64,000 nucleotides of DNA from Pseudomonadota bacterium. GTDB taxonomy: Bacteria > Desulfobacterota > Syntrophobacteria > Syntrophobacterales > Syntrophobacteraceae. Below are positions 1 to 64,000 of the stretch, piece after piece. The notes under the pieces are model-generated. The model worked only from the letters and a program-made list of their open reading frames with translations. It did not search any database and had not been told where the DNA came from. Positions within the stretch are counted from its first letter, which is position 1. Each line of letters opens with the position of its first letter. The position numbers were made by a program, and so were the translations under genes. The stretch covers positions 5,705-69,704 of the forward strand of contig JAEZHY010000301.1 of the NCBI GenBank assembly GCA_023416335.1. The letters run 5' to 3'.

Positions 1-461
1 GCTGCCGCTTCCGGTCGGCCAGATTCGAGGTAGGCGGTTGCGAGCAAATTATAGGCCTGGGGAGATCCGGGCGTAAGTTCGAGTGCCTTTTCACTGTGGC
101 GGATGGCTTCTTCCAACTGCCCCGCGGCCATGTAGGCAAAAGCGAGATTATTGTGAGCAGCGCTGAAATCCGGATTCAGTTCGAGGGCTTTGAGATTTGC
201 TTCGATACAGGCTTCCCGGTCGCCTTTCCGCATAAAGAGTCCCCCCAGGTTCACGTGGGCCTCGGGGAGGTTCGGCTCGCATTCGATGGCCTGCTTGAAC
301 TCGGAAATCGCTACATCGATGAGTCCCTTATGCGTATAGGCCAGGCCCAGATTATAGTGCATGGTGGCCGATCCCGGCTCGAAAAACAGCCGTTCTTTCA
401 GGAACTTGATATAGAGGTTCAGTTTCGCAGCATCTTCCTTAGTGTTGCCGGTATTTGTCAT
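1..461 (-). CDS. TPR-repeat protein, partial (3' end outside window)
   Basis: The minus strand is open from an ATG at 461 to the window edge (153 codons, truncated by the window). The translation is a run of tetratricopeptide repeats of about 34 residues, with typical phrases such as MHYNLGLAYTHKGLIDVAI, AHVNLGGLFMRKGD and AHNNLAFAYMAAGQLEEAI. TPR arrays are protein-protein interaction scaffolds. No signal peptide is seen at the N-terminus, so a cytoplasmic location is likely. The ribosome site is only a purine run (AAAGAGAAAG). It diverges from the dsr cluster, and the partner of the TPR surface cannot be inferred from this fragment. Confidence 0.85.
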   Translation of the reverse strand, partial: MTNTGNTKEDAAKLNLYIKFLKERLFFEPGSATMHYNLGLAYTHKGLIDVAISEFKQAIECEPNLPEAHVNLGGLFMRKGDREACIEANLKALELNPDFSAAHNNLAFAYMAAGQLEEAIRHSEKALELTPGSPQAYNLLATAYLESGRPEAA

Positions 462-873
462 TGAGCTTTCTCTTTCTTTGGAGTATATAAACGACTCTGA
501 GCTACAGAAACGGAAATTCCCGTTCAATTCGGGCACTTTCCGTTGGTGAGGGCAATTCTGCAGCACCTGGTTTTACCGATGAAGCTAGTCATTCTAACTG
601 ATAGACTCCAAGTTGAAAAGCTCTAACCGCTCCGCTTGCGCCATGATGCACCGGACTCGCCCTAGCTCGTTCAGCCAACAATTTGATTGCGTTGGTATTT
701 CTGGACTTTTTTCATTGACAAAGCAGTGCCCGGAGAGTTAATCAGGGCTGTCAACCCGGATTCCGAGTAATTCTTGGGGGTTGACGCGTCAGACATATAG
801 CGACCTGTCGAGGGGATGAAGGTCTTCATCCCGTTTTGTTCAAGCTAACCGGCTTTATAGGAGAGTAAACGAA
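462..873. promoter_or_regulatory. Divergent intergenic leader between TPR gene and dsr cluster
   Basis: No gene is seen in these 412 bases. A TTGACA at 715-720 is a possible -35 box but lacks a good -10 at the right distance. An inverted repeat GTCAACCC (750-757)/GGGTTGAC (778-785) and the 10-bp palindrome TGACGCGTCA (782-791) overlap each other. A hairpin (813-832) lies just before the dsrD ribosome site. Together they suggest the control region of the dsr cluster, but the transcription start cannot be fixed by eye. Confidence 0.45.
813..840 (+). terminator. Leader hairpin followed by a T-rich run, upstream of dsrD
   Basis: GGGATGAAG (813-821) pairs with CTTCATCCC (824-832); allowing a six-base loop gives a seven-pair GGGATGA/TCATCCC stem. 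It is followed by GTTTTGTT. The shape is that of an intrinsic terminator or attenuator placed about 34 bases before the dsrD start. The T-run is interrupted by a G, so it may instead be an mRNA-stabilising 5' hairpin. Confidence 0.4.
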
Positions 874-1110
874 ATGAGCGAGGAAGCAAAACAAAAGATT
901 CTGGAATGGGTAAAGCAACAGAAGAAGACGAAACACTACTTCAACGACCTGTGCAAGGCGGTACCCGAAATCAAAATGATGCAGGCCAAAAAAATCGTCA
1001 ATGAGCTTGTAAACGAAGGCAAACTGAAGTATTGGTCGAGCGGCAGCACGACTATGTACATGCTCCCCAGCGAAGGCGACGTTGCAAAAGAAGAAGAAGG
1101 TATGAACTAA
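874..1110 (+). CDS. dsrD: DsrD, winged-helix protein of dissimilatory sulfite reduction
   Basis: The 78-residue product has the length and pattern of DsrD: a short winged-helix fold with the characteristic stretch LKYWSSGSTTMYML near residues 50-64. DsrD is found in reductive-type sulfite reducers and is reported to stimulate DsrAB activity; it is cytoplasmic. The start at 874 follows GGAGAG. In most sulfate reducers dsrD lies directly after dsrB; here it precedes dsrA, with a 190-base gap that holds no gene. The C-terminal tail is acidic (EGDVAKEEEG). Confidence 0.9.
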   Translation: MSEEAKQKILEWVKQQKKTKHYFNDLCKAVPEIKMMQAKKIVNELVNEGKLKYWSSGSTTMYMLPSEGDVAKEEEGMN

Positions 1111-1300
1111 CCCGCCTTCCCCCCACCTGCCGATGCATCTGCCGAACCGGGTATTGGTAACATGCCGTAATTCAGAAAGTTTTTTCTGAGAAGCATAAAT
1201 TCGCTCTGGGAAAGGGAGGTGAAAAAGGCGAGGAATTGATTCTCCGCGGCAAATTGTGTTCGTATGAACGTTAAGAGGAAATTAATTGGAGGTAAATCGA

Positions 1301-2578
1301 ATGGCACTGAAGCATGCAACCCCTATGCTTGACGAACTCGAGAAGGGACCATGGCCGAGCTTCGTCAGTGATGTGAAGAGAATGGCAGCCAAAGGGAACC
1401 GCATGTGCGAGGACTGGCTTGGCCTGATGGAAATGTCCTACAGGGACAAGGAAGGCCACTGGAAGCACGGCGGTATCGTTGGCGTTCTCGGGTACGGCGG
1501 AGGTATCATCGGCCGTTATTGCGACCGTCCCGACCTTTTTCCCAATGTTGCGCATTTCCATACCGTGCGCGTCAATCAGCCTGCGAGCAAGTACTACAAC
1601 ACCGAAGTTCTTCGCAAGATCTGCGATCTGTGGGATCCCCGCGGCAGCGGTCTCACCAACATGCACGGTTCCACGGGAGACATCGTTCTTCTCGGAACCA
1701 CCACCGATCAGCTCGAGCCTCTGTTCTATCAGTTGACCCATGAACTCAACATGGACCTCGGCGGCTCCGGCTCGAACATGAGAACCCCCGAAAGCTGCCT
1801 CGGAAAGTCCCGTTGTGAATGGGCCTGCTTCAACACCCAGGACCTCATTTACGATGTTACGCAGGAATTCCAGGATGCTCTTCATCGCCCGATGTTCCCC
1901 TACAAGTTCAAGTTCAAGGCATCCGGATGCCCGATGGACTGCGTAGCGGCTATCGCGCGTTCCGACTGCTCCATAATCGGGACCTGGCGTGATGATATCC
2001 GCATCGATCAGGAAGCCGTCAAAGCTTATGTCGGAAACGAACTCATTCCTCACGGCGGTGCGGGCGGAAGAGAAAAACGCAGCTTCGACATCAAGGCCGA
2101 AGTAATCGACCTCTGCCCGACCAAGTGTATGGAATATGACGGGAAGTCGCTCAAGATCAACAACAAGGACTGCGTACGCTGCATGCATTGTATCCGTGTA
2201 ATGCCTCGCGCACTGCGTCCCGGCGTTGACACCGGCGCAACCATTCTGCTCGGCGCCAAGGCGCCCATCCTTGACGGTGCACAGCTCTCCAGCGTTGTGA
2301 TCCCGTTCATGAAGATGGAATCCCCCTACACCGAGTTCAAGGCATTCGTAGAGAAACTGTGGGATTGGTGGATGGAAAACGGCAAGAACCGTGAGCGCCT
2401 GGGTGAAACGATCCAGCGCCTCAGCATGCGCGAACTTCTCAAGGCAGTCGAGCTTACGCCCGATCCGCGCATGGTCAACACCCCGAGATTCAATCCCTAC
2501 ATTTTCTATGATCCAGAGACAGTTCCCGGTGGCTGGGAGCATGATGCGGCTGCATTCCGTCAACGGCATCAAGCTTAG
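1301..2578 (+). CDS. dsrA: Dissimilatory sulfite reductase alpha subunit
   Basis: A 425-residue DsrA, catalytic alpha subunit of siroheme sulfite reductase, which reduces sulfite in the cytoplasm and hands sulfur to DsrC. The siroheme-linked [4Fe-4S] site is visible as C166-x5-C172 and C210-x3-C214 (SGCPMDC). A ferredoxin-like insert follows with C272 or C276 and C291-x2-C294-x2-C297. The ATG at 1301 is preferred over the in-frame TTG at 1286 because GGAGG (1288-1292) sits eight bases before it. The stop at 2576-2578 overlaps the ribosome site of dsrB, so the two are translated together. Family assignment is unambiguous. Confidence 0.97.
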   Translation: MALKHATPMLDELEKGPWPSFVSDVKRMAAKGNRMCEDWLGLMEMSYRDKEGHWKHGGIVGVLGYGGGIIGRYCDRPDLFPNVAHFHTVRVNQPASKYYNTEVLRKICDLWDPRGSGLTNMHGSTGDIVLLGTTTDQLEPLFYQLTHELNMDLGGSGSNMRTPESCLGKSRCEWACFNTQDLIYDVTQEFQDALHRPMFPYKFKFKASGCPMDCVAAIARSDCSIIGTWRDDIRIDQEAVKAYVGNELIPHGGAGGREKRSFDIKAEVIDLCPTKCMEYDGKSLKINNKDCVRCMHCIRVMPRALRPGVDTGATILLGAKAPILDGAQLSSVVIPFMKMESPYTEFKAFVEKLWDWWMENGKNRERLGETIQRLSMRELLKAVELTPDPRMVNTPRFNPYIFYDPETVPGGWEHDAAAFRQRHQA

Positions 2579-2590
2579 GAGGTAAAAAAG

Positions 2591-3691
2591 ATGGCTTTTG
2601 ATCCCAAGAATCTCATGCAAGATCGTATTACCGATATTGGTCCTCCAAAATACGACACGTATTTCCCGCCCGTTATCAAAGAGAACTTCGGCAAGTGGAA
2701 GTACCATGAAATCCTGGAGCCGGGCGTGCTGGTGCACGTTTCCGAATCGGGCGCGGAAGTTTTCTCCGTTCGTATCGGTTCGGCCCGTCTGATCAGCACG
2801 GATTACATCCGTGAAGTATGCGAGATCGCGGACAAGTACTGCGACGGCTACCTGCGCTGGACCACCAGAAACAACATCGAGTTTCTGGTAAGCGACAAGT
2901 CGAAGCTGCAGCCGCTCCTGACCGATCTGCGCAGTCGCGGCAACTGGTTCCCCGTAGGCGGAACCGGAAACAGCATCACCAACATCGTTCACACCCAGGG
3001 TTGGGCCCACTGCCATACCCCGGCAATCGATGCTTCCGGTGTTGTTAAAGCCGTTATGGACGAACTTTTCGAATACTTCGGGTCGCAGAAGCTTCCCGCT
3101 CAGATCCGAATCGCCCTGGCATGCTGCCTCAACATGTGCGGTGCCGTACACTGCTCGGATATCGCTATCCTCGGCGTACACAGAAAACCGCCTTTCGTTG
3201 AGAACGATCGCGTACAGAACGTATGTGAAATTCCTCTGGTCGTTGCCGCTTGTCCGACTGCCGCTATCAAGCCCAAGAAAGTCGGCGAGCTGAAGAGCAT
3301 CGAGATCAACAATAATCGGTGTATGTTCTGCGGCAACTGCTATACCATGTGCCCTGCGCTGCCTCTTGCAGACGGCGAAGGCGACGGTATTGCCCTGTGG
3401 GTCGGCGGCAAGGTTTCCAACGTGAAATCTGCACCGATGTTCTCGAAGCTGGCAGTGCCCTTTATTCCCAATGAACCCCCGAGATGGCCGACCACCGTCA
3501 ATACGATCAAAAAGATCGTAGAGGCTTACGCCGAAGGTGGACGCCGCTACGAACGTATCGGCGAATGGATCAACAGGATAGGTTGGGAACGTTTCTTTGA
3601 GAAGACTGGTCTTGAGTTCGGCCATGAGCACATTGACGATTATCGTCTTGCCATGACGACCTGGAGAACCACAACTCAGTTCAAGTTCTAA
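2591..3691 (+). CDS. dsrB: Dissimilatory sulfite reductase beta subunit
   Basis: A 366-residue DsrB, partner of DsrA in the alpha2beta2 enzyme. Siroheme/[4Fe-4S] ligands appear at C141 ([11 protein letters not shown]) and at C178, C179 and C183 ([12 protein letters not shown]). The ferredoxin domain carries C221 and C244-x2-C247-x2-C250-x3-C254 followed by Pro. The start at 2591 has AGGAGG nine bases upstream and lies 12 bases after dsrA. The pair is standard for the phylogenetic marker dsrAB. Confidence 0.97.
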
Positions 3692-3700
3692 TGAAGGAAT

Positions 3701-3732
3701 CCGGCGAGGGAAGCTTCGGCCTCCCCCGCCGG
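3701..3732 (+). other. GC-rich hairpin between dsrB and dsrN
   Basis: CCGGCGAGGGA (from 3701) pairs with TCCCCCGCCGG (to 3732) with one unpaired base, loop around AGCTTCGGCC. No T-run follows (the next bases are TTATGG), so it is not a convincing terminator. It may protect the 3' end of a processed dsrAB message or partly stop readthrough into the cbiA-like gene, whose ATG is 17 bases on. Confidence 0.5.
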
Positions 3733-3748
3733 TTATGGTTCGATTAGT

Positions 3749-5215
3749 ATGGAGTTGAACGGATCGCGCCTGATCATTGCAGCTTTGCGCGGCGGCTCCG
3801 GCAAGACGGTTGTCTCGCTCGGATTGGCCGCTGCGTGGAGACGCTATCTCGGGCTGCGTATCATCCCTTTCAAAAAGGGGCCCGATTATATCGACGCTGG
3901 ATGGTTGAGCGTTGCAGCGGGACACTCGTGCTACAACCTGGACCCGTTTCTCATGAAGCCGGAGGATATCGTAAGCTCGTTTGTACGGCATTCCGGCAAG
4001 GGAGACGGCAGCCTGATCGAAGGAAACCGGGGACTTTACGACGGGGTTGACGCGAACGGCAGTTATTCGACGGCCGAACTTGCAAAGCTCCTGCGGTGCC
4101 CGGTCGTTCTTGTTCTGGACGCCACCAAGGTTACGCGTACAGCCGCGGCTATGGTTCTCGGATGTCGGCATCTCGATCCCGAGGTAAATATTGCCGGCGT
4201 TATTTTGAACCAGGTTGCGGGGAAGCGGCACGAGAAGGTTTTGAGGGAATCGATCGAGCAGTTGTGTCAAGTCCCGGTGCTCGGTGTTGTTCCCAAGGCC
4301 GACAGGAATTTTTTTCCGGAGCGGCATCTTGGGCTTGTTCCGCCTCAGGAGGCGGAGGACATCTCCGAAGCGGTTTCATACGCCGCGTCCAAAATGAGGG
4401 AATACCTCGATCTGGAAGCACTGTGGAAAACGGCAGGTACTGCCGGACCTCTGGGTTGGCCGCTTTTGGTTCCCGGAATCGGAAAATCCGCCGACGGTCC
4501 CGTTAAGATCGGAATAATACGGGATTCCGCTTTTCAATTCTATTATCCGGAAAACTTTGAAGCGCTGGAAGACAGGGGCGCCGAGCTTGTCGAGATTTCA
4601 AGCCTGGAGAGTTCGTCCCTTCCGCACGTTGATGCTCTTTATATTGGCGGCGGTTTTCCGGAAACTCATCTGGAAAGGCTTTCCGCAAACGACAAGTTCC
4701 GTGAATCGGTCAGGAAGGCGATTGATGCCGGACTGCCGGTTTATGCGGAATGCGGAGGCCTGATGTTCCTGTGCCGCACAATAGAACATCAGGGCAGGAC
4801 CTTTCCCATGGTGGGGGTATTTCCGTTCGACATCGTTCTGGGTCCCAAGCCGCAGGGACACGGCTACACGATTATGGAAAGCATCAACCCGAATCCTTTC
4901 TTCCAAAAAGGGACGGTTATTCGGGGCCACGAGTTTCATTATTCGCGGATCGCGGATAGCCTCGATCCCGATTCCTTTCCCTTCATTTTCAAGTTGCGGA
5001 AGGGTCACGGGATTGTGGCGGGGTGGGACGGGATATGCTATAAGAACGTGCTCGCCGCGTACTCGCATATCCACGCCGTGGGCAATGAGAACTGGGCGGA
5101 TGCTGTGATGGCCGCCGCGCGATCTCACCAAAGAAATAAGTCAGGCATGTCTGCTGATTCCGGTTATTGCTCCGAAAGGAGTGTCCCGGGATCTCACGGT
5201 TACCTTTCGGTCTAA
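3749..5215 (+). CDS. dsrN: Cobyrinate a,c-diamide synthase-like glutamine amidotransferase (DsrN type)
   Basis: The 488-residue protein is a CobB/CbiA-family amidotransferase: N-terminal ATP-binding domain with P-loop RGGSGKT (residues 14-20), then a class I glutaminase domain with the nucleophile in YAECGGLMFL (about residue 334) and the usual C-terminal SHIHAVGNENWA. In dsr loci this family is called DsrN and is thought to amidate siroheme to siroamide for DsrAB; elsewhere it amidates cobyrinate. Its position between dsrB and dsrC favours the DsrN role. The start lacks a strong ribosome site. The C-terminal 30 residues after SHQRNKSG look family-unlike and may be an extension. Confidence 0.85.
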   Translation: MELNGSRLIIAALRGGSGKTVVSLGLAAAWRRYLGLRIIPFKKGPDYIDAGWLSVAAGHSCYNLDPFLMKPEDIVSSFVRHSGKGDGSLIEGNRGLYDGVDANGSYSTAELAKLLRCPVVLVLDATKVTRTAAAMVLGCRHLDPEVNIAGVILNQVAGKRHEKVLRESIEQLCQVPVLGVVPKADRNFFPERHLGLVPPQEAEDISEAVSYAASKMREYLDLEALWKTAGTAGPLGWPLLVPGIGKSADGPVKIGIIRDSAFQFYYPENFEALEDRGAELVEISSLESSSLPHVDALYIGGGFPETHLERLSANDKFRESVRKAIDAGLPVYAECGGLMFLCRTIEHQGRTFPMVGVFPFDIVLGPKPQGHGYTIMESINPNPFFQKGTVIRGHEFHYSRIADSLDPDSFPFIFKLRKGHGIVAGWDGICYKNVLAAYSHIHAVGNENWADAVMAAARSHQRNKSGMSADSGYCSERSVPGSHGYLSV

Positions 5216-5231
5216 TGAAGGAGGAAAATTC

Positions 5232-5549
5232 ATGGGCCAGATAGAATTCAAAGGCAAGACATTTGAAGTTGATGAAGATGGGTTCATCGCCAGCTTTGAT
5301 GCGTGGAGCCCCGAATGGGTTGATTACGTCAAGACCTCCGAAGGCATTTCCGAGCTGAACGAAGAGCATTGGAAGGTCATTCACGTGCTTCAGGATTACT
5401 ACAGAAAGCACGGAATCGCCCCCATGGTCCGGATCCTTACCAAGGTTACCGGCTACAAGCTCAAGTACATCTACGAACTGTTCCCCTCGGGACCGGGCAA
5501 AGGCGCATGCAAAATGGCAGGCTTGCCCAAACCGACCGGTTGTGTTTAA
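5232..5549 (+). CDS. dsrC: DsrC sulfur-carrier protein
   Basis: A 105-residue DsrC/TusE-family protein. The flexible C-terminal arm ends GACKMAGLPKPTGCV and has both redox cysteines, C93 and penultimate C104, as required for the DsrC trisulfide that is the product of DsrAB and the substrate of DsrMKJOP. TusE-only homologues lack the first of these. An upstream in-frame ATG at 5181 overlaps dsrN; 5232 is chosen because AAGGAGG ends eight bases before it. It follows dsrN by 16 bases, presumably in the same transcript. Confidence 0.95.
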   Translation: MGQIEFKGKTFEVDEDGFIASFDAWSPEWVDYVKTSEGISELNEEHWKVIHVLQDYYRKHGIAPMVRILTKVTGYKLKYIYELFPSGPGKGACKMAGLPKPTGCV

Positions 5550-5567
5550 ATCAGGTTACATGGAATT

Positions 5568-5590
5568 GCTCCGGGGCAATGCCCCGGAGC
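5568..5590 (+). terminator. Strong hairpin after dsrC
   Basis: GCTCCGGGGC (5568-5577), loop AAT, GCCCCGGAGC (5581-5590): a perfect ten-pair stem 18 bases after the dsrC stop. The following TTCCTCT is only partly T-rich, but position and stability suggest the end of the dsr transcript. Confidence 0.7.
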
Positions 5591-5944
5591 TTCCTCTGCC
5601 CCAAGGCGGAATGCCCGGATTCGGGTGGAATAATTTATCGCGGGCGGGTTTTCTCTTTCAGTAATACGCGAAGTGGCGCAAAAGAATTGCTGAATCCGGA
5701 TTTGTATTAAATTTCACGCTATTACACTTCTTGGCTGTGCAAGACCTTTTCCCCTTCCCCCAAACCGGGCCGTCCGGCCGCTTCGAGTCTCCAAATTCGT
5801 GTCAATTTGAACACATATTCATCTTGACAATCAATTTGGAAGGGGGTACGAGAAAATTGTCCCATATAGGAATCGAATCACCGGAAGAAAATTCCTTGCG
5901 CGATTGCCCGAATTCCTAAAACTCAAGTGACCACGGAGGAAAAA
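5591..5944 (+). promoter_or_regulatory. Non-coding region with possible ferredoxin promoter
   Basis: No gene is seen. TTGACA (5824-5829) with a 17-base spacer to TACGAG (5847-5852) is a possible sigma-70 promoter about 95 bases before the ferredoxin start; the -35 is perfect, the -10 poor. The rest shows no clear structure. Confidence 0.35.
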
Positions 5945-6133
5945 ATGAGCTTTAAGGTTACGGTTGACAAAGACAAATGCACTGGCGACGCCGAATGCGT
6001 GGATGTATGCCCCGTAGACGTTTACGAACTGGTAGACGGCAAGGCTGAACCGGTGAATGAGGACGAGTGCCTGGGCTGCGAAAGCTGTGTCGAAGTCTGT
6101 GAACAGGGTGCGATCACGGTAGAAGAAGTCTAG
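5945..6133 (+). CDS. Ferredoxin, dicluster type with Asp in site I
   Basis: A 62-residue bacterial ferredoxin. Site I reads CTGDAECVDVCP, i.e. C-x2-D-x2-C-x3-CP, with Asp at the place of the second Cys, as in ferredoxins that hold an Asp-ligated [4Fe-4S] or a convertible [3Fe-4S] cluster. Site II is complete (CLGCESCVEVC), but the usual Pro after the last Cys is Glu. It is an acidic cytoplasmic electron carrier, and the dsr neighbourhood suggests a low-potential role in sulfate respiration. The ATG at 5945 is preceded by GGAGG; earlier in-frame codons are unlikely. Confidence 0.92.
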   Translation: MSFKVTVDKDKCTGDAECVDVCPVDVYELVDGKAEPVNEDECLGCESCVEVCEQGAITVEEV

Positions 6134-6311
6134 TTGCTTGAGCCTCGGCTCGGTGAAATGCGAAGCCGTCCGGTTCCATGTTGAACCTGGCGGCTTTTAT
6201 TATATCCTCAAGCTGTCTGGATGACTGCGGACGGCTACACCCCTCTCAGGCCGATCAGAGTTCAAAGGCTTAGGCCGTTATATTTGCTGCGGAAGACGTC
6301 CTCCGGCATAA

Positions 6312-6344
6312 AAAAACCCGCCTTCAAAAGGCGGGTTTTTTTAC
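6312..6344. terminator. Bidirectional intrinsic terminator
   Basis: AAAACCCGCCTT, loop CAA, AAGGCGGGTTTTTTT: a strong stem with A-run before and T-run after, so it works for both the ferredoxin gene (plus) and the cytochrome gene (minus), whose stop is 30 bases away. Confidence 0.9.
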
Positions 6345-6374
6345 ATTCATGAAATCGCGATGGCGCGGGAGGGT

Positions 6375-6827
6375 TTATTCACCCTTTGCGCCGGGATGGC
6401 ACTGTGCGCAGGTCACGGGGGCCTTGGTATCAGGCTTCTCTTTCTTCAGTTTCTGGTGGCAGCCTATGCAGTTGTTGTGAAAGGCCAGTTTGAGGTTGAG
6501 TTTTTGCTGATCGGGAGGAAGCTTCTTTTCTCCCTGGATCGTGGGCTCAGTGTGGCATTTGTCGCACTTGTCAACCTGATCGCCTTCTTTCCACACGTTC
6601 TTGCCGTCTTTGAAGACGTGGTGGCACTGGTTACAGGCAATCTTGTAATCTTCCGCGTGCTTCTTGTGCGAGAACACAACGGCTGCTTTTGTCAGGTTAG
6701 CCCAGAGACCCGGCTTGAGCGTGATGCTTTCCGGAGCCTGTTGAGCGGCGAATGCCAGAATGGCCACAGAAAAAACAAAAACTGCGGCAAGTGCTACGCA
6801 TGAAGCTAGTTTTCCACCTCTTTTCAT
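6375..6827 (-). CDS. Periplasmic tetraheme cytochrome c3 (class III)
   Basis: A 150-residue exported cytochrome. The N-terminus has positive charges and a hydrophobic core (VALAAVFVFSVAILAFA) ending near AAQQA, a Sec signal peptide. Four heme sites are visible: CNQCH, CDKCH, CIGCH and CAQCH. The FSHKKH segment before the first and FHNN before the third supply axial histidines, the order seen in cytochrome c3. In sulfate reducers it accepts electrons from periplasmic hydrogenase or formate dehydrogenase. The start at 6827 is chosen because AGGAGG lies ten bases upstream; the open frame continues further but without support. Confidence 0.9.
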   Translation of the reverse strand: MKRGGKLASCVALAAVFVFSVAILAFAAQQAPESITLKPGLWANLTKAAVVFSHKKHAEDYKIACNQCHHVFKDGKNVWKEGDQVDKCDKCHTEPTIQGEKKLPPDQQKLNLKLAFHNNCIGCHQKLKKEKPDTKAPVTCAQCHPGAKGE

Positions 6828-6888
6828 CGACAGCTTTCCTCCTTGTTGTACTGTTTCCTGCAACTCAAAATCCGAAGAACAACTCAGC

Positions 6889-6917
6889 ACTATACGGAAT
6901 GATACTGTACAAATCAA
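6889..6917 (-). promoter_or_regulatory. Sigma-70 promoter of the cytochrome c3 gene
   Basis: On the minus strand TTGATT (6917-6912) is followed after 17 bases by TATAGT (6894-6889), about 62 bases before the ATG at 6827. Both boxes differ from consensus by one or two bases. Confidence 0.6.
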
Positions 6918-7332
6918 GTTGGCCGCATTCTAGTGAACTTTTTCTCTTTCTGCAAGAAAGTATTTGGCATTCCAGGATCTACTAGAGACTCTCTAATACG
7001 AATATTAGTAGTGACAGGAGAGGTTCAGAATAGAGAATTAGAAACAATCAATGGTTCGTATCAATTAATAACTGTAACTGAGTGGTTGGTTTTGTACAAC
7101 TATCCTTCATTTTTGTTTATTTCAAGGTTCACGGTCTTGCCTTTCCCTTTCTTGGATAAGGTGTGTCGTGTTCTGACGCTTATCTTTTCTTGCATCCCGT
7201 CGCGATTTTCGCGGTCGGCAGTCTTCGCGAAAGCCTCGAAGATGATTAACCTTTTTCTAGGGTTGTCCGTGGCGGGAGTGGTGCGGGGTTTTTCTGCCGC
7301 ACTTTTGTGATAACCCCAAAACAGGGGTAGAC
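6918..7332. other. AT-rich intergenic region
   Basis: No convincing gene in 415 bases; clearly more AT-rich than its surroundings. Near its right end GTGCGG/CCGCAC (about 7279-7300) forms a hairpin, and ACCCC-AAAACA-GGGGT (about 7313-7329) covers the ribosome site of the gene at 7333, so that start may be translationally controlled. Confidence 0.4.
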
Positions 7333-8556
7333 ATGCAATTTCAGAAACTCTATTTCAAAAACCCTGACGGGAAGAGACTGGCTGCTCGACTGGACCTTCC
7401 CATTGATGAAAAACCAAAAGCATTTGCCATCTTCGCCCATTGCTTTACCTGCACCAAGAATTTCAATGCCGTCGTCAATATCAACAGGGCCCTGACCGGC
7501 CAGGGGCTGGCCGTGCTCAGGTTCGACTTCACCGGACTGGGTGAAAGCGAAGGGGACTTTTCCGAGACCAACTTCTCGACAAACGTCGAAGACCTTGTCT
7601 CCGCCGCCCAATTTCTTGGGGAGAATTTCGAAGCCCCGAAACTTCTGATAGGGCACTCGCTCGGTGGAGCGGCAGTGCTGCAGGCAGCTGCGAAGATCCC
7701 TTCTACAGAGGCTGTTTCGACCATAGCCGCTCCGGCGGATCTCTCTAATGTGCTCCGATTCCTTGGCGACGATCCAAGGTCCGATCTTGATCGGTACGGG
7801 CAGGCGCTCATCAACATTTCCGGGAGAGACTTCAAAATAAAGAGGCAGTTTCTCGAGGATCTCAAGCTGGACAGTATGAACGCGGCAATCCGGAACCTCA
7901 GGAAGCCCCTGCTCATCTTCCACTCGCCAATGGACCGGATCGTTCCGATAGACAACGCCGCCAGAATTTTCATGGCCTCAAGGCATCCGAAGAGTTTCAT
8001 ATCGCTCGACCGGGCCGACCATCTTCTTTCGAACCGGGAAGATTCGCTCTATACCGGTTCGGTGCTGGCTGCATGGTCCAAAAAATATCTCAAAATTCCT
8101 GAGGAACTCGGCTTGCCCGTAGACCTGTCCGATAACCGGGTCGTCGCGCGTACGGGAAAGACCGGTTTTCAGACAGAAATTGTTGCGAATGGGCATCACA
8201 TTATTGCCGATGAGCCTATCCCTGTCGGCGGAGCGAACACCGGCCCAACGCCTTACGATCTGCTCGTTTCCGCTCTGGGGGCATGCACCGGGATGACTCT
8301 GAGGATGTATGCGGACCGCAAGGGTCTGCCGGTCGATTCGATAACGGTCAGGCTTAAGCATCAGAAGATTCACGGGGCTGATTGTGCCGATTGCGAGGAT
8401 AAGAATGCCAAGATTGATTTCATCGAAAGAGAGATAGAGTTGCAGGGAGATCTCGACCGGAGTCAACGAGAGCGGCTCCTGGAGATTGCAAACAGGTGCC
8501 CGGTGCACAGGACGCTCGAATCCAGGACGAAAATCCAGTCGAAATTAAAGGAATAA
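7333..8556 (+). CDS. Alpha/beta hydrolase fused to OsmC-family domain
   Basis: The 407-residue protein has two domains. Residues 1 to about 255 are an alpha/beta hydrolase, with the nucleophile elbow GHSLGG and late Asp/His candidates in SPMDRIVP and DRADHLLS. From about 270 to the end is an OsmC/Ohr-like domain, with the cysteine pair in LGACTGMTL and NRCPVHRTL typical of thiol peroxidases of this family. The fusion is a known architecture annotated as bifunctional alpha/beta hydrolase/OsmC protein; the substrate is unknown. A role in removing organic or acyl peroxides would fit but is inference. It stands alone, preceded by a hairpin at its ribosome site. Confidence 0.88.
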   Translation: MQFQKLYFKNPDGKRLAARLDLPIDEKPKAFAIFAHCFTCTKNFNAVVNINRALTGQGLAVLRFDFTGLGESEGDFSETNFSTNVEDLVSAAQFLGENFEAPKLLIGHSLGGAAVLQAAAKIPSTEAVSTIAAPADLSNVLRFLGDDPRSDLDRYGQALINISGRDFKIKRQFLEDLKLDSMNAAIRNLRKPLLIFHSPMDRIVPIDNAARIFMASRHPKSFISLDRADHLLSNREDSLYTGSVLAAWSKKYLKIPEELGLPVDLSDNRVVARTGKTGFQTEIVANGHHIIADEPIPVGGANTGPTPYDLLVSALGACTGMTLRMYADRKGLPVDSITVRLKHQKIHGADCADCEDKNAKIDFIEREIELQGDLDRSQRERLLEIANRCPVHRTLESRTKIQSKLKE

Positions 8557-8642
8557 AAAGAGTTGCATTGTCGCCGCTTCGACTGGTAAATGAATTTTTC
8601 CCATATATTGGGTGAAATATAATATTGTAGAGGGGAGAGAAC

Positions 8643-9173
8643 ATGAAACAACAATTAGAAATCAGTGCGCGGGATGTGCGACTGAATGACGAAACCGAAG
8701 AACTCATTCGAGAGAAAGTCGCCAAGCTGGACAGGTTTTACGACCAGATAATCGGTTGCCGTGTTAAGGTAGAAATGCCCCATCGGAGCCAGCGAAGCGG
8801 CCGGACATACAATGTGAGAATCGATATAACGGTCCCCCGCGGAGTTCTGGCGGTTACGAGGGAACCCGATGAAGATCTTCACGTCGCTATCGTCAACTCG
8901 TTTGAAACTGCTCAGCGTCGAGTGAAGGAATACGCCGAGAAGCAGCGCGGCGAGGTCAAGACGCATGTGGAAAAACCGATGGCCCGCGTAACCAAGATTT
9001 TCCCCGAGGAGGGATACGGGTTTCTCACGACGCCCGAAGGACGCGAAATCTATTTTCACGAGAACTCGGTCCTGGATGCCAAATTCGAGGATCTACAGGT
9101 TGGCACCGTGGTTACTTTTGTCGAGAATTTTGGAGAAGAGGGGGCGCAGGCCAGCTCGGTCAGCGTTGCATGA
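8643..9173 (+). CDS. HPF/RaiA ribosome-hibernation factor with C-terminal cold-shock domain
   Basis: Residues 1 to about 100 match the HPF/RaiA (sigma-54 modulation protein) fold that binds the ribosomal A/P-site region during stasis: LEISARDVRLNDETEELI, KVEMPHRSQRSG. Residues about 110-176 are a cold-shock/S1-like domain (ARVTKIFPEEGYGFL, IYFHENSV, LQVGTVVTF) with the aromatic RNA-binding motif present. Instead of the dimerisation domain of long HPF, this protein thus carries an RNA-binding module. GAGGGGAGAGAAC precedes the ATG, and a TATAAT at 8618-8623 may be its -10. Single-gene unit closed by a terminator. Confidence 0.88.
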   Translation: MKQQLEISARDVRLNDETEELIREKVAKLDRFYDQIIGCRVKVEMPHRSQRSGRTYNVRIDITVPRGVLAVTREPDEDLHVAIVNSFETAQRRVKEYAEKQRGEVKTHVEKPMARVTKIFPEEGYGFLTTPEGREIYFHENSVLDAKFEDLQVGTVVTFVENFGEEGAQASSVSVA

Positions 9174-9202
9174 AACAGGTTCTACGAAGGATAGATCTTA
9201 AG

Positions 9203-9226
9203 AGGCGGGCAGCATCCCGCCTTTTT
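9203..9226 (+). terminator. Intrinsic terminator after the HPF-CSD gene
   Basis: AGGCGGG (9203-9209), loop CAGCAT, CCCGCCT (9216-9222), then a T-run to 9226. A classic intrinsic terminator 30 bases after the stop. Confidence 0.9.
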
Positions 9227-9380
9227 TGATTTCCGGCGGTCTCTTTGCTTTCACGAGAAGCGTATTGATTTGAATCCCACCGCCTGCCGCCCGCTGCATC
9301 GTCAAATACATCTCTTCTTTCAGGCAGATGCGGGTTCCCGGTCCTATTGGATCAACAGGAGAAAACACGGAGAGAAGACG

Positions 9381-10715
9381 ATGGTTCTTGGAATTCTTGA
9401 CGTGTTTGTTGTTTGTCTGCTCATTTTCATAAATGGGCTGTTTGCAATGTCGGAAATGGCCCTGGTTTCGGCGAGGAGACCGAGGCTTCAACAGCGTGCC
9501 GAGGACGGCGATTCCCAGGCGGGAGCGGCACTCGATCTGGCGGAAAATCCTAAACGCTTCCTCGCTACTGTCCAGATCGGCATCACTCTGGTGGGCGTTC
9601 TCAGCGGAGCATTCGGCGGGGCGAGCCTGGCCAAACGGCTTTCCACTCTGCTCGCTCCCATTCCTTACGTCGGGCAATACAGTGAGTCCATCTCCCTGGC
9701 TCTTGTCGTAGGCCTCATCACATTCTTCTCACTGCTTGCGGAACTGGTCCCCAAAAGAGTGGCACTCAGCAGCCCCGAGGATATCGCATCGGCTGTGGCC
9801 GTGCCCATGAAAACGCTGTCGCGGATTGCCTATCCGTTTATCCAATTGCTGAGTTGGTCGTCCGATGCCGTACTGAAGCTTGTCCGCTTCCGTCCCGCCA
9901 AGGAACAGCCGGTGACGGAAGAAGAGATCCGGCTCATGATTGCACAGGCCACAATCGCCGGAGTTTTTCTCGAAGCAGAGCAGGAGATGGTTGAAAGAGT
10001 CTTCCGGCTGGGGGATCGCAGGGTCGGAATGATGATGACGCCGCGAAACAGGATCGAATGGCTCGACGTAAACGATCCACCGGAAAAGACGAAGCGCAAA
10101 ATCGCCCGCTCGATATTTTCGCGCTTTCCCGTATGCCAGGGACGGCTTGCCAACATTTTGGGCGTGGTGCACGTGCGGGATCTTGCCGTGCGCAGCATGA
10201 CCGGAAAAACGCTGGATCTGAAGGCCTCGATGCATCGTCCCGTCTATGTCCACGAGAATACTCACGCTCTAAAGGTGCTCGAGCTTTTCAGGGAATCGGG
10301 TCTTCAGATGGCGCTCGTGATCGATGAGTACGGTACGATCGAGGGGGTCATTACACTGAGCGATATTCTGGAATCCATAGTCGGGGATATCCCGTCGGCG
10401 GAGGCTTTCGAAGAACCAAGCATATTGATGCGGGAAGACGGATCGTGGCTTGTGGACGGCATGCTTCCGATCGATGAGTTGAAGGCACAGTTCCACATCC
10501 GAAAACTGCCGGGTGAGAGGACAGGCCTTTTTCAGACTCTCAGCGGTTTTGTAATGAGTTATCTGAAAAGAGTTCCGGTTTCCGGAGACCATTTTGAATG
10601 CTGTGGATACCGTTTCGAGGTGGTCGATATGGACAGACACAGGGTAGATAAGGTAATGATACGGGAAATGGAAAAGCCGATCGATGAGGGGACCGGAGGG
10701 GAAGGAACTGCCTGA
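9381..10715 (+). CDS. CNNM/CorC-type membrane protein with CBS pair (hemolysin family)
   Basis: A 444-residue inner-membrane protein of the HlyC/CorC family: N-terminal DUF21/CNNM domain with three to four hydrophobic segments (residues 1-150), a CBS pair (about 195-325; MMMTPRNRIEWL and LVIDEYGTIEGVITLSDI) and a C-terminal transporter-associated CorC_HlyC domain (about 340-425). Members are linked to Mg2+/Co2+ transport or efflux control. The start at 9381 follows GGAGAGAAG; the longer open frame from 9270 lacks a ribosome site. No partner gene is adjacent. Confidence 0.88.
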   Translation: MVLGILDVFVVCLLIFINGLFAMSEMALVSARRPRLQQRAEDGDSQAGAALDLAENPKRFLATVQIGITLVGVLSGAFGGASLAKRLSTLLAPIPYVGQYSESISLALVVGLITFFSLLAELVPKRVALSSPEDIASAVAVPMKTLSRIAYPFIQLLSWSSDAVLKLVRFRPAKEQPVTEEEIRLMIAQATIAGVFLEAEQEMVERVFRLGDRRVGMMMTPRNRIEWLDVNDPPEKTKRKIARSIFSRFPVCQGRLANILGVVHVRDLAVRSMTGKTLDLKASMHRPVYVHENTHALKVLELFRESGLQMALVIDEYGTIEGVITLSDILESIVGDIPSAEAFEEPSILMREDGSWLVDGMLPIDELKAQFHIRKLPGERTGLFQTLSGFVMSYLKRVPVSGDHFECCGYRFEVVDMDRHRVDKVMIREMEKPIDEGTGGEGTA

Positions 10716-10894
10716 GCCGACCGGTTCTTACCTCGATTTGCGGCACCATTTGTTTCGCTGAAGGTAAAACAGGCGCTCACTTTACAAATTCCTTTTACCG
10801 CTCTACATTTTGCGCCTGTGATCCCATGCGATATTCCACGTATTCTCGCTTTTACTCTGAATGGATTCGGCGTTGCCGGGAGGAAAAAATCTCA

Positions 10895-12133
10895 ATGCTC
10901 CAACTCCAAAACTCGATGACTCTCAAGAAAGAGCCCTTCGAGCCAATAAACAATCGGACCGTCAAAATGTTCAGCTGCGGCCCGTCCATCTACCGTCGGC
11001 CGCATATAGGCAATTACCGCACTTTCATCTGGGAAGATACTCTGCAGCGTTATCTGGAGTACCTGGGGTACGATGTTCGGCGGGTCCTGAATTTTACCGA
11101 TATCGAGGACAAATCCATAGAAGAGGCTCAGATGCTCGGAGAATCGGTGACCGAGGTAACCGGCGCGGTGGCCGAGCGTTTTATGCAGGAGACTGCAAAA
11201 CTGCGAATCAAATTGCCGGACAAAATTCCTCGCTCCTCGACGAGTGTGCAGCAGGCGGCCCGCATCATTCAGCAGTTGATCGAAAAAGGGTATGCCTACA
11301 GGTACCGGGGCAACATCTTCTTTGATCCGCTCAAATTCAAGGATTTCGGTAAACTTTATAAGCTGGACATGAGCAGGTGGCCCAAGGAGAAAAGACGCTT
11401 CAAGCTCGATACCTATCCCGGGCAGAGGTGGAATTACGGCGACTTTATACTGTGGCACGGATACAAAGAGGGCGATCCGGTTTACTGGGATACGGAAATA
11501 GGCAGGGGAAGACCGGCCTGGAACATTCAGGACCCCGCGATGATTTCGGAATCCCTGGGTTATGCTCTGGATATATTCTGCGGCGGCATCGACAACATGG
11601 TCAGGCATCACGACTATAATATTGCCGTTATGGAATCGGTATCGGGGCAGGAGCTTGCCCGTTACTGGCTCCATGGCCAGCATGTCCTTGTCAACGGCAA
11701 GAAGATGTCAAAAAGCCTCGATAATATCGTCTATCCCGAAGACCTTCTGGCCCGCGACTTTTCCTGGGAGCATATCCGGTTCGGCCTTCTATACCGCCAT
11801 TACCGGAGACGGCTGAACCTTACGATGGAATTTTTCAGCAAGCTCAGTGCCCGTCTCGATAAATTGCGGGAGATGGTAGCCGCGATTCTGAAAGGTCCTC
11901 ATGGCGAACCTGCCGCGGACGACAGTGTGCAGGAAATGATAAAAGAGTTGTCCGAACGCTTTGAAACGGCAATGAACAACGACCTCGACACTCAAAATGC
12001 CTTCGAAGGCGTTTTCGGCGCGGTCTCGGGGTTGCACAACCTGAAGAAAGCCGGGCGGATCGGAAAAAAGGATGCTGACGTCGTTTCGGAAAAGCTCCAC
12101 AAAATAGACGGTGTACTGCAGGTTATATTCTGA
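10895..12133 (+). CDS. Cysteinyl-tRNA-synthetase-like protein with incomplete zinc site
   Basis: A 412-residue class I synthetase fold clearly related to CysRS: FSCGPSIYRRPHIGN (zinc Cys plus HIGH-type motif), ITDIEDKS-like segment, and KKMSKS loop. It departs from CysRS in three ways. The zinc-binding WHIECS is WNIQDP (Cys replaced by Asp), DIHGGG is DIFCGG, and HHENE is HHDYN, losing the Glu ligand. The anticodon-recognition tail is also missing, giving about 50-80 residues less than usual. CysRS uses the zinc to select cysteine over serine, so substrate choice here may be altered. GGGAGG before the ATG at 10895 sets the start, not 10826. It could be the housekeeping enzyme of this lineage or a paralogue making another aminoacyl product. 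Confidence 0.75.
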   Translation: MLQLQNSMTLKKEPFEPINNRTVKMFSCGPSIYRRPHIGNYRTFIWEDTLQRYLEYLGYDVRRVLNFTDIEDKSIEEAQMLGESVTEVTGAVAERFMQETAKLRIKLPDKIPRSSTSVQQAARIIQQLIEKGYAYRYRGNIFFDPLKFKDFGKLYKLDMSRWPKEKRRFKLDTYPGQRWNYGDFILWHGYKEGDPVYWDTEIGRGRPAWNIQDPAMISESLGYALDIFCGGIDNMVRHHDYNIAVMESVSGQELARYWLHGQHVLVNGKKMSKSLDNIVYPEDLLARDFSWEHIRFGLLYRHYRRRLNLTMEFFSKLSARLDKLREMVAAILKGPHGEPAADDSVQEMIKELSERFETAMNNDLDTQNAFEGVFGAVSGLHNLKKAGRIGKKDADVVSEKLHKIDGVLQVIF

Positions 12134-12198
12134 CCCGCGCCGCTGTGAATCGATAGGTGAGCGACGCAGTCGCGTCTTTTTGCCGATTTCAACAAGTC

Positions 12199-12229
12199 CC
12201 CCGCTTCCCTCATTGAAGGGAGCGGGGCT
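12199..12229. terminator. Terminator between convergent genes
   Basis: CCCCGCTTCCCT, loop CATTGA, AGGGAGCGGGG with one bulged T, followed by CTTTG. It lies between the convergent CysRS-like gene and nagZ. The T-run is weak. Confidence 0.6.
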
Positions 12230-12250
12230 TTGCATCAAAATTTCACACCA

Positions 12251-13240
12251 TTATTTCCCGAAGTGAAACCGCAAAAGCATGTTGAAACGCTGAACGGTTG
12301 CGGCATGGTACTGCTGCAATTGAGCGTCACTGCTCAGCATGGCTGACAGGCTGGAGACGAAAGGCTCGATGCTCTCGCGCTTCTGGCAGAGGAGGAAGAA
12401 GTCGGTGCTGCAGGCAAGTCCTTCTCGAACAATCGAGTCCGGAGGATAGTTTTCGCTGATTGCCGCCATATCCAGATCGTCGCTGAAGAGCAACCCTCCG
12501 AACCCGAGGCGTTCCCGAAGGCATGTCCGGTTGATTTCCGGGGAAAGGGTCGCGGGCCTGCCAGGATCGACTGAAGGGTAGACGGCGTGAGAGGTCATTA
12601 CGCAGTTTACTCCGGCCTTGATTGCAGCCTGGAATGGAATGAGGTGCCGGCGGAATTCTTCGAGACTGTCCCCTTGAATGAGTGGTGAAAAGTGATGCGG
12701 GTCCAGTTCCGCCCTGCCCAGGCCGGGGAAATGCTTCGCGGTAGCCGAGATTCGGTTTGCCTGGAGGGTTTCGATCCAGATTCTCCCCAGATCTGCAACT
12801 GCGCCCGGTACAGAGCCCAGTGAACGGGATTCCATGAAGTGGTCCCGACCTCTCGGAACGATGTCGAGTACCGGGGCGAAATTAATGTGGATTCCTATCT
12901 GGTTCAGGTCGGCCGCACATATCCCGGCCCATCGGATGACAGCTTCGGGTCCTTCTTCTGCGAGAGCCTTTGCAGAGGGCAGACTCGTAAAGTGGGGAGT
13001 GAGCCTCTGGACCTTTCCCCCTTCCTGGTCTATTGCCACGAGCAGCGGGCGGTTCATCTGTTCCCCGGCAAAGGCCTGCGCCTCCGACAGGAGTGCTGTT
13101 AACTGCCCGGGATTCTCGATATTTCTTTTGAAAAGAACGATCCCGGCGGGATGGTATTCCGTAATGAGATGTTTCAGTTCCTCTTCCGGGTCTGTGCCTC
13201 TAAATCCAAGAAACAAGTGTATACCGGGTTGTAAATCCAA
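12251..13240 (-). CDS. nagZ: Beta-N-acetylhexosaminidase NagZ (GH3)
   Basis: A 329-residue GH3 enzyme of peptidoglycan recycling, which removes GlcNAc from GlcNAc-1,6-anhydroMurNAc products in the cytoplasm. Visible hallmarks are AIDQEGGKVQRL, KHFPGLGRAELDPHH (the flexible catalytic loop with the His/Asp pair) and FSDDLDM with the Asp nucleophile. The open frame reaches a TTG at 13297, overlapping the neighbour; the TTG at 13240 is preferred because GGAGGGG lies five bases before it. Likely translated after the ABC permease gene upstream. Confidence 0.88.
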   Translation of the reverse strand: MDLQPGIHLFLGFRGTDPEEELKHLITEYHPAGIVLFKRNIENPGQLTALLSEAQAFAGEQMNRPLLVAIDQEGGKVQRLTPHFTSLPSAKALAEEGPEAVIRWAGICAADLNQIGIHINFAPVLDIVPRGRDHFMESRSLGSVPGAVADLGRIWIETLQANRISATAKHFPGLGRAELDPHHFSPLIQGDSLEEFRRHLIPFQAAIKAGVNCVMTSHAVYPSVDPGRPATLSPEINRTCLRERLGFGGLLFSDDLDMAAISENYPPDSIVREGLACSTDFFLLCQKRESIEPFVSSLSAMLSSDAQLQQYHAATVQRFNMLLRFHFGK

Positions 13241-13268
13241 TTGCCCCTCCAGTTTTTGGCTATATGAA

Positions 13269-14429
13269 TCAACCGACGTGCCCGAGCGCTTCCGCAATTC
13301 GAATATGACTTGCCCGCCAGATTGGAAGCAGAGCGGAAGCTATCCCGATGCCGAAACTGACCAGCGCGCATTCTACAAGGGTTTTCCACTGTATGTGGAA
13401 AACGGGCAGAAAATCGCTCATGCCCTTCGAGAACACGGCGGCAACCGGGTAGGAAAGAATGATTCCGCAAAGCCCGCCGAGCATGGAAAGAAATACGGAT
13501 TCGCCGGCTATGAGCATCCAGAGATACTTGCTTCCGAAACCGATTGTCTTGAGGATCGCATATTCCGGCATGCGCTCGCGCGAAGTCATGGCCATGGTGT
13601 TTGCAAGGATCACGAGAATGACCCCGATCACCACGTAAGAAACCACGCGGATAGCGATTACTATAGCGTCCATCATTGCCAGGAACCCGGCCTGGAAAGC
13701 CTTTTCGGTTTCGGTGAGAGTCTCCGCCCATGAGTTCTTGAAAAGAGCATCGATCGATGCGGAAATCTGTGCGGCTTCGGACGGATCCTTTATCTGGATC
13801 AGATACCAGCCGACTTTGCCTGCTCTTGTCGCCAGCGCGGATTTCTTTACTTTTTCATCCAGGTAGTTCCAATTGAAGAAGAAGGCGGTCTCATCCACCG
13901 TTTTGGTGGCTCCCCGGTAGACGCCCCGCAAGACGAAGTTCCATTCGCCCGGATAGATGTTTCCGGTCAGCGTGATGGTGTCCCCGAGTTTCCATCCGTA
14001 TTTGTCTATCAGTTTCCGTCCGACGATGCACGCATTGCGCTGGCTTCGGAAGGCCTTCAATTCATCGGAAGGGATGACCATTTCAGGCGCAACGTCGAAA
14101 TAGTGGTCGGGTTCGATAGCAAGGCGGGGAAAAAAATGACGCTCATCGATGTAGATTCCGCCGAACCAGTTTGCATAACTAACCTGGTTTACGCCTGGGA
14201 CCTGGAGTATCTGAGTCCGGTAGCTGAGAGGGAGAGGCATAATCAGGGAAACCGCATTCCTGGTAACCAGCCTGTTGGGAGACGCGGAGTTGACCCCGGT
14301 ATACCATGCCTCCAGGACCGTGCTGAGCAGGCAGAAAGCGAGTATGGCGACCGCCATTCCGATAATGGTCAGAACGGTCCGCAGCCGCTGTCTGAATGTA
14401 TTGCGAATGATGAGTTTGAAAAACTGCAT
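13269..14429 (-). CDS. ABC transporter permease, FtsX/MacB-like
   Basis: A 386-residue permease with one N-terminal membrane segment (VLTIIGMAVAILAFCLL), a large periplasmic MacB-PCD-like domain (about 45-250), and three C-terminal segments (VSYVVIGVILVILANTMAM, LSMLGGLCGIILSYPVAAV, ALVSFGIGIASALLPI). This is the LolC/E-MacB-FtsX type (type VII ABC, mechanotransmission). No ATPase gene is next to it in this window, so the partner must be elsewhere. Its end is 29 bases from the nagZ start. Confidence 0.85.
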   Translation of the reverse strand: MQFFKLIIRNTFRQRLRTVLTIIGMAVAILAFCLLSTVLEAWYTGVNSASPNRLVTRNAVSLIMPLPLSYRTQILQVPGVNQVSYANWFGGIYIDERHFFPRLAIEPDHYFDVAPEMVIPSDELKAFRSQRNACIVGRKLIDKYGWKLGDTITLTGNIYPGEWNFVLRGVYRGATKTVDETAFFFNWNYLDEKVKKSALATRAGKVGWYLIQIKDPSEAAQISASIDALFKNSWAETLTETEKAFQAGFLAMMDAIVIAIRVVSYVVIGVILVILANTMAMTSRERMPEYAILKTIGFGSKYLWMLIAGESVFLSMLGGLCGIILSYPVAAVFSKGMSDFLPVFHIQWKTLVECALVSFGIGIASALLPIWRASHIRIAEALGHVG

Positions 14430-14636
14430 TCAAGCCTTGCCTGGTATGAATAGGAAATCCTGCAACAAGGGTGAACGGCACTCCTTCTCACAAAGCTAAA
14501 TTATATTTGAATTCAGTGATGAAATCGAACAAGAAGAGAATCCGGAACCGCAGTTAGAGCAGCCGATCCGATCATGTGGCCCATAGCATTCCCAACAACC
14601 TGGCCGGCCGGCATGGCTGCTCCTCCGACGGCGGGA

Positions 14637-15377
14637 TTACTTCATCTTCCGTATGCGAATCTCGGTTTCAGACTGCCCTTTGAGCAGGTCCACCAGTTCG
14701 GAAAGATCGGTATCAGAGTAATGGTAGGGATAGAAGATTTTGGGCCGTATCACTTTAACCGCGTCGGCAGCCATCTCGACAGACATCGTATAAGGGATGC
14801 TCACCGGCAGAAACGTGATGTCGATTTCGCTCAATTCTTTCATTTCGGGAATTTTTTCCGTATCACCGGCAATATAGACCCGCTTGTCGCCGAAAGTCAG
14901 AATGTACCCGTTGCCCATGCCTTTGATATGGTAAGGAAAACCGGAGGATCGCTTGTGTACGATGTTGTATGCCGGGACACCCTCGATTTTGAGTCCCTGG
15001 ACGATTTTTACGTCTTCGTTGCGCATGACGATACCTTCCGGATACTGAATGGCGCAGCCTTCGGGCAAAACGATAAGCGTATTTTCCGTGCGCAACGTCT
15101 CGAGTGCGTTCAGGTCCAGGTGGTCCTTGTGCTCATGCGTGACGAGGATAATATCTGCTTTGGGCAACTTTGAGAAATCGGCATACTCCCCGACTGGATC
15201 GATGTAGATCTGCTTGCCGTTAAACAGCATCTCCAGGGAGGCGTGTCCAAGGAAGGTGATTTGGAGCGGCCCCGCCAATGTGTCGATCGTGTCTGTTTCA
15301 TATTGTTGGCACAAAGCTGCGACTGGGCAGAGAAAAAACAAAAAGATCAATATCAGGCTAAAAATCGGCTTATTCAT
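14637..15377 (-). CDS. Exported metallo-beta-lactamase-fold hydrolase
   Basis: A 246-residue protein with signal peptide (IFSLILIFLFFLCPVAALC) and an MBL-fold domain: THEHKDHLD is the HxHxDH metal motif, and VYIAGDTEKIPEM supplies the next Asp. It resembles UlaG-like/YcjI-type hydrolases (domain MBL_fold_2). The Cys at the end of the signal could be a lipobox (AALC), which would make it a lipoprotein. The ATG at 15377 follows a GGAG; the frame extends to 15413 without support. Substrate unknown. Confidence 0.8.
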   Translation of the reverse strand: MNKPIFSLILIFLFFLCPVAALCQQYETDTIDTLAGPLQITFLGHASLEMLFNGKQIYIDPVGEYADFSKLPKADIILVTHEHKDHLDLNALETLRTENTLIVLPEGCAIQYPEGIVMRNEDVKIVQGLKIEGVPAYNIVHKRSSGFPYHIKGMGNGYILTFGDKRVYIAGDTEKIPEMKELSEIDITFLPVSIPYTMSVEMAADAVKVIRPKIFYPYHYSDTDLSELVDLLKGQSETEIRIRKMK

Positions 15378-15697
15378 AGAAGGCTCCAGGAACGCTCTTC
15401 GGTTTGGTCTCACATGCTTGCCCGGGAATACTTTTACCTAACGGTTTGGCGTAAAATACTCCGATATGCGCCCATGCTCAACGAAATTCCGGAAATAGAT
15501 ACCAATTATTATCTGCTGATGTTTCCTGGTTCGGCCTCCTCGCCTGCAAAATAAGGCGGCGTGCGGCCCGGATAGCGAAACTTTTCTCTTGTTAGCCGGG
15601 GCAAGTTGTGGAATTCTCTTATCGTGTTTACCTGATATGCAGAACAGGAAATACTGAAAGTTTTCCGATAGATCCGAGTTTCCCTTCAGGAGGTGGA
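15378..15697. other. Intergenic region, no gene seen
   Basis: 320 bases between divergent genes. Short open frames here have no ribosome site or recognisable product. I see no clear promoter, terminator or repeat. Confidence 0.3.
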
Positions 15698-15943
15698 ATG
15701 AATCTGCTCTTTTTGGCTTGCCTGATCGCGGTAATCCTGGCGGTCGGGATGGGATTATACTTCTTCCGGGCCAGATCCGGAGCGAAAACCGAAATTCCCG
15801 AGATTTGCATGGGCGCTATCAGGGTGACGGACCGGCAGGGGCGGGACATGCTGATAATCCGCAAGGATGACGGCAGCTTCGAAATGCACGAAGAACAAAA
15901 AATCAGGAAACAGTGCCTGGCTGGTACCGATCACAGGCACTGA
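15698..15943 (+). CDS. Small membrane protein, unrecognised
   Basis: An 81-residue product with one N-terminal membrane segment (NLLFLACLIAVILAVGMGLYFF) followed by a basic stop-transfer run and a short soluble tail (GAIRVTDRQGRDMLIIRKDDG). The ATG at 15698 has a strong CAGGAGGTGGA ribosome site, which is the best argument that it is real; the longer frame from 15608 has none. No family recognised. Confidence 0.6.
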   Translation: MNLLFLACLIAVILAVGMGLYFFRARSGAKTEIPEICMGAIRVTDRQGRDMLIIRKDDGSFEMHEEQKIRKQCLAGTDHRH

Positions 15944-16041
15944 CCTCCCGGGTATTTCGGGCCGGTTTTCCGACCGAAAATCGAAATCCGCAAGTCTTTT
16001 CAGGAAAGGCGTTGCGGATTTCGAGCGTGAACAGATAGATC

Positions 16042-17571
16042 CTATTGCTCTTTGGCGAAATGGGCGACAATGCTGTCGACCAGCCCCTGAATCGTGTATT
16101 CAGAAGGCATGATGGAAGTCTTCAGACCGAACTTCCCGGCGGTTTCGGCCGTTATCGGCCCAATCGAGGCAATAACGGTTTTGTTCAGGAAGGGAGATAA
16201 TTCCTCTTTCCCGACCAGGGAAAAGAAGTTGGAGACCGTCGAAGAAGACGTGAAAGTGAGGCAATCCACTTCGCCCGCCTTTATGAGTTCCGCAACTCCC
16301 GCCGCATCCTCTTCGGGCAGAACCGTCTGGTAAGCCGGGACGACATCTACGTGCGCTCCTAGTTCCACCAGCTTTTCCGGCAGAATCTCGCGTGCGACCA
16401 TGGCTCGAGGCATGAGGAAACGCATTTCCTTGAGATTTTCTCCGGCAAGGGCTTCGAGAACGCCTTCCGCGCGGTATTCTCCCGGAACGAGATCGGGGCG
16501 CAGCATTGATGACTCGAGTGCTTCGGCCGTCTTGGGACCGATGGCGGCAAGGCGGACCCCTTTTAACTCACGGACGTCCTTTCCGGCGGCGAGCAGTCTT
16601 TCCATGAAGAAACGGACGCCGTTGACGCTTGTGAAAATCACCCAGTCATAGGTGGAAATCTGTTTGATCGCCTGGTCGATCGGGTCCCAGGAAGGCGGTG
16701 GGGCAATCGATATGGTGGGAAATTCGATGCACCGTGCGCCGAGTGCTTCGAGAGCGGCCTTGAAATCGCTTGCCTGCTCTCTTGCCCGCGTTATCACGAC
16801 CGTGCGGCCGAAAAGAGGCCTGTGCTCGAACCAGTTCAGCTCATCGCGGCACTTGACGACTTCTCCTACGACTATCATTGCCGGCGGCTTGAGCTTGGCT
16901 TCCTGTACCTTCCGGACTATGTCCGCGAGTGTGCCCGTTACAGTCTGCTGAAGAGGCGTGGTGCCCCAGCGGATCAGAGCGACGGGCGTTTCGGCGGGTC
17001 TGCCGTTTTCGATCAGGTTCCTGCAGATTTCGGGCAGGTTTTTTACCCCCATGAAAAAGACGATTGTTCCCGCACCCGTTGCAAGCTTGTCCCAGGCGAT
17101 CTTGGAATCGGTTTCGTTCTTGTCGGCCCTTTCATGGCCCGTGACGAAGGCTATGCTGGCCGTGAAGTCGCGATGGGAAAGGGGAATGCCTGCATAAGCG
17201 GGAACTGCGACCGCGGCGGAAATGCCGGGTACGACCTCGAAGGGAATCCCGTTTTCGACAAGCACCTGGGCTTCTTCGCCGCCTCGGCCGAAAACGAACG
17301 GGTCGCCTCCTTTGAGCCGGACGACCACGTTCTCTTTTCCCTTTTCGACCAGAAGGGCATTGATTCCGTCCTGGCTGAGAGTATGATCGCCGCCTTTCTT
17401 CCCCACGTAGATCCGCTCCGCGGTGGACGGGGCATATTTTAGAAATGCCTCGTTGGCCAGGTAGTCGAAAACCACTACTTCGGCTTTTTGGAGGACTTCC
17501 TTTCCGCGAATCGTAAGAAGACCGGGATCACCCGGCCCAGCTCCCACCAGATAGACTATGCCTTTTTTCAC
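16042..17571 (-). CDS. cobA-hemD: Uroporphyrinogen-III C-methyltransferase / uroporphyrinogen-III synthase fusion
   Basis: A 509-residue bifunctional enzyme. The N-terminal half (1 to about 245) is SUMT: YLVGAGPGDPGLLTIRG, then VVRLKGGDPFVFGRGGEE and TGHERADK. It puts two methyl groups on uroporphyrinogen III to make precorrin-2. The C-terminal half (about 250-509) is HemD, which closes the ring (FTSVNGVRFFMERL, FTSSSTVSNFF). Both feed siroheme, needed by DsrAB, and cobamides. Start is GTG at 17571 with only a weak AGAG upstream. It follows hemC by 185 bases, a gap that contains a dispersed CCCACCCTAC repeat. Confidence 0.95.
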   Translation of the reverse strand: MKKGIVYLVGAGPGDPGLLTIRGKEVLQKAEVVVFDYLANEAFLKYAPSTAERIYVGKKGGDHTLSQDGINALLVEKGKENVVVRLKGGDPFVFGRGGEEAQVLVENGIPFEVVPGISAAVAVPAYAGIPLSHRDFTASIAFVTGHERADKNETDSKIAWDKLATGAGTIVFFMGVKNLPEICRNLIENGRPAETPVALIRWGTTPLQQTVTGTLADIVRKVQEAKLKPPAMIVVGEVVKCRDELNWFEHRPLFGRTVVITRAREQASDFKAALEALGARCIEFPTISIAPPPSWDPIDQAIKQISTYDWVIFTSVNGVRFFMERLLAAGKDVRELKGVRLAAIGPKTAEALESSMLRPDLVPGEYRAEGVLEALAGENLKEMRFLMPRAMVAREILPEKLVELGAHVDVVPAYQTVLPEEDAAGVAELIKAGEVDCLTFTSSSTVSNFFSLVGKEELSPFLNKTVIASIGPITAETAGKFGLKTSIMPSEYTIQGLVDSIVAHFAKEQ

Positions 17572-17756
17572 TGTGCACTCTTGGTTGAGAATGGATTATT
17601 GAAAAGCGCCAATTGTGGAAGTCGGTGCTTTGCAGATAGCTTATCATGCGCCGGTAGGCTTTTTGTTCATTGGCGGGTTGCGCTCCCGCTATAGCCCACC
17701 CTACGGATTAGCCCACCACCGCGGCCCTTGCCGAACATGATCGACGGGCGAAGATT

Positions 17757-18713
17757 TCAGGTCAATGTCAAATTTTCGGGCTTGCCCATCTTGTAGACTT
17801 CTTCCAGGATTCTCTTCGCACCCTGATTGAGCAGTTCGGCGGCGATTCTTTTTCCGAGTTCGACCGCTCCGTCCGGCGGAGCCGATCCAGTTGCACGGAA
17901 GATCTGTCGGCCGTCGATCGATGCAACCAGGCCGGACAACTCGACCGCGTTTCCGGTGACTCTCGCGTGGCCCCCGATCGGTACCTGGCAGCCTCCGTCC
18001 AGTTCCTTCAAAAGACTGCGCTCGGCCTCCACCGCGACGGCACTTTCCCTGTCATCGAGAGGTGAAAGGAACTTCCGGATTCTTTCGTCGCCGGACCTCG
18101 ATTCGATCCCGAGTGCGCCCTGGCCTATGGCCGGAATGAACTGCGCCGGATCCAGGTAAAGGGTTATCCGGTCCTGCCAGCCCATGCGCCTTAGACCTGC
18201 TGCCGCAAGAATAATTGCGTCGTACTGGCCTTCCTGGACCTTGCGGATGCGGGTATCGAGATTACCCCTGAGGGTGCGAATTTCGAAATCCGGGCGAAGC
18301 TTCAGCATCTGCGCTCCACGGCGCAGACTGCTTGTTCCGATCACGGCCCCTTTAGGAAGGTCGTCGATGGTGCTTCCCTGCCGGAGTATAAGCACGTCAC
18401 GGGGATCTTCCCGCCTGGGGACCGCACCTATCCGGAGACCTTCCGGCAGCACCGCCGGGACATCTTTCATGCTGTGTACGGCGACGTCTACGGATCCGTC
18501 CAGCAGGGCATCCTCGATTTCCTTCACAAAAAGGCCCTTACCGCCGACTTTCGCCAAAGGCACATCGGTAATTTTATCACCGGTGGTCCTTATGATTTGA
18601 AGCTCGACTTCAACACCCGGCCAGAGTTTCTCCAGCGCTGCTTTCATCATGCCGCTCTGCTGGAGAGCGAGCATGCTCCCACGGGTTCCGATGCGAATTA
18701 ATTCTTTTGCCAA
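17757..18713 (-). CDS. hemC: Porphobilinogen deaminase (hydroxymethylbilane synthase)
   Basis: A 318-residue HemC that polymerises four porphobilinogens to hydroxymethylbilane. Seen are IRIGTRGSMLALQQS at the N-terminus, VAVHSMKDVP with the catalytic Asp, GTSSLRRGAQ, and DGGCQVPIG with the Cys carrying the dipyrromethane cofactor. Start is TTG at 18713, supported by AGGAAGAGG. It lies 18 bases after the FmdB-like gene and upstream of cobA-hemD, forming a tetrapyrrole block. Confidence 0.95.
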   Translation of the reverse strand: MAKELIRIGTRGSMLALQQSGMMKAALEKLWPGVEVELQIIRTTGDKITDVPLAKVGGKGLFVKEIEDALLDGSVDVAVHSMKDVPAVLPEGLRIGAVPRREDPRDVLILRQGSTIDDLPKGAVIGTSSLRRGAQMLKLRPDFEIRTLRGNLDTRIRKVQEGQYDAIILAAAGLRRMGWQDRITLYLDPAQFIPAIGQGALGIESRSGDERIRKFLSPLDDRESAVAVEAERSLLKELDGGCQVPIGGHARVTGNAVELSGLVASIDGRQIFRATGSAPPDGAVELGKRIAAELLNQGAKRILEEVYKMGKPENLTLT

Positions 18714-18731
18714 TTTGCCTCTTCCTAAAGA

Positions 18732-18968
18732 TTAATGACAGGTAGCGCAGCTTCCGCCCGCGCATCCGGCGCAGCCGGAACTGGCGGTGCTTGCCCCTCG
18801 GCTGCTGGCCGCTCCCTTATCTCCGCCGCTTTTGAAACCGCAAACGGACATCATCTTCTGCACGTTCGAGGATTCGCATTTCGGACAGTTAACCGCTTCG
18901 TCGCTCCTGAAAACAAGCCTTTCGAACTGCTCGGAGCAGTTGCAGCACTGGTACTCATATATCGGCAT
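18732..18968 (-). CDS. FmdB-family zinc-ribbon protein
   Basis: A 78-residue protein starting MPIYEYQCCNCSEQFE, the signature of the FmdB/YfdB putative regulatory family; a CxxC pair at the N-terminus and CPKC later form one zinc ribbon. The tail is Gly/Ser/Ala-rich and ends with a second Cys cluster (SGCAGCAGGSCATCH). ATG at 18968 has GGGAGG eight bases upstream. Function of the family is not settled. Confidence 0.85.
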   Translation of the reverse strand: MPIYEYQCCNCSEQFERLVFRSDEAVNCPKCESSNVQKMMSVCGFKSGGDKGAASSRGASTASSGCAGCAGGSCATCH

Positions 18969-19018
18969 TTCGACCACCTCCCGATGGAAAAATGAAAAAT
19001 CAAAGTAAGAATAACACG

Positions 19019-19396
19019 TCAGGAAGCAAGCTCCAACTGTATTAGGTCCCCGTCCCGGACCCTTTTGAACTCGCGGGCATCTCCGATCACCTTTCCGATT
19101 ATATTGACGGCGCTCGCCGGACGGATCTCGCTTCCCCTGCTGACAGGGGTTGGACCGAAAAAGATGCAGAATGCCCGTCCGGAAGGCCAGTAGCCGAGGT
19201 CGCCGACCTGGACGACATCGACCGCCGTCGCATCGAGCTTCTGAGTGATCGGGGTTGAAAAGTAAATCTCATCGCCCCATGTGTTTGCCGCAACGGTGAG
19301 GGGCAGGGCGTCCCGAATGGCGTTTGCTGTCGGAGTATCGGCCAGTTCGGCCGTCATGACGATCTTTCCCGACTTGATTTGAATCCGGCTTCCCAT
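19019..19396 (-). CDS. Cyclophilin-like fold protein (DUF369 type)
   Basis: A 125-residue protein matching the cyclophilin-like family of thermophiles and anaerobes (segments TANAIRDALPLTVAANTWGDEIYF and GDLGYWPSGRAFCIFFGPTP). These have the cyclophilin barrel but no proven isomerase activity. Its ATG shares the A of the preceding gene's TGA (TGATG), with GAGGAG upstream, so the two are translationally coupled. Confidence 0.8.
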   Translation of the reverse strand: MGSRIQIKSGKIVMTAELADTPTANAIRDALPLTVAANTWGDEIYFSTPITQKLDATAVDVVQVGDLGYWPSGRAFCIFFGPTPVSRGSEIRPASAVNIIGKVIGDAREFKRVRDGDLIQLELAS

Positions 19397-20364
19397 CAGT
19401 TCTCCTCTCGAATCTGGTCCAAAACGGCTGCAATAAGAAGCGGGAACATGATTTCGTGGTGGCCGGTAAGGTGAATTCCCATACCGCCGCCCTGTGTCGG
19501 CCTGTTGACCACATTGGTCAGCGGCCGGTATTGGCGCTGAAAATCCATGTTGATCGTCGTGAGATTGTCGAGTGGAAACCCATAGTTCCTCGCCACGCTC
19601 ACCGCCTTGAGGAAGACCTCCGGAATGATCACGGCGGATCCGAGATTTATGAAGACTCCGTCCCGGAGTGTCCCGACAAGACTGCAGAAGAGTCTGAAAT
19701 CAAAATGGCTGAGTGCCCCGGTAGCTGCTCCGTTCATTTCCGGGTGCATGTGGATGATGTCGGTCCCCACCGCCACATGGACCGTTACCGGAATATTATG
19801 TCGTGCCGCGGTCGCTAGAATGCTGGAGCCGGCAAAAGGTGCTTTTTCAGAAAGGAGCGCTTCTCCAACGGCCTTTCCCAGTCCCGTTTCGCCTTTTTGA
19901 AAACCCTTCAGTACAGCGCGGTGGATGAACTCAGCCGTCTCGCGGGCCATTCCGAATTGACCGCTGCCCAAAACGGCCGCGACGTCCTCGGAGGTCTTTC
20001 CCGCAAGGGCTGTTTCCACATCGTGAATGACCCCGGCCCCGTTCAGGGCAATGCCTGAGAAAATGCCGCGCTCGATTGCATCGATGATTATCGGATTAAG
20101 ACCGACTTTTATCGGATGGGCTCCCATCCCGAGGATGAGCGTCTTTCCGGACCGGACCGCTTGCGCTATGGCCGATACGGCCGCCCGCAGATCGCCAGCC
20201 GCCAGGATCGATGGAAGGTTTTCGACGAATTGGAGCAGAGTACCGCCGGGAGACCATGGCCTGGCGAAATGGTCCACTGTGACCTTGCTTTGCCGGTCGG
20301 CTAGGCTGGTCGTTTTCAGTCCGCTGAGATCGATCGGCTTCCAGTCCGAAGAACGGGCAGTCAT
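19396..20364 (-). CDS. Conserved protein, not firmly recognised (possibly deoxyhypusine-synthase-like)
   Basis: A 322-residue cytoplasmic protein with conserved-looking blocks: LILGMGAHPIKVGLNPIIID, GAGVIHDVETALAGKTSEDV, VGTDIIHMHPEMNGA, FINLGSAVIIPEVFLKAV and a C-terminal GMGIHLTGHHEIMFPLL. The many Gly turns suggest a nucleotide-binding Rossmann-like fold, and the IHD and late His motifs recall deoxyhypusine synthase, but I cannot confirm this. It is coupled to the downstream cyclophilin-like gene. ATG at 20364 follows GAGGAG. Confidence 0.6.
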   Translation of the reverse strand: MTARSSDWKPIDLSGLKTTSLADRQSKVTVDHFARPWSPGGTLLQFVENLPSILAAGDLRAAVSAIAQAVRSGKTLILGMGAHPIKVGLNPIIIDAIERGIFSGIALNGAGVIHDVETALAGKTSEDVAAVLGSGQFGMARETAEFIHRAVLKGFQKGETGLGKAVGEALLSEKAPFAGSSILATAARHNIPVTVHVAVGTDIIHMHPEMNGAATGALSHFDFRLFCSLVGTLRDGVFINLGSAVIIPEVFLKAVSVARNYGFPLDNLTTINMDFQRQYRPLTNVVNRPTQGGGMGIHLTGHHEIMFPLLIAAVLDQIREEN

Positions 20365-21184
20365 CCAGGAGACTCCTCAACTGCGAAAAAGATCTGAACC
20401 ACGAAAAACTTAGAGCAGCAAAGCCGCAACCAAAATGCAGAAAAACAAAAGCCTGCAACCACGAAATGCACGAAAATCACGAAAAAAAACAATACATAGT
20501 AACATTAATGGTGCAGGGACCGCGGACGCTGTGGGCATAGCTTTATCGTAGCCATCATCCGGCCATCGCGAAGAATGTCCGCAAGGATTCGTATGCCGCT
20601 ATGCTTGGTAGAAAAAACACGTTTAGCTGGATTTTGATCATGCCGGCTCTGCAACTTCGCTGGTTCCCAAGCTCCGGCTTGGGAACCCCGGCTTTCGTAG
20701 CTCCAGCTTCCTTTGCCGAAACCTGGATGCAGGCACAGTTCCCTTTCTGCCGAACCGTTGCTCCCCACGATCCTCCAAATAGGATGGTGTTCCCGCTCCG
20801 CGCCACCCGTCATTTCCGGGTGCGAAGCACGGGCGGATTGAAATGGAGTGCCGGAAGCGCGGCAGAGCACGGCCACGAACCTATTAGGCCTACCGGGGCG
20901 GGGTTCCCAAGGAGGACCTTGGGAACCAGCGAAATCATCCGCATCCATATCAGTCGGATTGGCGGGACGGTGGGCACGGTGAGGCTTTACCCCGCTCCGC
21001 TCCCCCACCCTACATCATTTACTTGTTTTACATTCCACCATCACAAAAGATTCCAGCCCCCGTCTCTCAATGGGGGTGTGGTGCCGTAGGCTCTTAAGTC
21101 GTCTGCAACCTTATCGTATTGTTTTCTTTCGTGATTTTCGTGCCTTTCGTGGTTGCAACTTTTGAATGCCTTTTGCTTTACGTT
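20365..21184. repeat. Repeat-filled intergenic region with 40-nt inverted repeats
   Basis: No gene is supported in 820 bases. Inverted repeats of 40 nt (20456-20495 and 21116-21155, 38 of 40 matching) bound a 700-base segment. Inside are two copies of a palindromic GGTTCCCAAG/CTTGGGAACC element in opposite orientation (20658-20690 and 20901-20932) and a CCCCCACCCTAC remnant (about 21002-21013). The ends share the AACCACGAAA/CACGAAAATCACGAAA type of the repeat at 23410-23560. It looks like a non-autonomous, MITE-like element or a repeat hot spot. Confidence 0.7.
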
Positions 21185-22435
21185 TTATTCTTTGACCCGC
21201 GTGATTTTTGCGCCAACCGCGGACAGTTTCTTCTCGATGGCTTCGTAGCCACGGTCGAGGTGGTAGATTCGCGTGATTTCCGTCGTGCCCTCGGCAGCCA
21301 GGCCGCACAGGACAAGCGACGCCGAGGCCCGCAGGTCGGTTGCCATGACCGGCGCCCCGGAGAGTTTCTTAACTCCGCGCACGATGGCCGTTCGTGCGTC
21401 AAGATCGATGTCTGCGCCCATGCGTTTGAGTTCGAGCACGTGCATGAAGCGGTTCTCGAAAATCTGCTCCGTGATCATGCTGACCCCGTTCCCGATCGCC
21501 ATAAGCGCCATGAACTGAGCCTGCATGTCCGTCGGAAAAGCGGGGAAGGGCTGGGTTTTGATATTGACGCTGCGGATTTTGTTCTTTCCGCGCACTTCGA
21601 TTGTGTTGCCGTCAACTTTAATGGAAAGCCCCGCCTCGGTGAGTTTCTGAATGATCGCTCCGAGGTGGTCCGGCCTGCAGTCCGTTAGTCTCAGCCTGCC
21701 GCCCGTGATGCCTGCCGCAACCAGGTAGGTCCCCGCTTCGATCCTGTCCGGAATAACCGTACATTCGGAGGGCGTCAGCTTATTTACACCCTGAATGACG
21801 ATTTCCGCCGTCCCGACGCCCTGGATCTTTGCTCCCATTTGCTGGAGGTATTCGGCAAGTGCGGTAACCTCGGGTTCCCGGGCGGCATTCTTCAGAACTG
21901 TTTCCCCGTCTGCCAGGCAGGCGGCCATCATGATATTTTCCGTGCCGGTGACGGTAACCTGGTCGAAGGTTATGTTTGCGCCCCGGAGCTTGTTGGCGCG
22001 CGCCAGAACGTAGCCGTGGTCGAGGGTGATATCGACCCCCATCTGTTCGAGGGCCTTTAGATGCAGATTAATCGGCCTCGCGCCGATTGCGCATCCGCCG
22101 GGAAGCGACACGCGGGCCTGCCTGTACCTCGCAAGCAGAGGTCCGAGGACGAGGACGGATGCCCTCATTGTTTTGACCAGATCGTATGGGGCTTCAAACG
22201 TATCGATATCCGACGTGTCGATCCGAAGGACGTGGTTCTGTTCGGTGGCCGCTCCCATGTACCCGAGCAGCGTCAGCATGGTGCGAATGTCCCGGAGCCG
22301 GGGAGCGTTGTGAAATACGTGCTTGCCGTCTGCAAGGAGCGTTGCGGCCATGAGCGGCAGAGTGCAGTTCTTTGCCCCGCTGATTCGAACCTCACCTTCG
22401 AGCGGAATCCCACCTTCTACAACGAGCTTATCCAT
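21185..22435 (-). CDS. murA: UDP-N-acetylglucosamine 1-carboxyvinyltransferase
   Basis: A 416-residue MurA, first committed step of peptidoglycan synthesis (transfer of enolpyruvyl from PEP to UDP-GlcNAc), cytoplasmic. Seen: [19 protein letters not shown] with the catalytic Lys, [16 protein letters not shown] with the fosfomycin-sensitive Cys, and [17 protein letters not shown] at 22435 overlaps the prmC stop as TGATG, with GAGGG upstream; an alternative TTG is one codon earlier. Confidence 0.96.
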
Positions 22436-23304
22436 CAATTTCCCTCTAACTTGCGAACGTGCAAAACACGTTTTATGCCTGCATAATCGTTTATGAATTC
22501 GAACCTTCCCGGAAACGTCCGGGACAATTCCTCCCGGAGTATCTCGGCCTGCCCCATCCCGATTTCCATCAGCATGGAACCTCCCGGTTTCAGGTACGAA
22601 CCGAACTGATCGAGGATCAGGCGAACCAGGTCCAGCCCGTGTTCTCCGCCGCCGCGAAGAGCCGAGTCGGGCTCATAATTGGCGATTTCGGGAGCCAGGT
22701 CAAGGAATTCCGATTCGGAAATGTAGGGTGGATTTGAGACGATCAGGTCGAATTCCTGCTCCGGCCGGAGGGGCGCAAAGAGGTCGGCAATAGCGAAAAA
22801 GATGCGATCCGCAACGCCGTTCCGGGACGCATTCCGCCTGGCCAGCCAAAGGGCCGAAAGGGATTTGTCCGTTGCGACGACCCGCGCCTCGGGCCGCTCG
22901 TGGGCAATCGCGACGGCTATTGCGCCCGAACCCGTACCAATATCGAGAACCAGGGAAGGCGTGTCGCCGACCAGTTCCAATGATTTTTCGACGATTATTT
23001 CGGTTTCGGGGCGGGGGATCAGGACCGCAGGCGTCACTTCGAATTCAAGGGACCAGAATTCCTGTTTTCCGACAATGTACTGAGTGGGTTCGAATGCTGC
23101 TCTTCGCCGGATGAGAGTCTTGTAACGGGCCAGTTCCTCGGGAGCCAGCGGCCTGTCATAGTTGAGATAAAGCTGAATGCGCTCCAGCCCCAGGACATGT
23201 GCGAGAAGCACCTCGGCATCCGCCCTCGGCTGCTCTATCCCCTTGTCGGTGAAGTATTTTGTCGTCCATTGCAGGACCTTCAGAATGGTCCATCTTTCTT
23301 CCAT
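22435..23304 (-). CDS. prmC: Peptide chain release factor N5-glutamine methyltransferase
   Basis: A 289-residue PrmC/HemK methylating the GGQ glutamine of release factors. Seen: N-terminal helical domain (1-80), [27 protein letters not shown] motif [15 protein letters not shown], and the target-binding VSNPPYISE. The open frame continues upstream into repeat DNA; ATG at 23304 is chosen because the homology begins there and GAGG precedes it. Coupled to murA. Confidence 0.93.
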
Positions 23305-23804
23305 CCGCCAGCCTCGGAAGTGTATTTGGATTTTGACCCGCGCGATTCTAATATGATCGAGACGAAAAAAACAGCCCCGCGGGTGTTTGGGAGAGAGGAA
23401 AAAGAATCGGAACCACGAAAACGTGTGGAGCCGCAACCCAAAAGAATACAAAAGACAAAACTTGAACCACGAAAGGTCTGGGCAGCACAGCCGCAACCAA
23501 AATACGAAAGGCAAAAGCTTATAACCACGAAAGCCACGAAAATCACGAAAAAAACAATGCCATAGCAGCAATGGTGCCGGGAGTGCGGTAGGGTGGGCAA
23601 AGCTTCACAGTGCCCACCGCCCGCCCCCTCGGATCAGGGCTTATCGGGATGGCTGGACGGTGGGCACCCCCAAAAGCGGAGTGCCCACCCTACGCCGCTC
23701 GCCGTTCACTTTTATTGAAATTTCGTAAAAGAGGGGAATCTCGAATTTGTGTGGTTGGAAGTCTTTGTTCTTCTTGTGGTTGCGGGCGGCAGGCTTCCGG
23801 TCCG
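23305..23804. repeat. Dispersed repeat region
   Basis: No gene in 500 bases. Contains serial AACCACGAAA/CACGAAAATCACGAAA units (23410-23560) related to those at 20396-20495 and 21116-21155, followed by similar flanking sequence. A 12-bp perfect inverted repeat GTAGGGTGGGCA (23588-23599)/TGCCCACCCTAC (23682-23693) bounds 106 bases. Related fragments occur at 17693-17706 and 63891-63905. Confidence 0.7.
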
Positions 23805-24482
23805 CTATTCGTCCTCGTCGAACCGGGCAAACAGGCCTGCTTTTTCCTCCGCCGTCACTTCGTCCGGCTGGAATACAGGAGGCAGTTCTTCGGTGCAGAC
23901 GCAGTTCCTGCCCGAATTCTTGGCCTTGTAAAGGAGTTCATCGGCTTTGCTGAGGAACTTGCTGATGGTAAGTTCGTCCGTAAAACGAAAAACCACCACT
24001 CCGAAGCTTCCGGACAGCGAAACCTCCTGGTCCTGGAGTCTGACAGGGTTCGATGCGATTGCCTCGCGAAGGCGTTCCGCGATTCCCGTTGCCTGAATGA
24101 GGGACGTGCCCGGCAGGATCAGGGCAAATTCCTCGCCGCCGTACCGGCAGGGAATATCGATGAGCCGAATCCCTTCGCGAAGGATTCTTGCAACCCAGGC
24201 AAGGGCCGTGTTGCCGCATTCGTGGCCGTAAACCGTATTGATATTCTTGAAATGGTCGAGATCGAGCATTATGAGGCTTGTCGGCAGCTTCGTGCGCCGC
24301 GTCCTCTCCATCTCCATCTCGAGCGCCCTCTGCAGATAGCGGAAATTGTAATGGCCGGTCAGGGCATCGACATAGGAGAGTTCTTCCAGCTTGCGGCATC
24401 GATCGCGGAGTTCGGCCACCTCTGCTTCCAGAGGGCACTCATTCACGCCGCACCGCTGTCTTAAATCGACCCTGTCCTGCAA
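23805..24482 (-). CDS. Diguanylate cyclase (GGDEF domain)
   Basis: A 225-residue protein: short N-terminal coiled coil with a CGVNEC pair, then a full GGDEF domain (about 45-200) with DALTGHYNFRYL, LDLDHFKNIN (metal Asp) and active site RYGGEEFALIL. The inhibitory I-site RLID lies exactly five residues before GGEEF, so product inhibition by c-di-GMP is expected. The frame starts at a TTG at 24515; TTG at 24482 is preferred for AGGAGGACAT before it. No transmembrane or known sensor domain. Monocistronic by appearance. Confidence 0.88.
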   Translation of the reverse strand: MQDRVDLRQRCGVNECPLEAEVAELRDRCRKLEELSYVDALTGHYNFRYLQRALEMEMERTRRTKLPTSLIMLDLDHFKNINTVYGHECGNTALAWVARILREGIRLIDIPCRYGGEEFALILPGTSLIQATGIAERLREAIASNPVRLQDQEVSLSGSFGVVVFRFTDELTISKFLSKADELLYKAKNSGRNCVCTEELPPVFQPDEVTAEEKAGLFARFDEDE

Positions 24483-24586
24483 AATGTCCTCCTGAGCCCG
24501 GCGAACCTGCGTCAATACCTTAATACTCTATTAACTTTCTTTTATACCGATGCCTTGTATAGTTCAAGAGACTCGTTAGTAGTCGG

Positions 24587-25879
24587 CTATGCGATTTGAT
24601 TTTTTCCTATCCTTACCACCTGAAACGGAAATACGGGAAAATCGACGGAAAAGCGTATCCATCTGTTAGGATGGGTTTCTGTGAGAAGATTTCCGTTCAT
24701 GTCTTCAAAGGCATCGAGCCTGTGCAGTCGCGAGAGGCCGCCGGGGTCGAGGAATTCGAGTTCGCTGCCGGCAAAGATTCGGGACCTTGTCTCCAAAAGT
24801 ATCTTCCCGCTCCCGTCCTGTCGTCCCGTGCCGTTCCCCGGGATGTCGCCGGAAGGGTACGGATGCGCCAGCCCGGCCAGCGTATGCGTCTGGATATAGG
24901 AAACATCCGTTGAAACATCGGATGCGCCGGGGGCGGCACCCTGGAAGAGGATCCCTTTCGTGTATGGACGGTGGCTTATCCTGTTCAGATCGTCCATCCA
25001 TGACGGTTCGACTGTAAATGCTCGGCCGTTTTCCGCCGCTGCGTCGATTGCCTGCCGATATGCGCGTGTCACGCTCGCCAGGTAGAGCGGGGCCTTCATA
25101 CGGCCCTCTATTTTGAACGAATCGATCACGAGGGCCGAGAGTCGCCCGATTTCTTCGATCAGGCACAGATCTTTGGAATTGAAAATATATGTCCCGCGCG
25201 CATCTTCCTCGACCGGAAAGAACTGCCCGGGCCGTTTCTCCTCAACAAGGCCGTACGACCATCTGCACGGCTGCGTGCAGAAGCCGCTGTTGGCGCTGCG
25301 GTTGTTGAGCATTGCGCTCATGAGGCATCGGCCGGAGTAGGACATGCACATTGCTCCGTGCACGAAAATCTCTATCTCCGCACCGGTTTTGCCCCGGATC
25401 TCGGCGAGTTCGTCGAAGCTCAGTTCCCTGGCGAGATTGATTCGGCTGACTCCCTGCTCCTGCCAGAATTCCACGGAGGCTGAATTGGTGGTATTTGCCT
25501 GCGTGCTCAGGTGAACGGGTATCCCGGGGGCATATTTCCGGGCGAGAAGCAGAACACCCGGATCGGAGACGATTACCGCGTCGATTCCCAGGTCCTGGAG
25601 ATATTCCAGGTAGGGCGGGAGTTTCTTCAGATCGTGTTCGCGCGCGAACACGTTTACGGTGATATAGACCTTCTTTCCGAACCGGTGCGCGATGAAGACG
25701 GCCGCCGCGAGTTCCTCGAGGTCCAGGTTATGAGCGAAACCGCGCAGGCCGAAATCTTTTCCGGACGCATACACCGCATCGGCGCCATAGGCGAAGGCAA
25801 TCCTGCACTTATCCAGGCTCCCGCCGGGCGCGAGAAGCTCGGGCTTCCTTCGGGCAAATTCAGGTTCGGCTTGATTCAT
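24587..25879 (-). CDS. Peptidase U32 family protein (TrhP/YegQ-like)
   Basis: A 430-residue U32 protein with the family signature EIFVHGAMCMSYSGRCLMS (about residues 165-183) and further Cys in SGFCTQPCRW. Members of this family (TrhP, RlhA, UbiU) act in hydroxylation of tRNA, rRNA or quinones and bind an iron-sulfur cluster through conserved cysteines. The N-terminus PELLAPGGSLDKCRIAFAYGADAVYA is typical of TrhP-like proteins. I favour tRNA 5-hydroxyuridine synthesis, without certainty. Confidence 0.85.
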   Translation of the reverse strand: MNQAEPEFARRKPELLAPGGSLDKCRIAFAYGADAVYASGKDFGLRGFAHNLDLEELAAAVFIAHRFGKKVYITVNVFAREHDLKKLPPYLEYLQDLGIDAVIVSDPGVLLLARKYAPGIPVHLSTQANTTNSASVEFWQEQGVSRINLARELSFDELAEIRGKTGAEIEIFVHGAMCMSYSGRCLMSAMLNNRSANSGFCTQPCRWSYGLVEEKRPGQFFPVEEDARGTYIFNSKDLCLIEEIGRLSALVIDSFKIEGRMKAPLYLASVTRAYRQAIDAAAENGRAFTVEPSWMDDLNRISHRPYTKGILFQGAAPGASDVSTDVSYIQTHTLAGLAHPYPSGDIPGNGTGRQDGSGKILLETRSRIFAGSELEFLDPGGLSRLHRLDAFEDMNGNLLTETHPNRWIRFSVDFPVFPFQVVRIGKNQIA

Positions 25880-25941
25880 ATGTTAAAATCTTTTTTAAGC
25901 GGAATTTTTGAGAACTTTCATTGTAAACGGATCATGAGCAT

Positions 25942-25970
25942 TTGACAAATCCGGCGTCCGCATATACTTA
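25942..25970 (+). promoter_or_regulatory. Possible promoter of dprA
   Basis: TTGACA (25942-25947) with TATACT at 25963-25968 (15-base spacer) or TACTTA at 25965-25970 (17-base spacer), about 108 bases before the dprA start. The -35 is perfect; the -10 choice is unsure. Confidence 0.35.
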
Positions 25971-26075
25971 TCCTGATCTGATCAAAGCAGCCGTTTGCAC
26001 GCCGATTTGCACGGGCGAAAATGCGTATGAAAAAGCCCGCTCCAGCGTGGGTTGCGCGCGGGAGGGGGATATTCC

Positions 26076-27362
26076 ATGCCATTGAGCACGTACCTTGTCA
26101 ATCCTGACCGGGCTGAAAGGAATTTTGAGCGATCGGGGGAACCGTCGATAACGGGATCATACACCCTTCCTCTTCTTTCGAACGGAGTCATTGCCATACA
26201 GGAAAAGAGCCATTCCTATTCCGGCTCCGACAAATCGGAGCAGAACCGGATCGCCTGGCTTAAGCTCAAGCTTGTCGAGGGTCTGGGCAACCGGTCCATT
26301 TTTCGTCTCCTCGAGGTTTTCGGCTCTCCTGAAAATATCGTGGCAGCGCGCCTGAAAGAACTCTCTTCCGCAGGCATCAACCGGGAAAAACCGCTTCAGG
26401 CATTGGCGGCAAAGCAGTTCCTTCGGGATCCTGAAACGGAGTGGGCGAACCTGAAAAGGCGGAATGTCAGGATGATCTGCCTGGGGGATGAGGACTATCC
26501 GTCCAATCTGGCCGGAATCCCCGATCCGCCGGCAATTCTGTTTTCATCCGGAGCTATCGAACCGAGGGACCTCGTGTCGATTGCCGTGGTCGGTTCGAGA
26601 TTCGCCTCGCCCATGGGGCTCGTCTTCACAGAGAAGCTGTGCTCCGATCTTGCCCGTTGCGGTGTGACCGTCGTAAGCGGCTTTGCTGTCGGTATAGACA
26701 GCGCCGCTCATCGGGGCGCCCTGAAGGCACGGGGCAGGACCCTGGCGGTACTGGGCTGCGGTCTGGATATAAACTATCCGTCTATTAATGCGGACCTGCG
26801 GCGGGATATCCTTGGGACCGGAGCGCTCTTGACCGAGTTTCTGCTCGGAACGCCTCCCGCCCCCGGCCATTTTCCGGCAAGAAACCGGATCATCAGCGGT
26901 CTTTCGCTCGGGGTCGTGGTCGTTGAGGCCGCGGAAAGAAGCGGGTCGCTCATTACGGCCCGTCTGGCGCTGGAGCAGGGAAGGGAAGTGTTTGCGGTCC
27001 CCGGAATGGCGCAGAGTCAGCGGAGCATCGGGCCGAACAGACTGCTCAAACAGGGAGCTAAACTGGTTGAAGGTGTCGAAGATATTCTGGAGGAAATACG
27101 GCCTCTTCTCCGTCCGGGGATGGGCGGAGCGGTACCGCTTCGCGAAGAGCCGGGCAGCGCCGATTTACAGGGAGCCAGTACCGAAGAAAGAAGACTCTTA
27201 AGAATTCTGGACAAGACTCCGAAACACATAGATGAACTGGCACATGAGACCGGGGTCCCCGTACAACGGATCGCGGCCGTGCTGCTCGAATGCGAACTCA
27301 GGGGGCTTGTCGTACAATTGCCGGGAAAATATTTTATATCGAGCAGTCGGCAAAACATATAA
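26076..27362 (+). CDS. dprA: DNA-processing protein DprA (Smf)
   Basis: A 428-residue DprA, which loads RecA on incoming single-stranded DNA in transformation. N-terminal HhH/SAM-like region (about 50-120), Rossmann core with VAVVGSRFASPMG, VVSGFAVGIDSAAHRGAL, TLAVLGCGLDINYP and SGSLITARLALEQGREVFAVPG, and a C-terminal winged helix (about 355-420). About 45 extra N-terminal residues are not family-like. ATG at 26076 follows GGAGGGGG. It heads a run dprA-topA-pilD-rsmE. Confidence 0.93.
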   Translation: MPLSTYLVNPDRAERNFERSGEPSITGSYTLPLLSNGVIAIQEKSHSYSGSDKSEQNRIAWLKLKLVEGLGNRSIFRLLEVFGSPENIVAARLKELSSAGINREKPLQALAAKQFLRDPETEWANLKRRNVRMICLGDEDYPSNLAGIPDPPAILFSSGAIEPRDLVSIAVVGSRFASPMGLVFTEKLCSDLARCGVTVVSGFAVGIDSAAHRGALKARGRTLAVLGCGLDINYPSINADLRRDILGTGALLTEFLLGTPPAPGHFPARNRIISGLSLGVVVVEAAERSGSLITARLALEQGREVFAVPGMAQSQRSIGPNRLLKQGAKLVEGVEDILEEIRPLLRPGMGGAVPLREEPGSADLQGASTEERRLLRILDKTPKHIDELAHETGVPVQRIAAVLLECELRGLVVQLPGKYFISSSRQNI

Positions 27363-27379
27363 CCAGAGGTGATTGTTAC

Positions 27380-29674
27380 ATGTCCAAAGCGCTTTTGATC
27401 GTTGAATCTCCAACAAAAGCAAAGACCCTGGAGCGATATCTCGGGAAAGACTATATCGTCAAGGCCTCCGTCGGTCACATCAAAGATCTTCCGGGCAATA
27501 AACTGGGAATAGACGTGGAGAAGGAATTCAAACCGGAATACCACGTCATGCGCGGAAAGAAGAAGGTACTGGACGATCTCAAGAAGGCTGCATCCAAAGC
27601 TGATACCGTCTATCTCGGGCCTGACCCCGACAGGGAAGGGGAGGCGATTGCCTGGCATATTGCCGAAGAGATCGGGATTGAAGATAAGCCGATGCGCAGG
27701 GTGCTCTTCTACGAACTTACGCACAAGGCCATCCTGGAGGCGCTCGAAAAACCGAACGAGTTGAACCGCAAGCTCTACGAAGCCCAGCAGGCAAGAAGAA
27801 TACTCGACCGCCTGGTGGGGTACATGATTTCCCCGATCCTTTGGGAGAAAGTGCGAAGAGGCCTGAGCGCCGGGAGGGTGCAATCGGTTGCTCTCCGGCT
27901 CATTTGCGAGCGGGAAAAAGAAATCCAGCAGTTCGAAAAAGAGGAATACTGGACGATCGATGCGCGTTTGACACCTCGTGCCGACTCGGCGTCCGGAGAA
28001 TTTCCTTTCGGCGCGCAACTCATAAAGTTCAAAAAGAAGAAGTGCACGATCGGGAATCAGGCGGAAGCCGAACAACACGTCGAAGCCCTTCGCAGACTTC
28101 TCTATACAGTAGGCAAGGTCGAAAAGAAGGAGCGTCAGAGAAGGCCGTCGCCGCCTTTCATTACCAGTACGCTCCAGCAGGACGCTGCCAGGAGATTTCA
28201 TTACTCGGCCAAGCAGACGATGAGCATCGCCCAGAAGCTCTATGAAGGTATGGAAGTCGGCAAAGACGGGGCTGTCGGCCTGATCACGTATATGCGAACC
28301 GATTCGACGCGACTTTCACAGGACGCGGTCCAGGCTGCAAGGGATTTTATCGCGGAGAAGTGGGGGCAAAATTATCTGCCTTCGAAACCTGTCGCCTACA
28401 AATCCAAGGAGACGGCGCAGGGAGCGCATGAGGCGATTCGCCCGACGGACGTCAACCGGACGCCGGAGAGCATGTCAAAATTTCTGACAAAGGAACAGCT
28501 GAACCTCTACACCCTTATCTGGAAGAGGTTCGTTGCCTGCCAGATGTCGCCTGCCCTGATAAATCAGACCACCATAGATATCACGGCCGATGACTACGTG
28601 CTGCGGACGACCGGTTCGACCGTTGCGTTTCCCGGTTTTCTGACGCTTTACGAAGAAGGGAAGGACGAACCGGAAGACGAAAAGGGCGAAGTGCGCCTCC
28701 CGGAACTCGCGGACGGCCAACCTCTGGATCTTCTCGGGATCGATCCGAAGCAGCATTTCACGCAGCCTCCGCCGCGGTTTACGGAAGCGACCCTGATAAA
28801 GACTCTCGAGGATCTCGGAATCGGCCGCCCCAGCACCTACGCCACCATTATCTCCACCATCCTGGAGCGAGAATACGTGTTACGGCAGAAGCAACGCCTG
28901 TCTCCGACCGAATTGGGGATGATCATCGACCACCTGCTGGAAGCCAATTTCCCCAACATCGTGGATGTGGCGTTTACTGCAAACATGGAAAAAGGCCTCG
29001 ATGAGATAGAAAAAGGGGCCAATCCGCCTTTGCGCCTGCTGAATGAATTCTATGGCGACTTCTCCAAGACGTTGGATTCCGCGAGAAGCGGCATGCTGAA
29101 CCTGAAGAGTGCAGGCTGGCCGACGGAACTGAATTGTCCCTGCTGCAGTCAGCCGCTCAAAATCCGTTTCAGCCGGAACGGGCCGTTCCTTGCCTGCAGC
29201 GGATACCCGGAATGTTCCTTCACCTCGGATTACGAACGGGATGAGAAGGGGCATGTTCACGTGGTGGAAACTCAGAAGAAGACAGTGGAGACCGGAGAAG
29301 TCTGCGAAAAATGCGGGTCGCCGATGGTCATGAAAACCGGCAGGTACGGGAACTTCCTTGCCTGCAGCGGTTATCCGAAATGCCGGAACACCCGGCCGGT
29401 TTCCAGCGGCATTCACTGCCCGAGGGAGGGCTGCACGGGCGAACTCGTCGAGCGCATGAGCCGGCGCGGGCGCTTTTACGGATGCAATAAGTATCCGGAG
29501 TGTAAAATGGTGTTCCAGGGTGAGCCTGCTCGCGAAGAATGCCCGGTATGCGGTGCGCCGCTTTTCAGAAGAGCGGCAAAGACGGGAAATGGGACCCTTT
29601 TTTGCATAAACCCATCGTGCAAGTACAAGAAGAAAGAGGAGCAGGAAAACAATATGGCGAGCGGCGGGGAGTAA
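27380..29674 (+). CDS. topA: DNA topoisomerase I
   Basis: A 764-residue type IA topoisomerase, which relaxes negative supercoils. Toprim domain at the N-terminus (LLIVESPTKAKTLERYLG; GPDPDREGEAIAWH with the metal acids), active-site Tyr in LITYMRTDSTRLS, and a C-terminal array of four Cys4 zinc modules (from about residue 585: CPCC/CSGYPEC, CEKC/CSGYPKC, CPREGC/CNKYPEC, CPVC/CINPSC). ATG at 27380 has AGAGGTGA upstream and lies 17 bases after dprA. Confidence 0.96.
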   Translation: MSKALLIVESPTKAKTLERYLGKDYIVKASVGHIKDLPGNKLGIDVEKEFKPEYHVMRGKKKVLDDLKKAASKADTVYLGPDPDREGEAIAWHIAEEIGIEDKPMRRVLFYELTHKAILEALEKPNELNRKLYEAQQARRILDRLVGYMISPILWEKVRRGLSAGRVQSVALRLICEREKEIQQFEKEEYWTIDARLTPRADSASGEFPFGAQLIKFKKKKCTIGNQAEAEQHVEALRRLLYTVGKVEKKERQRRPSPPFITSTLQQDAARRFHYSAKQTMSIAQKLYEGMEVGKDGAVGLITYMRTDSTRLSQDAVQAARDFIAEKWGQNYLPSKPVAYKSKETAQGAHEAIRPTDVNRTPESMSKFLTKEQLNLYTLIWKRFVACQMSPALINQTTIDITADDYVLRTTGSTVAFPGFLTLYEEGKDEPEDEKGEVRLPELADGQPLDLLGIDPKQHFTQPPPRFTEATLIKTLEDLGIGRPSTYATIISTILEREYVLRQKQRLSPTELGMIIDHLLEANFPNIVDVAFTANMEKGLDEIEKGANPPLRLLNEFYGDFSKTLDSARSGMLNLKSAGWPTELNCPCCSQPLKIRFSRNGPFLACSGYPECSFTSDYERDEKGHVHVVETQKKTVETGEVCEKCGSPMVMKTGRYGNFLACSGYPKCRNTRPVSSGIHCPREGCTGELVERMSRRGRFYGCNKYPECKMVFQGEPAREECPVCGAPLFRRAAKTGNGTLFCINPSCKYKKKEEQENNMASGGE

Positions 29675-29676
29675 AG

Positions 29677-30471
29677 ATGGAGTTGGTTTATGCCGGGCCG
29701 GTTTATGAGCAGATAGTGGCCTTCTGGCTGGGGTGCTGCCTGGGTAGCTTCTATAACGTAATCATATACCGGCTGCCGCTGAATCAGTCGCTTGTCTATC
29801 CCGGGTCGCGGTGTCCGGGATGTGGAAATGAGATCCGCTGGTACGACAACATTCCCATCTTCAGTTACCTGCTCCTGGGAGGCAAGTGCCGGAACTGCAA
29901 GGCTTCGATTTCCGTGCGGTACCCGATCGTTGAAGCACTGACGGGCCTGATTGCCCTGATGCTGTACCGACGCTATGGACTTCACCCGCAATTTGGAATC
30001 GAATTCGTATTCTTCTCCCTCCTGTTGATAATCGCGTTCATCGACCTGGATACTCAAATCATCCCGAATGTGCTCTCACTTTCAGGAATCGTGCTTGGTG
30101 TGTTTTTTTCCTTTTTTACTCCCAGGCTTACCTGGGTGGATTCGCTTCTCGGGGCCTTTCTGGGAGGCGGACTGCTCTATCTGATCGCGGTCGGATATGC
30201 GTTCATACGGAAGCAGGAAGGCATGGGAGGCGGCGATATCAAGCTGCTCGGCATGATTGGAGCATTCCTGGGATGGCCCGGAGTCGTTTTTACCGTACTG
30301 GCCTCCTCCGTGTCCGGCATGATTATTGCTCTTCCTTTTATGTTGAAAAAAGGCGTAGGCCTTGGCGCCAGGATACCTTACGGACCTTTTCTCGCACTTG
30401 GTGCCGTCGTGTATCTCTTTTGGGGGCAACTCTTCTACAACTGGTACTTTAACGAGTTGCTCGGGATGTAG
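29677..30471 (+). CDS. pilD: Prepilin leader peptidase / N-methyltransferase
   Basis: A 264-residue polytopic inner-membrane aspartyl protease for type IV pilins or type II secretion pseudopilins. The N-terminal cytoplasmic domain has C46-x2-C49 and C71-x2-C74 (zinc, methyltransferase part); the two catalytic Asp are in IDLDTQIIPN and GGGDIKLLG. About eight hydrophobic segments. It starts two bases after topA with GGGGAG. Its pilin substrates are not in this window; near dprA it would fit natural transformation, which is inference. Confidence 0.93.
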   Translation: MELVYAGPVYEQIVAFWLGCCLGSFYNVIIYRLPLNQSLVYPGSRCPGCGNEIRWYDNIPIFSYLLLGGKCRNCKASISVRYPIVEALTGLIALMLYRRYGLHPQFGIEFVFFSLLLIIAFIDLDTQIIPNVLSLSGIVLGVFFSFFTPRLTWVDSLLGAFLGGGLLYLIAVGYAFIRKQEGMGGGDIKLLGMIGAFLGWPGVVFTVLASSVSGMIIALPFMLKKGVGLGARIPYGPFLALGAVVYLFWGQLFYNWYFNELLGM

Positions 30472-30477
30472 GTTCCG

Positions 30478-31272
30478 ATGACCCGCAGGTGCTTCTTTGT
30501 CAATGAGATCGACGTTGACGCTCAGACCGTCAATCTTCCAACGCAGGCGTCGCATCATCTCGAAAATGTCCTGCGCCTGAAAGCGGGGGACGCGATCGAA
30601 ATCCGGGACGGTCTCGGGCGTGCCTGGGCTGGTGAAATAGCCGGAATAAAGAAGGGCAGTGTGTCCGTCCGGCTTCTGGGAGAGCGCGATTTCCCGGGTG
30701 TCGAGTCGCCCCTGGGAATCTCGCTGGCGCTTGGGCTGGCCCGATCCGACATCATGGATCTGGTGGTGCGGCAGGCAACGGAGATGGGAGTCTCGCGACT
30801 CCTTGCGTTCCGGGCTGCGAGAAGCCAGTATGGACTTGCCGGGAACCAGGCGGAAAAGAAGAAGGAGCGCTGGTTGAAAATCGCCCGGGAGGCGATGTGC
30901 CAGTGCGGAAGAACGAGAGTGCCGGAAATTGCGGTTTTCGAAGATCTCGACCGCTTTCTTGCCTTAATTTCGCAGGAATCGGAACCGGGACCGCAACTGA
31001 AAATATTTGCACGGGAAGGAGAATCGGACAGGGGGCTTGAGATGCTCAGGCAATCATGGCCGCAGTGTGCGGGGGTAGTGGGTGCGATCGGCCCTGAAGG
31101 CGGCTGGGAGAGTTCCGAAGCCGCCCGGCTTGAGGGAGCAGGCTTTCTTCCCGTTCATCTTGGACCGAGAGTTTTGCGTTACGAAACAGCTGCTATCGCT
31201 CTGATTTCCTCGATCCAGCTCCTCTGGGGCGATATGGGGGAAACCAAGGACAAGAGGGGGCGACAAGGATGA
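30478..31272 (+). CDS. rsmE: 16S rRNA m3U1498 methyltransferase
   Basis: A 264-residue RsmE: N-terminal PUA-like domain (RCFFVNEIDVDAQTV, HHLENVLRLKAGDAIEI) and SPOUT methyltransferase domain with the knot motifs GAIGPEGGWESSEAA and LGPRVLRYETAAIALI. It modifies U1498 of 16S rRNA. Six bases after pilD; its ATG lacks a strong ribosome site. Confidence 0.93.
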   Translation: MTRRCFFVNEIDVDAQTVNLPTQASHHLENVLRLKAGDAIEIRDGLGRAWAGEIAGIKKGSVSVRLLGERDFPGVESPLGISLALGLARSDIMDLVVRQATEMGVSRLLAFRAARSQYGLAGNQAEKKKERWLKIAREAMCQCGRTRVPEIAVFEDLDRFLALISQESEPGPQLKIFAREGESDRGLEMLRQSWPQCAGVVGAIGPEGGWESSEAARLEGAGFLPVHLGPRVLRYETAAIALISSIQLLWGDMGETKDKRGRQG

Positions 31273-32045
31273 AGTGCACTAAATGCGGTTTTGTAAGTTT
31301 CGATTACCTATCCGAATGCCGGAAATGCGGGACCGATATCTCTGCGGCAAGAGACCTGTTGGGTTTTTCTTCCGTAAAGCCTTCAGTCCCGTCCCTCCTG
31401 GGATCGCTCCTGGGGAAGTCCGCTCCTCTGCCTGAACCTGGGCCTCTCTCCGTGGAAGAGCCTGCTGCTTTGCCCACGTTCGACTTCGAGGAAGAACCGG
31501 AAATCGCCGATGGTTTCAAACTTGTCGATTCCGAAGCCGATGGAGGCGCGCCCGGCCTGGTCACGGCTCCTCTTCCCGAATCCGATGAAGGCGAGGAGGA
31601 TTTCAGCCTTCTCGATCTCACGGACGACGAACTCGACCTGCTCATTGACAAAGACCAGAATCCGGCAGAGCGGCCGGTTCCCGCGCAGGTTGTGGCGAGA
31701 GGAGGCCCGGGAGCGGGCGGTTTGATCCCGGATTTTAATATCGACTCACTCCCCGGTTTGTCGGCGAAGCCCGAGCAGCCTGCCCCTGCGGCAAAGCCTG
31801 CCGCAGCAGCACCCAGGCAGCCGGGCGAAGCCGCTGCGGAAGACGATTTTGTAATTGAACTTTCGGAAAAGGATCTTCAGTCTCTGCTCACAGATCTCGG
31901 AGAAGTGCCGGAATCCGACGCGGCCAAAAAAACTGCCGCTCCTGAAGAACCGAAAGGCGATCTGGACGAGCTGGTCCTGGAACTCGACAAGCTCGGCAAT
32001 TTCAAGCTCGATCCCGAAGAACCGCCGGCGGGGCAGAAGAAGTAA
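31269..32045 (+). CDS. Zinc-ribbon protein with long acidic, disordered tail
   Basis: A 258-residue protein. Residues 1-25 form a Cys4 ribbon (MKCTKCGF, ECRKCGTD). The rest is Glu/Asp/Pro/Ala-rich and low in complexity, with short hydrophobic-acidic repeats such as DFSLLDLTDDELDLLIDK, DFVIELSEKDLQSLLTDL and DELVLELDKLGNFKL, which look like binding motifs in a disordered chain. No family recognised. Its ATG overlaps the rsmE stop (ATGA). Confidence 0.7.
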   Translation: MKCTKCGFVSFDYLSECRKCGTDISAARDLLGFSSVKPSVPSLLGSLLGKSAPLPEPGPLSVEEPAALPTFDFEEEPEIADGFKLVDSEADGGAPGLVTAPLPESDEGEEDFSLLDLTDDELDLLIDKDQNPAERPVPAQVVARGGPGAGGLIPDFNIDSLPGLSAKPEQPAPAAKPAAAAPRQPGEAAAEDDFVIELSEKDLQSLLTDLGEVPESDAAKKTAAPEEPKGDLDELVLELDKLGNFKLDPEEPPAGQKK

Positions 32046-32164
32046 CAGATCTTTGTCCATTAGCCGTTCTTGGCGTTCTCCGTCCGCCTTCGCCGCTGTC
32101 GAGGCATCGATCCGGGTATCCGTCGTAAAATTGATGCCCCGGATAAATTGCGAAACAAAAAAGG

Positions 32165-32193
32165 TTGACACCGGTTCTCCGTTTTACTAATAT
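32165..32193 (+). promoter_or_regulatory. Sigma-70 promoter of tRNA-Phe
   Basis: TTGACA (32165-32170), 17-base spacer, TAATAT (32188-32193), 13 bases before the tRNA. A near-consensus stable-RNA promoter. Confidence 0.8.
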
Positions 32194-32205
32194 GCAAAGG
32201 GTTAT

Positions 32206-32278
32206 GGCGAGGTAGCTCAGTCGGTAGAGCAGTGGACTGAAAATCCTCGTGTCCTCAGTTCGATTCTGAGCCTCGCCA
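32206..32278 (+). tRNA. tRNA-Phe (GAA)
   Basis: A 73-nt cloverleaf without encoded CCA: acceptor GGCGAGG/CCTCGCC, D stem GCTC/GAGC, anticodon loop CTGAAAA (anticodon GAA), T stem CTCAG/CTGAG with loop TTCGATT, discriminator A. The anticodon stem GTGGA/TCCTC has a U28-U42 mismatch, where tRNA-Phe normally has a pair. Own promoter and terminator flank it. Confidence 0.95.
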
Positions 32279-32287
32279 CTCCAAAAT

Positions 32288-32325
32288 AAGGCACTCAGCG
32301 AGAAATCGTTGAGTGCCTTTGTTGT
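32288..32325 (+). terminator. tRNA-Phe terminator; first copy of the 33-nt direct repeat
   Basis: A 14-pair stem closed by a GAAA tetraloop (AAGGCACTCAGCGA / TCGTTGAGTGCCTT), followed by TGTTGTTTT. The 33 bases 32288-32320 recur exactly at 42451-42483. Confidence 0.85.
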
Positions 32326-32986
32326 TTTGTGGGTCTTGAAGCCGATTTTTACAACCATACTGCAGCTGGTGATTCCATAGTTGTTAGGTATATAATAAGC
32401 CAATAGAGAGTGCAGCAGGCAAACGGGGGCGGCGTGGGGCTTTTGAGCAGACGAATCTGACTTGTCCACGAGCGTTCCCTGGTGCTTGCCATTTTGCAAT
32501 GATCCGGCGCCGGGATCGATGGCTTCACAGGGCCGAAAACCATGCAGTACAAAGTCGCCTCTACTCGGGGTGCGGCGTTGGCATGTTGTTGATCGAGTCT
32601 CCAATCCATTCCCGAAGAGTCATACAATATAATCGCCGATGTTGCGATACCCGGTAGAGAGGGTGCCGGTGCGTTGCTTCTACGCCTCTCGGATATCCGG
32701 TGCTTTGGAAATCGACCTGCGAAAATCGGCGGCAGTGGTCAGGAAATGGCAAGGCACGGCGGCGGGGAGGGGGCTGTAAGCGACACCCCCCTATCCCCGT
32801 CCGAGGTGTTGCCGCCGGCTCAGTGCGGGTCTCATCCGCTCCGTTAAAGCTTACCATTTTTCTATACGATTTTTTTCACATGGGAAAACAATTAAGGCCT
32901 TGACACCGGACAACCGATTATTTAAACAGATAGTTGACTCATCTGCCAAGTGTAGAAGGAGCAGCAGAGGCCCTATGACATCCGTG
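32326..32986. other. Non-coding left part of island
   Basis: No supported gene in about 660 bases. Around 32747-32815 lies a GC-rich inverted repeat (GGGGAGGGGG / CCCCCCTATCCCC, loop CTGTAAGCGACA) flanked by GGCGGC/GCCGCC. At about 32968-33001 a hairpin (AGGCCCTATGACA / TGTCACGGGGCTT) overlaps the end of the nuclease-like gene. The weak open frames on both strands look accidental. Confidence 0.4.
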
Positions 32987-33478
32987 TCACGGGGCTTTGG
33001 TCTTTTTACTCCAGTATTCATCTCTTTCCTTCTCAAAAGTTCTTTTTCGCCTCTCTTTCAAGCAATAAGCCGTTTTGAGGAGGTAGTAATTGCTGCGTTT
33101 TGCGAGAACAACCGCGAAATCATAGTCCTCTGCCCAAATCACCACGTTAGTTTTGGACCCACGCTTGCTTTCCCACCATGAGAATTTTTCTTGGCCTGCG
33201 AGTTTTATAGTCCAGGCAATCCAGCGAATACGTTCACAACGCTCCATATCCGGAATGCGGTCATCTTCGTTTCGGTTTTCGGGGCTTGGGGCTTCCGATA
33301 TGACGTGCCAAAAACTAAACCCTTTGCCATTATGCTCGGGCATGAACTTAGTGCGCACGGGTAATTGTCTAAACAAAAGGTCGCCATTTACGATTGTGTC
33401 AAGGTATTCCTGGTACAGTATATCCAGATAGGGTTCCCATCTGCCCTCAAACTGAAGTAACAGAGGAGGTCCACTCAT
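32987..33478 (-). CDS. Small basic protein, possible RelE/PBECR-like nuclease
   Basis: A 163-residue protein. The second half has the pattern of phage-type Barnase/EndoU/RelE-like toxins: ERCERIRWIAWTIKL, then DYDFAVVLAKRSNYYLLKTAYCL and a basic C-terminus (KERRKRTFEKERDEYWSKK). This is resemblance only, so enzymatic activity is inference. It begins three bases after the stop of the DUF3800-like gene, so both form one operon. No separate antitoxin gene is evident, unless the DUF3800-like protein plays that part. Confidence 0.55.
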   Translation of the reverse strand: MSGPPLLLQFEGRWEPYLDILYQEYLDTIVNGDLLFRQLPVRTKFMPEHNGKGFSFWHVISEAPSPENRNEDDRIPDMERCERIRWIAWTIKLAGQEKFSWWESKRGSKTNVVIWAEDYDFAVVLAKRSNYYLLKTAYCLKERRKRTFEKERDEYWSKKTKAP

Positions 33479-33481
33479 GCT

Positions 33482-34183
33482 TTATCCCTGAGATTGCCAG
33501 ACAAAAACATTAAATTTTTGCTCTCGGGGGAGAGTGGAACGCAGAAGGCTGTGCCTTGATCTTGCACGTATGCGGTCAATAATCGCTATTTTAGCGTCAC
33601 TGCCCACATTACCCCGGTGAAGATAGGAAAGGGCACCGATAAGGAGGTCAGTCATTTGAATAAGCATGACTTCATGGGACCGTACTAGCTGTATGTCTTG
33701 GATTATGTGACGGTCGAAATCCAGGTGGCTATTACTGAGGACACTATGAAGCTTATCAACCTTTCTCTGCCCTCGCGAGTCCTTTATATCCAGGAAAATG
33801 CGAAAGCGATGTTCGGAGTCAATTAAATAAGTAAGTAGCCAATACCACATCTTATAGTAAAAATCATCGTGGGTTTGATGGAATTTCTCGTGATCGAGGA
33901 TTGATTTATCCGGAACAACAACCCCTCTGAAATGCAGCAAAGGATTATCAAAAAAGAAGTCTATAAGGGAAAGATAGAAGTCGAGTTTACCCGGAGAGAG
34001 TTTTGTCCACTTTATTTCGAAAGTGGGAGATAGTCCAAAATGCCGTTTAATGGACTTTATGTTCTCCCCGAGAGCGGATCGATGAGCAGCATCACACCAA
34101 ACAGCACCGAGCACCATTACCCGTTGGTGGTCGTGCTGAAGGTGGCATGATTCATCGCAATAGATATGTACCGTATTACTCAA
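33482..34183 (-). CDS. DUF3800-like protein (putative RNase H fold)
   Basis: A 233-residue protein opening with VHIYCDESCHL, the IYxDES motif of DUF3800; further acidic residues are in FLDIKDSRG and VMLIQMTDLLIGAL, consistent with an RNase H-like metal site. The family is common on mobile and defence islands. Start is a TTG at 34183 (GCGAGG upstream). It is divergent from the type I restriction operon and first gene of the pair with the small nuclease-like protein. Confidence 0.75.
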   Translation of the reverse strand: MSNTVHIYCDESCHLQHDHQRVMVLGAVWCDAAHRSALGENIKSIKRHFGLSPTFEIKWTKLSPGKLDFYLSLIDFFFDNPLLHFRGVVVPDKSILDHEKFHQTHDDFYYKMWYWLLTYLIDSEHRFRIFLDIKDSRGQRKVDKLHSVLSNSHLDFDRHIIQDIQLVRSHEVMLIQMTDLLIGALSYLHRGNVGSDAKIAIIDRIRARSRHSLLRSTLPREQKFNVFVWQSQG

Positions 34184-34438
34184 GGTATGCCTCGCCGGAC
34201 ATGCTCCAAACTCGCTAAGAGATGAAGGCCTGACTATACCACAACAGAAAAGGAAGCGGCTTAAAATCTGTCTCCCCTGCTCTCTAATGCGCGCAAGAGG
34301 GTCGCATTAGTGGACGCAAGCTCCCATCAGCCTGTGTAGCTTTAGGATGACCGCAGACTACCATTGTGAGTAGGTCGGTCATGTGGTATTCCTGCTGCTC
34401 CCCGACCTGAATAGTATTACTTAAATCAAGGATGTTAC
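34184..34438. promoter_or_regulatory. Divergent spacer before hsdM, no clear promoter
   Basis: 255 bases between the DUF3800-like gene and hsdM. It should hold promoters for both directions, but I see only a weak TATTAC (34415-34420) and no matching -35. Confidence 0.3.
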
Positions 34439-35938
34439 GTGCAGGATTCCGCTCTGACCCTGAGCCAACTTGAATCGCACCTGTGGGAGTCCGCAAACAT
34501 ATTGCGCGGTCCCGTGGATGCGGCGGATTTTAAGACCTACATCTTCCCCCTGCTCTTTTTTAAGCGCATCTCGGACGTACATGACGAGGAATACGCGGCG
34601 GCCCTGGAAGAGTCTGGCGGCGACGAGGAATACGCAAGGTTCCCGCAAAACTACCGCTTTCAGATTCCGGATGGTTGCCATTGGAGCGATGTGCGCGTCG
34701 TTGCCACGAACGTCGGCCAGGCGCTTCAGAAAGCCATCAGGGGGATTGAAAAGGCGAACCCCGAGACTCTTTACGGTATCTTCGGGGATGCTGCCTGGAC
34801 CAATAAAGATCGCCTCCCGGATTCACTGCTCCGAGACCTCGTTGAACATTTTTCCCGTATCAACCTCGGCAATAAGGCAGCACAGGCGGACATTCTTGGG
34901 CAATCCTACGAATACCTGATTAAGAAATTCGCGGACCTCACCAATAAGAAAGCGGGCGAGTTTTATACCCCGCGTTCGGTCGTGCGGCTGATGGTCAAAA
35001 TCCTTGACCCTAAGGAAGGCGAGACCATCTGCGATCCGGCTTGCGGAACCGGGGGCATGTTGCTGGAGTCTATCCATCACGTCCGCGAAAACCACGGAGA
35101 CGATCGTACCCTTTGGGGCCGGTTGTTCGGCCAGGAAAAAAACCTCACGACTTCGGCGATAGCCCGGATGAACCTGTTCCTGCATGGTGCGTCCGATTTC
35201 ACCGTGGTCCGAGGCGATACCCTGCGCCAACCCGCTTTCTTTTCCGGCGACGGTCTTTCCACCTTCGACTGTGTTATCGCAAATCCACCTTTTTCCCTGG
35301 AAAAGTGGGGCGAAGAAGTCTGGACCAGCGACCCTTACGGCCGGAACTTTGCCGGGATGCCCCCGGGAAAGAGCGGCGATTATGCATGGGTCCAACACAT
35401 GATAAAGTCCATGGCCCCCGGTACGGGCAGGATGTGTGTTGTTTTGCCCCACGGCGTGCTTTTCCGAATGGGCAGGGAAGGCGAGATTCGGAAAAAGATT
35501 CTTCAGATGGACCTGCTTGAGGCCGTGATAGGCCTCGGCCCCAACCTGTTTTACGGTACCGGCCTTGCTGCGTGCATCCTGGTCTTTCGGCAGCGAAAGA
35601 TTAGGGATAAGAAGAAGAAAGTCCTCATCCTGGATGCTTCCCGCGAATTCAAAACCGGCCGGGCACAAAACGATCTGCTGCCCGAGCACGTCGAGAACAT
35701 CTTTGGTTGGTATCGCGGTTACAGGGACGTGGAAGGGGTAGCCCGTTTGGTAAACCTGGACGATATCGCCGCAAATGACTGGAATCTGAACATCCCGCGT
35801 TACGTGGAGCCGGTGAGCGAAAACGAGGTCTTGACGGTCGAAGAGGCCATGAAACAGCTCAAAGAGAGTGCCATGGAGGCGTTTGAAGCAGAGGATGCAC
35901 TCGTCGCCATTCTTAAAAAAGAGGGGCTTCTCGCATGA
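34439..35938 (+). CDS. hsdM: Type I restriction-modification methyltransferase HsdM (first copy)
   Basis: A 499-residue N6-adenine methyltransferase. HsdM N-terminal helical domain (LESHLWESANILRGPVDAAD, FFKRISDVHDEE), SAM motif I DPACGTGGML (about residue 200) and catalytic motif IV NPPF (about 282). Start is GTG at 34439 after AAGGA. It overlaps the next gene (ATGA). It has no S subunit of its own directly downstream, and it is clearly paralogous to the M domain of the fusion at 36570. Confidence 0.92.
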   Translation: MQDSALTLSQLESHLWESANILRGPVDAADFKTYIFPLLFFKRISDVHDEEYAAALEESGGDEEYARFPQNYRFQIPDGCHWSDVRVVATNVGQALQKAIRGIEKANPETLYGIFGDAAWTNKDRLPDSLLRDLVEHFSRINLGNKAAQADILGQSYEYLIKKFADLTNKKAGEFYTPRSVVRLMVKILDPKEGETICDPACGTGGMLLESIHHVRENHGDDRTLWGRLFGQEKNLTTSAIARMNLFLHGASDFTVVRGDTLRQPAFFSGDGLSTFDCVIANPPFSLEKWGEEVWTSDPYGRNFAGMPPGKSGDYAWVQHMIKSMAPGTGRMCVVLPHGVLFRMGREGEIRKKILQMDLLEAVIGLGPNLFYGTGLAACILVFRQRKIRDKKKKVLILDASREFKTGRAQNDLLPEHVENIFGWYRGYRDVEGVARLVNLDDIAANDWNLNIPRYVEPVSENEVLTVEEAMKQLKESAMEAFEAEDALVAILKKEGLLA

Positions 35939-36573
35939 TCGAGCCGACCAAATACCAACTGGACTTGCTCCGCGAAGCCGTTAAGTATCTCAAAGAGAAC
36001 GAATACATTCCGTACCTTAAGTTGAAACGTCTTCTGGCTGAAAAGCCGCCCGGGTTCGAAGTCGAATTTCGTCAGACCTTTGAATCGTATTATGTCATGG
36101 GTGCGGCTGGCCTTACCCAAGCCTTTAAAAAGCGATTTTTTGATCTCCTTTTCACCTTGACGATCTGTGATGACGACCCCTACACTCGGCTTCTGGAAGA
36201 CCTTTACAAATACCCGAGTCTGAAAGGGGCTAACACTCTCCAGTGCTCTTTTGTCTCCAAGATGGTTGCTGTCCATGATGAATCCCGCCCCATCCTCGAC
36301 AAGCATGTAAGCAGCTTCTTCGGCATTGCTGTTCCTTTGAACGGGAATCTCGAATTTCGCATTTCGGTTTTCGTGACTTGCATGGGGTTCCTGCGCCAAA
36401 TCTATCAGGCGTGGGCCGAACTTCCTGCGGTCGATGAAATCCTCTCACGCTTTAAGCAAAAACATCCAGGTCTTAAAGACTGTAACACATGCCGACTCAT
36501 AGATTTACTTGTCTGGACGGTCGGAAGGAAACAGCTTTGGGACAGCCCTTATATGAAAAGAGAAAGTAAATGA
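35935..36573 (+). CDS. Unknown 212-residue protein inside the type I operon
   Basis: Not recognised. It is embedded by four-base ATGA overlaps on both sides, so it is surely translated with the two methyltransferase genes. The protein is soluble and probably helical, with an N-terminal YQLDLLREAVKYLKENEYIPYLKL segment, a conserved-looking ESYYVMGAAGLTQAFKKRFFDLL, and two C-terminal Cys (DCNTCRLIDLLVW). It could be an anti-restriction or assembly factor or an added effector; none is shown by the sequence. Confidence 0.75.
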   Translation: MIEPTKYQLDLLREAVKYLKENEYIPYLKLKRLLAEKPPGFEVEFRQTFESYYVMGAAGLTQAFKKRFFDLLFTLTICDDDPYTRLLEDLYKYPSLKGANTLQCSFVSKMVAVHDESRPILDKHVSSFFGIAVPLNGNLEFRISVFVTCMGFLRQIYQAWAELPAVDEILSRFKQKHPGLKDCNTCRLIDLLVWTVGRKQLWDSPYMKRESK

Positions 36574-39305
36574 CCGCCCGCATTACCCAACAACAGCTCG
36601 AATCCTATCTTTGGGGCGCGGCAACGCTTCTCCGGGGCACCATTGACGCAGGGGACTACAAGCAGTTCATCTTTCCGCTTCTGTTTTACAAGCGCCTTTG
36701 TGACGTATTCGACGAGGAAACCAAGGACGCACTAGCCGAATCCGGAGGGGATGCCGAGTTCGCCGCCTATCCGGAAAACCACCGTTTCCAGATTCCACCC
36801 GAGGCGCATTGGCGGAAGGTGCGGCAGGTTGCCAGGGAAGTGGGGCGGGAAATTCAGTCCGCAATGCGGGCCATTGAAACGGCCAACCCCGACAAGCTCT
36901 TCGGGATTTTCGGCGACGCGCAATGGACCAACAAGGACCGGCTACCCGACTCGATGCTCCGCGATCTTATCGAACACTTCAGCAGCCTCGACCTGTCCAT
37001 TGCCAATCTCCCGGAAGACGAACTCGGCCAGGGCTACGAATACCTCATCAAGAAATTTGCCGACGATTCAGGCCATACCGCCGCCGAGTTCTACACAAAC
37101 CGCACTGTCGTCCACCTCATGACCGAAATGCTTGTGCCTCAGCCCGGTGAATCCATTTACGACCCCACTTGCGGTTCGGGCGGAATGCTCCTGTCCTGCA
37201 TCGCGCACCTTCGGCAACATGGACGCGAGTGGCGTAATGTCAAGCTGTACGGCCAGGAACGAAACCTCATGACTTCCTCGATTGCACGAATGAACTGTTT
37301 TCTGCATGGTATCGAGGATTTTCAGATTGTCCGGGGCGACACATTATCCGATCCGAAATTCGTACAGGGCGACCGGTTGATGCGTTTCGATCTCGTTCTG
37401 GCAAACCCACCATATTCGATAAAACAGTGGGACCGTAGCGCCTTTGCATCGGACAAATGGGGCCGGAATCTCTACGGCACCCCGCCACAGGGCAGGGCCG
37501 ATTACGCATTCTGGCAACATATACTGGCAAGCCTCGACCCGAACACCGGCCGTTGCGCGATCCTGTTCCCTCATGGCGTCCTGTTTCGCCAGGAAGAAGC
37601 CGAGATGAGGCGGAAACTGGTTGACGCCGATCTGATCGAGTGTGTCCTCGGGCTCGGCCCGAACCTCTTTTACAATTCGCCCATGGAGGCGTGCATCGCT
37701 ATCTGCCGCACGTCCAAGCCCAAGGATCGGAAGGGGAAAATCCTTTTCATCAACGCCGTCAACGAAGTCACCCGCGAACGTGCGCAAAGTTTTCTGACCG
37801 GGGAACACATCGGGCGCATTGCCGCCGCTTATCGCAACTTTCGGGATAAACCTGGTTTTTGCAGGTCGGTTCCGGTCGAAGAAATCCGGTCCAGAAATGG
37901 AAGCCTCAGCATTCCGCTTTTCGTGGATGTCCTGAATGGGAACGGCAACAACACCGTGAACGGGACAGGCGCCCTGGCGGAAGCCTTGAACGAATGGCTT
38001 GAGTCAAGAGAGGACCTGAGAGAAGCAATCACCCGCGTTTTACCCGGCGCAATGCTGGGGACCTCCGAAGACAAACTAAGAGGTAAAAATACCTGCGATC
38101 TAATTAAGGGAAGAGCCCAATGGCAGCGCGTCCGCTTCGGCGATGTGGTTGAGAACCTGAACGAAACCGAGCGGAACCCCGAAGATGCCGGAATAGAGCG
38201 GTTTATCGGCCTCGAGCACCTGGAACCCGGATCACTGTATATTCGAAGTTGGGGGAATGTTGCTGACGGTACGACCTTCACCAGGCTATGCCGCCCGGGT
38301 CAGGTCCTTTTTGGAAAACGCCGAGCCTATCAAAGGAAAGTGGCCGTCGCGGAATTCGAGGCCGTTGTGTCGGGGGACATTTACGTACTTACACCGAAAA
38401 ATGATCGATTAGTACCGGAACTCTTGCCGTTCATCTGCATGTCGGAACAGTTTTTTCAACACGCGGTTGGTACTTCGGCCGGTTCGCTCTCGCCGAGGAC
38501 CAACTGGAGGAGCTTAGCAGGGTTCGAATTTGATCTTCCTTCCCTCGACCAACAGCGGCGGATTGCAGAGATATTATTGTCGATAGATCAAGCACAGGTA
38601 AATTGGGCTGAGACACTGGATCATTTTGATAGGGCTTTAAGCGCATTTACGTCCTCAGCTACAATGGGTAAGCAAAAAAGGGGTCCGACCCAAGAATCAC
38701 CAATCGGTCCTCTACCTAAATCATGGAGTTGTTATAGTATTGCCGAAATGACTACACATAGTGCTTACGGCCCACGTTTCCCAAGTTCAAGCTATTCAGA
38801 AGAAGGCAATGCTTACCAGATACGAACGACCGATTTTGATCGGTTAGGAGGGATTAATTTTTCCCAAGTACCGGGTGCACAACTGAGTGAGGAAGTAGTA
38901 GCTCAACATATTTTGGCGACAGGGGATTTCCTCCTTTCGCGTTCGGGTGAGTATGCAGGTCTTACCGCCCTATATTCCGATCCTCTGGATGGTCGAGCCT
39001 ATATACCTGGGGCATTTCTTATCCGGTTTAGGTTTTGCAGGCTGTTGGAGCCAGAATTTGTTTTGTACCTCTGCAACTCGGAATTTGGTAATAGATATGT
39101 GAAACCATTAGCAACCGGGAGTGCCCAACCAAATATTTCTGGAACTGCTTTTTCACGCTTGTTTATCCCTGTTCCTCCAATCCAAGAACAGCGATCCATC
39201 ATTCAAGAGGTCTCACATTTCCAGAGTACCAGAAGGTGCTTAAGAGACAGATATCCTAATTGTGTGTTATTGCGTGATGTGCTGATAAACACATTTATTG
39301 GATGA
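36570..39305 (+). CDS. HsdM-HsdS fusion of the type I system
   Basis: A 911-residue protein. Residues 1 to about 480 are an HsdM methyltransferase (LESYLWGAATLLRGTIDAGD; motif I DPTCGSGGML; motif IV NPPY). Residues about 515-911 are an HsdS with two target-recognition domains: TRD1 (about 515-680, ending SLDQQRRIAEILLSIDQAQ) and TRD2 (about 700-911, ending VPPIQEQRSIIQEV). The fusion makes specificity and methylation one chain, like type IIG/ISP-like designs. The DNA for TRD2 (about 38650-39300) is visibly more AT-rich than the M part, suggesting a swapped domain. ATGA overlap with the gene before. Confidence 0.92.
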   Translation: MTARITQQQLESYLWGAATLLRGTIDAGDYKQFIFPLLFYKRLCDVFDEETKDALAESGGDAEFAAYPENHRFQIPPEAHWRKVRQVAREVGREIQSAMRAIETANPDKLFGIFGDAQWTNKDRLPDSMLRDLIEHFSSLDLSIANLPEDELGQGYEYLIKKFADDSGHTAAEFYTNRTVVHLMTEMLVPQPGESIYDPTCGSGGMLLSCIAHLRQHGREWRNVKLYGQERNLMTSSIARMNCFLHGIEDFQIVRGDTLSDPKFVQGDRLMRFDLVLANPPYSIKQWDRSAFASDKWGRNLYGTPPQGRADYAFWQHILASLDPNTGRCAILFPHGVLFRQEEAEMRRKLVDADLIECVLGLGPNLFYNSPMEACIAICRTSKPKDRKGKILFINAVNEVTRERAQSFLTGEHIGRIAAAYRNFRDKPGFCRSVPVEEIRSRNGSLSIPLFVDVLNGNGNNTVNGTGALAEALNEWLESREDLREAITRVLPGAMLGTSEDKLRGKNTCDLIKGRAQWQRVRFGDVVENLNETERNPEDAGIERFIGLEHLEPGSLYIRSWGNVADGTTFTRLCRPGQVLFGKRRAYQRKVAVAEFEAVVSGDIYVLTPKNDRLVPELLPFICMSEQFFQHAVGTSAGSLSPRTNWRSLAGFEFDLPSLDQQRRIAEILLSIDQAQVNWAETLDHFDRALSAFTSSATMGKQKRGPTQESPIGPLPKSWSCYSIAEMTTHSAYGPRFPSSSYSEEGNAYQIRTTDFDRLGGINFSQVPGAQLSEEVVAQHILATGDFLLSRSGEYAGLTALYSDPLDGRAYIPGAFLIRFRFCRLLEPEFVLYLCNSEFGNRYVKPLATGSAQPNISGTAFSRLFIPVPPIQEQRSIIQEVSHFQSTRRCLRDRYPNCVLLRDVLINTFIG

Positions 39306-39308
39306 TCC

Positions 39309-42293
39309 ATGAACTTTACTGAGTCTAATACCGTTGAACAGATGATCCTCGATGCCGTTACCAAACTCGACATCTCGGGACAGATGACAATGCGCCAGGA
39401 TAATGCGGGGTTCAATGGCTCACTTGGCGGGGAGTTCAAGCCGAAGCCATGGACGTACATCCCTGCCTCGAAAATCCCGCGTCAGTCGAGCGACGTAATG
39501 GTGGAATCATGGGTCCGCGAGGCGCTTATCCGGCTAAATCCCGAGATCAAGGCCCAACCGGACCGGGCCGATGAGGTCATTTACAACCTCCGCGCCTGCA
39601 TCCTCTCCGTCCAGAGCGACGGGCTTGTTCGTGCCAACGAAAACTTCATGGCTTGGCTCCGAGGCGACAAGACTATGCCCTTCGGTCCAAACGGCGAACA
39701 TGTGACCGTGAGGCTGATCGACCCCAAGAACCCCGGCAACAACCGCCTGACGGTCTGCAACCAATGGACCTACCAGACCGGATCGGTTGAAAAGCGCTTC
39801 GATGTGGTCTTCCTGGTGAACGGTCTGCCGGCGGTGATCGGGGAGGCCAAGACCCCCACGCGCAGTTCGGTAACGTGGTTTGACGGTGCCTTCCAGATAA
39901 ATGAAATTTACGAAAAGCAGGCGCCCGCCATCTTCGTGCCGAACGTGTTTTCGTTCGCGACTGAGGGTCGCTTCTTCCGTTATGGTTCCGTTCGGATGCC
40001 GATCGATATGTGGGGGCCATGGCGGGACGAAGAAAATCAGGCGGAAGGGCAGCTTCATCATGTGAAGGCGACCGTCGAAAGTATGCTGCGTCCCGACGTG
40101 GTGCTGGATGTCCTTCAAAATTTCACCCTCTTCGCCACGGACAAGAAACACAGGCGCATCAAGATCATCTGCCGCTACCAGCAATATTTCACCACCAACC
40201 AGATCGTTGAACGCGTGGTGAGAGGGTATCCCAAAAAAGGTCTCATCTGGCACTTCCAGGGCAGCGGGAAGTCTCTCCTGATGGTCTTTGCGGCTCAAAA
40301 GCTGCGGCTCCATCCGAAGCTCGGCAATCCGACCGTCCTGATCGTGGTGGACCGAATCGACCTCGATACGCAGATCACCGCGACCTTCAACGCGGCCGAT
40401 GTGCCGAATATGGTCGGCGTGGCGACCCGCCAGGAATTACAGACCCTTCTCGGCCAGGATGTCCGTAAGGTTCTCATCACCACGATTCATAAGTTTGCCG
40501 AGGCCGACGGCAGACTCAACGAACGATCCAACATCATCGTGATGGTTGACGAGGCCCACCGAACCCAGGAAGGCGATCTCGGCCGCAAGATGCGGGAGGC
40601 CTTGCCGAACGCCTTTCTATTCGGCCTTACCGGAACGCCGATCAACCGCGCCGACCATAATACCTTCTGGGCTTTCGGTGCCGACGAGGACGAAAAGGGC
40701 TACATGAGCCGCTATTCGTTCCAGGACTCGATCCGAGACAAGGCGACACTGCCACTTCACTTCGAAGCCCCCGAGGTGAAGCTCAAGATCGACAAGGCGG
40801 CAATCGACGAGGCCTACAAGGAGATCACCGGCGATCTCAGCGAACAGGACCGGGACGACCTCGCCAAACGCGCCGCTAAGATGGCCGTCCTTATCAAGAA
40901 CCCCGAACGGATTAACGCGGTGGTCGGTCACATCGTGAAGCATTTCGAAACCAAGATCGAGCCGAACGGTTTCAAGGCACAGGTGGTCGTGTTCGACCGC
41001 GAATGCTGCGTCCGCTATAAAAAGACAATGGACGACCTAATCGGACCGGAAGCAAGCGCCATTGTTATGACTTCCGCTCAAGGCGACCCACCCGAGTGGA
41101 AGCAGCACGTCCGCGACAAAGATTCCGAAGAAAAACTGCTGGACCGCTTCCGCGACCCCGCTGACCCGTTGAAGTTTGTCATCGTCACCAATAAGCTCCT
41201 GACCGGGTTCGATGCTCCGATCCTACAGGTGATGTATCTGGACAAGCCTATGAAGGACCACAATCTCTTACAGGCGATTTGCCGTACCAACCGGACCTAT
41301 GGGCAGGAAAAAACTCATGGGCTGATTGTGGATTACATCGGCATTTTCGATGACGTGGCCCGTGCGCTCGATTTCGATGAAAAGGCCGTCCAGATGGTCG
41401 TGTCAAACATCGACGAGTTGCGGAAAGCCTTGCCGATCCAGATGCAGAAATGCCTCGCCTTTTTTCAAGGCGTGGACCGCAACATCGGCGGGTACGAGGG
41501 CCTGGTAGCCGCGCAGCAATGCCTCCCCAACAATGAAATACGCGATAAGTTCGCGGGGGAGTACTCGGTGCTAAGCACGATTTGGGAGGCTCTGTCACCC
41601 GACCCGGTGTTGAGTCCGTACGCAAAGGATTACAAATGGTTGACTCAGGTCTACGAATCCGTTAAACCGCCAAGCGGCAGCGGTAAGCTCCTGTGGCACG
41701 CACTCGGCGCGAAGACGATCCGGCTAATCCACGAAAACGTCCACGTGGAGTCGGTGCGGGATGACGTTGAAACCCTCGTCCTGGACGCCCAGGTCCTCGA
41801 AGAAATCCTGAAGGACGCGGAACCTGGCAAGAAGGCGAAGGAGATCGAGATCAAGCTCATTGCCCGGCTCCGAAGGCATGTCGGCAACCCGAAGTTTACC
41901 GCCCTCGGCGAAAGGTTGGAGAAAATTAAGGAGCGCCACGAGCAGGGATTCCTCTCCAGCCTGGAGTTCCTGAAGGCGATTCTGGAAATTGCTAAGGAAG
42001 TCCTCGAAGCCGAACGGGAGAGTGATCCGGAAGACGACCGGGACAAGGCGAAGGAGGCATTAACCGAGCTTTTCAAGGAAGCCAAGGGCAAGAATACCCA
42101 CATCATAGTCGAGCGAATCGTGGCCGATATCGACGAGATCGTCAAGAAGGTCCGTTTCCCCGCATGGCAACAGACCGGCCAGGGTGAACGGTTGGTCCAG
42201 AAAGAACTTCGCCGCACTCTCCTGAAATACAAACTCCATACCGACCAGGAGCTGTTTGACAAAGCGTACGGGTATATCAGGCAGTATTATTGA
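39309..42293 (+). CDS. hsdR: Type I restriction endonuclease subunit HsdR
   Basis: A 994-residue R subunit: N-terminal PD-(D/E)xK nuclease (FDVVFLVNGLPAVIGEAKTP, about 165-184), SF2 helicase with Walker A FQGSGKSLLM (about 317) and DEAH box VMVDEAHRT (about 415), motif III TGTPI, and the VTNKLLTGFDAP segment of the second RecA lobe. The C-terminus has a long charged helical region for M/S contact. It begins three bases after the M-S gene. Translocates DNA and cuts when the complex stalls. Confidence 0.95.
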   Translation: MNFTESNTVEQMILDAVTKLDISGQMTMRQDNAGFNGSLGGEFKPKPWTYIPASKIPRQSSDVMVESWVREALIRLNPEIKAQPDRADEVIYNLRACILSVQSDGLVRANENFMAWLRGDKTMPFGPNGEHVTVRLIDPKNPGNNRLTVCNQWTYQTGSVEKRFDVVFLVNGLPAVIGEAKTPTRSSVTWFDGAFQINEIYEKQAPAIFVPNVFSFATEGRFFRYGSVRMPIDMWGPWRDEENQAEGQLHHVKATVESMLRPDVVLDVLQNFTLFATDKKHRRIKIICRYQQYFTTNQIVERVVRGYPKKGLIWHFQGSGKSLLMVFAAQKLRLHPKLGNPTVLIVVDRIDLDTQITATFNAADVPNMVGVATRQELQTLLGQDVRKVLITTIHKFAEADGRLNERSNIIVMVDEAHRTQEGDLGRKMREALPNAFLFGLTGTPINRADHNTFWAFGADEDEKGYMSRYSFQDSIRDKATLPLHFEAPEVKLKIDKAAIDEAYKEITGDLSEQDRDDLAKRAAKMAVLIKNPERINAVVGHIVKHFETKIEPNGFKAQVVVFDRECCVRYKKTMDDLIGPEASAIVMTSAQGDPPEWKQHVRDKDSEEKLLDRFRDPADPLKFVIVTNKLLTGFDAPILQVMYLDKPMKDHNLLQAICRTNRTYGQEKTHGLIVDYIGIFDDVARALDFDEKAVQMVVSNIDELRKALPIQMQKCLAFFQGVDRNIGGYEGLVAAQQCLPNNEIRDKFAGEYSVLSTIWEALSPDPVLSPYAKDYKWLTQVYESVKPPSGSGKLLWHALGAKTIRLIHENVHVESVRDDVETLVLDAQVLEEILKDAEPGKKAKEIEIKLIARLRRHVGNPKFTALGERLEKIKERHEQGFLSSLEFLKAILEIAKEVLEAERESDPEDDRDKAKEALTELFKEAKGKNTHIIVERIVADIDEIVKKVRFPAWQQTGQGERLVQKELRRTLLKYKLHTDQELFDKAYGYIRQYY

Positions 42294-42450
42294 GAGTTGG
42301 AGTGGAACTGAATTGTCGAAATTAACGGAATACTAAGTGATCTCGGACCTGCATAGAATCTCCAGGTATGACCGAATGCAAGCGATCTTCCGGCATTCGG
42401 AACACCGATTCCAGGTCATGGCCCTTATTGGGTGCAGCCGGTTGGGGAAA

Positions 42451-42489
42451 AAGGCACTCAGCGAGAAATCGTTGAGTGCCTTTTTCTTT
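42451..42489 (+). repeat. Second copy of the 33-nt direct repeat (terminator hairpin) after hsdR
   Basis: Bases 42451-42483 repeat 32288-32320 without mismatch; here the T-run is better (TTTTTCTTTTT), so it is also a good hsdR terminator. Together the copies bracket 10,163 bases (copy to copy) holding the restriction genes. It may be an attachment-site scar or a borrowed terminator. Confidence 0.85.
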
Positions 42490-42497
42490 TTGGGTGA

Positions 42498-42544
42498 TTG
42501 ACAATGTCGCTGGTTAGTATATATGATAGTATATACTGACCAGC
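42498..42544 (+). promoter_or_regulatory. vapBC promoter inside a palindromic operator
   Basis: TTGACA (42498-42503) and TATGAT (42522-42527) with 18-base spacing. Over the -10 lies an inverted repeat, GCTGGTTAGTATATA (42509-42523), six-base gap, TATATACTGACCAGC (42530-42544), with one mismatch. This is the arrangement expected for autorepression by the VapBC complex. Confidence 0.85.
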
Positions 42545-42556
42545 ATGGAGTCATAA

Positions 42557-42826
42557 ATGCCTGAAACACGTATTGCAAAATTGTTCAAAAATGGAAGCAG
42601 CCAGGCCGTGCGACTCCCGGCCGAATTTCGCTTTGAAGGCGATGAGGTTTTTGCTACTCGCGACGAGTCGACCGGCGATGTGGTTCTGTCCAAGTACCCG
42701 GGACGTAAAGTATGGGACGATTTTTTCGAATTGCTTGACTCGGTTGATGTTCCCTCTGATTTCATGGCCGAGCGGCCGATGAACGTGGTTCCACCGGAGC
42801 GCGATCTTTTCGGTGAAGAAGGTTAG
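42557..42826 (+). CDS. vapB: VapB-type antitoxin (AbrB/SpoVT fold)
   Basis: An 89-residue antitoxin. The N-terminus RIAKLFKNGSSQAVRLPAEF is the swapped-hairpin AbrB DNA-binding motif; the tail (ERPMNVVPPERDLFGEE) is the toxin-wrapping part with the usual RDLF-like end. GGAG precedes the ATG. Five bases before vapC. Confidence 0.92.
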   Translation: MPETRIAKLFKNGSSQAVRLPAEFRFEGDEVFATRDESTGDVVLSKYPGRKVWDDFFELLDSVDVPSDFMAERPMNVVPPERDLFGEEG

Positions 42827-42831
42827 CCAAG

Positions 42832-43230
42832 ATGCTGCATATGCTGGATACGGACATGGCAAGCTACATTATAAAAGGGCGTTCTCCCGGTGTCCGCGAA
42901 AGACTTGCCTCCATGATCCCGTCCACGCTCTGCATATCGGTCATCACGTACGCCGAACTTTGCTATGGTTTGAAAAAGCTGCCTTCCGAGCATAGACTGC
43001 ACGTCGCTGTGCGTCGATTTTGCGGAATTATTCGGGTGTTGTCCTGGGAATCGAAAGCGGCCGAGTTCTATGCCGATATCCGGCATCGGCTCGTTACCAC
43101 GGGACAGTCGATCGGCGAAATGGATATGATGATCGCTGCACATTCCATGGCTGTCGGAGCAGTACTGGTTAGCAATAACGTCAGACACTACGAACGTATT
43201 CCCGGCTTGGCTACGGTCAATTGGGTGTGA
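42832..43230 (+). CDS. vapC: VapC-type PIN-domain toxin
   Basis: A 132-residue PIN-domain RNase. The acidic metal site is complete: MLDTD near the N-terminus, SVITYAEL in the middle and GEMDMMIAAHSM with the last Asp. VapC toxins cleave tRNA or rRNA sites. GAAGAAGG, at the end of vapB, serves as ribosome site. Confidence 0.92.
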   Translation: MLHMLDTDMASYIIKGRSPGVRERLASMIPSTLCISVITYAELCYGLKKLPSEHRLHVAVRRFCGIIRVLSWESKAAEFYADIRHRLVTTGQSIGEMDMMIAAHSMAVGAVLVSNNVRHYERIPGLATVNWV

Positions 43231-43379
43231 CCTGCCTATTTGCGTATGCGGTCATTCGGTCAGGTCCGAATCGGCACTGTCCATCTCTGTCTTCAATGGG
43301 ATGGTGCGCACTCGTGGTTTTGACCGCGTTCTTCTCGCCCCGTATCCCGATTCGATTTGATAAACTCTGCCAATCCGGA

Positions 43380-44144
43380 TCAATTCATCTCAAAACGCAA
43401 TGGCGCCGCAAATGGCGGAGTGAAGGGCAGGCTCGCGGCAGGAACTTCCACTGCCTGGTAGACTGCCACTTGATTGAATCCCGATGACATGTTGGAGAAA
43501 GAACAGCCGGGACATGCCTCGCAACCCGACAGATTCCATCTGGAACTGAAGCTCCCGACACTGCTTCCAGGCGGGATGGCATAGACCAGGGATCCTCCGG
43601 TGTAGTATGAGCCTTTACCAGCCAAAAGCCACTCGCTTCCATAATTAATGAGCGGGGAACCAAGGCAGCCGTTGTTCGGATAAAATACGTCCCACGGATT
43701 TATGGAATAACTTGCCATACCATCATTGGGGAACAGGGAGGTAAACTTGTTCAAGCTTGGCACAAAAACGGTAATTGTGTCGACACCATAGTAATTATTA
43801 TCCATTTTTACCAGATATCCAATGAACTGACTGTTGTTATCATATACCTTTATTCCGCCGGAGCCCGGAAGCCCTTGTGGGCCTCGGTCTCCCTTTTGTG
43901 CAAGGATCATCCATTGAGCCGAAGAAGTATCCGGAGTGTTCCCCCTGTTGCCCCCGACCAGGCTGAACCAGCTCGATCCATTGTAGAAGACCACGTCCCT
44001 GGCATTGTAATCTGCATTCACGTCCCAGTTGCCACGGAACGTCATCGATGCAACAGGGATCACGAAGAAGCCGTCGTCCGAAATGGCGGGAGCAGCGGAA
44101 ATCAGAACAGCAATTGTGAGAACAATGGATTGAATGAGTTTCAT
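43380..44144 (-). CDS. Secreted protein with carbohydrate-binding-like and short collagen-like segment
   Basis: A 254-residue exported protein: signal peptide (IQSIVLTIAVLISAAPAISD), then FRGNWDVNADYNARDVVFY with Trp pattern seen in short chitin/carbohydrate-binding modules, a collagen-like GDRGPQGLPGSGG stretch, and a C-terminal beta-rich domain with a Cys cluster (CEACPGC). It resembles phage- or spore-type surface proteins only in the N-terminal part. Role unknown; it stands alone. Confidence 0.7.
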   Translation of the reverse strand: MKLIQSIVLTIAVLISAAPAISDDGFFVIPVASMTFRGNWDVNADYNARDVVFYNGSSWFSLVGGNRGNTPDTSSAQWMILAQKGDRGPQGLPGSGGIKVYDNNSQFIGYLVKMDNNYYGVDTITVFVPSLNKFTSLFPNDGMASYSINPWDVFYPNNGCLGSPLINYGSEWLLAGKGSYYTGGSLVYAIPPGSSVGSFSSRWNLSGCEACPGCSFSNMSSGFNQVAVYQAVEVPAASLPFTPPFAAPLRFEMN

Positions 44145-44739
44145 CAGAAAATCCTTTGCTGTTGGAGTTTTTAGGCGGAGCTTTTGCTAAGGAAGAACTT
44201 CTCCGGAGTTCCGGGTTGCCGATGGTCTGCCTGTCTGGATTCTGATATCGCCGATAACTCTCAACCAGAGCGTGATCGCATAGGTCGTGGAGTGTTAATG
44301 CCTGTCTCGAATGCCTGGGCATGTCTATCCTAATATGAGGCGCGACAAGTGAAAACAACGCCTTCGACAATCAAACAACAGAGTAAATACATGCTCGTTC
44401 ATGGCATCCCCGGATACCATGCGCAATACGACAGAAGAAGTCTAATATGTTAATATTTTTACCGCAAATAAATGCCCATGTCTATAATGGTCAGATGGAC
44501 AGGCTTTCATCTTGGGACATTCGCAGCAAGGGAGCGGAACGTCAATATGGAATGAGGGCATAACGGGGTATGCTGGTTCCCGGAAGAGGCCTCCGGCAAA
44601 CACATAGTTGACCATATTGGGGCTGAGTTGACGATTCGCTTTGATCTGAACCGGGGCTGCCTGTATACTACAAAATTCATAGCCGTGAACGATTTTTCGA
44701 AATCCACTGAAAGAGATTATGAGATAAGGAACAGGAAAA
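44145..44739. promoter_or_regulatory. Intergenic region with promoter for the STAS gene
   Basis: No gene in 595 bases. TTGATC (44641-44646), 17-base spacer, TATACT (44664-44669) is a good promoter about 70 bases before the STAS ATG. The half next to the secreted-protein gene shows no clear motif. Confidence 0.5.
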
Positions 44740-45072
44740 ATGGAAGTTTCAGGACGCAAACAGGATAATTTCTTTATTGTCGAAGTCAGAGGGCGGATGG
44801 ATGCGCTTTCATCTCCTGAATTCGAAAAGGCTTGTCTCGAATGGATTGGCCAGGGTGAGTCCAGGCTCATCGTGAACTTCGAAGGATTGGAATACATCAG
44901 CAGCGCCGGCCTCAGGAGTATTCTTGTTGTCGGGAAGAAACTCAAGTCTGCCGGCGGCAACCTGGTTTTCAGTTCCCTTTCGGCAAATGTGGCTCATGTG
45001 TTTTCGATTGCCGGCCTTGGTGCAATGTTCCCCGTTCATGAGTCGCTCGAACAGGCCTTGAAGACTGCCTGA
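44740..45072 (+). CDS. STAS-domain anti-sigma-factor antagonist-like protein
   Basis: A 110-residue stand-alone STAS protein. The phosphorylation-site motif is intact: LEYISSAGLRSIL, with Ser in the SSAG loop. Such proteins switch partner kinases (SpoIIAB/RsbW type) or regulators by Ser phosphorylation. No partner kinase of that type is next to it; a PPP phosphatase lies 15 kb away. AGGAACAGG precedes the ATG. Confidence 0.9.
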   Translation: MEVSGRKQDNFFIVEVRGRMDALSSPEFEKACLEWIGQGESRLIVNFEGLEYISSAGLRSILVVGKKLKSAGGNLVFSSLSANVAHVFSIAGLGAMFPVHESLEQALKTA

Positions 45073-45156
45073 GGGGTTGCCTCGCGCGCCCTCTTTCGAT
45101 CTTCCATTTTTGATGAGCCGGAGTGGTTGCTTCGGTAAATCGAACTGATATCTATC

Positions 45157-45185
45157 GACCGGATTCTGAAGAGTCCGGTCTTTTT
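45157..45185 (+). terminator. Terminator after the STAS gene
   Basis: GACCGGATTC (45157-45166), loop TGAA, GAGTCCGGTC (45171-45180), then TTTTT. One G-T pair; otherwise perfect. Confidence 0.85.
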
Positions 45186-45871
45186 ATGTTTTTATGTAAC
45201 GAAAATCCCTCGAGCCAAACGACTGTCCAGTCCTCGCAAAATATCCTCCCATGAGAAGCCGCTTCTTCTTCAATGGCACAGGTGACAGCTCTTTTACGGG
45301 AAAAACCGGCAGGTAAGTTTGCCGCCTGATGTCCTTGTCATGAATGTGTGCGGTGAAATGCATATCCAATAAGATATTGATATATCGAAAGAAAAGTCTG
45401 AAATATCTTGACTTGTATTAAGTAGATCCGATATGTCGGGCCGATTCTTGGTACTCCTGTATTGTATTTGGGTGTATAATGGCATTCAATCATGCATCTA
45501 TATCGAAAGAATTGTTTATTCGTTCGCTTGGCTGGGGGGATAAGATTGTTTACACTTCGCATGTTGTCGGCGGTTCGGGAGATATAACTCCGATGTTCCT
45601 GCTTTTGCAGGACGACTGAGCCGTACTGACGGCCAGGGATGGCGACAATGAATTTGCCCTGTGCAGCCGGATCGGCATAGTTTATCACTACCGTCAGTTG
45701 ACGTATGACTGTTGCTGTTGTCGGTAGAGATTTTAAGCAGAACAAATAGAATAGCTGGTCATTATTTCTCAATTTTGGCGAATGTGCTTGGCAATATGCG
45801 ATTAACCTACTTCTACTCAACATAGAATTAATGGATGGATACCTTAAACTGCACGTTAATATAGGATTGAA
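45186..45871. other. AT-rich stretch with decayed coding traces
   Basis: No intact gene. From 45480 a 46-codon plus frame (MAFNHASISKELFIRSLGWG...) ends in TGA at about 45618-45620, and the same frame stays open for some 35 codons more (AVLTARDGDNEFALCS), which looks like a broken gene. A minus frame at 45338-45823 covers the same bases but has neither ribosome site nor recognisable product. Confidence 0.3.
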
Positions 45872-46264
45872 ATGAAAGCCGTACAGATTATTCGATAACT
45901 GACAATTCTGATCCTGTTAACCATATGCCATTCTATCTTCTTGGCTGTTTCGGCCACCTACACTTACGACGACCGAAATCGCCTGATCGAGGTCCTGCTT
46001 GATGACGGCACCCTGATCATATACACCTATGATGAAAACGGGAACCAGACAGGGGTCGTCAATACAATACCTCAAATACCTTCCCATTACTGTTTGGACA
46101 GGTCCAGGAGGCACTATCTCGCCTTCCACGGCCAATGTCTCCCCGGGCGGCAGCCAGACCTTTGCAATAGCCGCGAATCCCGGCCACCAGATAGAATGTC
46201 GTTGTGGATGGTGATTCCATCGGCAAGCCGGGCAACTTTTTTATTGCGGAGCACCCTTACAGGC
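45872..46264 (+). pseudogene. RHS/YD-repeat plus Ig-like protein remnant
   Basis: The reading starts with a signal peptide (MKAVQIIR), is cut by TAA at 45896-45898, and continues in the same frame as a hydrophobic core (LTILILLTICHSIFLAVSA) and RHS/YD repeats (YTYDDRNRLIEVL, YTYDENGNQTG). Near 46070 the meaningful frame shifts to GPGGTISPSTANVSPGGSQT, a bacterial Ig/PKD-type repeat, and near 46197 it shifts again to VVVDGDSIGKPGNFF. One nonsense codon and two frameshifts make this a pseudogene of a secreted RHS-like protein. Confidence 0.75.
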
Positions 46265-48481
46265 TCAGGGGCGTTTAGCAGGAAGAATTATGAAAAACTT
46301 TGAGCCCTCGCCCGGTTTGCTCTCGGCGGTAAGGAAACCGCCATGGCGTTCGACGATCTTTCTGCAGATCGTGAGTCCGATTCCCGTGCCCTCGTACTCA
46401 TTGCGTCCGTGCAACTGCTGGAAGGGGCGGAAGATCTTGTCGAGGTATTCGTCATTGAAACCGATGCCGTTGTCCTCGACGCAGATTCGGCAATAGGGGC
46501 GGGGGAAAGTGTTTGCAGGTTGTGCTTCGAAGCATTCCGTTGCGTATACTCTGACGCGAGGCTGCCTGTCATTGAATTTCAGCGCGTTTCCGATCAGGTT
46601 TTGAAAGAGTTCCAGCATCTGGTCCCGGTCGGCCATGATCTCGGGCAGGTCTCCTATCTCGAGGACTCCTCCCGATTGCAGAAGCTCTTTCTGAAAACCG
46701 GCGGCAACGTCTGTAAGGAGTTCTTTCAGGTTCACCGGGGAAAAGGGCTTTTCCTCCCGGGTTACCCTGGAATACTGCATAAGGGCCCTCAGCAGATCCT
46801 GCATACGGTTGGCCGTCTTCTTCATGCGCTCGAAATAGTCTCGTCCCCGGTCGTCGAGCGACTCTCCGTATCTCGAACTTACAAGGTCGGAGAACGTCTG
46901 GATCTTTCTGAGAGGTTCCTGCAAATCGTGGGAAGCTACGAAAGCGAAATCGCGGAGTTCCCGGTTTGCCCATTCGAGCCGGGCCATGTAGGACCGGAGA
47001 TCCTCCTCCGCCTGCTTCCTGGCTGTGATGTCCCGGGAAATAGTGGAGATTCCGATGATTTTGCCATGTTCGTCCCTTATGGGCGAAACGGTTAGGGAAA
47101 CATGGATCCGTTTTGCGTCCTTTCTTTGATGGACGGTTTCATAGTTTTCCTTTCGTTCTCCCGACAGGACGCCCCGAAGGATCTCCCGTTCCTCGTCCTC
47201 GCTTTCGTTCGGGAAAACCGTTGTCATCGTAAGCCGGCCCACAACTTCTTTGGCGGAATAGCCGTACATTCTCTCTGCCGCTTTATTCCAGCTCACGATA
47301 TTTCCGTCCGGAGTCTGTCCGATAATGGCGTCGTCTGAGGATTCGACTATTGCCGCAAGGTGTGATCTGGCTCTTTGCGCCTGCTTGAGGGCGCTGTAGT
47401 CGGTGACCGTTGCGGTGATGCCCTTGAACTTTCCGGACGAATCGAGCATGGGAGCGGAGGAAACGATCACTGGAATTTCCCGTCCGCCTCTCGCGCAGAG
47501 GTTTGTTTCAAACGATGCCCGCCTGCAGTCCGGACCCGTGGACATATTCTCCCGGAAGGTGTGTTCCGCCCTCCCGGCAAACAGTGAATGAGCCGGACGC
47601 GAGAGTAGTTCCTCCTGCAAGTAGCCGAGGAGTTCGCAAAGTTTGCCGTTTACGTAGGTGAGGAGGTTCTGTTCGTCCTGGACCCATAACCCCTCATTCA
47701 TTGTTTCAACGAGCGTTCTGAACTTCTTCTCGCTCTCCTGCAGGGCGCATTCCGCCAATTGACGCTCGGCCATTTCGGCTTTGAGGTACTCATTGGATAT
47801 CGAAAGCTCCGCCGTACGCTCCTCGACCCTGATTTCAAGTTCGTCCCGTGCTTGTCTCAGGGCCTCTTCGGCTTTTTCCCGTTCGCGGATTTCGGCTGTG
47901 AGATTACTGTTTACCAGAGTCAGTTCGTCGGTGCGTTGTCTGATCTGATCCCGCGCTTCGGCGAGGTTCCGGACCATCTCGTTGAAGGATTCGGAAAAAT
48001 CGCCAAGGAAGTCAACCCGTTGGCTGAGATCCCCCTGGGCTATCATGCGTGTTTGCCAGGTCAGATGGCGCAGGTTGCTCTGCAGCGTCTTAAGCCCCCC
48101 GGCCATTGCGCCTTTGGCCTTGAGGGATTGAGACAAATCGCCCCGGGAGATGGCGAGCGCGAAATTGTAAACGGAGAGCATATCGGCCTGGAGGTTGGAA
48201 AGTCGCGCTTCGAGTTCGGGGGCCTCCGGTATTCGTACCGGCTGCAGTGCTCCCTTGGACCACATGGCTTCGATTGCCTGAAGAGCATAATCATCGGTGT
48301 CGCACTCAGTGGATTGTGGAGTGCTGCCGCACAGGATACGCCTGGCCTTTTCAACGGCCTGGAATAACTCCGGTACTTCGAATGATTCCGATTCGACTGC
48401 CTTATCGATTTGCTTCCTGAGTTCAATCAGAATGTCTTTGGCCAAGTCGAAATCAAAGTTTTTCTCGTAGGGCAGGCTCAC
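46265..48481 (-). CDS. Soluble PAS-containing sensor histidine kinase
   Basis: A 738-residue kinase without membrane segments. Order: N-terminal helical region (1-110), a HAMP-like repeat (about 115-190: ISRGDLSQSLKAKG, IAQGDLSQRVDFLG), coiled coil, PAS1 (about 270-385), PAS2 (about 390-500), HisKA with FVASHDLQEPLRKI (about 520), and HATPase (ALKFNDRQPRV; DNGIGFNDEY; GTGIGL). It resembles phytochrome-type bacterial kinases. Start GTG at 48481 overlaps the V4R stop (GTGA), so input from the V4R protein is likely. No receiver gene is in the same operon. Confidence 0.9.
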   Translation of the reverse strand: MSLPYEKNFDFDLAKDILIELRKQIDKAVESESFEVPELFQAVEKARRILCGSTPQSTECDTDDYALQAIEAMWSKGALQPVRIPEAPELEARLSNLQADMLSVYNFALAISRGDLSQSLKAKGAMAGGLKTLQSNLRHLTWQTRMIAQGDLSQRVDFLGDFSESFNEMVRNLAEARDQIRQRTDELTLVNSNLTAEIREREKAEEALRQARDELEIRVEERTAELSISNEYLKAEMAERQLAECALQESEKKFRTLVETMNEGLWVQDEQNLLTYVNGKLCELLGYLQEELLSRPAHSLFAGRAEHTFRENMSTGPDCRRASFETNLCARGGREIPVIVSSAPMLDSSGKFKGITATVTDYSALKQAQRARSHLAAIVESSDDAIIGQTPDGNIVSWNKAAERMYGYSAKEVVGRLTMTTVFPNESEDEEREILRGVLSGERKENYETVHQRKDAKRIHVSLTVSPIRDEHGKIIGISTISRDITARKQAEEDLRSYMARLEWANRELRDFAFVASHDLQEPLRKIQTFSDLVSSRYGESLDDRGRDYFERMKKTANRMQDLLRALMQYSRVTREEKPFSPVNLKELLTDVAAGFQKELLQSGGVLEIGDLPEIMADRDQMLELFQNLIGNALKFNDRQPRVRVYATECFEAQPANTFPRPYCRICVEDNGIGFNDEYLDKIFRPFQQLHGRNEYEGTGIGLTICRKIVERHGGFLTAESKPGEGSKFFIILPAKRP

Positions 48482-48999
48482 GCGTCTACCTTTGCCGTGA
48501 AGCGGCAGGTGCGTTCTCCAGTGCACCAGCAGTCTACTTCTTTCACACTGAAGCGTTTGCCCGTGTAACTCTCCATGAGTCCGGCGATGAATCCTTCATC
48601 ATAAGTGCAGATCTCATAGCCCAGTTCGGGGAGACCCGAGCAATCCAGGTCTTCCGAGACAGTGAAGACAAAGTTTTCATTCTTTGCGTCAGCATGTTCG
48701 ACTCGAAATACGCCTATCCCCATCTCCCTGAGAGTGTTCTGCACCTGCTTGACGAAATCGGCAAAATCAGCGGAGCGGTCAAGCACATGTTGGTAGAACT
48801 GGCATCCCGCAAGTTTGCCGGCTTCATAAAAAAACTTGTCCGCCTTATCGCTGCCCACGTTCTGCTCCAAAACATCGCGGACGCAAAACTGCATCAGGCG
48901 ATAGACTTCCAGGCGGGCGGAACGTCCGAGATTAGGCCGTCCCAGGTCGAGGTCTCCTATCAAGTCCCAGGAGAACTTATACTTGCTCTTTCCCTCCAT
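48478..48999 (-). CDS. V4R-domain sensor protein
   Basis: A 173-residue protein whose C-terminal half (about 95-170) is a V4R domain, with the final CWCTGERTCRF cysteine motif that can bind small molecules or metal. V4R domains act as ligand sensors (4-vinyl reductase, XylR-type). The start at 48999 has GGAG upstream. Coupled to the kinase gene by GTGA overlap; the two likely form a sensor-kinase unit. Confidence 0.88.
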   Translation of the reverse strand: MEGKSKYKFSWDLIGDLDLGRPNLGRSARLEVYRLMQFCVRDVLEQNVGSDKADKFFYEAGKLAGCQFYQHVLDRSADFADFVKQVQNTLREMGIGVFRVEHADAKNENFVFTVSEDLDCSGLPELGYEICTYDEGFIAGLMESYTGKRFSVKEVDCWCTGERTCRFTAKVDA

Positions 49000-49109
49000 T
49001 GACTGCTCCTGCGTGGGTCTCACCGGATGTGATACGTTTTCTCTTCGATTGAGATTATAATCAATTATATCAAATGGACGCGCTCCCAGACAGAGTTTTG
49101 TCGAAAGGA

Positions 49110-49126
49110 ACTCTCATAATGAGAGT
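49110..49126. promoter_or_regulatory. Palindromic operator candidate upstream of the V4R-kinase operon
   Basis: ACTCTCAT (49110-49117), A, ATGAGAGT (49119-49126): perfect 8-1-8 dyad, 111 bases before the V4R ATG. The protein that binds is unknown. Confidence 0.5.
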
Positions 49127-49350
49127 ACCCGGATTTTTGCATCTTATACGGAGTTGCGTTCAAGCGGAGCCGCCGCATTCCCGAATGCGGTTTGAACAGG
49201 ATGAAACTTCGCTTTTGAGGGAAGCCCCGTTGAGTTTAGGCACGGTTTCCTGATCGTGCCGGGCTGAAACCGAAAAAGTCGCCGTCGGAAGAACACGCCA
49301 TAACCCGGTCCTGAAAAATGAAGTTTCATACAAGAAGGATCCAAATAGCG

Positions 49351-49475
49351 TGGGGACCGGTGGCCCCCACACCCCCTGCGCCGCTCTGCGGCTTACTTGG
49401 CGCTTGCTGTGCCCGCCCCGCAAAGGCACCGGGGCAGGCATAGCAAGCGCCGAGCGATCGGCCCAAGAGGGCCGA
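49351..49475 (+). repeat. Array of four consecutive stem-loops
   Basis: In order: GTGGGG/CCCCCAC; CCGC-TCT-GCGG; a long 23-nt-arm hairpin (GGCGCTTGCTGTGCC... with ...GGCATAGCAAGCGCC, about 49399-49453, mismatches mostly G-U compatible); and TCGGCC-CAAGAG-GGCCGA. It could be a structured RNA or a mobile repeat unit. No T-run ends it. Confidence 0.55.
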
Positions 49476-49670
49476 AATCTGGTGCAAGTGCCTGGTCGGG
49501 GGTTAACCTCTTCCACCTCGGCAGGGAATTAAATATCAACTTGAAAGCAACTTACATTTGCGCTGGTTCCCAAGGTCCGCCTTGGGGACCCCGGGTATTT
49601 GAAGCTCCGCTTGCACGAGGGATTGGCTACGCAACGCTCCACCACATTCATCTCCTTGCATCTCCCTGTG

Positions 49671-49724
49671 TTTCAGAATGAAATAAGCTCAATTCCAAGC
49701 GGGTATTTATTTTTCATTTTGAAA
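49671..49724. promoter_or_regulatory. Two TTTCA-N3-TGAAA palindromes: candidate enhancer sites of a sigma-54 activator
   Basis: TTTCA-GAA-TGAAA at 49671-49683 and TTTCA-TTT-TGAAA at 49712-49724. Centres are 41 bases apart (about four turns, same DNA face) and about 150 and 109 bases before the predicted start of transcription, the usual place for NtrC-type activator binding. Confidence 0.65.
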
Positions 49725-49799
49725 CATCACTCCCGAGTTCTCCATCAAAACTCCTGAAAAAACAAACTAATATCCTGATAAATCAAATACTTAACCTGA

Positions 49800-49815
49800 T
49801 GGCACCGCTCTTGCT
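49800..49815 (+). promoter_or_regulatory. Sigma-54 promoter of the usp-TSUP-PEP-synthase-like operon
   Basis: TGGCAC-CGCTC-TTGCT: GG at 49801-49802 (-24) and GC at 49813-49814 (-12) with the required ten bases between. Transcription would start near 49826, 18 bases before the first ATG. Confidence 0.8.
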
Positions 49816-49843
49816 CATATCATCCCTGACGAAAGGGTGAAGC

Positions 49844-50272
49844 ATGGAACGGATACTCGTCAGTATGGATGCACGGCACGGGGCTTGGGGGGCCTGGTCC
49901 AGAGCCATTTCGCTCGCCAGGCGGATAAACGCCCGTGTGTTTGTGCTCCTGGTATTTACCCCCGGTGAGGATGGGGGCGGAAATGGAGAAAACGGGGCAG
50001 GCGAGAGTGTAAGGCATCGCCTCGAGCTTCTTATCGAATTGGCAAAATCAGACGGGATTTCAATCGATTACTTCGTTTCGGAGGGTAACTATGAAGAAGA
50101 GGTGATCCAATTTGCCGACCATAACCGAATCACTCTGATGGTAGCCGAACCTTCCGACGGAAGCAGCAGGCACCACGAGCGGGAGTCTCTTTCTTTCCAG
50201 AAAATCCGGCATCGCATCAATTGCAGGATGGAGCTGGTAAGTCCCCGAAAACCTCAGAATCTCCAGGCATGA
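49844..50272 (+). CDS. UspA-family universal stress protein-like
   Basis: A 142-residue protein with Usp pattern: ERILVSMDARHGAWGAWSRAISLARRINARVFVLLVF at the start (beta1-alpha1-beta2), VSEGNYEEEVIQFADHNRITLMV later. The ATP-loop G-x2-G-x9-G(S/T) is not clear, so nucleotide binding is uncertain. First gene after the sigma-54 promoter, GAAAGGGTGA ribosome site; the TSUP gene follows 11 bases on. Confidence 0.8.
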   Translation: MERILVSMDARHGAWGAWSRAISLARRINARVFVLLVFTPGEDGGGNGENGAGESVRHRLELLIELAKSDGISIDYFVSEGNYEEEVIQFADHNRITLMVAEPSDGSSRHHERESLSFQKIRHRINCRMELVSPRKPQNLQA

Positions 50273-50283
50273 CAGGATAAAAG

Positions 50284-51219
50284 ATGGGCATTCCAATCCA
50301 CATGTATCTACCGATAGCAGGAAATAGCGTTAACATGCTCGCAATCCTTGGCTTGGGCGGAGCCGTTGGACTCTTGTCCGGTATTTTCGGAGTCGGCGGC
50401 GGTTTTCTCATGACGCCCCTTCTCATTATGATGGGCATCCCTCCAACGGTTGCAGCAGCTTCGGATTCCAACCAGATCGTAGGGGCTTCCACTTCCGGGA
50501 CACTGGCGCATTTTCGCCTCGGTAACGTCGACTGCAAAATGGGACTGCTCCTTCTTCTCGGAGGCGTCGTCGGCGGGACGGCCGGGGTGCAGGTGATCAA
50601 GGTGCTTCGCCAGCTCGGCAACGCGGATTTCCTTATCAACGTCACCTATGTACTGATGCTCGGAATTATTGGCGGGTACATGTTCATCGAAAGCATACAG
50701 TCGATGCGGGCTCCCAGGGTGGAATCGAACCGGCCGGCCAGGGAAAAGGAATCGGTTTATGCAAATCTGGTCAACGGACTGCCCTGGCAGGTCGATTTCA
50801 AACGCTCCGGTGTGCGTCTTTCGATCCTCATGCCTCTCGTTCTCGGCGTGCTCGTCGGGATACTTTCGGCGATCATGGGAGTAGGCGGCGGGTTCATCAT
50901 GGTCCCCGTAATGGTCTACCTGCTGCGGATGCCCATGCACGTCGTCGTCGGCACGAGCCTTTTCCAGATTCTCTTTACCTGCATCAACGTCACGTTCATG
51001 CAGGCATGGGAAAACCACACGGTGGATTTCGTCCTGGCGCTGCTGCTTCTGATAGGGTCCTCCTTCGGCGCTCAGATGGGGGCGATTGTGGGGAAAAAAC
51101 TGCGCGGCGATCAGTTGAAGATCCTGCTCGCGTCGCTCGTGCTCGTGGTGATGGTGAAAATGCTCTATCAGCTTCTGGCCAGGCCCGATGTTTTGCTGGC
51201 ATATGTCGGAGGACACTGA
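50284..51219 (+). CDS. TSUP-family (TauE/SafE) sulfite/anion exporter
   Basis: A 311-residue inner-membrane protein, two homologous halves each with the family motif: SGIFGVGGGFLMTPLL (about 33-48) and SAIMGVGGGFIMVPVM (about 198-213), eight to nine hydrophobic segments. TSUP members export sulfite, sulfonates or other anions. The central loop (RAPRVESNRPAREKESVY) is cytoplasmic. In a sulfate reducer sulfite, taurine-like sulfonate or sulfoacetate are possible cargo, but the sequence does not tell. Confidence 0.9.
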   Translation: MGIPIHMYLPIAGNSVNMLAILGLGGAVGLLSGIFGVGGGFLMTPLLIMMGIPPTVAAASDSNQIVGASTSGTLAHFRLGNVDCKMGLLLLLGGVVGGTAGVQVIKVLRQLGNADFLINVTYVLMLGIIGGYMFIESIQSMRAPRVESNRPAREKESVYANLVNGLPWQVDFKRSGVRLSILMPLVLGVLVGILSAIMGVGGGFIMVPVMVYLLRMPMHVVVGTSLFQILFTCINVTFMQAWENHTVDFVLALLLLIGSSFGAQMGAIVGKKLRGDQLKILLASLVLVVMVKMLYQLLARPDVLLAYVGGH

Positions 51220-51220
51220 G

Positions 51221-51997
51221 ATGAAGACAAAAAGCCTTCTTTGTGCGGCCGTACTGTGCCTGCTTCTTTCCGTTCCCGTATATGCCGGGGATTCCATGCA
51301 GCCGACCGTGGAACCGCAGGTTATAAGTATAGGTGCCCTCTATAACGGCACGACCCTGCACGTTGACGGAAGCATTCCCGCCGACGGCAACGTCGTTCTG
51401 CGGTTCCTGGGCGCTTCCTGCAACCTGCAATTGAAGGAAAAGGGCAAAGTCTTCGGCCTGATGTGGATGAACCTGGACTCACTGGTTCTTAGCGGGGTGC
51501 CGAGCGTCTGCATCGTCGATGCGGCCGAGATTCCCGGCAGTTCGGCGAAGAGTTCGGGTGAGGGCAAGGCCCTCGAACCTTTCCTGCTCGGAGCGCTCAA
51601 GGATGGGGCCAGGATAGAAGGTGAAGGCGCCGGGCAACATGAGAGTGCCTTCGATGAGTTTATCAAATTGAAAAAAGAAGAGGGGCTCTACCGCGAGGTG
51701 GCCGGAAATATCAGGTTCGATCCCGCGTCGGACGGCCGGAAGTCTTTTCACGCGGAAATTCCGGTCCCGTCGCGCCTTGCCCCCGGCGATTACCTCGTCG
51801 AGGTCTCAGCCATCAGAAACGGTGGGGTCGTGAGCAGAAGCGAGTTGCCTGTGTCTGTAAAACTCGTTGGATTTCCCGGCTTTCTGGCAGGCCTTGCCTA
51901 TAAGCATGCCGCGCTCTACGGCGTGCTTGCCACGCTTATAGCCCTCCTGGGCGGACTGGCTATAGGCGCCGTATTCCAGAGCAAGGGAGCCCATTAA
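51221..51997 (+). CDS. TIGR02186-like exported membrane-anchored protein
   Basis: A 258-residue protein with signal peptide (LLCAAVLCLLLSVPVYAG), a periplasmic beta-rich domain (ISIGALYNGTTLHVDG, VVLRFLGASC) and one C-terminal membrane helix (LYGVLATLIALLGGLAIGAVF). It matches the TIGR02186 family in layout, which I recall as a partner of TauE-type exporters; that and its place directly after the TSUP gene suggest an accessory subunit. ATG at 51221 follows GGAGGACACTGAG. Confidence 0.8.
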   Translation: MKTKSLLCAAVLCLLLSVPVYAGDSMQPTVEPQVISIGALYNGTTLHVDGSIPADGNVVLRFLGASCNLQLKEKGKVFGLMWMNLDSLVLSGVPSVCIVDAAEIPGSSAKSSGEGKALEPFLLGALKDGARIEGEGAGQHESAFDEFIKLKKEEGLYREVAGNIRFDPASDGRKSFHAEIPVPSRLAPGDYLVEVSAIRNGGVVSRSELPVSVKLVGFPGFLAGLAYKHAALYGVLATLIALLGGLAIGAVFQSKGAH

Positions 51998-52008
51998 AGG
52001 GCAGTGGG

Positions 52009-54600
52009 ATGAATCTATTAGCCGAATTCAAAAGTATGGTCCTGTGCCGGTCCCATGCAAAGCCTGCCGTTCCCTTTTCAGTGCTTTTCAAGAAATTCAA
52101 GGCCATATTGGAGCGCAACAACCGGATCCTTGAACTCATGGCCGACATGGGCGACAAGCTGGGCGGAGAGTACATATTCGACCGGCAGTATATCTTCGAT
52201 ACCTGTGAGCGTCTCAACGACCATGTGTTCAAACTCATATCCGACCTCTGCGTCTTGAATCATCGGAAGAATACGGACCTTTTCATCGCCTTCGAGCGGA
52301 TCCAGCACGAAATCCAGGAGGAAATGGCCGGACGGCATGCTTTCCCAATGGTGAAGCCGGCCATACTCCTGGACGACATCAACTCGGACCTGATCGATGA
52401 GGTCGGAAACAAGTTTGCCGGACTCGGGGACCTGCGCAACATCCTCTCGCTTCCGGTCACCGACGGCTTCGTCATCACGACGAAGACGTTCTTCGATTTT
52501 ATGGAGCATAACGCCCTTTTCGATCTCATCCAGGAGAAGCTGTCGCACTGGGACGGCGAGGACAGGGAATACTTCCGGTACATGTCCCGGGATTTGCAGC
52601 AGCACATTCTGGATGCGAAAGTGCCTCGCTCCATCTCCTCTCACATCGATGCCATGCTTGATATCATCTCGTCCCGCCACAGGGGAATTCCGCTCAAGTT
52701 TGCCGTCCGGAGCAGCGCCTGGGGCGAGGGTGGCGAATTCAGCTTTGCAGGGCAGTACGACAGTGTTCTCAACGTGCCGGCGAGCGGAGTTCCGGATGCG
52801 TATAAGCGGGTGGTGGCAAGCGCCTACTCGCCGGAGGCCTGGCAATACCGCATTCACAGGGGATACCGCGAGCACGAGACGGCCATGGCGGTAGGCTGCC
52901 AGATCATGGTGGAAGCCGAATCGAGCGGGGTCATCTACACATATGCGCCCGGGATGTCCGACAGGGAATCGATGGTCATCAGTGCCGTGTGGGGACTCGG
53001 TCCTGCCGTTGTGGACGGGACCGCAGAGTCCGACACGTTCATTCTCGACCGGGAGCCTCCTTACGCCCCCATCTTCTCCGAACCGGGTCAGAAGGACAGG
53101 CGAATCGCACCCATTCATGGCGGCGGAGTGGATTGGCAGGATGTTCCAGAGGATATCCGGGGTGTCCCGTGCCTGACCGCCGAGCAGATGAACGATCTTG
53201 CCCAGGCCGCAATGGCCATCGAGCGTTACTACCGGCAGCCGCAGGATATCGAATGGGCTTTCGACAAAAAAGGAAACCTGTTCATTCTTCAGGCGCGCCC
53301 TCTAAATATCCGCCCCGCGGGGATCGAGACCATTTCGGTCGAGGATGCCTTTACATCCGACCAGGTAATCTTTTCCGGCAAGGGTACGGTGGTGCACGGA
53401 GGAGTAGGTTGCGGGAAGGTCCGCGTGGTTCGGAAAGACCAGGATCTGGACGACTTTCCTCAGGGAGGCATTCTTGTCGCGAAGTATACGTCCCCCAGGT
53501 ATTCCCGGGTAATGAACAAGGTCCAGGGCATCATTACGGATATCGGATCCGCGACGGGGCACATGGCGGCTCTTGCCCGCGAGTACCGCATCCCTGCGAT
53601 TGTCGATACCGGCGATGCAACGAGCATCCTGTCAAACGGAGACGAGATAACGTTGGATGCCGGGCAAAGGACCGTTTATAGAGGGCTGCTGACGGGGCTC
53701 GACCAGTTCGATCTCACGGGTGAAGACGTTTTCGAAGAGTCCTATGAGTTCCGCCTGCTCAGGCGGCTTTTGCGCAAGATAAACCCGCTCAATCTCGTGG
53801 ATCCGCACCGCGAGGACTTCAAACCGACTTCCTGCCGGACCTACCACGACATAACGCGGTATATCCATGAGAAGGCCGTCGAGAAGCTGATAGACCTGAG
53901 CGAGAATTATCAGAACCAGCACGATGCGCCTCCCAGGCGCTTCGAATTCGAGATCCCGCTTGGACTGATGATCATCGATATCGAAAACGGAACGACAGCC
54001 CCGCGAAACAGTACATCGGTGACCGCGGCCGACATCGTTTCAGTCCCGATGAAGGCACTGTTGGAAGGCCTGGCGGAATCGGGGATGTGGGAGACAGAAC
54101 CGGTGTCCCTCGACCTGAAGGGTTTCATGTCGAGCCTTACGCGGACGTTCAGCGCCCAGATGGCGAGTCCCGATACGATCGGACGCAACCTCGCGGTGGT
54201 TTCGAAGGAATACCTGAATCTCAATCTCAGGTTGGGCTATCACTTCAATATTGTCGATGCTTATATAGGGGACTCGCTGAACGACAACTATATCTACTTC
54301 CGATTCCTCGGGGGAGTTACGGACCTTGTCCGTCGGTCGCGCCGTGCCAGGTTTATCGCCGAAGTCCTGGAAAGATTCGATTTCCGGGTGGAAACGCACG
54401 GGGACCTCGTGGTCGGGAGAATAAAGAAGTTTTCCGGGGACAGGATGGCTGGCAAGATGAGAGTTCTCGGCGGCCTGATCGGCTACACGCGGCAGCTCGA
54501 TATCCAGATGCACAGCGACAGCCTGGTCGGACATTACCTGACGGATTTTATCCGGCGCATCCAGCCCTTTACGGAGGAAGATTATGGCCATTCCCTCTGA
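52009..54600 (+). CDS. PEP-synthase-like protein 1 (ATP-grasp, phospho-His swivel, unknown C-terminal domain)
   Basis: An 863-residue protein. Residues 1-110: helical domain with LMADMGDKLGGEYIFDR. Residues about 130-440: PPDK/PpsA ATP-binding domain with intact AVRSSAWGEGGEFSFAGQ (R234), QDIEW (412-416) and LQARP (427-431). Residues 455-560: swivel domain with phospho-His H518 in IGSATGHMAALAREYRIPA. Residues 565-863: an unrecognised domain (SCRTYHDITRYIHE; GRNLAVVSKEYLNLNLRLGYHF; NYIYFRFLGG) instead of the PEP/pyruvate TIM barrel. So ATP could phosphorylate the His, but the final acceptor is unknown. 11 bases after the previous gene. Confidence 0.85.
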   Translation: MNLLAEFKSMVLCRSHAKPAVPFSVLFKKFKAILERNNRILELMADMGDKLGGEYIFDRQYIFDTCERLNDHVFKLISDLCVLNHRKNTDLFIAFERIQHEIQEEMAGRHAFPMVKPAILLDDINSDLIDEVGNKFAGLGDLRNILSLPVTDGFVITTKTFFDFMEHNALFDLIQEKLSHWDGEDREYFRYMSRDLQQHILDAKVPRSISSHIDAMLDIISSRHRGIPLKFAVRSSAWGEGGEFSFAGQYDSVLNVPASGVPDAYKRVVASAYSPEAWQYRIHRGYREHETAMAVGCQIMVEAESSGVIYTYAPGMSDRESMVISAVWGLGPAVVDGTAESDTFILDREPPYAPIFSEPGQKDRRIAPIHGGGVDWQDVPEDIRGVPCLTAEQMNDLAQAAMAIERYYRQPQDIEWAFDKKGNLFILQARPLNIRPAGIETISVEDAFTSDQVIFSGKGTVVHGGVGCGKVRVVRKDQDLDDFPQGGILVAKYTSPRYSRVMNKVQGIITDIGSATGHMAALAREYRIPAIVDTGDATSILSNGDEITLDAGQRTVYRGLLTGLDQFDLTGEDVFEESYEFRLLRRLLRKINPLNLVDPHREDFKPTSCRTYHDITRYIHEKAVEKLIDLSENYQNQHDAPPRRFEFEIPLGLMIIDIENGTTAPRNSTSVTAADIVSVPMKALLEGLAESGMWETEPVSLDLKGFMSSLTRTFSAQMASPDTIGRNLAVVSKEYLNLNLRLGYHFNIVDAYIGDSLNDNYIYFRFLGGVTDLVRRSRRARFIAEVLERFDFRVETHGDLVVGRIKKFSGDRMAGKMRVLGGLIGYTRQLDIQMHSDSLVGHYLTDFIRRIQPFTEEDYGHSL

Positions 54601-54994
54601 AGCCCGAAGCGGCGTCAAGACGCAGATCCTCATCCTCGACGACGAACCGATCGTCTGCAAGCGGCTGAAGCCCGCTTTCCAGAAGGCCGGCTACGAAGTC
54701 GAAACCTTCACGGACAGCGCTCTTGCCATGGCCAGAGTAGAGGAGAAAAGATTCGACGTCGTCATTACCGATCTCAAAATGGAAGGAACCGACGGGATAC
54801 AGTTCCTGATGCGCATCAAGGAAATCTCACCGGATACCGGCGTCATTGTCATTACGGGCTTTGCGACCGCCGAGACCGCCAGGGAATCGCTTCGCGAAGG
54901 CGCCTTCGATTTTGTGGCCAAGCCCTTCAAATTGAGCGACATTCTGGACATTGTCGCCGGTCTGATGGATAAATCAAGGCGGCGGGCCGTGTGA
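54584..54994 (+). CDS. CheY-like receiver protein
   Basis: A 136-residue single-domain response regulator: acidic pair ILILDDEP, phospho-acceptor D63 in VITDLKM, switch Thr91 (VIVITGF) and K113 (AKPFK). No output domain. It overlaps the end of PEP-synthase-like gene 1 by 17 bases, with GGAGGAAG as ribosome site inside that gene, so both are made together. The phosphodonor may be the kinase at 62198 or 46265. Confidence 0.92.
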   Translation: MAIPSEARSGVKTQILILDDEPIVCKRLKPAFQKAGYEVETFTDSALAMARVEEKRFDVVITDLKMEGTDGIQFLMRIKEISPDTGVIVITGFATAETARESLREGAFDFVAKPFKLSDILDIVAGLMDKSRRRAV

Positions 54995-55104
54995 TGGGTG
55001 GGAGCGAAGCGGGAACCCATCGTTTTTAAAGGTCCGCTCCGTTGGCAGCCGCCAGGAGGCGATTGAGAGCCGGCGAAGGTTGGGCAAATTTCAAGGGAAC
55101 CGTT

Positions 55105-57555
55105 ATGCGTCTGCCTTTCTTAAAACATTCGAAGAGGGGAGCCGAATCCAAACAGGATCTGGAACGGATCAGGTCCGTTTTCTCGAAGTTCAGGCGCATT
55201 CAGAAACTCAACACGAAAATTTTGGGACTAATGGCCGAAATGGAACGCGCCCTCGGCGGCGAGTACATTTTTGATCGTTCCTTTCTCGATCGGTCCGTAC
55301 GCGACTTGGGCGCCGATGTTTACCAGGTCGTATACAGCCTTAACGCCCTCTCCGGAAACAGGTACATAGGCCTTTTCGACCGCTTCCAAACCGTGAAGAA
55401 TACCCTCGAAGACGTCCTGGCCGGAGGCCTTGGGGCTTTCGAATCGAGCCTCGCCATTCCCTCCCCGGAACTCGGATGGGAACTTGAGCCGATGGCGGGT
55501 ATTGTAGGCGTTTGCCTGGCTGAAGCCCGCAACCGCCTTGGAATTTCCGCTCCGGACGGTTTCGCCGTTACAGTGCAGGGTTGTCGAAAGTTCATTATCC
55601 AGAACCGGCTCGGACGGACGAACGGTTCCGGACCTGAACCTGCCGGCCTTGTTTTCCCGCCGGAACTGGAAGAGGCCATCCTCCGGGAGCGGGAGGAGCT
55701 TTTCAAAAGGCGTGGCGGTCCTGTAAATCTGGTGGTGCGTGCCTGTTCGGCAGGCGGTTCCGAAAACGCTCGGTTCAATTTCCCTGCCCGGGATGTGGCG
55801 CCCGATGACCTTCTTTCTGCTGTAAAACTGGCCGTGACAGATTTTATAAAGGCATCGGCCGGGTCCGATACGGAGCTTTCCTGTGCTCTGGCAATCCATG
55901 AAAGCATTCAGGGTGGGGTCTCCGGTTCTGTAAAGGCTGGTCCCGCGGGACTACTGCATGTGACTGCGGTCCCGACCGAAAACCCCGGCCGGGAAGATAG
56001 TTACCTGGTCCGGCGAGTCCATCCATTCAATCTCGTGCAGTCGAACATACATCCCAAATCACACGATCGGGAACTCAAGCCCGGGGTGAAGTCTCTTTCG
56101 CACTCTTCTGCCCCGCTCAGGCGCGGTTCCGGTCTGCTCGATCCCGCTTTTCTGCGGTCCCTGGCCGGAACGGCCGCCGCCATCGAACGCATTCTCGGGC
56201 GGCCTCACGAAATGAGGTGGACAGTCGGCGAGGCAGGGCGGCCCGTTATATTGGACGTTCGCCCTGTTGCCGTTTCCAACGACCATGAATTGGACGAGGG
56301 AGAATTTGCAGACCTGAGCGGAATGGAGACCATCCTCAGGGGCGGGGAGACGGTCCAAACGGGGATTGCGGCCGGCCGTGTCATGCACGTGAACGAACAG
56401 ACGAAGGCCGAGACATTTCCCCGCGGTTCGGTTGCCGTCGCGCGCAATGCAAGTCCTCAGCTGAGTCTGGTACTCAGGAGGGCCTCGGCGATTATTACGG
56501 AAACGGGTACTTCCGTCAGCCACCTGGCGACGATTGCCAGAGAGTTGCGCGTTCCGGCGATCTTTGGGGTTCCAGGAGCACTGGACCGACTCCGGGAAGG
56601 AACCGAGATAACCGTGGATGCGACGGAACGAACCGTCTACAGGGGCGTGATCGAATCGCTTCTTAACCAGGCTCCCGGATCGGAACTCTTTCCGAGCGAT
56701 CCGGAATACGTCATGCTGCGATTCCTCCTGCGGTTCATCATGCCTCTCGGCCTGGTCGATCCGGAGTCGCGCGACTTCCTCCCGGAAAACTGCCGGACCT
56801 ATCATGATATAATTCATTTTTCCCACGAACGGTCCGTCGATGAACTGCTGCACGTCCAGGAGAGGCATCGGGGGCTGAACCGCCTCCATCCGCGCTGGCT
56901 CGCGGCGGGCGTCCCATTGGCGATATATGTTTTGGATATCGAGGCTTCGGAGGCTTCCGAAGGACTCTCTTCGATAGAAATCGATGAGCTGAATTCGGAA
57001 CCTCTTCTGGCCTTCATTCGCGGACTTACGGTTAAGGAAATGTGGGAGAGCGGACCCGCCTCGTTGCGGATGAGGGATATCTTCTCGAACCTGGACAGGA
57101 CCTTTCTTCCCCCGGCGGCCTCGGAAAAGACCGGGAGAAACCTGGCTGTTGTCGCCCGGAACTATATGAACCTGGGTCTGCAGATGGGGTATCACTTCAG
57201 CGTGATCGACTGTTTTCTCGGAGAAGATCCCAATCAGAATTATGTTTACTTCCGATTCGCAGGTGGATTTGCCGAAGACCGGAAACGCCGGAGGAGAGCG
57301 GAGCTGATCCGGATGATCCTGGACGGAATGGATTTCAAGGTGAGCGTAAAGGGGGACCTCGTGACGGGCAAATTCAAGGGGGGCGGACCACGCGAGACTT
57401 CCGCGGTGCTCACCCGGTTGGGCGAGCTTACTGCGTTCACCCGCCAGCTCGATACTTCCATGACTTCAGAACAGAAGATCGAAGACTTTGCCCAGGCATT
57501 TTTCGCAAAAGCGGTCCACGGGGTTCGGATATCCGGGGAATCTCAACATGTTTGA
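55105..57555 (+). CDS. PEP-synthase-like protein 2, ATP-grasp degenerate
   Basis: An 816-residue paralogue of protein 1 with the same N-terminal helical block (LMAEMERALGGEYIFDR) and C-terminal unknown domain (CRTYHDIIHFSHERSVDEL; GRNLAVVARNYMNLGLQMGYHF). The ATP site is eroded: VRACSAGGSENARFNFPARD in place of VRSS...SFAGQ, HEMRW for QDIEW and LDVRP for LQARP. The swivel His is kept (H473 in TGTSVSHLATIARELRVPA). Thus it may receive phosphate from a partner rather than ATP. ATG at 55105 has AAGGGA; an upstream TTG with AGGAGG (about 55069) is possible. Confidence 0.85.
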   Translation: MRLPFLKHSKRGAESKQDLERIRSVFSKFRRIQKLNTKILGLMAEMERALGGEYIFDRSFLDRSVRDLGADVYQVVYSLNALSGNRYIGLFDRFQTVKNTLEDVLAGGLGAFESSLAIPSPELGWELEPMAGIVGVCLAEARNRLGISAPDGFAVTVQGCRKFIIQNRLGRTNGSGPEPAGLVFPPELEEAILREREELFKRRGGPVNLVVRACSAGGSENARFNFPARDVAPDDLLSAVKLAVTDFIKASAGSDTELSCALAIHESIQGGVSGSVKAGPAGLLHVTAVPTENPGREDSYLVRRVHPFNLVQSNIHPKSHDRELKPGVKSLSHSSAPLRRGSGLLDPAFLRSLAGTAAAIERILGRPHEMRWTVGEAGRPVILDVRPVAVSNDHELDEGEFADLSGMETILRGGETVQTGIAAGRVMHVNEQTKAETFPRGSVAVARNASPQLSLVLRRASAIITETGTSVSHLATIARELRVPAIFGVPGALDRLREGTEITVDATERTVYRGVIESLLNQAPGSELFPSDPEYVMLRFLLRFIMPLGLVDPESRDFLPENCRTYHDIIHFSHERSVDELLHVQERHRGLNRLHPRWLAAGVPLAIYVLDIEASEASEGLSSIEIDELNSEPLLAFIRGLTVKEMWESGPASLRMRDIFSNLDRTFLPPAASEKTGRNLAVVARNYMNLGLQMGYHFSVIDCFLGEDPNQNYVYFRFAGGFAEDRKRRRRAELIRMILDGMDFKVSVKGDLVTGKFKGGGPRETSAVLTRLGELTAFTRQLDTSMTSEQKIEDFAQAFFAKAVHGVRISGESQHV

Positions 57556-60121
57556 TTTCGCGCGCAGAATCATCGAAAAATGGCGAAGCCACAAACTTGC
57601 CAGGGCCGAAGCCTACCGGGACGAGCTGAAGGGACGGTATCATACTTTTCGGGCTCTTCTCGCCAATAACGAACATTCCCTCGATCTGCTGAAGTCGCTC
57701 GAACTTTCCTTTGCTTCCTTCAAACATTGCAGGCCCGATTTTGCCGATACGATCGAAGAACTTCTGCATGTAACTTATGAGCAGGTGGACGGGTTGAACC
57801 AGTTGAGCGGCCGAGGCGACAACATGCTGTACCAGGCGCACGGTGCCGTTGCCGATGCGGTCCGGCAGGCGCTGAGGGCCGTCCGGTCGCACTCCTGCAG
57901 CGGACCGCGCTGTCTTTTTTTCGATCAAATCGGTCCCGAACTCCATTCCGAAGTGGGTGGCAAAGCCGCTTCACTCGCTTTTCTGAGGCGATCGGGATTT
58001 ACGGTACCGAATGGGTTCGTTATCACTCCCGGATTCTGCTCCGATTTCTTCTCCGCGAATGGAATCGAGTTTTCAGGTCTCGGCAAGGGACTTGAGAAGG
58101 ACGGTCCTGAACCGGGCGAGCACATAATGAGCGGAATCTTGCCCCGGCAGCTTCGCGAGGAACTGCAGCGCTGCTATCGGCAGATCGCGCCGAATGGCGA
58201 GGCCGTATCGGTGCGCAGCAGCGCTCTTGTTGAGGACCGCCCGGAGCACTCGTTTGCCGGCCAGTTCAAGACTGTTCTCAACGTGACCTCCTTCGAGTCG
58301 TTCGAGAACGCTTTCAGGGAGGTCCTTGCGAGCAATTACAATGCGAGGGCGACGGCTTATCGAATCCATAGCGGCTTGCCCGCTGCAAGGAACGATATGG
58401 CTGTGATCTGCCAGCGCATGGTCGCGGCAAGGTCCGCAGGGGTCCTTTTCACTCTCGATCCTGCGGCCCCCGATGGCGGGCGCATGCTGATCAGCGCGGT
58501 CCCCGGGCTTGGTACGCTCGTGGTTGGCGGGGCCGCGCCGGCCGACGTCTACAGGCCTTTACGCGAAAATACGGATGCCGAGCCGTTCGATAGCTGGGCT
58601 CAAGTTACGGAGAAATCGCTTCGTTCGGTCCCCGAGCCGGGAGGAGGCATACGAAACGAGGAGTTGCCGCCGGCTGAAAAAAATGTCCCGGTCCTTTCCG
58701 TGCCGGAGATACGGTCTCTGGTTGCCCTCGGCCGCAAAATAGAGAGCCTCGTCGGTTCGGCCCAGGATATAGAGTGGGCTGTGACCGAAGCCGGCGACAT
58801 CTTTATCCTGCAATCCCGGGGTATAAGGATTCCCATCAGGAAAAAGCAAACCGCCGAGTCGGTAAGGGGCAGGGAAATAATGCGGGCGGGCCAAAGCGCA
58901 TCACCGGGACGCTGCGTCGGCATAGTCAAAGTGATCCGATCCCAGCAGCAGTTCGAGCAGTGGAGAGAACCGGTCCCCTCACCAACAATAATGGTCCTGC
59001 ACCAAAGCCTCGTGGATTCCGCACGGCGTCTGCCGGAGGTCGAAGGCGTCGTCGTAGATTTGGGCAATCCCGCAGACCACCTCTCGTGTGTGGCCCGCGA
59101 ATACGGACGTCCGATGATAACCGGCGCCGCGAAAGCGACGGAGATGCTCCGGGACGGACAATGGATTGTCCTCGATGCAGACCGGACCGCGATTTATGAA
59201 GCCCCTGAAGGGACATGGGCGGACTCGCCCGTTGCTTCCTCGGCTCATATCGCCGGAAACGGGCACAGGCAACGGGAGGTCCCCGTGGAACCCGAAATAG
59301 CCATGCTGCGCGACCTGATCGAGCCCCTCAACCTGACGGATGCGTTCGGGCCGACTTTTTCCATCCACGAATGCAGGTCCGTGCACGACATCATCCGGTA
59401 TACGCATGAAATGGCGGTCCTGGCGATGTTTGAAGCAGGGGACGAGGTGCTCGAAGGCGCCGGCGGTCTCGTGCACCGACTGGAGAGCGACATCCCTTTT
59501 CATGTGATGATGATAGACCTTGGAGGCGGTCTTGCACCTCATCGGAAGGGATTCGGCATCGGAGTCGGGGACGTCCTTTCAAAACCGTTCCGAGCCTTCT
59601 GGGAGGGAGTTTCGACTCCCGGGCTTCGATGGAACGCTCCCGCGTCGTCCACGAGTATTTCCGGACTCTTTTCCAGGGCGATGCTCGATGGCCGGAGCGC
59701 CCGCCCGGTGGGCAGTCAGAACTACGCTCTGGTCTCGGGTGATTATTTGAACCTGAATGCGCGGGTCGAATACCATTTCACTATGGTGGATGCGATCTGC
59801 GGACGAAACCCGCGGGAAAACCATATCCGCTTCCGCTTCAAGGGGGGAGGGACCGCCGCGGAGCAGAGGGAGCGCCGAACGCGCTTTATCGATGAAATTC
59901 TGAAAGCCTATGCGTTTGCAACGGACTTGCGCGGAGATTTGCTTACGGCTTCGATCGCCGAACTTCGCATGGAGGAAATAGAAGAGAGGCTTGCGGTACT
60001 GGGCAGACTCATGGGCTTTACCCGCCTCCTCGACGCGGCAATGACCGCCGACGACATGCCTCTCAAGGCGGCCAGGGCTTTTCTCGAAGGCGATTACGGC
60101 CTGGAGAGCCTTATGGCATAA
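57548..60121 (+). CDS. PEP-synthase-like protein 3
   Basis: An 857-residue paralogue. Residues 1-110: helical, but without the LGGEYIFDR motif of the other two. ATP-binding domain (about 125-430) intact: VRSSALVEDRPEHSFAGQ (R223), QDIEW (406-410), LQSRG. Swivel domain with H511 in LGNPADHLSCVAREYGRP, where the usual TSH is ADH. C-terminal unknown domain (CRSVHDIIRYTHEMAV; NYALVSGDYLNLNARVEYHF). Overlaps gene 2 by eight bases (ATGTTTGA). Last gene of the operon, ending six bases from the convergent phosphatase gene. Confidence 0.85.
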   Translation: MFDFARRIIEKWRSHKLARAEAYRDELKGRYHTFRALLANNEHSLDLLKSLELSFASFKHCRPDFADTIEELLHVTYEQVDGLNQLSGRGDNMLYQAHGAVADAVRQALRAVRSHSCSGPRCLFFDQIGPELHSEVGGKAASLAFLRRSGFTVPNGFVITPGFCSDFFSANGIEFSGLGKGLEKDGPEPGEHIMSGILPRQLREELQRCYRQIAPNGEAVSVRSSALVEDRPEHSFAGQFKTVLNVTSFESFENAFREVLASNYNARATAYRIHSGLPAARNDMAVICQRMVAARSAGVLFTLDPAAPDGGRMLISAVPGLGTLVVGGAAPADVYRPLRENTDAEPFDSWAQVTEKSLRSVPEPGGGIRNEELPPAEKNVPVLSVPEIRSLVALGRKIESLVGSAQDIEWAVTEAGDIFILQSRGIRIPIRKKQTAESVRGREIMRAGQSASPGRCVGIVKVIRSQQQFEQWREPVPSPTIMVLHQSLVDSARRLPEVEGVVVDLGNPADHLSCVAREYGRPMITGAAKATEMLRDGQWIVLDADRTAIYEAPEGTWADSPVASSAHIAGNGHRQREVPVEPEIAMLRDLIEPLNLTDAFGPTFSIHECRSVHDIIRYTHEMAVLAMFEAGDEVLEGAGGLVHRLESDIPFHVMMIDLGGGLAPHRKGFGIGVGDVLSKPFRAFWEGVSTPGLRWNAPASSTSISGLFSRAMLDGRSARPVGSQNYALVSGDYLNLNARVEYHFTMVDAICGRNPRENHIRFRFKGGGTAAEQRERRTRFIDEILKAYAFATDLRGDLLTASIAELRMEEIEERLAVLGRLMGFTRLLDAAMTADDMPLKAARAFLEGDYGLESLMA

Positions 60122-60127
60122 TCGTGC

Positions 60128-60799
60128 TCACGCGTGGTAAAAACGCAACCGAGGCAACTCGACTGCTGTGAGCATGTTTCCATATACCGCTCCGGTGTCG
60201 ATCCCGATCTTGCCGGGGGCGACAAAGGGTGTTTCAAAAGGGGTGTGGCCGAAAACCACGACGGGTTCTATCGCCTGGTCGTCATTCAGGAAAACATCCC
60301 GGACGAAAAGCAGCCTGTCGAGCGGAGCGGTTCGATAGTCCTCTTCCGGCAAAATTCCGGCGTGTGTGAAAAGGTATCCGCTCGTTTCGTAATACGGCAG
60401 AAGCCCCTTCAGGAAAATACGGTGCTCGTCGGGCAGAAATGAAAGGCCGCAAAGAGAACTCACCGGGCTGTCGCCATAGCTCTTCAGCGTGGCTTCCACT
60501 CCCATCACGCGCAGGATTTTCAGGTACTCCAGGTCGCACGTCGATGCGTATTGCAGCAGGGCAAATTCGTGATTGCCCATGAGAAAGACCGTATCGGCCA
60601 CTCTTGTGCGGAGTTCCAGGAGAAAATCGATCACTTCCCGTGATTGCGGCCCACGGTTGATGTAGTCCCCAACGAAAACGAGAAGATCTTCTTCGGGATG
60701 GATGGGCAGCCGGTCCATCAAACTTTCGAGCTGTTGGAGGCATCCATGGATGTCGCCGACGGCGAAAATCCTCCGATTCCCTTCATGTTTCGATTCCAA
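60128..60799 (-). CDS. PPP-type metallophosphatase (serine/threonine or diadenosine type)
   Basis: A 223-residue calcineurin-like phosphatase with all metal motifs: GDIHGC, GDYINRG, GNHE, then FTHAGI and FGHTP. It resembles bacterial PrpA/lambda-phosphatase enzymes. It is the third gene of the kinase-activator operon (40 bases after the activator stop). Start is a TTG at 60799 with a weak ribosome site. Its target could be phospho-Ser/Thr or phospho-His of proteins coded nearby; that is inference. Confidence 0.88.
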   Translation of the reverse strand: MESKHEGNRRIFAVGDIHGCLQQLESLMDRLPIHPEEDLLVFVGDYINRGPQSREVIDFLLELRTRVADTVFLMGNHEFALLQYASTCDLEYLKILRVMGVEATLKSYGDSPVSSLCGLSFLPDEHRIFLKGLLPYYETSGYLFTHAGILPEEDYRTAPLDRLLFVRDVFLNDDQAIEPVVVFGHTPFETPFVAPGKIGIDTGAVYGNMLTAVELPRLRFYHA

Positions 60800-60839
60800 G
60801 GCGGTTTCCGGTATGTTCTGAAGGAACGGCGCCGGGGCG

Positions 60840-62186
60840 TCATTCCTCGATCTTGAGTTCCTTCAACCTTCGCCAGAGCGTCGTCCTGGGCAAGTTCAGA
60901 ATCTGGGCCGTCAGTCCCTTGTTGTACCCGGTTCTCTCCAGTACCCGCGCGATGTATCGCTTCTCGACTTCTTCGAGGCTCAGGAAGCCCTCTCCCTCGA
61001 CGGTATCAAACTCGAGTTGCTGAAGATCGCTGGGCAGGTCCTGGGGGCGCAACTGGTCGCCTTCGGTCAGAGCCACGGCGCGTTCGATAATGTTTTCGAG
61101 TTCCCGCACGTTTCCGGGGAACGTGTAGTTTGTCAGGATGCTGAGAGCCTGCGGCTGAATGCCTCTCACGTTCTTGCGGAAAGCGAGGCTGAATTTCTCG
61201 ATGAAGTGCTTGATCAGGAGTGGAATATCCTCGCGCCGTTCTTTGAGCTGGGGGACCTGTATGGTAACCACGTTCAGTCGGTAGAAGAGGTCTTCGCGAA
61301 AATTGCCCTGAGCGACTTCGTGCTTCAGGTCCCTGTTGGTTGCGGCGATGATGCGGATATCCAGGTCGATCGGGCGTGTTCCTCCCACGCGGAGGATCCG
61401 CTTCTCCTGGATCACGTGCAGGAGCTTCACCTGCATCGAAAGCGGCATCTCGCCGACTTCATCCAGGAAAACCGTGCCTCCCGAGGCGGATTCCAGGAGC
61501 CCGATCTTGGTGGCCGTTGCCCCCGTGAAAGCCCCTTTTTCATACCCGAACAGTTCCGCGCTGATAAGTTCTTCCGTGAACCCTCCGCAATTGAAAGAAA
61601 CAAAACCGTGCTCCGCCCGCCCGCTCAGCCGGTGGATCGCCCTCGCAACGAGCGCTTTTCCCGTGCCGCTCGCTCCCTGCAGCAAAACGTTGCAACCGAT
61701 CGGAGCCACTTTCTGCACCATCGAGAAAAGTTGATTTATGACCGGGCTGGTCCCGACGATCGTACCCAGGGCATGATCGCCCTTGAGGGCCTCCCGGAGC
61801 CTGTCGTTTTCCCGGCGCATGCTGATCTTTTCGTGCGCCCTCTTTGCGAGGAGCCGGATTTCATTCAGCTTGAGAGGTTTGGTGGCGTAATGAAATGCGC
61901 CTTCCTTGATTGCCGCGATCGCGCCGTCGATCGATCCATATCCCGTGATGATGATGACTTCGGTTTCGGCCCTGATCGATTTAACCTTCCCGAGCACTTC
62001 CATTCCCGTCATGTCCGGCAGCCTGAGGTCGGAGAAGACAATATCGAACTGCTGCTGCGGCATGCACTCCAGAAAGGCGTGCCCCGTTGTAAAAGCCTCC
62101 ACCTCGTAGCCTTCCCTGGAAAGAGCCTGGCTTAGGCGGCGGCAGACCGTTATTTCGTCATCTATTATGGCCAATCGTATCTGCAT
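60840..62186 (-). CDS. Sigma-54-dependent response regulator (NtrC family)
   Basis: A 448-residue activator: receiver (1-120, phospho-acceptor D53 in VFSDLRLPD), AAA+ domain (about 140-375) with GASGTGKALVARAIH as Walker A (first Glu replaced by Ala), sigma-54 loop GAFTGA, Walker B FLDEVGEMP and R-finger region, and a C-terminal Fis-type HTH (LTAQILNLPRTTLWRRL). ATG at 62186 chosen; a TTG at 62201 overlaps the kinase stop. It is the obvious candidate to act at the sigma-54 promoter 49800. Confidence 0.93.
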   Translation of the reverse strand: MQIRLAIIDDEITVCRRLSQALSREGYEVEAFTTGHAFLECMPQQQFDIVFSDLRLPDMTGMEVLGKVKSIRAETEVIIITGYGSIDGAIAAIKEGAFHYATKPLKLNEIRLLAKRAHEKISMRRENDRLREALKGDHALGTIVGTSPVINQLFSMVQKVAPIGCNVLLQGASGTGKALVARAIHRLSGRAEHGFVSFNCGGFTEELISAELFGYEKGAFTGATATKIGLLESASGGTVFLDEVGEMPLSMQVKLLHVIQEKRILRVGGTRPIDLDIRIIAATNRDLKHEVAQGNFREDLFYRLNVVTIQVPQLKERREDIPLLIKHFIEKFSLAFRKNVRGIQPQALSILTNYTFPGNVRELENIIERAVALTEGDQLRPQDLPSDLQQLEFDTVEGEGFLSLEEVEKRYIARVLERTGYNKGLTAQILNLPRTTLWRRLKELKIEE

Positions 62187-62197
62187 GGTAAGAAGAC

Positions 62198-63679
62198 TCA
62201 AAGTTTTGGAGGCCTTGCCCCCTCGTGTAAGTCAAAAACCGGCAGGAAGACGGAGAACAGGCTGCCTTCTCCTTTTGTGCTCCTGACCTCGATCTTTCCG
62301 CCGTGCCTTTTCGTAATGGAGTAGGCGACCGCAAGCCCGAGCCCCGTACCTCGCCCGACTTCCTTGGTGGTGTAGAAGGGCTCGAATATGTGCTGCAAAG
62401 TTTCCTGGTCGATTCCCATGCCCGTATCGTGAACATCGAAGCGAACAAATCCGGGGCCATCGGCGCGGGCCGTTGCTGAGATGGTTCCGCCCTCGGGCGT
62501 GGCCTGAATCGCATTGAGAAGCAGGTTCATGAATACCTGCTGCAGGTTTCTCAAATTTCCCCTGATCCGCGGCAAATCGGACTGAATATCCAGTTCGAGC
62601 CTGATGCCGGAAATCATGATCTGGTTCTTTATAAGGGCCGTAGTGCTTTGGACGATTTCGGCCGCATCAAGGTCTGAAAACGCCGGACGCTCCGTTCTTG
62701 AAAAATCGAGCAGGTTCCTGACTATCTCCCCGGCGCGATCGGACTGTGCCACGATATCCTGCATCATTTCTTTGCCGTCCGGGTCCATCCTCTCGGAATA
62801 TTCTTCGAGGTAGGTCTCGGCCGTCAGGGAAATGTTGTTGATCGGGTTATTCAATTCGTGTGCAATTCCTGCCGTGAAAGTCCCCAATGCGGCAATCTTC
62901 CTGGCCTGAAGAAGGTCTTCCTGGTTCGTTTCCAGTTCTTGGGCCATTCGGTTGAATGCGCCTATCAGACCGGAGATTTCTTCGTTGTGCAGGCCCTCGT
63001 AGGGAGTCGGGCTGTAGTCCCCCTTCGCAACCCTCTGGATCGTGGAGCGGAGTGCTCCCAGCGGCCTGAGCAATCCCTGCGACACGAGCCGTATGACGAG
63101 AATTATGAGTAGGAGGAACACTGCCAGAAAAGCGATCGGAAGGAGCGACGTCTGGAAGATCGCTTTATGAATCCTCGCCCGTTTGGTTTTCACAAGCTGG
63201 TCGGTGAAATCCAGCAGGGTTTTTCCCTGTCTGCGGATTTCATCGCGGTCTCTGCTGTCGCCGCCGTTTGCTGCGTAAGTCCTGAAGGTGTTGCCGTATT
63301 CGTTCAGTGCGTTTTGAAAAGCATCGAAGGTATTGCGGTTCGTCACCCTGATGATGTCGTCGGAGAGTTCCGAAACGAGGCTGTCGATTCTCAGCAGGTA
63401 TTGGATGCCTTCCTGTAGGCCGTTCACGTCGTTGTAAAAGAGGAAATTCTTCTCGAATCTGCGCACCTCGAGAATGTCGTTGAGAAGATCGTTATAGCTT
63501 TCGCCGAGGAGCAAGCGGGATTTGACGGTGGACAGGCTGAGTGAGTTGAGAAGCATCAGGGCAAAGACGGAAAGGAGAGTGGCCGCAAAAACGATAAAAA
63601 GCTGTCCCTTGATGGATCGGACCAGTTTCGCGGGTCTTCCTCTTTGTTGAAGTTCTGAAAAAGTGGGTAGAAGCTTCAT
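62198..63679 (-). CDS. Membrane-bound sensor histidine kinase
   Basis: A 493-residue kinase: TM1 (26-46), periplasmic helical sensor (about 50-175), TM2 (178-198), HAMP (199-252), HisKA with H274 in AGIAHELNNPI, HATPase (NLLLNAIQATPEGG; DTGMGIDQETL; GTGLGLAVAYSI). This is the NtrB/ZraS-like type that pairs with NtrC activators. It overlaps the activator gene, so they form a two-component pair. The ligand is unknown. Confidence 0.93.
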   Translation of the reverse strand: MKLLPTFSELQQRGRPAKLVRSIKGQLFIVFAATLLSVFALMLLNSLSLSTVKSRLLLGESYNDLLNDILEVRRFEKNFLFYNDVNGLQEGIQYLLRIDSLVSELSDDIIRVTNRNTFDAFQNALNEYGNTFRTYAANGGDSRDRDEIRRQGKTLLDFTDQLVKTKRARIHKAIFQTSLLPIAFLAVFLLLIILVIRLVSQGLLRPLGALRSTIQRVAKGDYSPTPYEGLHNEEISGLIGAFNRMAQELETNQEDLLQARKIAALGTFTAGIAHELNNPINNISLTAETYLEEYSERMDPDGKEMMQDIVAQSDRAGEIVRNLLDFSRTERPAFSDLDAAEIVQSTTALIKNQIMISGIRLELDIQSDLPRIRGNLRNLQQVFMNLLLNAIQATPEGGTISATARADGPGFVRFDVHDTGMGIDQETLQHIFEPFYTTKEVGRGTGLGLAVAYSITKRHGGKIEVRSTKGEGSLFSVFLPVFDLHEGARPPKL

Positions 63680-64000
63680 TTCAACTTGAGCATTATCCTT
63701 ATGGTTGTATCTCTCGCACTTCGTGCCCGGATTCAGAATCCGGGCTGCCAGTCAACCTTCTCGGATACCTGGTCGTGTGGTTTGCCGTATCCTGCCGGCG
63801 GACAGCCATGGCCCTAATTAGAGCATAACCGGGTCCGAATTGGGAGTGGGGTGGGTATTTCAAAGTTGCCACCACACCTGCTCCGAAGGCCGTAGGGTGG
63901 GCACGATAAGACCCAATGTTGTTGCTTTAAGGAAATACGCCGCTGGTTCCCAAGGTCCGCCTTGGGAACCCCGCCCCGGCAGGCCGGATAGTATCCGGTA
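63680..64000. other. Terminal non-coding region with palindrome and dispersed repeats
   Basis: No gene in 321 bases. GCCCGGATTC-A-GAATCCGGGC (63725-63745), 46 bases before the kinase start, is a perfect 10-1-10 dyad and may be an operator. CGTAGGGTGGGCACG (63891-63905) and a GGTTCCCAAG/CTTGGGAACC copy (63941-63990) are dispersed repeats; the latter matches 20881-20932 in reverse, with few differences. Confidence 0.6.

Follow-up and report, generated by a model that had tools for sequence, protein, structure and literature searches.

Gene order and promoter of the locus

The window, by which we mean the whole analysed stretch of 64,000 nucleotides, carries on its plus strand genes for a universal stress protein (Usp), a TSUP permease, a TIGR02186-like protein, a PpsA-like protein (A), a receiver and two further PpsA-like proteins (B and C), in this order. 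A sequence-only reading of the same DNA had given this order together with the sizes of the three PpsA-like proteins, and open reading frames and Pfam matches agree with it. The features are the following (CTD, C-terminal domain):

49800..49815, plus strand: sigma-54 (-24/-12) promoter element TGGCACCGCTCTTGCT, a strict-pattern sequence match
49844..50272, plus strand: Usp, universal stress protein (PF00582), 142 aa, by Pfam
50284..51219, plus strand: TSUP / TauE-SafE permease (PF01925), 311 aa, by Pfam
51188..51997, plus strand: TIGR02186 / Alph_Pro_TM protein (PF09608), by Pfam and NCBIfam
52009..54600, plus strand: PpsA-like A, 863 aa; N-region 1-115, ATP-grasp 116-433, swivel 451-564 (His518), CTD 575-863
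53731..54597, plus strand: CTD of A, residues 575-863, with H613, D614, H620, H745, R779 and D831
54584..54994, plus strand: CheY-like single-domain receiver, 136 aa; its 5' end overlaps the end of A
55105..57555, plus strand: PpsA-like B, 816 aa; CTD at about 56677-57522; K, E and Q of the ATP-grasp lost
57548..60121, plus strand: PpsA-like C, 857 aa; ATP-grasp intact, swivel His, CTD at about 59267-60118
60128..60799, minus strand: ApaH/PrpE-like calcineurin phosphoesterase (PF00149), convergent with C
60840..62201, minus strand: NtrC-type sigma-54 activator (receiver-AAA-Fis HTH), 453 aa, by Pfam
62198..63679, minus strand: HAMP histidine kinase, 493 aa, by Pfam

The sigma-54-type promoter that had been proposed was found upstream of Usp: TGGCAC-N5-TTGCT at 49800 is the only match to the strict pattern on both strands of the 64 kb. 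Strict -24/-12 boxes occur at 26 of 63 operon starts of related loci, compared with 46 of 4000 random stretches. Beyond C, the minus strand (60128-63679) holds the ApaH-like phosphatase, the NtrC-type activator and the histidine kinase; the activator at 60840-62201 is probably the regulator of the operon.

Pfam finds Usp, TauE and Alph_Pro_TM ahead of the PpsA-like genes and Response_reg between the first two of these (54584-54994), in keeping with the earlier reading. The TSUP permease reaches 164.5 bits with PF01925 (cut-off 32.6) and has 8 hydrophobic segments. The next protein scores 53.5 bits with the NCBIfam model TIGR02186, far under the cut-off of 255, and is therefore a divergent member of its family; it has a hydrophobic N-terminus and a single C-terminal TM segment, and its true start is probably at 51221 rather than at 51188. 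By Pfam the receiver has no output domain. The residues D19, D20, D63, T91 and K113 are kept in it and in 69 of 69 aligned receivers, and the median gap between the receiver frame and A is -4 bp (most-upstream starts). A role in defence was discarded, as matches in PADLOC were weak and confined to the receiver and ApaH; the PpsA-like, Usp, TSUP and TIGR02186 proteins were all unmatched there.

The PpsA-like proteins and their C-terminal domain

Both PF01326 (ATP-grasp) and PF00391 (swivel) are matched in A, B and C, with PF01326 scores of 258 bits for A, 221 bits for C and 31.9 bits for B. The catalytic residues of the ATP-grasp are K, R, E and Q. In A and C this domain is of the PpsA type and intact, the four residues being present in 49–50 of 52 A and in 14 of 14 C proteins. 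The view that all three combine ATP-grasp, swivel and CTD holds at the level of domain matches, but the ATP-grasp of B is degenerate: the K, E and Q positions are lost, while the swivel His and the CTD residues are retained. The swivel His is present in 179 of 183 copies, and two CTD-bearing copies lack it. The N-terminal region of about 115 residues is also common to A, B and C and is helical in the predicted model of A.

The CTD comprises about 285–290 residues and is common to all three proteins (39% identity to that of A in B, 36% in C). That an unrecognised domain replaces the PEP/pyruvate barrel of PpsA and PPDK, which we take to be PF02896, is confirmed. By sequence, the CTD matched no family in Pfam, NCBIfam or PDB, and its predicted model (mixed alpha/beta, pLDDT 87.7) gave no convincing fold match in PDB; no match to an assigned domain, which would have spoken against the earlier reading, was seen. 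No PEP/pyruvate barrel was seen in A, B or C by Pfam at E <= 0.1, nor in the CTD by sequence or fold search of PDB. A set of His, Asp, Arg and Gly residues is constant, represented in A by H613, D614, H620, H745, R779 and D831 for the first three types. In the literature we found no biochemistry of CTD proteins.

Some further candidates were rejected. The motif C-R-T-x-H-D-I-x-R-F-x-H-E in the CTD recalls the H-box of histidine kinases, a likeness with no statistical support. Short proteins among the 120 matches listed of 374 look like truncated genes rather than standalone CTD proteins. A suspected phosphatase fusion (locus L149) lies in a frame that is partly masked and does not speak for fusion.

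Conservation of the module and its relation to a nitrate cluster

The gene set of the window is one form of a widespread module. Across 80 retrieved loci the order TSUP-TIGR02186-A-receiver is nearly invariant. Among related loci with enough flank, TSUP lies upstream of A in 65 of 66 (five via tblastn) and TIGR02186 is present in 71 of 73 (two via tblastn); a receiver follows A in 79 of 80 loci (ten via tblastn). Calling of open reading frames alone had undercounted these genes (receiver 69/80, TSUP 60/66, TIGR02186 69/73), and since tblastn restored 10 of 11 receivers, 5 of 6 TSUP and 2 of 4 TIGR02186 genes, most apparent losses were misses of frame calling. Locus L079 lacks receiver, TSUP and TIGR02186, and L063 lacks TIGR02186. 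Of 65 related loci whose flank is long enough, 39 have a Usp gene ahead of A.

The genes do travel together, as the sequence-only reading supposed, with TSUP-TIGR02186-A-receiver as the constant unit and B and C as an optional pair. A trio of equivalent paralogues is therefore not what defines the set: the pair occurs in only 21 of 57 loci with enough flank, and B has no ATP site. In 39 loci other genes, often Usp-like, stand where B and C would be. Counting loci with 7 kb or more of downstream sequence, 18 of 19 with B and C have an ApaH-like phosphatase among the five genes that follow A, versus 0 of 31 without B. A gene for a kinase or NtrC accompanies 64 of 80 related loci; in two other sets a kinase, receiver or NtrC gene was found in 20 of 20 and in 8 of 10, the remaining two (L147 and L148) having neither TSUP nor two-component genes.

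Of 30 CTD clusters in nine genomes, 26 have a TSUP gene no more than 12 kb away, where 1.8 would be expected (shared ancestry uncorrected); the other four have no TSUP nearby. Within one phylum, 297 genomes were sampled: 107 encode the CTD, 144 have dsrA, and 102 have both (shared ancestry uncorrected). The hosts are mostly bacteria with sulfate-reduction genes. Single MAG proteins named Acidobacteriota and Latescibacterota are among the matches and may be mis-binned.

The nitrate cluster of Desulfovibrio (DVU0251-DVU0245 / Dde_0597-0605) contains a TSUP, a small protein, a sensor kinase, a receiver and a PpsA-like protein, and mutants in its TSUP, receiver and PpsA-like genes are nitrate-resistant (PMC4001038). 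Loss of the PpsA-like gene alone causes resistance, the same phenotype as in the receiver mutant. In pooled data of D. alaskensis the DVU0245 homologue also has positive fitness (2.08), an isolated mutant of the DVU0248 kinase has little or no advantage, and for DVU0250 pool and isolate data are in conflict. Mutation of the regulator rex, outside the cluster, confers the same resistance; a thiosulfate defect is cited as unpublished in the source. An insertion in TSUP might act through polarity on downstream genes.

The Nitratidesulfovibrio locus L142 (DUF169-TSUP-221aa-HK-RR-PpsA-like(CTD)-PTP motif) is syntenic with this cluster, the link to DVU0246 being one of synteny and domain order, not of DVU0246 sequence. 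Its PpsA-like protein is a divergent paralogue, with a CTD 31% identical to that of A. L142 has no separate PtxB-like gene, Pfam matches nothing in the first ~330 residues of its sensor kinase, and neither in L142 nor in the cluster as published is there an activator gene. Window and nitrate cluster have in common TSUP, a small protein, receiver, PpsA-like protein and sensor kinase, with the CTD present in the syntenic L142. Usp, TIGR02186 and a total of three PpsA-like genes are particular to the window, whose phosphatase is ApaH-type; that of the nitrate cluster is tyrosine-type, and a PtxB-like gene is listed for the cluster as published.

Possible functions and comparison with known systems

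The sequence-only reading suggested a phosphotransfer complex acting on a substrate or as a signal relay. Such a complex would fit the tight linkage of the CTD to TSUP and receiver; the synteny with the Desulfovibrio cluster argues for control of anion transport rather than for an unspecified substrate kinase or a pure relay. The likeliest reading, to which we give about an even chance, is a phosphohistidine module that is charged by ATP and, in a bacterium of sulfate-reducer type, controls the transport of oxyanions by TSUP, probably those of sulfur; judged by the published mutants of a relative, it may decide which anions are let in. By conserved residues and homology, the ATP-grasp of A and C would transfer ATP's beta-phosphate to the swivel His, yielding AMP and Pi. 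As B has no ATP-site residues, its His might be charged in trans, or B might serve an A-B-C complex as its relay or regulatory subunit. The swivel would then meet the CTD, whose constant His, Asp and Arg may form a second phosphoryl-handling or ligand site, and the output would open, energise or tune the TSUP/TIGR02186 transporter, whose natural cargo is most likely thiosulfate, sulfite or another oxyanion of sulfur. The phosphorylatable receiver could bring sensor-kinase input onto the complex, ApaH or Usp proteins might reset or sense it, and promoter and neighbours suggest that sigma-54 and the NtrC-type activator turn the operon on. In a more specific version, which we think quite unlikely, anion transport would be energised in a new way, with the CTD proteins as energy-coupling or gating subunits: ATP would act through the swivelling phosphohistidine and the CTD to drive or gate TSUP for sulfur oxyanions.

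Transport control has difficulties: more CTD residues are constant than such a role requires, 4 of 30 CTD clusters are TSUP-free, L147 and L148 lack TSUP and two-component genes, the nitrate-cluster member is divergent, rex gives the same resistance, and data for DVU0245, DVU0248 and DVU0250 are mixed. The constant His/Asp/Arg/Gly set would fit the catalytic site of a small-molecule dikinase, in which the CTD binds the acceptor and a TSUP-imported compound is phosphorylated and so trapped or activated, as by rifampin phosphotransferase or HpeHI. The chassis is that of known dikinases, and the HpeHI authors propose that phosphorylation aids substrate scavenging (PMC12167813). Nitrate sensitivity would then stem from a futile cycle or ATP drain, which would account for resistance upon loss of the PpsA-like gene alone. 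However, the recurrent labelled neighbours are Usp, receiver, kinase, activator and phosphatase and include no fixed metabolic enzyme (many frames are unlabelled), B keeps the CTD with no ATP site, and two copies keep it with no swivel His. We hold this dikinase for unlikely, if a serious possibility.

A relay from the swivel His over the CTD to the receiver or NtrC activator, with the module merely regulating the TSUP and Usp genes, draws on the receiver that adjoins or overlaps A and keeps its five phosphorylation residues, on the frequent kinase and NtrC genes, and on the common phenotype of receiver and PpsA-like mutants. Yet this receiver has no output domain, the activator gene is absent from the published nitrate cluster and L142, the phenotype is one of anion toxicity, and a phospho-carrier would need fewer constant CTD residues. 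We rate the relay as rather unlikely. That the proteins are PEP synthase or PPDK isoenzymes of the usual kind whose barrel has diverged is hardly conceivable: in public records most bear the name 'pyruvate, water dikinase' or 'PEP/pyruvate-binding domain-containing protein', and ATP-grasp and swivel match PEP synthase, but its models align only to ~465 of 798 positions, Pfam, PDB sequence and fold searches see no barrel, and there are several copies per genome.

A large unnamed domain is now tied to TSUP transporters and to published Desulfovibrio mutants, so that its function becomes testable with strains of an existing kind. How sulfate, thiosulfate and sulfite move in sulfate reducers, and how nitrate stops them, matters for oil souring and sediment sulfur cycling. 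If an ATP-to-phosphohistidine step controls the permease, phosphotransfer would here be coupled to transport in a new manner.

With PpsA and PPDK, A and C share ATP-grasp and phospho-His swivel, the order of the two and their key residues. Unlike there, the barrel is exchanged for the CTD and an extra N-terminal region of ~115 residues is present in A, B and C, and the genes occur in several copies per genome next to TSUP and receiver genes. Rifampin phosphotransferase, HpeHI, CreHI and phenylphosphate synthase use the same ATP-to-His-to-other-acceptor chassis, but the CTD was unmatched by models of any of these, and among the labelled genes no catabolic one recurs as a fixed neighbour (many frames being unlabelled). 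In rifampin phosphotransferase the swivel is C-terminal (765-858 of 864 in the Rph model), whereas here it precedes the CTD; with 219 bits against model NF041857, A stays far under that family's cut-off of 999. HpeHI and phenylphosphate synthase, which phosphorylate aromatic substrates, have the ATP-grasp on a separate chain, A and C both parts on one. B resembles, in function only, the swivel-plus-acceptor subunit of two-component dikinases, which has no ATP site of its own. PTS Enzyme I has the same swivel fold and phospho-His; here the expected donor is ATP instead of PEP, and PtsI models match the swivel part only, with no PEP barrel. An energised TSUP would correspond in function to the sugar PTS, with ATP as its fuel and a link to dissimilatory sulfur metabolism.

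Operon, promoter and gene neighbourhood

The operon codes for a universal stress protein (Usp), a TauE/SafE permease (TSUP), a TIGR02186 (Alph_Pro_TM) protein, the PpsA-like protein A (863 aa), a receiver and two further PpsA-like proteins, B (816 aa) and C (857 aa). This is the content given by the sequence-only reading, with which the protein domains also agree; the TIGR02186 protein is a divergent member of its family. From Usp to C, all ORFs lie on the plus strand and are tightly packed or overlapping. The sigma-54-type promoter proposed earlier could be located as a canonical -24/-12 element starting 44 bp 5' of the Usp start, the single match to the strict pattern in the window when both strands were searched. 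At the operon starts of related loci (zone -400/+60) the strict box occurs in 26 out of 63 cases, compared to 46 of 4000 size-matched random stretches. An ATP-grasp domain had been assigned to all three paralogues; this holds for A and C, but in B it is degenerate. Three genes beyond C had been overlooked, for an ApaH-like phosphatase (convergent), an NtrC-type activator and a HAMP kinase. A second candidate sensor pair, a histidine kinase rich in PAS domains (753 aa) and a protein with a V4R domain (181 aa), is encoded upstream of the operon in divergent orientation (46265-49023, minus strand). The only Rfam match in the window at the gathering threshold is a single tRNA gene (32206-32278).

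One scan of a genome collection yielded 332 pattern matches, 239 of them confirmed, and the best 80 of these loci were mapped. Neighbouring genes were found with the window proteins as queries, and misses were rechecked by tblastn. Since retrieval was by similarity to the window's C-terminal domains (CTD, about 285 residues, common to A, B and C), the window type is over-represented among the 80. A receiver follows A in 79 of them; its ORF begins at most 50 bp after the end of A, or overlaps it, in 67 out of 69, and all 69 aligned receivers have the five phosphorylation residues. TSUP lies upstream in 65 of the 66 loci with enough flank, TIGR02186 is present in 71 of 73 and an upstream Usp in 39 of 65. 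B and C are both found in 21 of 57 loci with at least 6 kb downstream. Where at least 7 kb downstream was available, one of the five genes that follow A is ApaH-like in 18 of 19 loci with B and C versus none of 31 without B. In 39 loci the receiver is followed instead by one or two unlabelled genes (180–340 residues; 71 proteins). Among the 67 of these proteins scanned, 39 matched Usp at E <= 0.001 and none matched any other family at this threshold. In one locus (L078) B, C, an ApaH-like gene, TSUP, TIGR02186, A and the receiver follow one another in the same orientation; its A retains neither the K of the ATP-grasp nor the swivel His.

Active sites of A, B, C and the CTD

The survey of active sites covered 80 full-length sequences, 52 of A, 14 of C and 14 labelled B. 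Of the ATP-grasp, K135, R234, E415 and Q428 (A numbering) are present in 49–50 of the 52 A and in all 14 C sequences but only in 3–5 of the 14 B. The His of the swivel domain was found in 51 of 52 A and in every B and C. On a tree of 183 CTD sequences (FastTree, no outgroup, midpoint rooting for display, branch support left aside) 25 B copies form one block, in all of which the swivel His is retained and three or all four of the ATP-site residues are gone. Because two copies sister to this block (L060, L067) have an intact ATP site, a single loss within the B clade is the simplest reading. Over the whole tree, parsimony gives three origins of the ATP-dead state, and the 28 copies scored ATP-dead all share their fetched locus with an intact one. 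These residue states were read off an automatic alignment that is least certain at the degenerate ATP-grasp.

The most constant residues belong to the CTD: H613 and D831 occur in 182 of 183 rows and D614, H620, H745, G768, G769 and R779 in all 183, compared to 179 for the swivel His, in a set biased towards conserved copies by its retrieval with the CTD profile itself. They are still present in two copies which lack the ATP site and have Gln for the swivel His, and in one with Pro at that position. Judged by this constancy, also in copies without the swivel His, the CTD seems to have a task of its own.

Distribution of the CTD and its association with TSUP and dsrA

In a draw of 297 genomes from the phylum of Desulfopila, the CTD was detected in 107, some with at least eight matches. 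Nine genomes hold 49 CTD genes in 30 clusters, 26 of which have a TSUP gene no more than 12 kb away (1.8 expected). Seven of the eight window-type operons were the route by which genomes were reached; without these eight, 18 of 22 clusters show this proximity. A kinase, receiver or NtrC gene is present in all of 20 further CTD stretches and a TSUP gene in 16. Among ten stretches from Nitratidesulfovibrio, seven (L141-L146, L150) have TSUP and two-component genes, L149 is truncated ahead of TSUP, and neither kind of gene is seen in L147 or L148. Cache/PAS kinases and membrane-bound sigma-54 activators are among the sensors near CTD genes.

Some possible fusions and gene pairs were also seen. 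Long sigma-54 activators (880-898 aa), with weak HAMP or Cache matches below cut-off, immediately precede the CTD protein in L101 (4061-9312) and L102 (8177-13581), an arrangement as for one-component regulators. An N-terminal methyltransferase domain shares the open frame of the CTD protein in L147 (4435-8439), and in L148 (5237-8425) a weak 3-keto-disaccharide hydrolase-like match (E 6e-5, below cut-off) follows in frame.

As raw counts, blind to shared ancestry and incomplete assemblies, dsrA is found in 102 of the 107 CTD genomes versus 42 of the 190 others (odds ratio 72), and the CTD in 50 of 51 genomes with TIGR02186. Several CTD-less genomes, and some CTD carriers too, have dsrA matches ending near position 387-395 of 402; 42 genomes of the draw have dsrA without CTD.

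The Desulfovibrio nitrate cluster and possible mechanisms

In one Nitratidesulfovibrio stretch (L142) the order is DUF169, TSUP, a small membrane protein, a sensor kinase (1018 aa), a receiver (119 aa), a PpsA-like protein and a frame containing the phosphatase motif HCRYGIGRTG; a separate PtxB-like gene did not turn up in it. The CTD is present in the PpsA-like protein of L142 (31% identical to the window CTD, E 2e-36). One relative sharing 50% identity with this protein bears the name Oleidesulfovibrio, the current genus of D. alaskensis. The gene order is nearly that listed for the D. alaskensis nitrate cluster (Dde_0597-0605; Korte et al. 2014, PMC4001038). In the homologous D. vulgaris cluster, transposon mutants of DVU0251 (TSUP), DVU0250, DVU0247 (receiver, 360 bp) and DVU0246 (PEP/pyruvate-binding, PEP-utilising, 2235 bp) were reported to grow equally with and without 100 mM nitrate (PMC4001038). 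From synteny we infer that DVU0246 itself carries the CTD, although it is annotated with 744 aa, shorter than the 876-aa frame in L142. Insertion and deletion mutants of the phosphatase gene DVU0245, the sole cluster gene reported past DVU0246, remain inhibited by nitrate (PMC4001038). As D. vulgaris does not become resistant when DVU0245 is lost, polarity on this gene does not account for the DVU0246 phenotype; that of the TSUP mutant could be polar. In the same source, a simple interpretation is complicated by positive fitness of the DVU0245 homologue in the D. alaskensis pool, conflicting data for DVU0250, little advantage for an isolated DVU0248 mutant and the likewise resistant rex mutants. 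Its authors suggest a leaky thiosulfate transporter and cite unpublished thiosulfate defects.

The chassis and its active sites, the loss in B, the constant CTD, the composition of the module and its TSUP and dsrA associations are established at the level of sequence, and others have reported a nitrate phenotype common to transporter, receiver and PpsA-like genes in a syntenic relative. A mechanism may be proposed in which ATP phosphorylates the His, B is charged in trans, the CTD offers a phosphoryl or ligand site, the receiver docks and TSUP transport comes under control of the module, the cargo probably being a sulfur oxyanion. The strongest competing explanation is a small-molecule dikinase working on the TSUP cargo; two-component dikinases on the same chassis as the PpsA-like proteins have been defined for HpeHI (PMC12167813). 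Relay to transcription is the second rival, and kinase, receiver or NtrC genes are frequent beside the CTD. The module is open to a ready genetic test.

No description of the CTD or of its link to TSUP was found in the open-licence literature, which is weak evidence of absence. The module is real, widespread and uncharacterised. Among known systems, nine operons of D. vulgaris under sigma-54 contain TSUP or PSE transporters, and no substrate data are given (Kazakov et al. 2015, PMC4641369). TSUP proteins were reported in 44 of 44 genomes, function prediction being called not feasible (Marietou et al. 2018, PMC5840216), and a related kinase-Usp-transporter cluster is described with molybdate phenotypes (PMC10102598). 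The module combines a new domain with a known phosphotransfer chassis and is linked to TSUP transport in dsrA-bearing bacteria.
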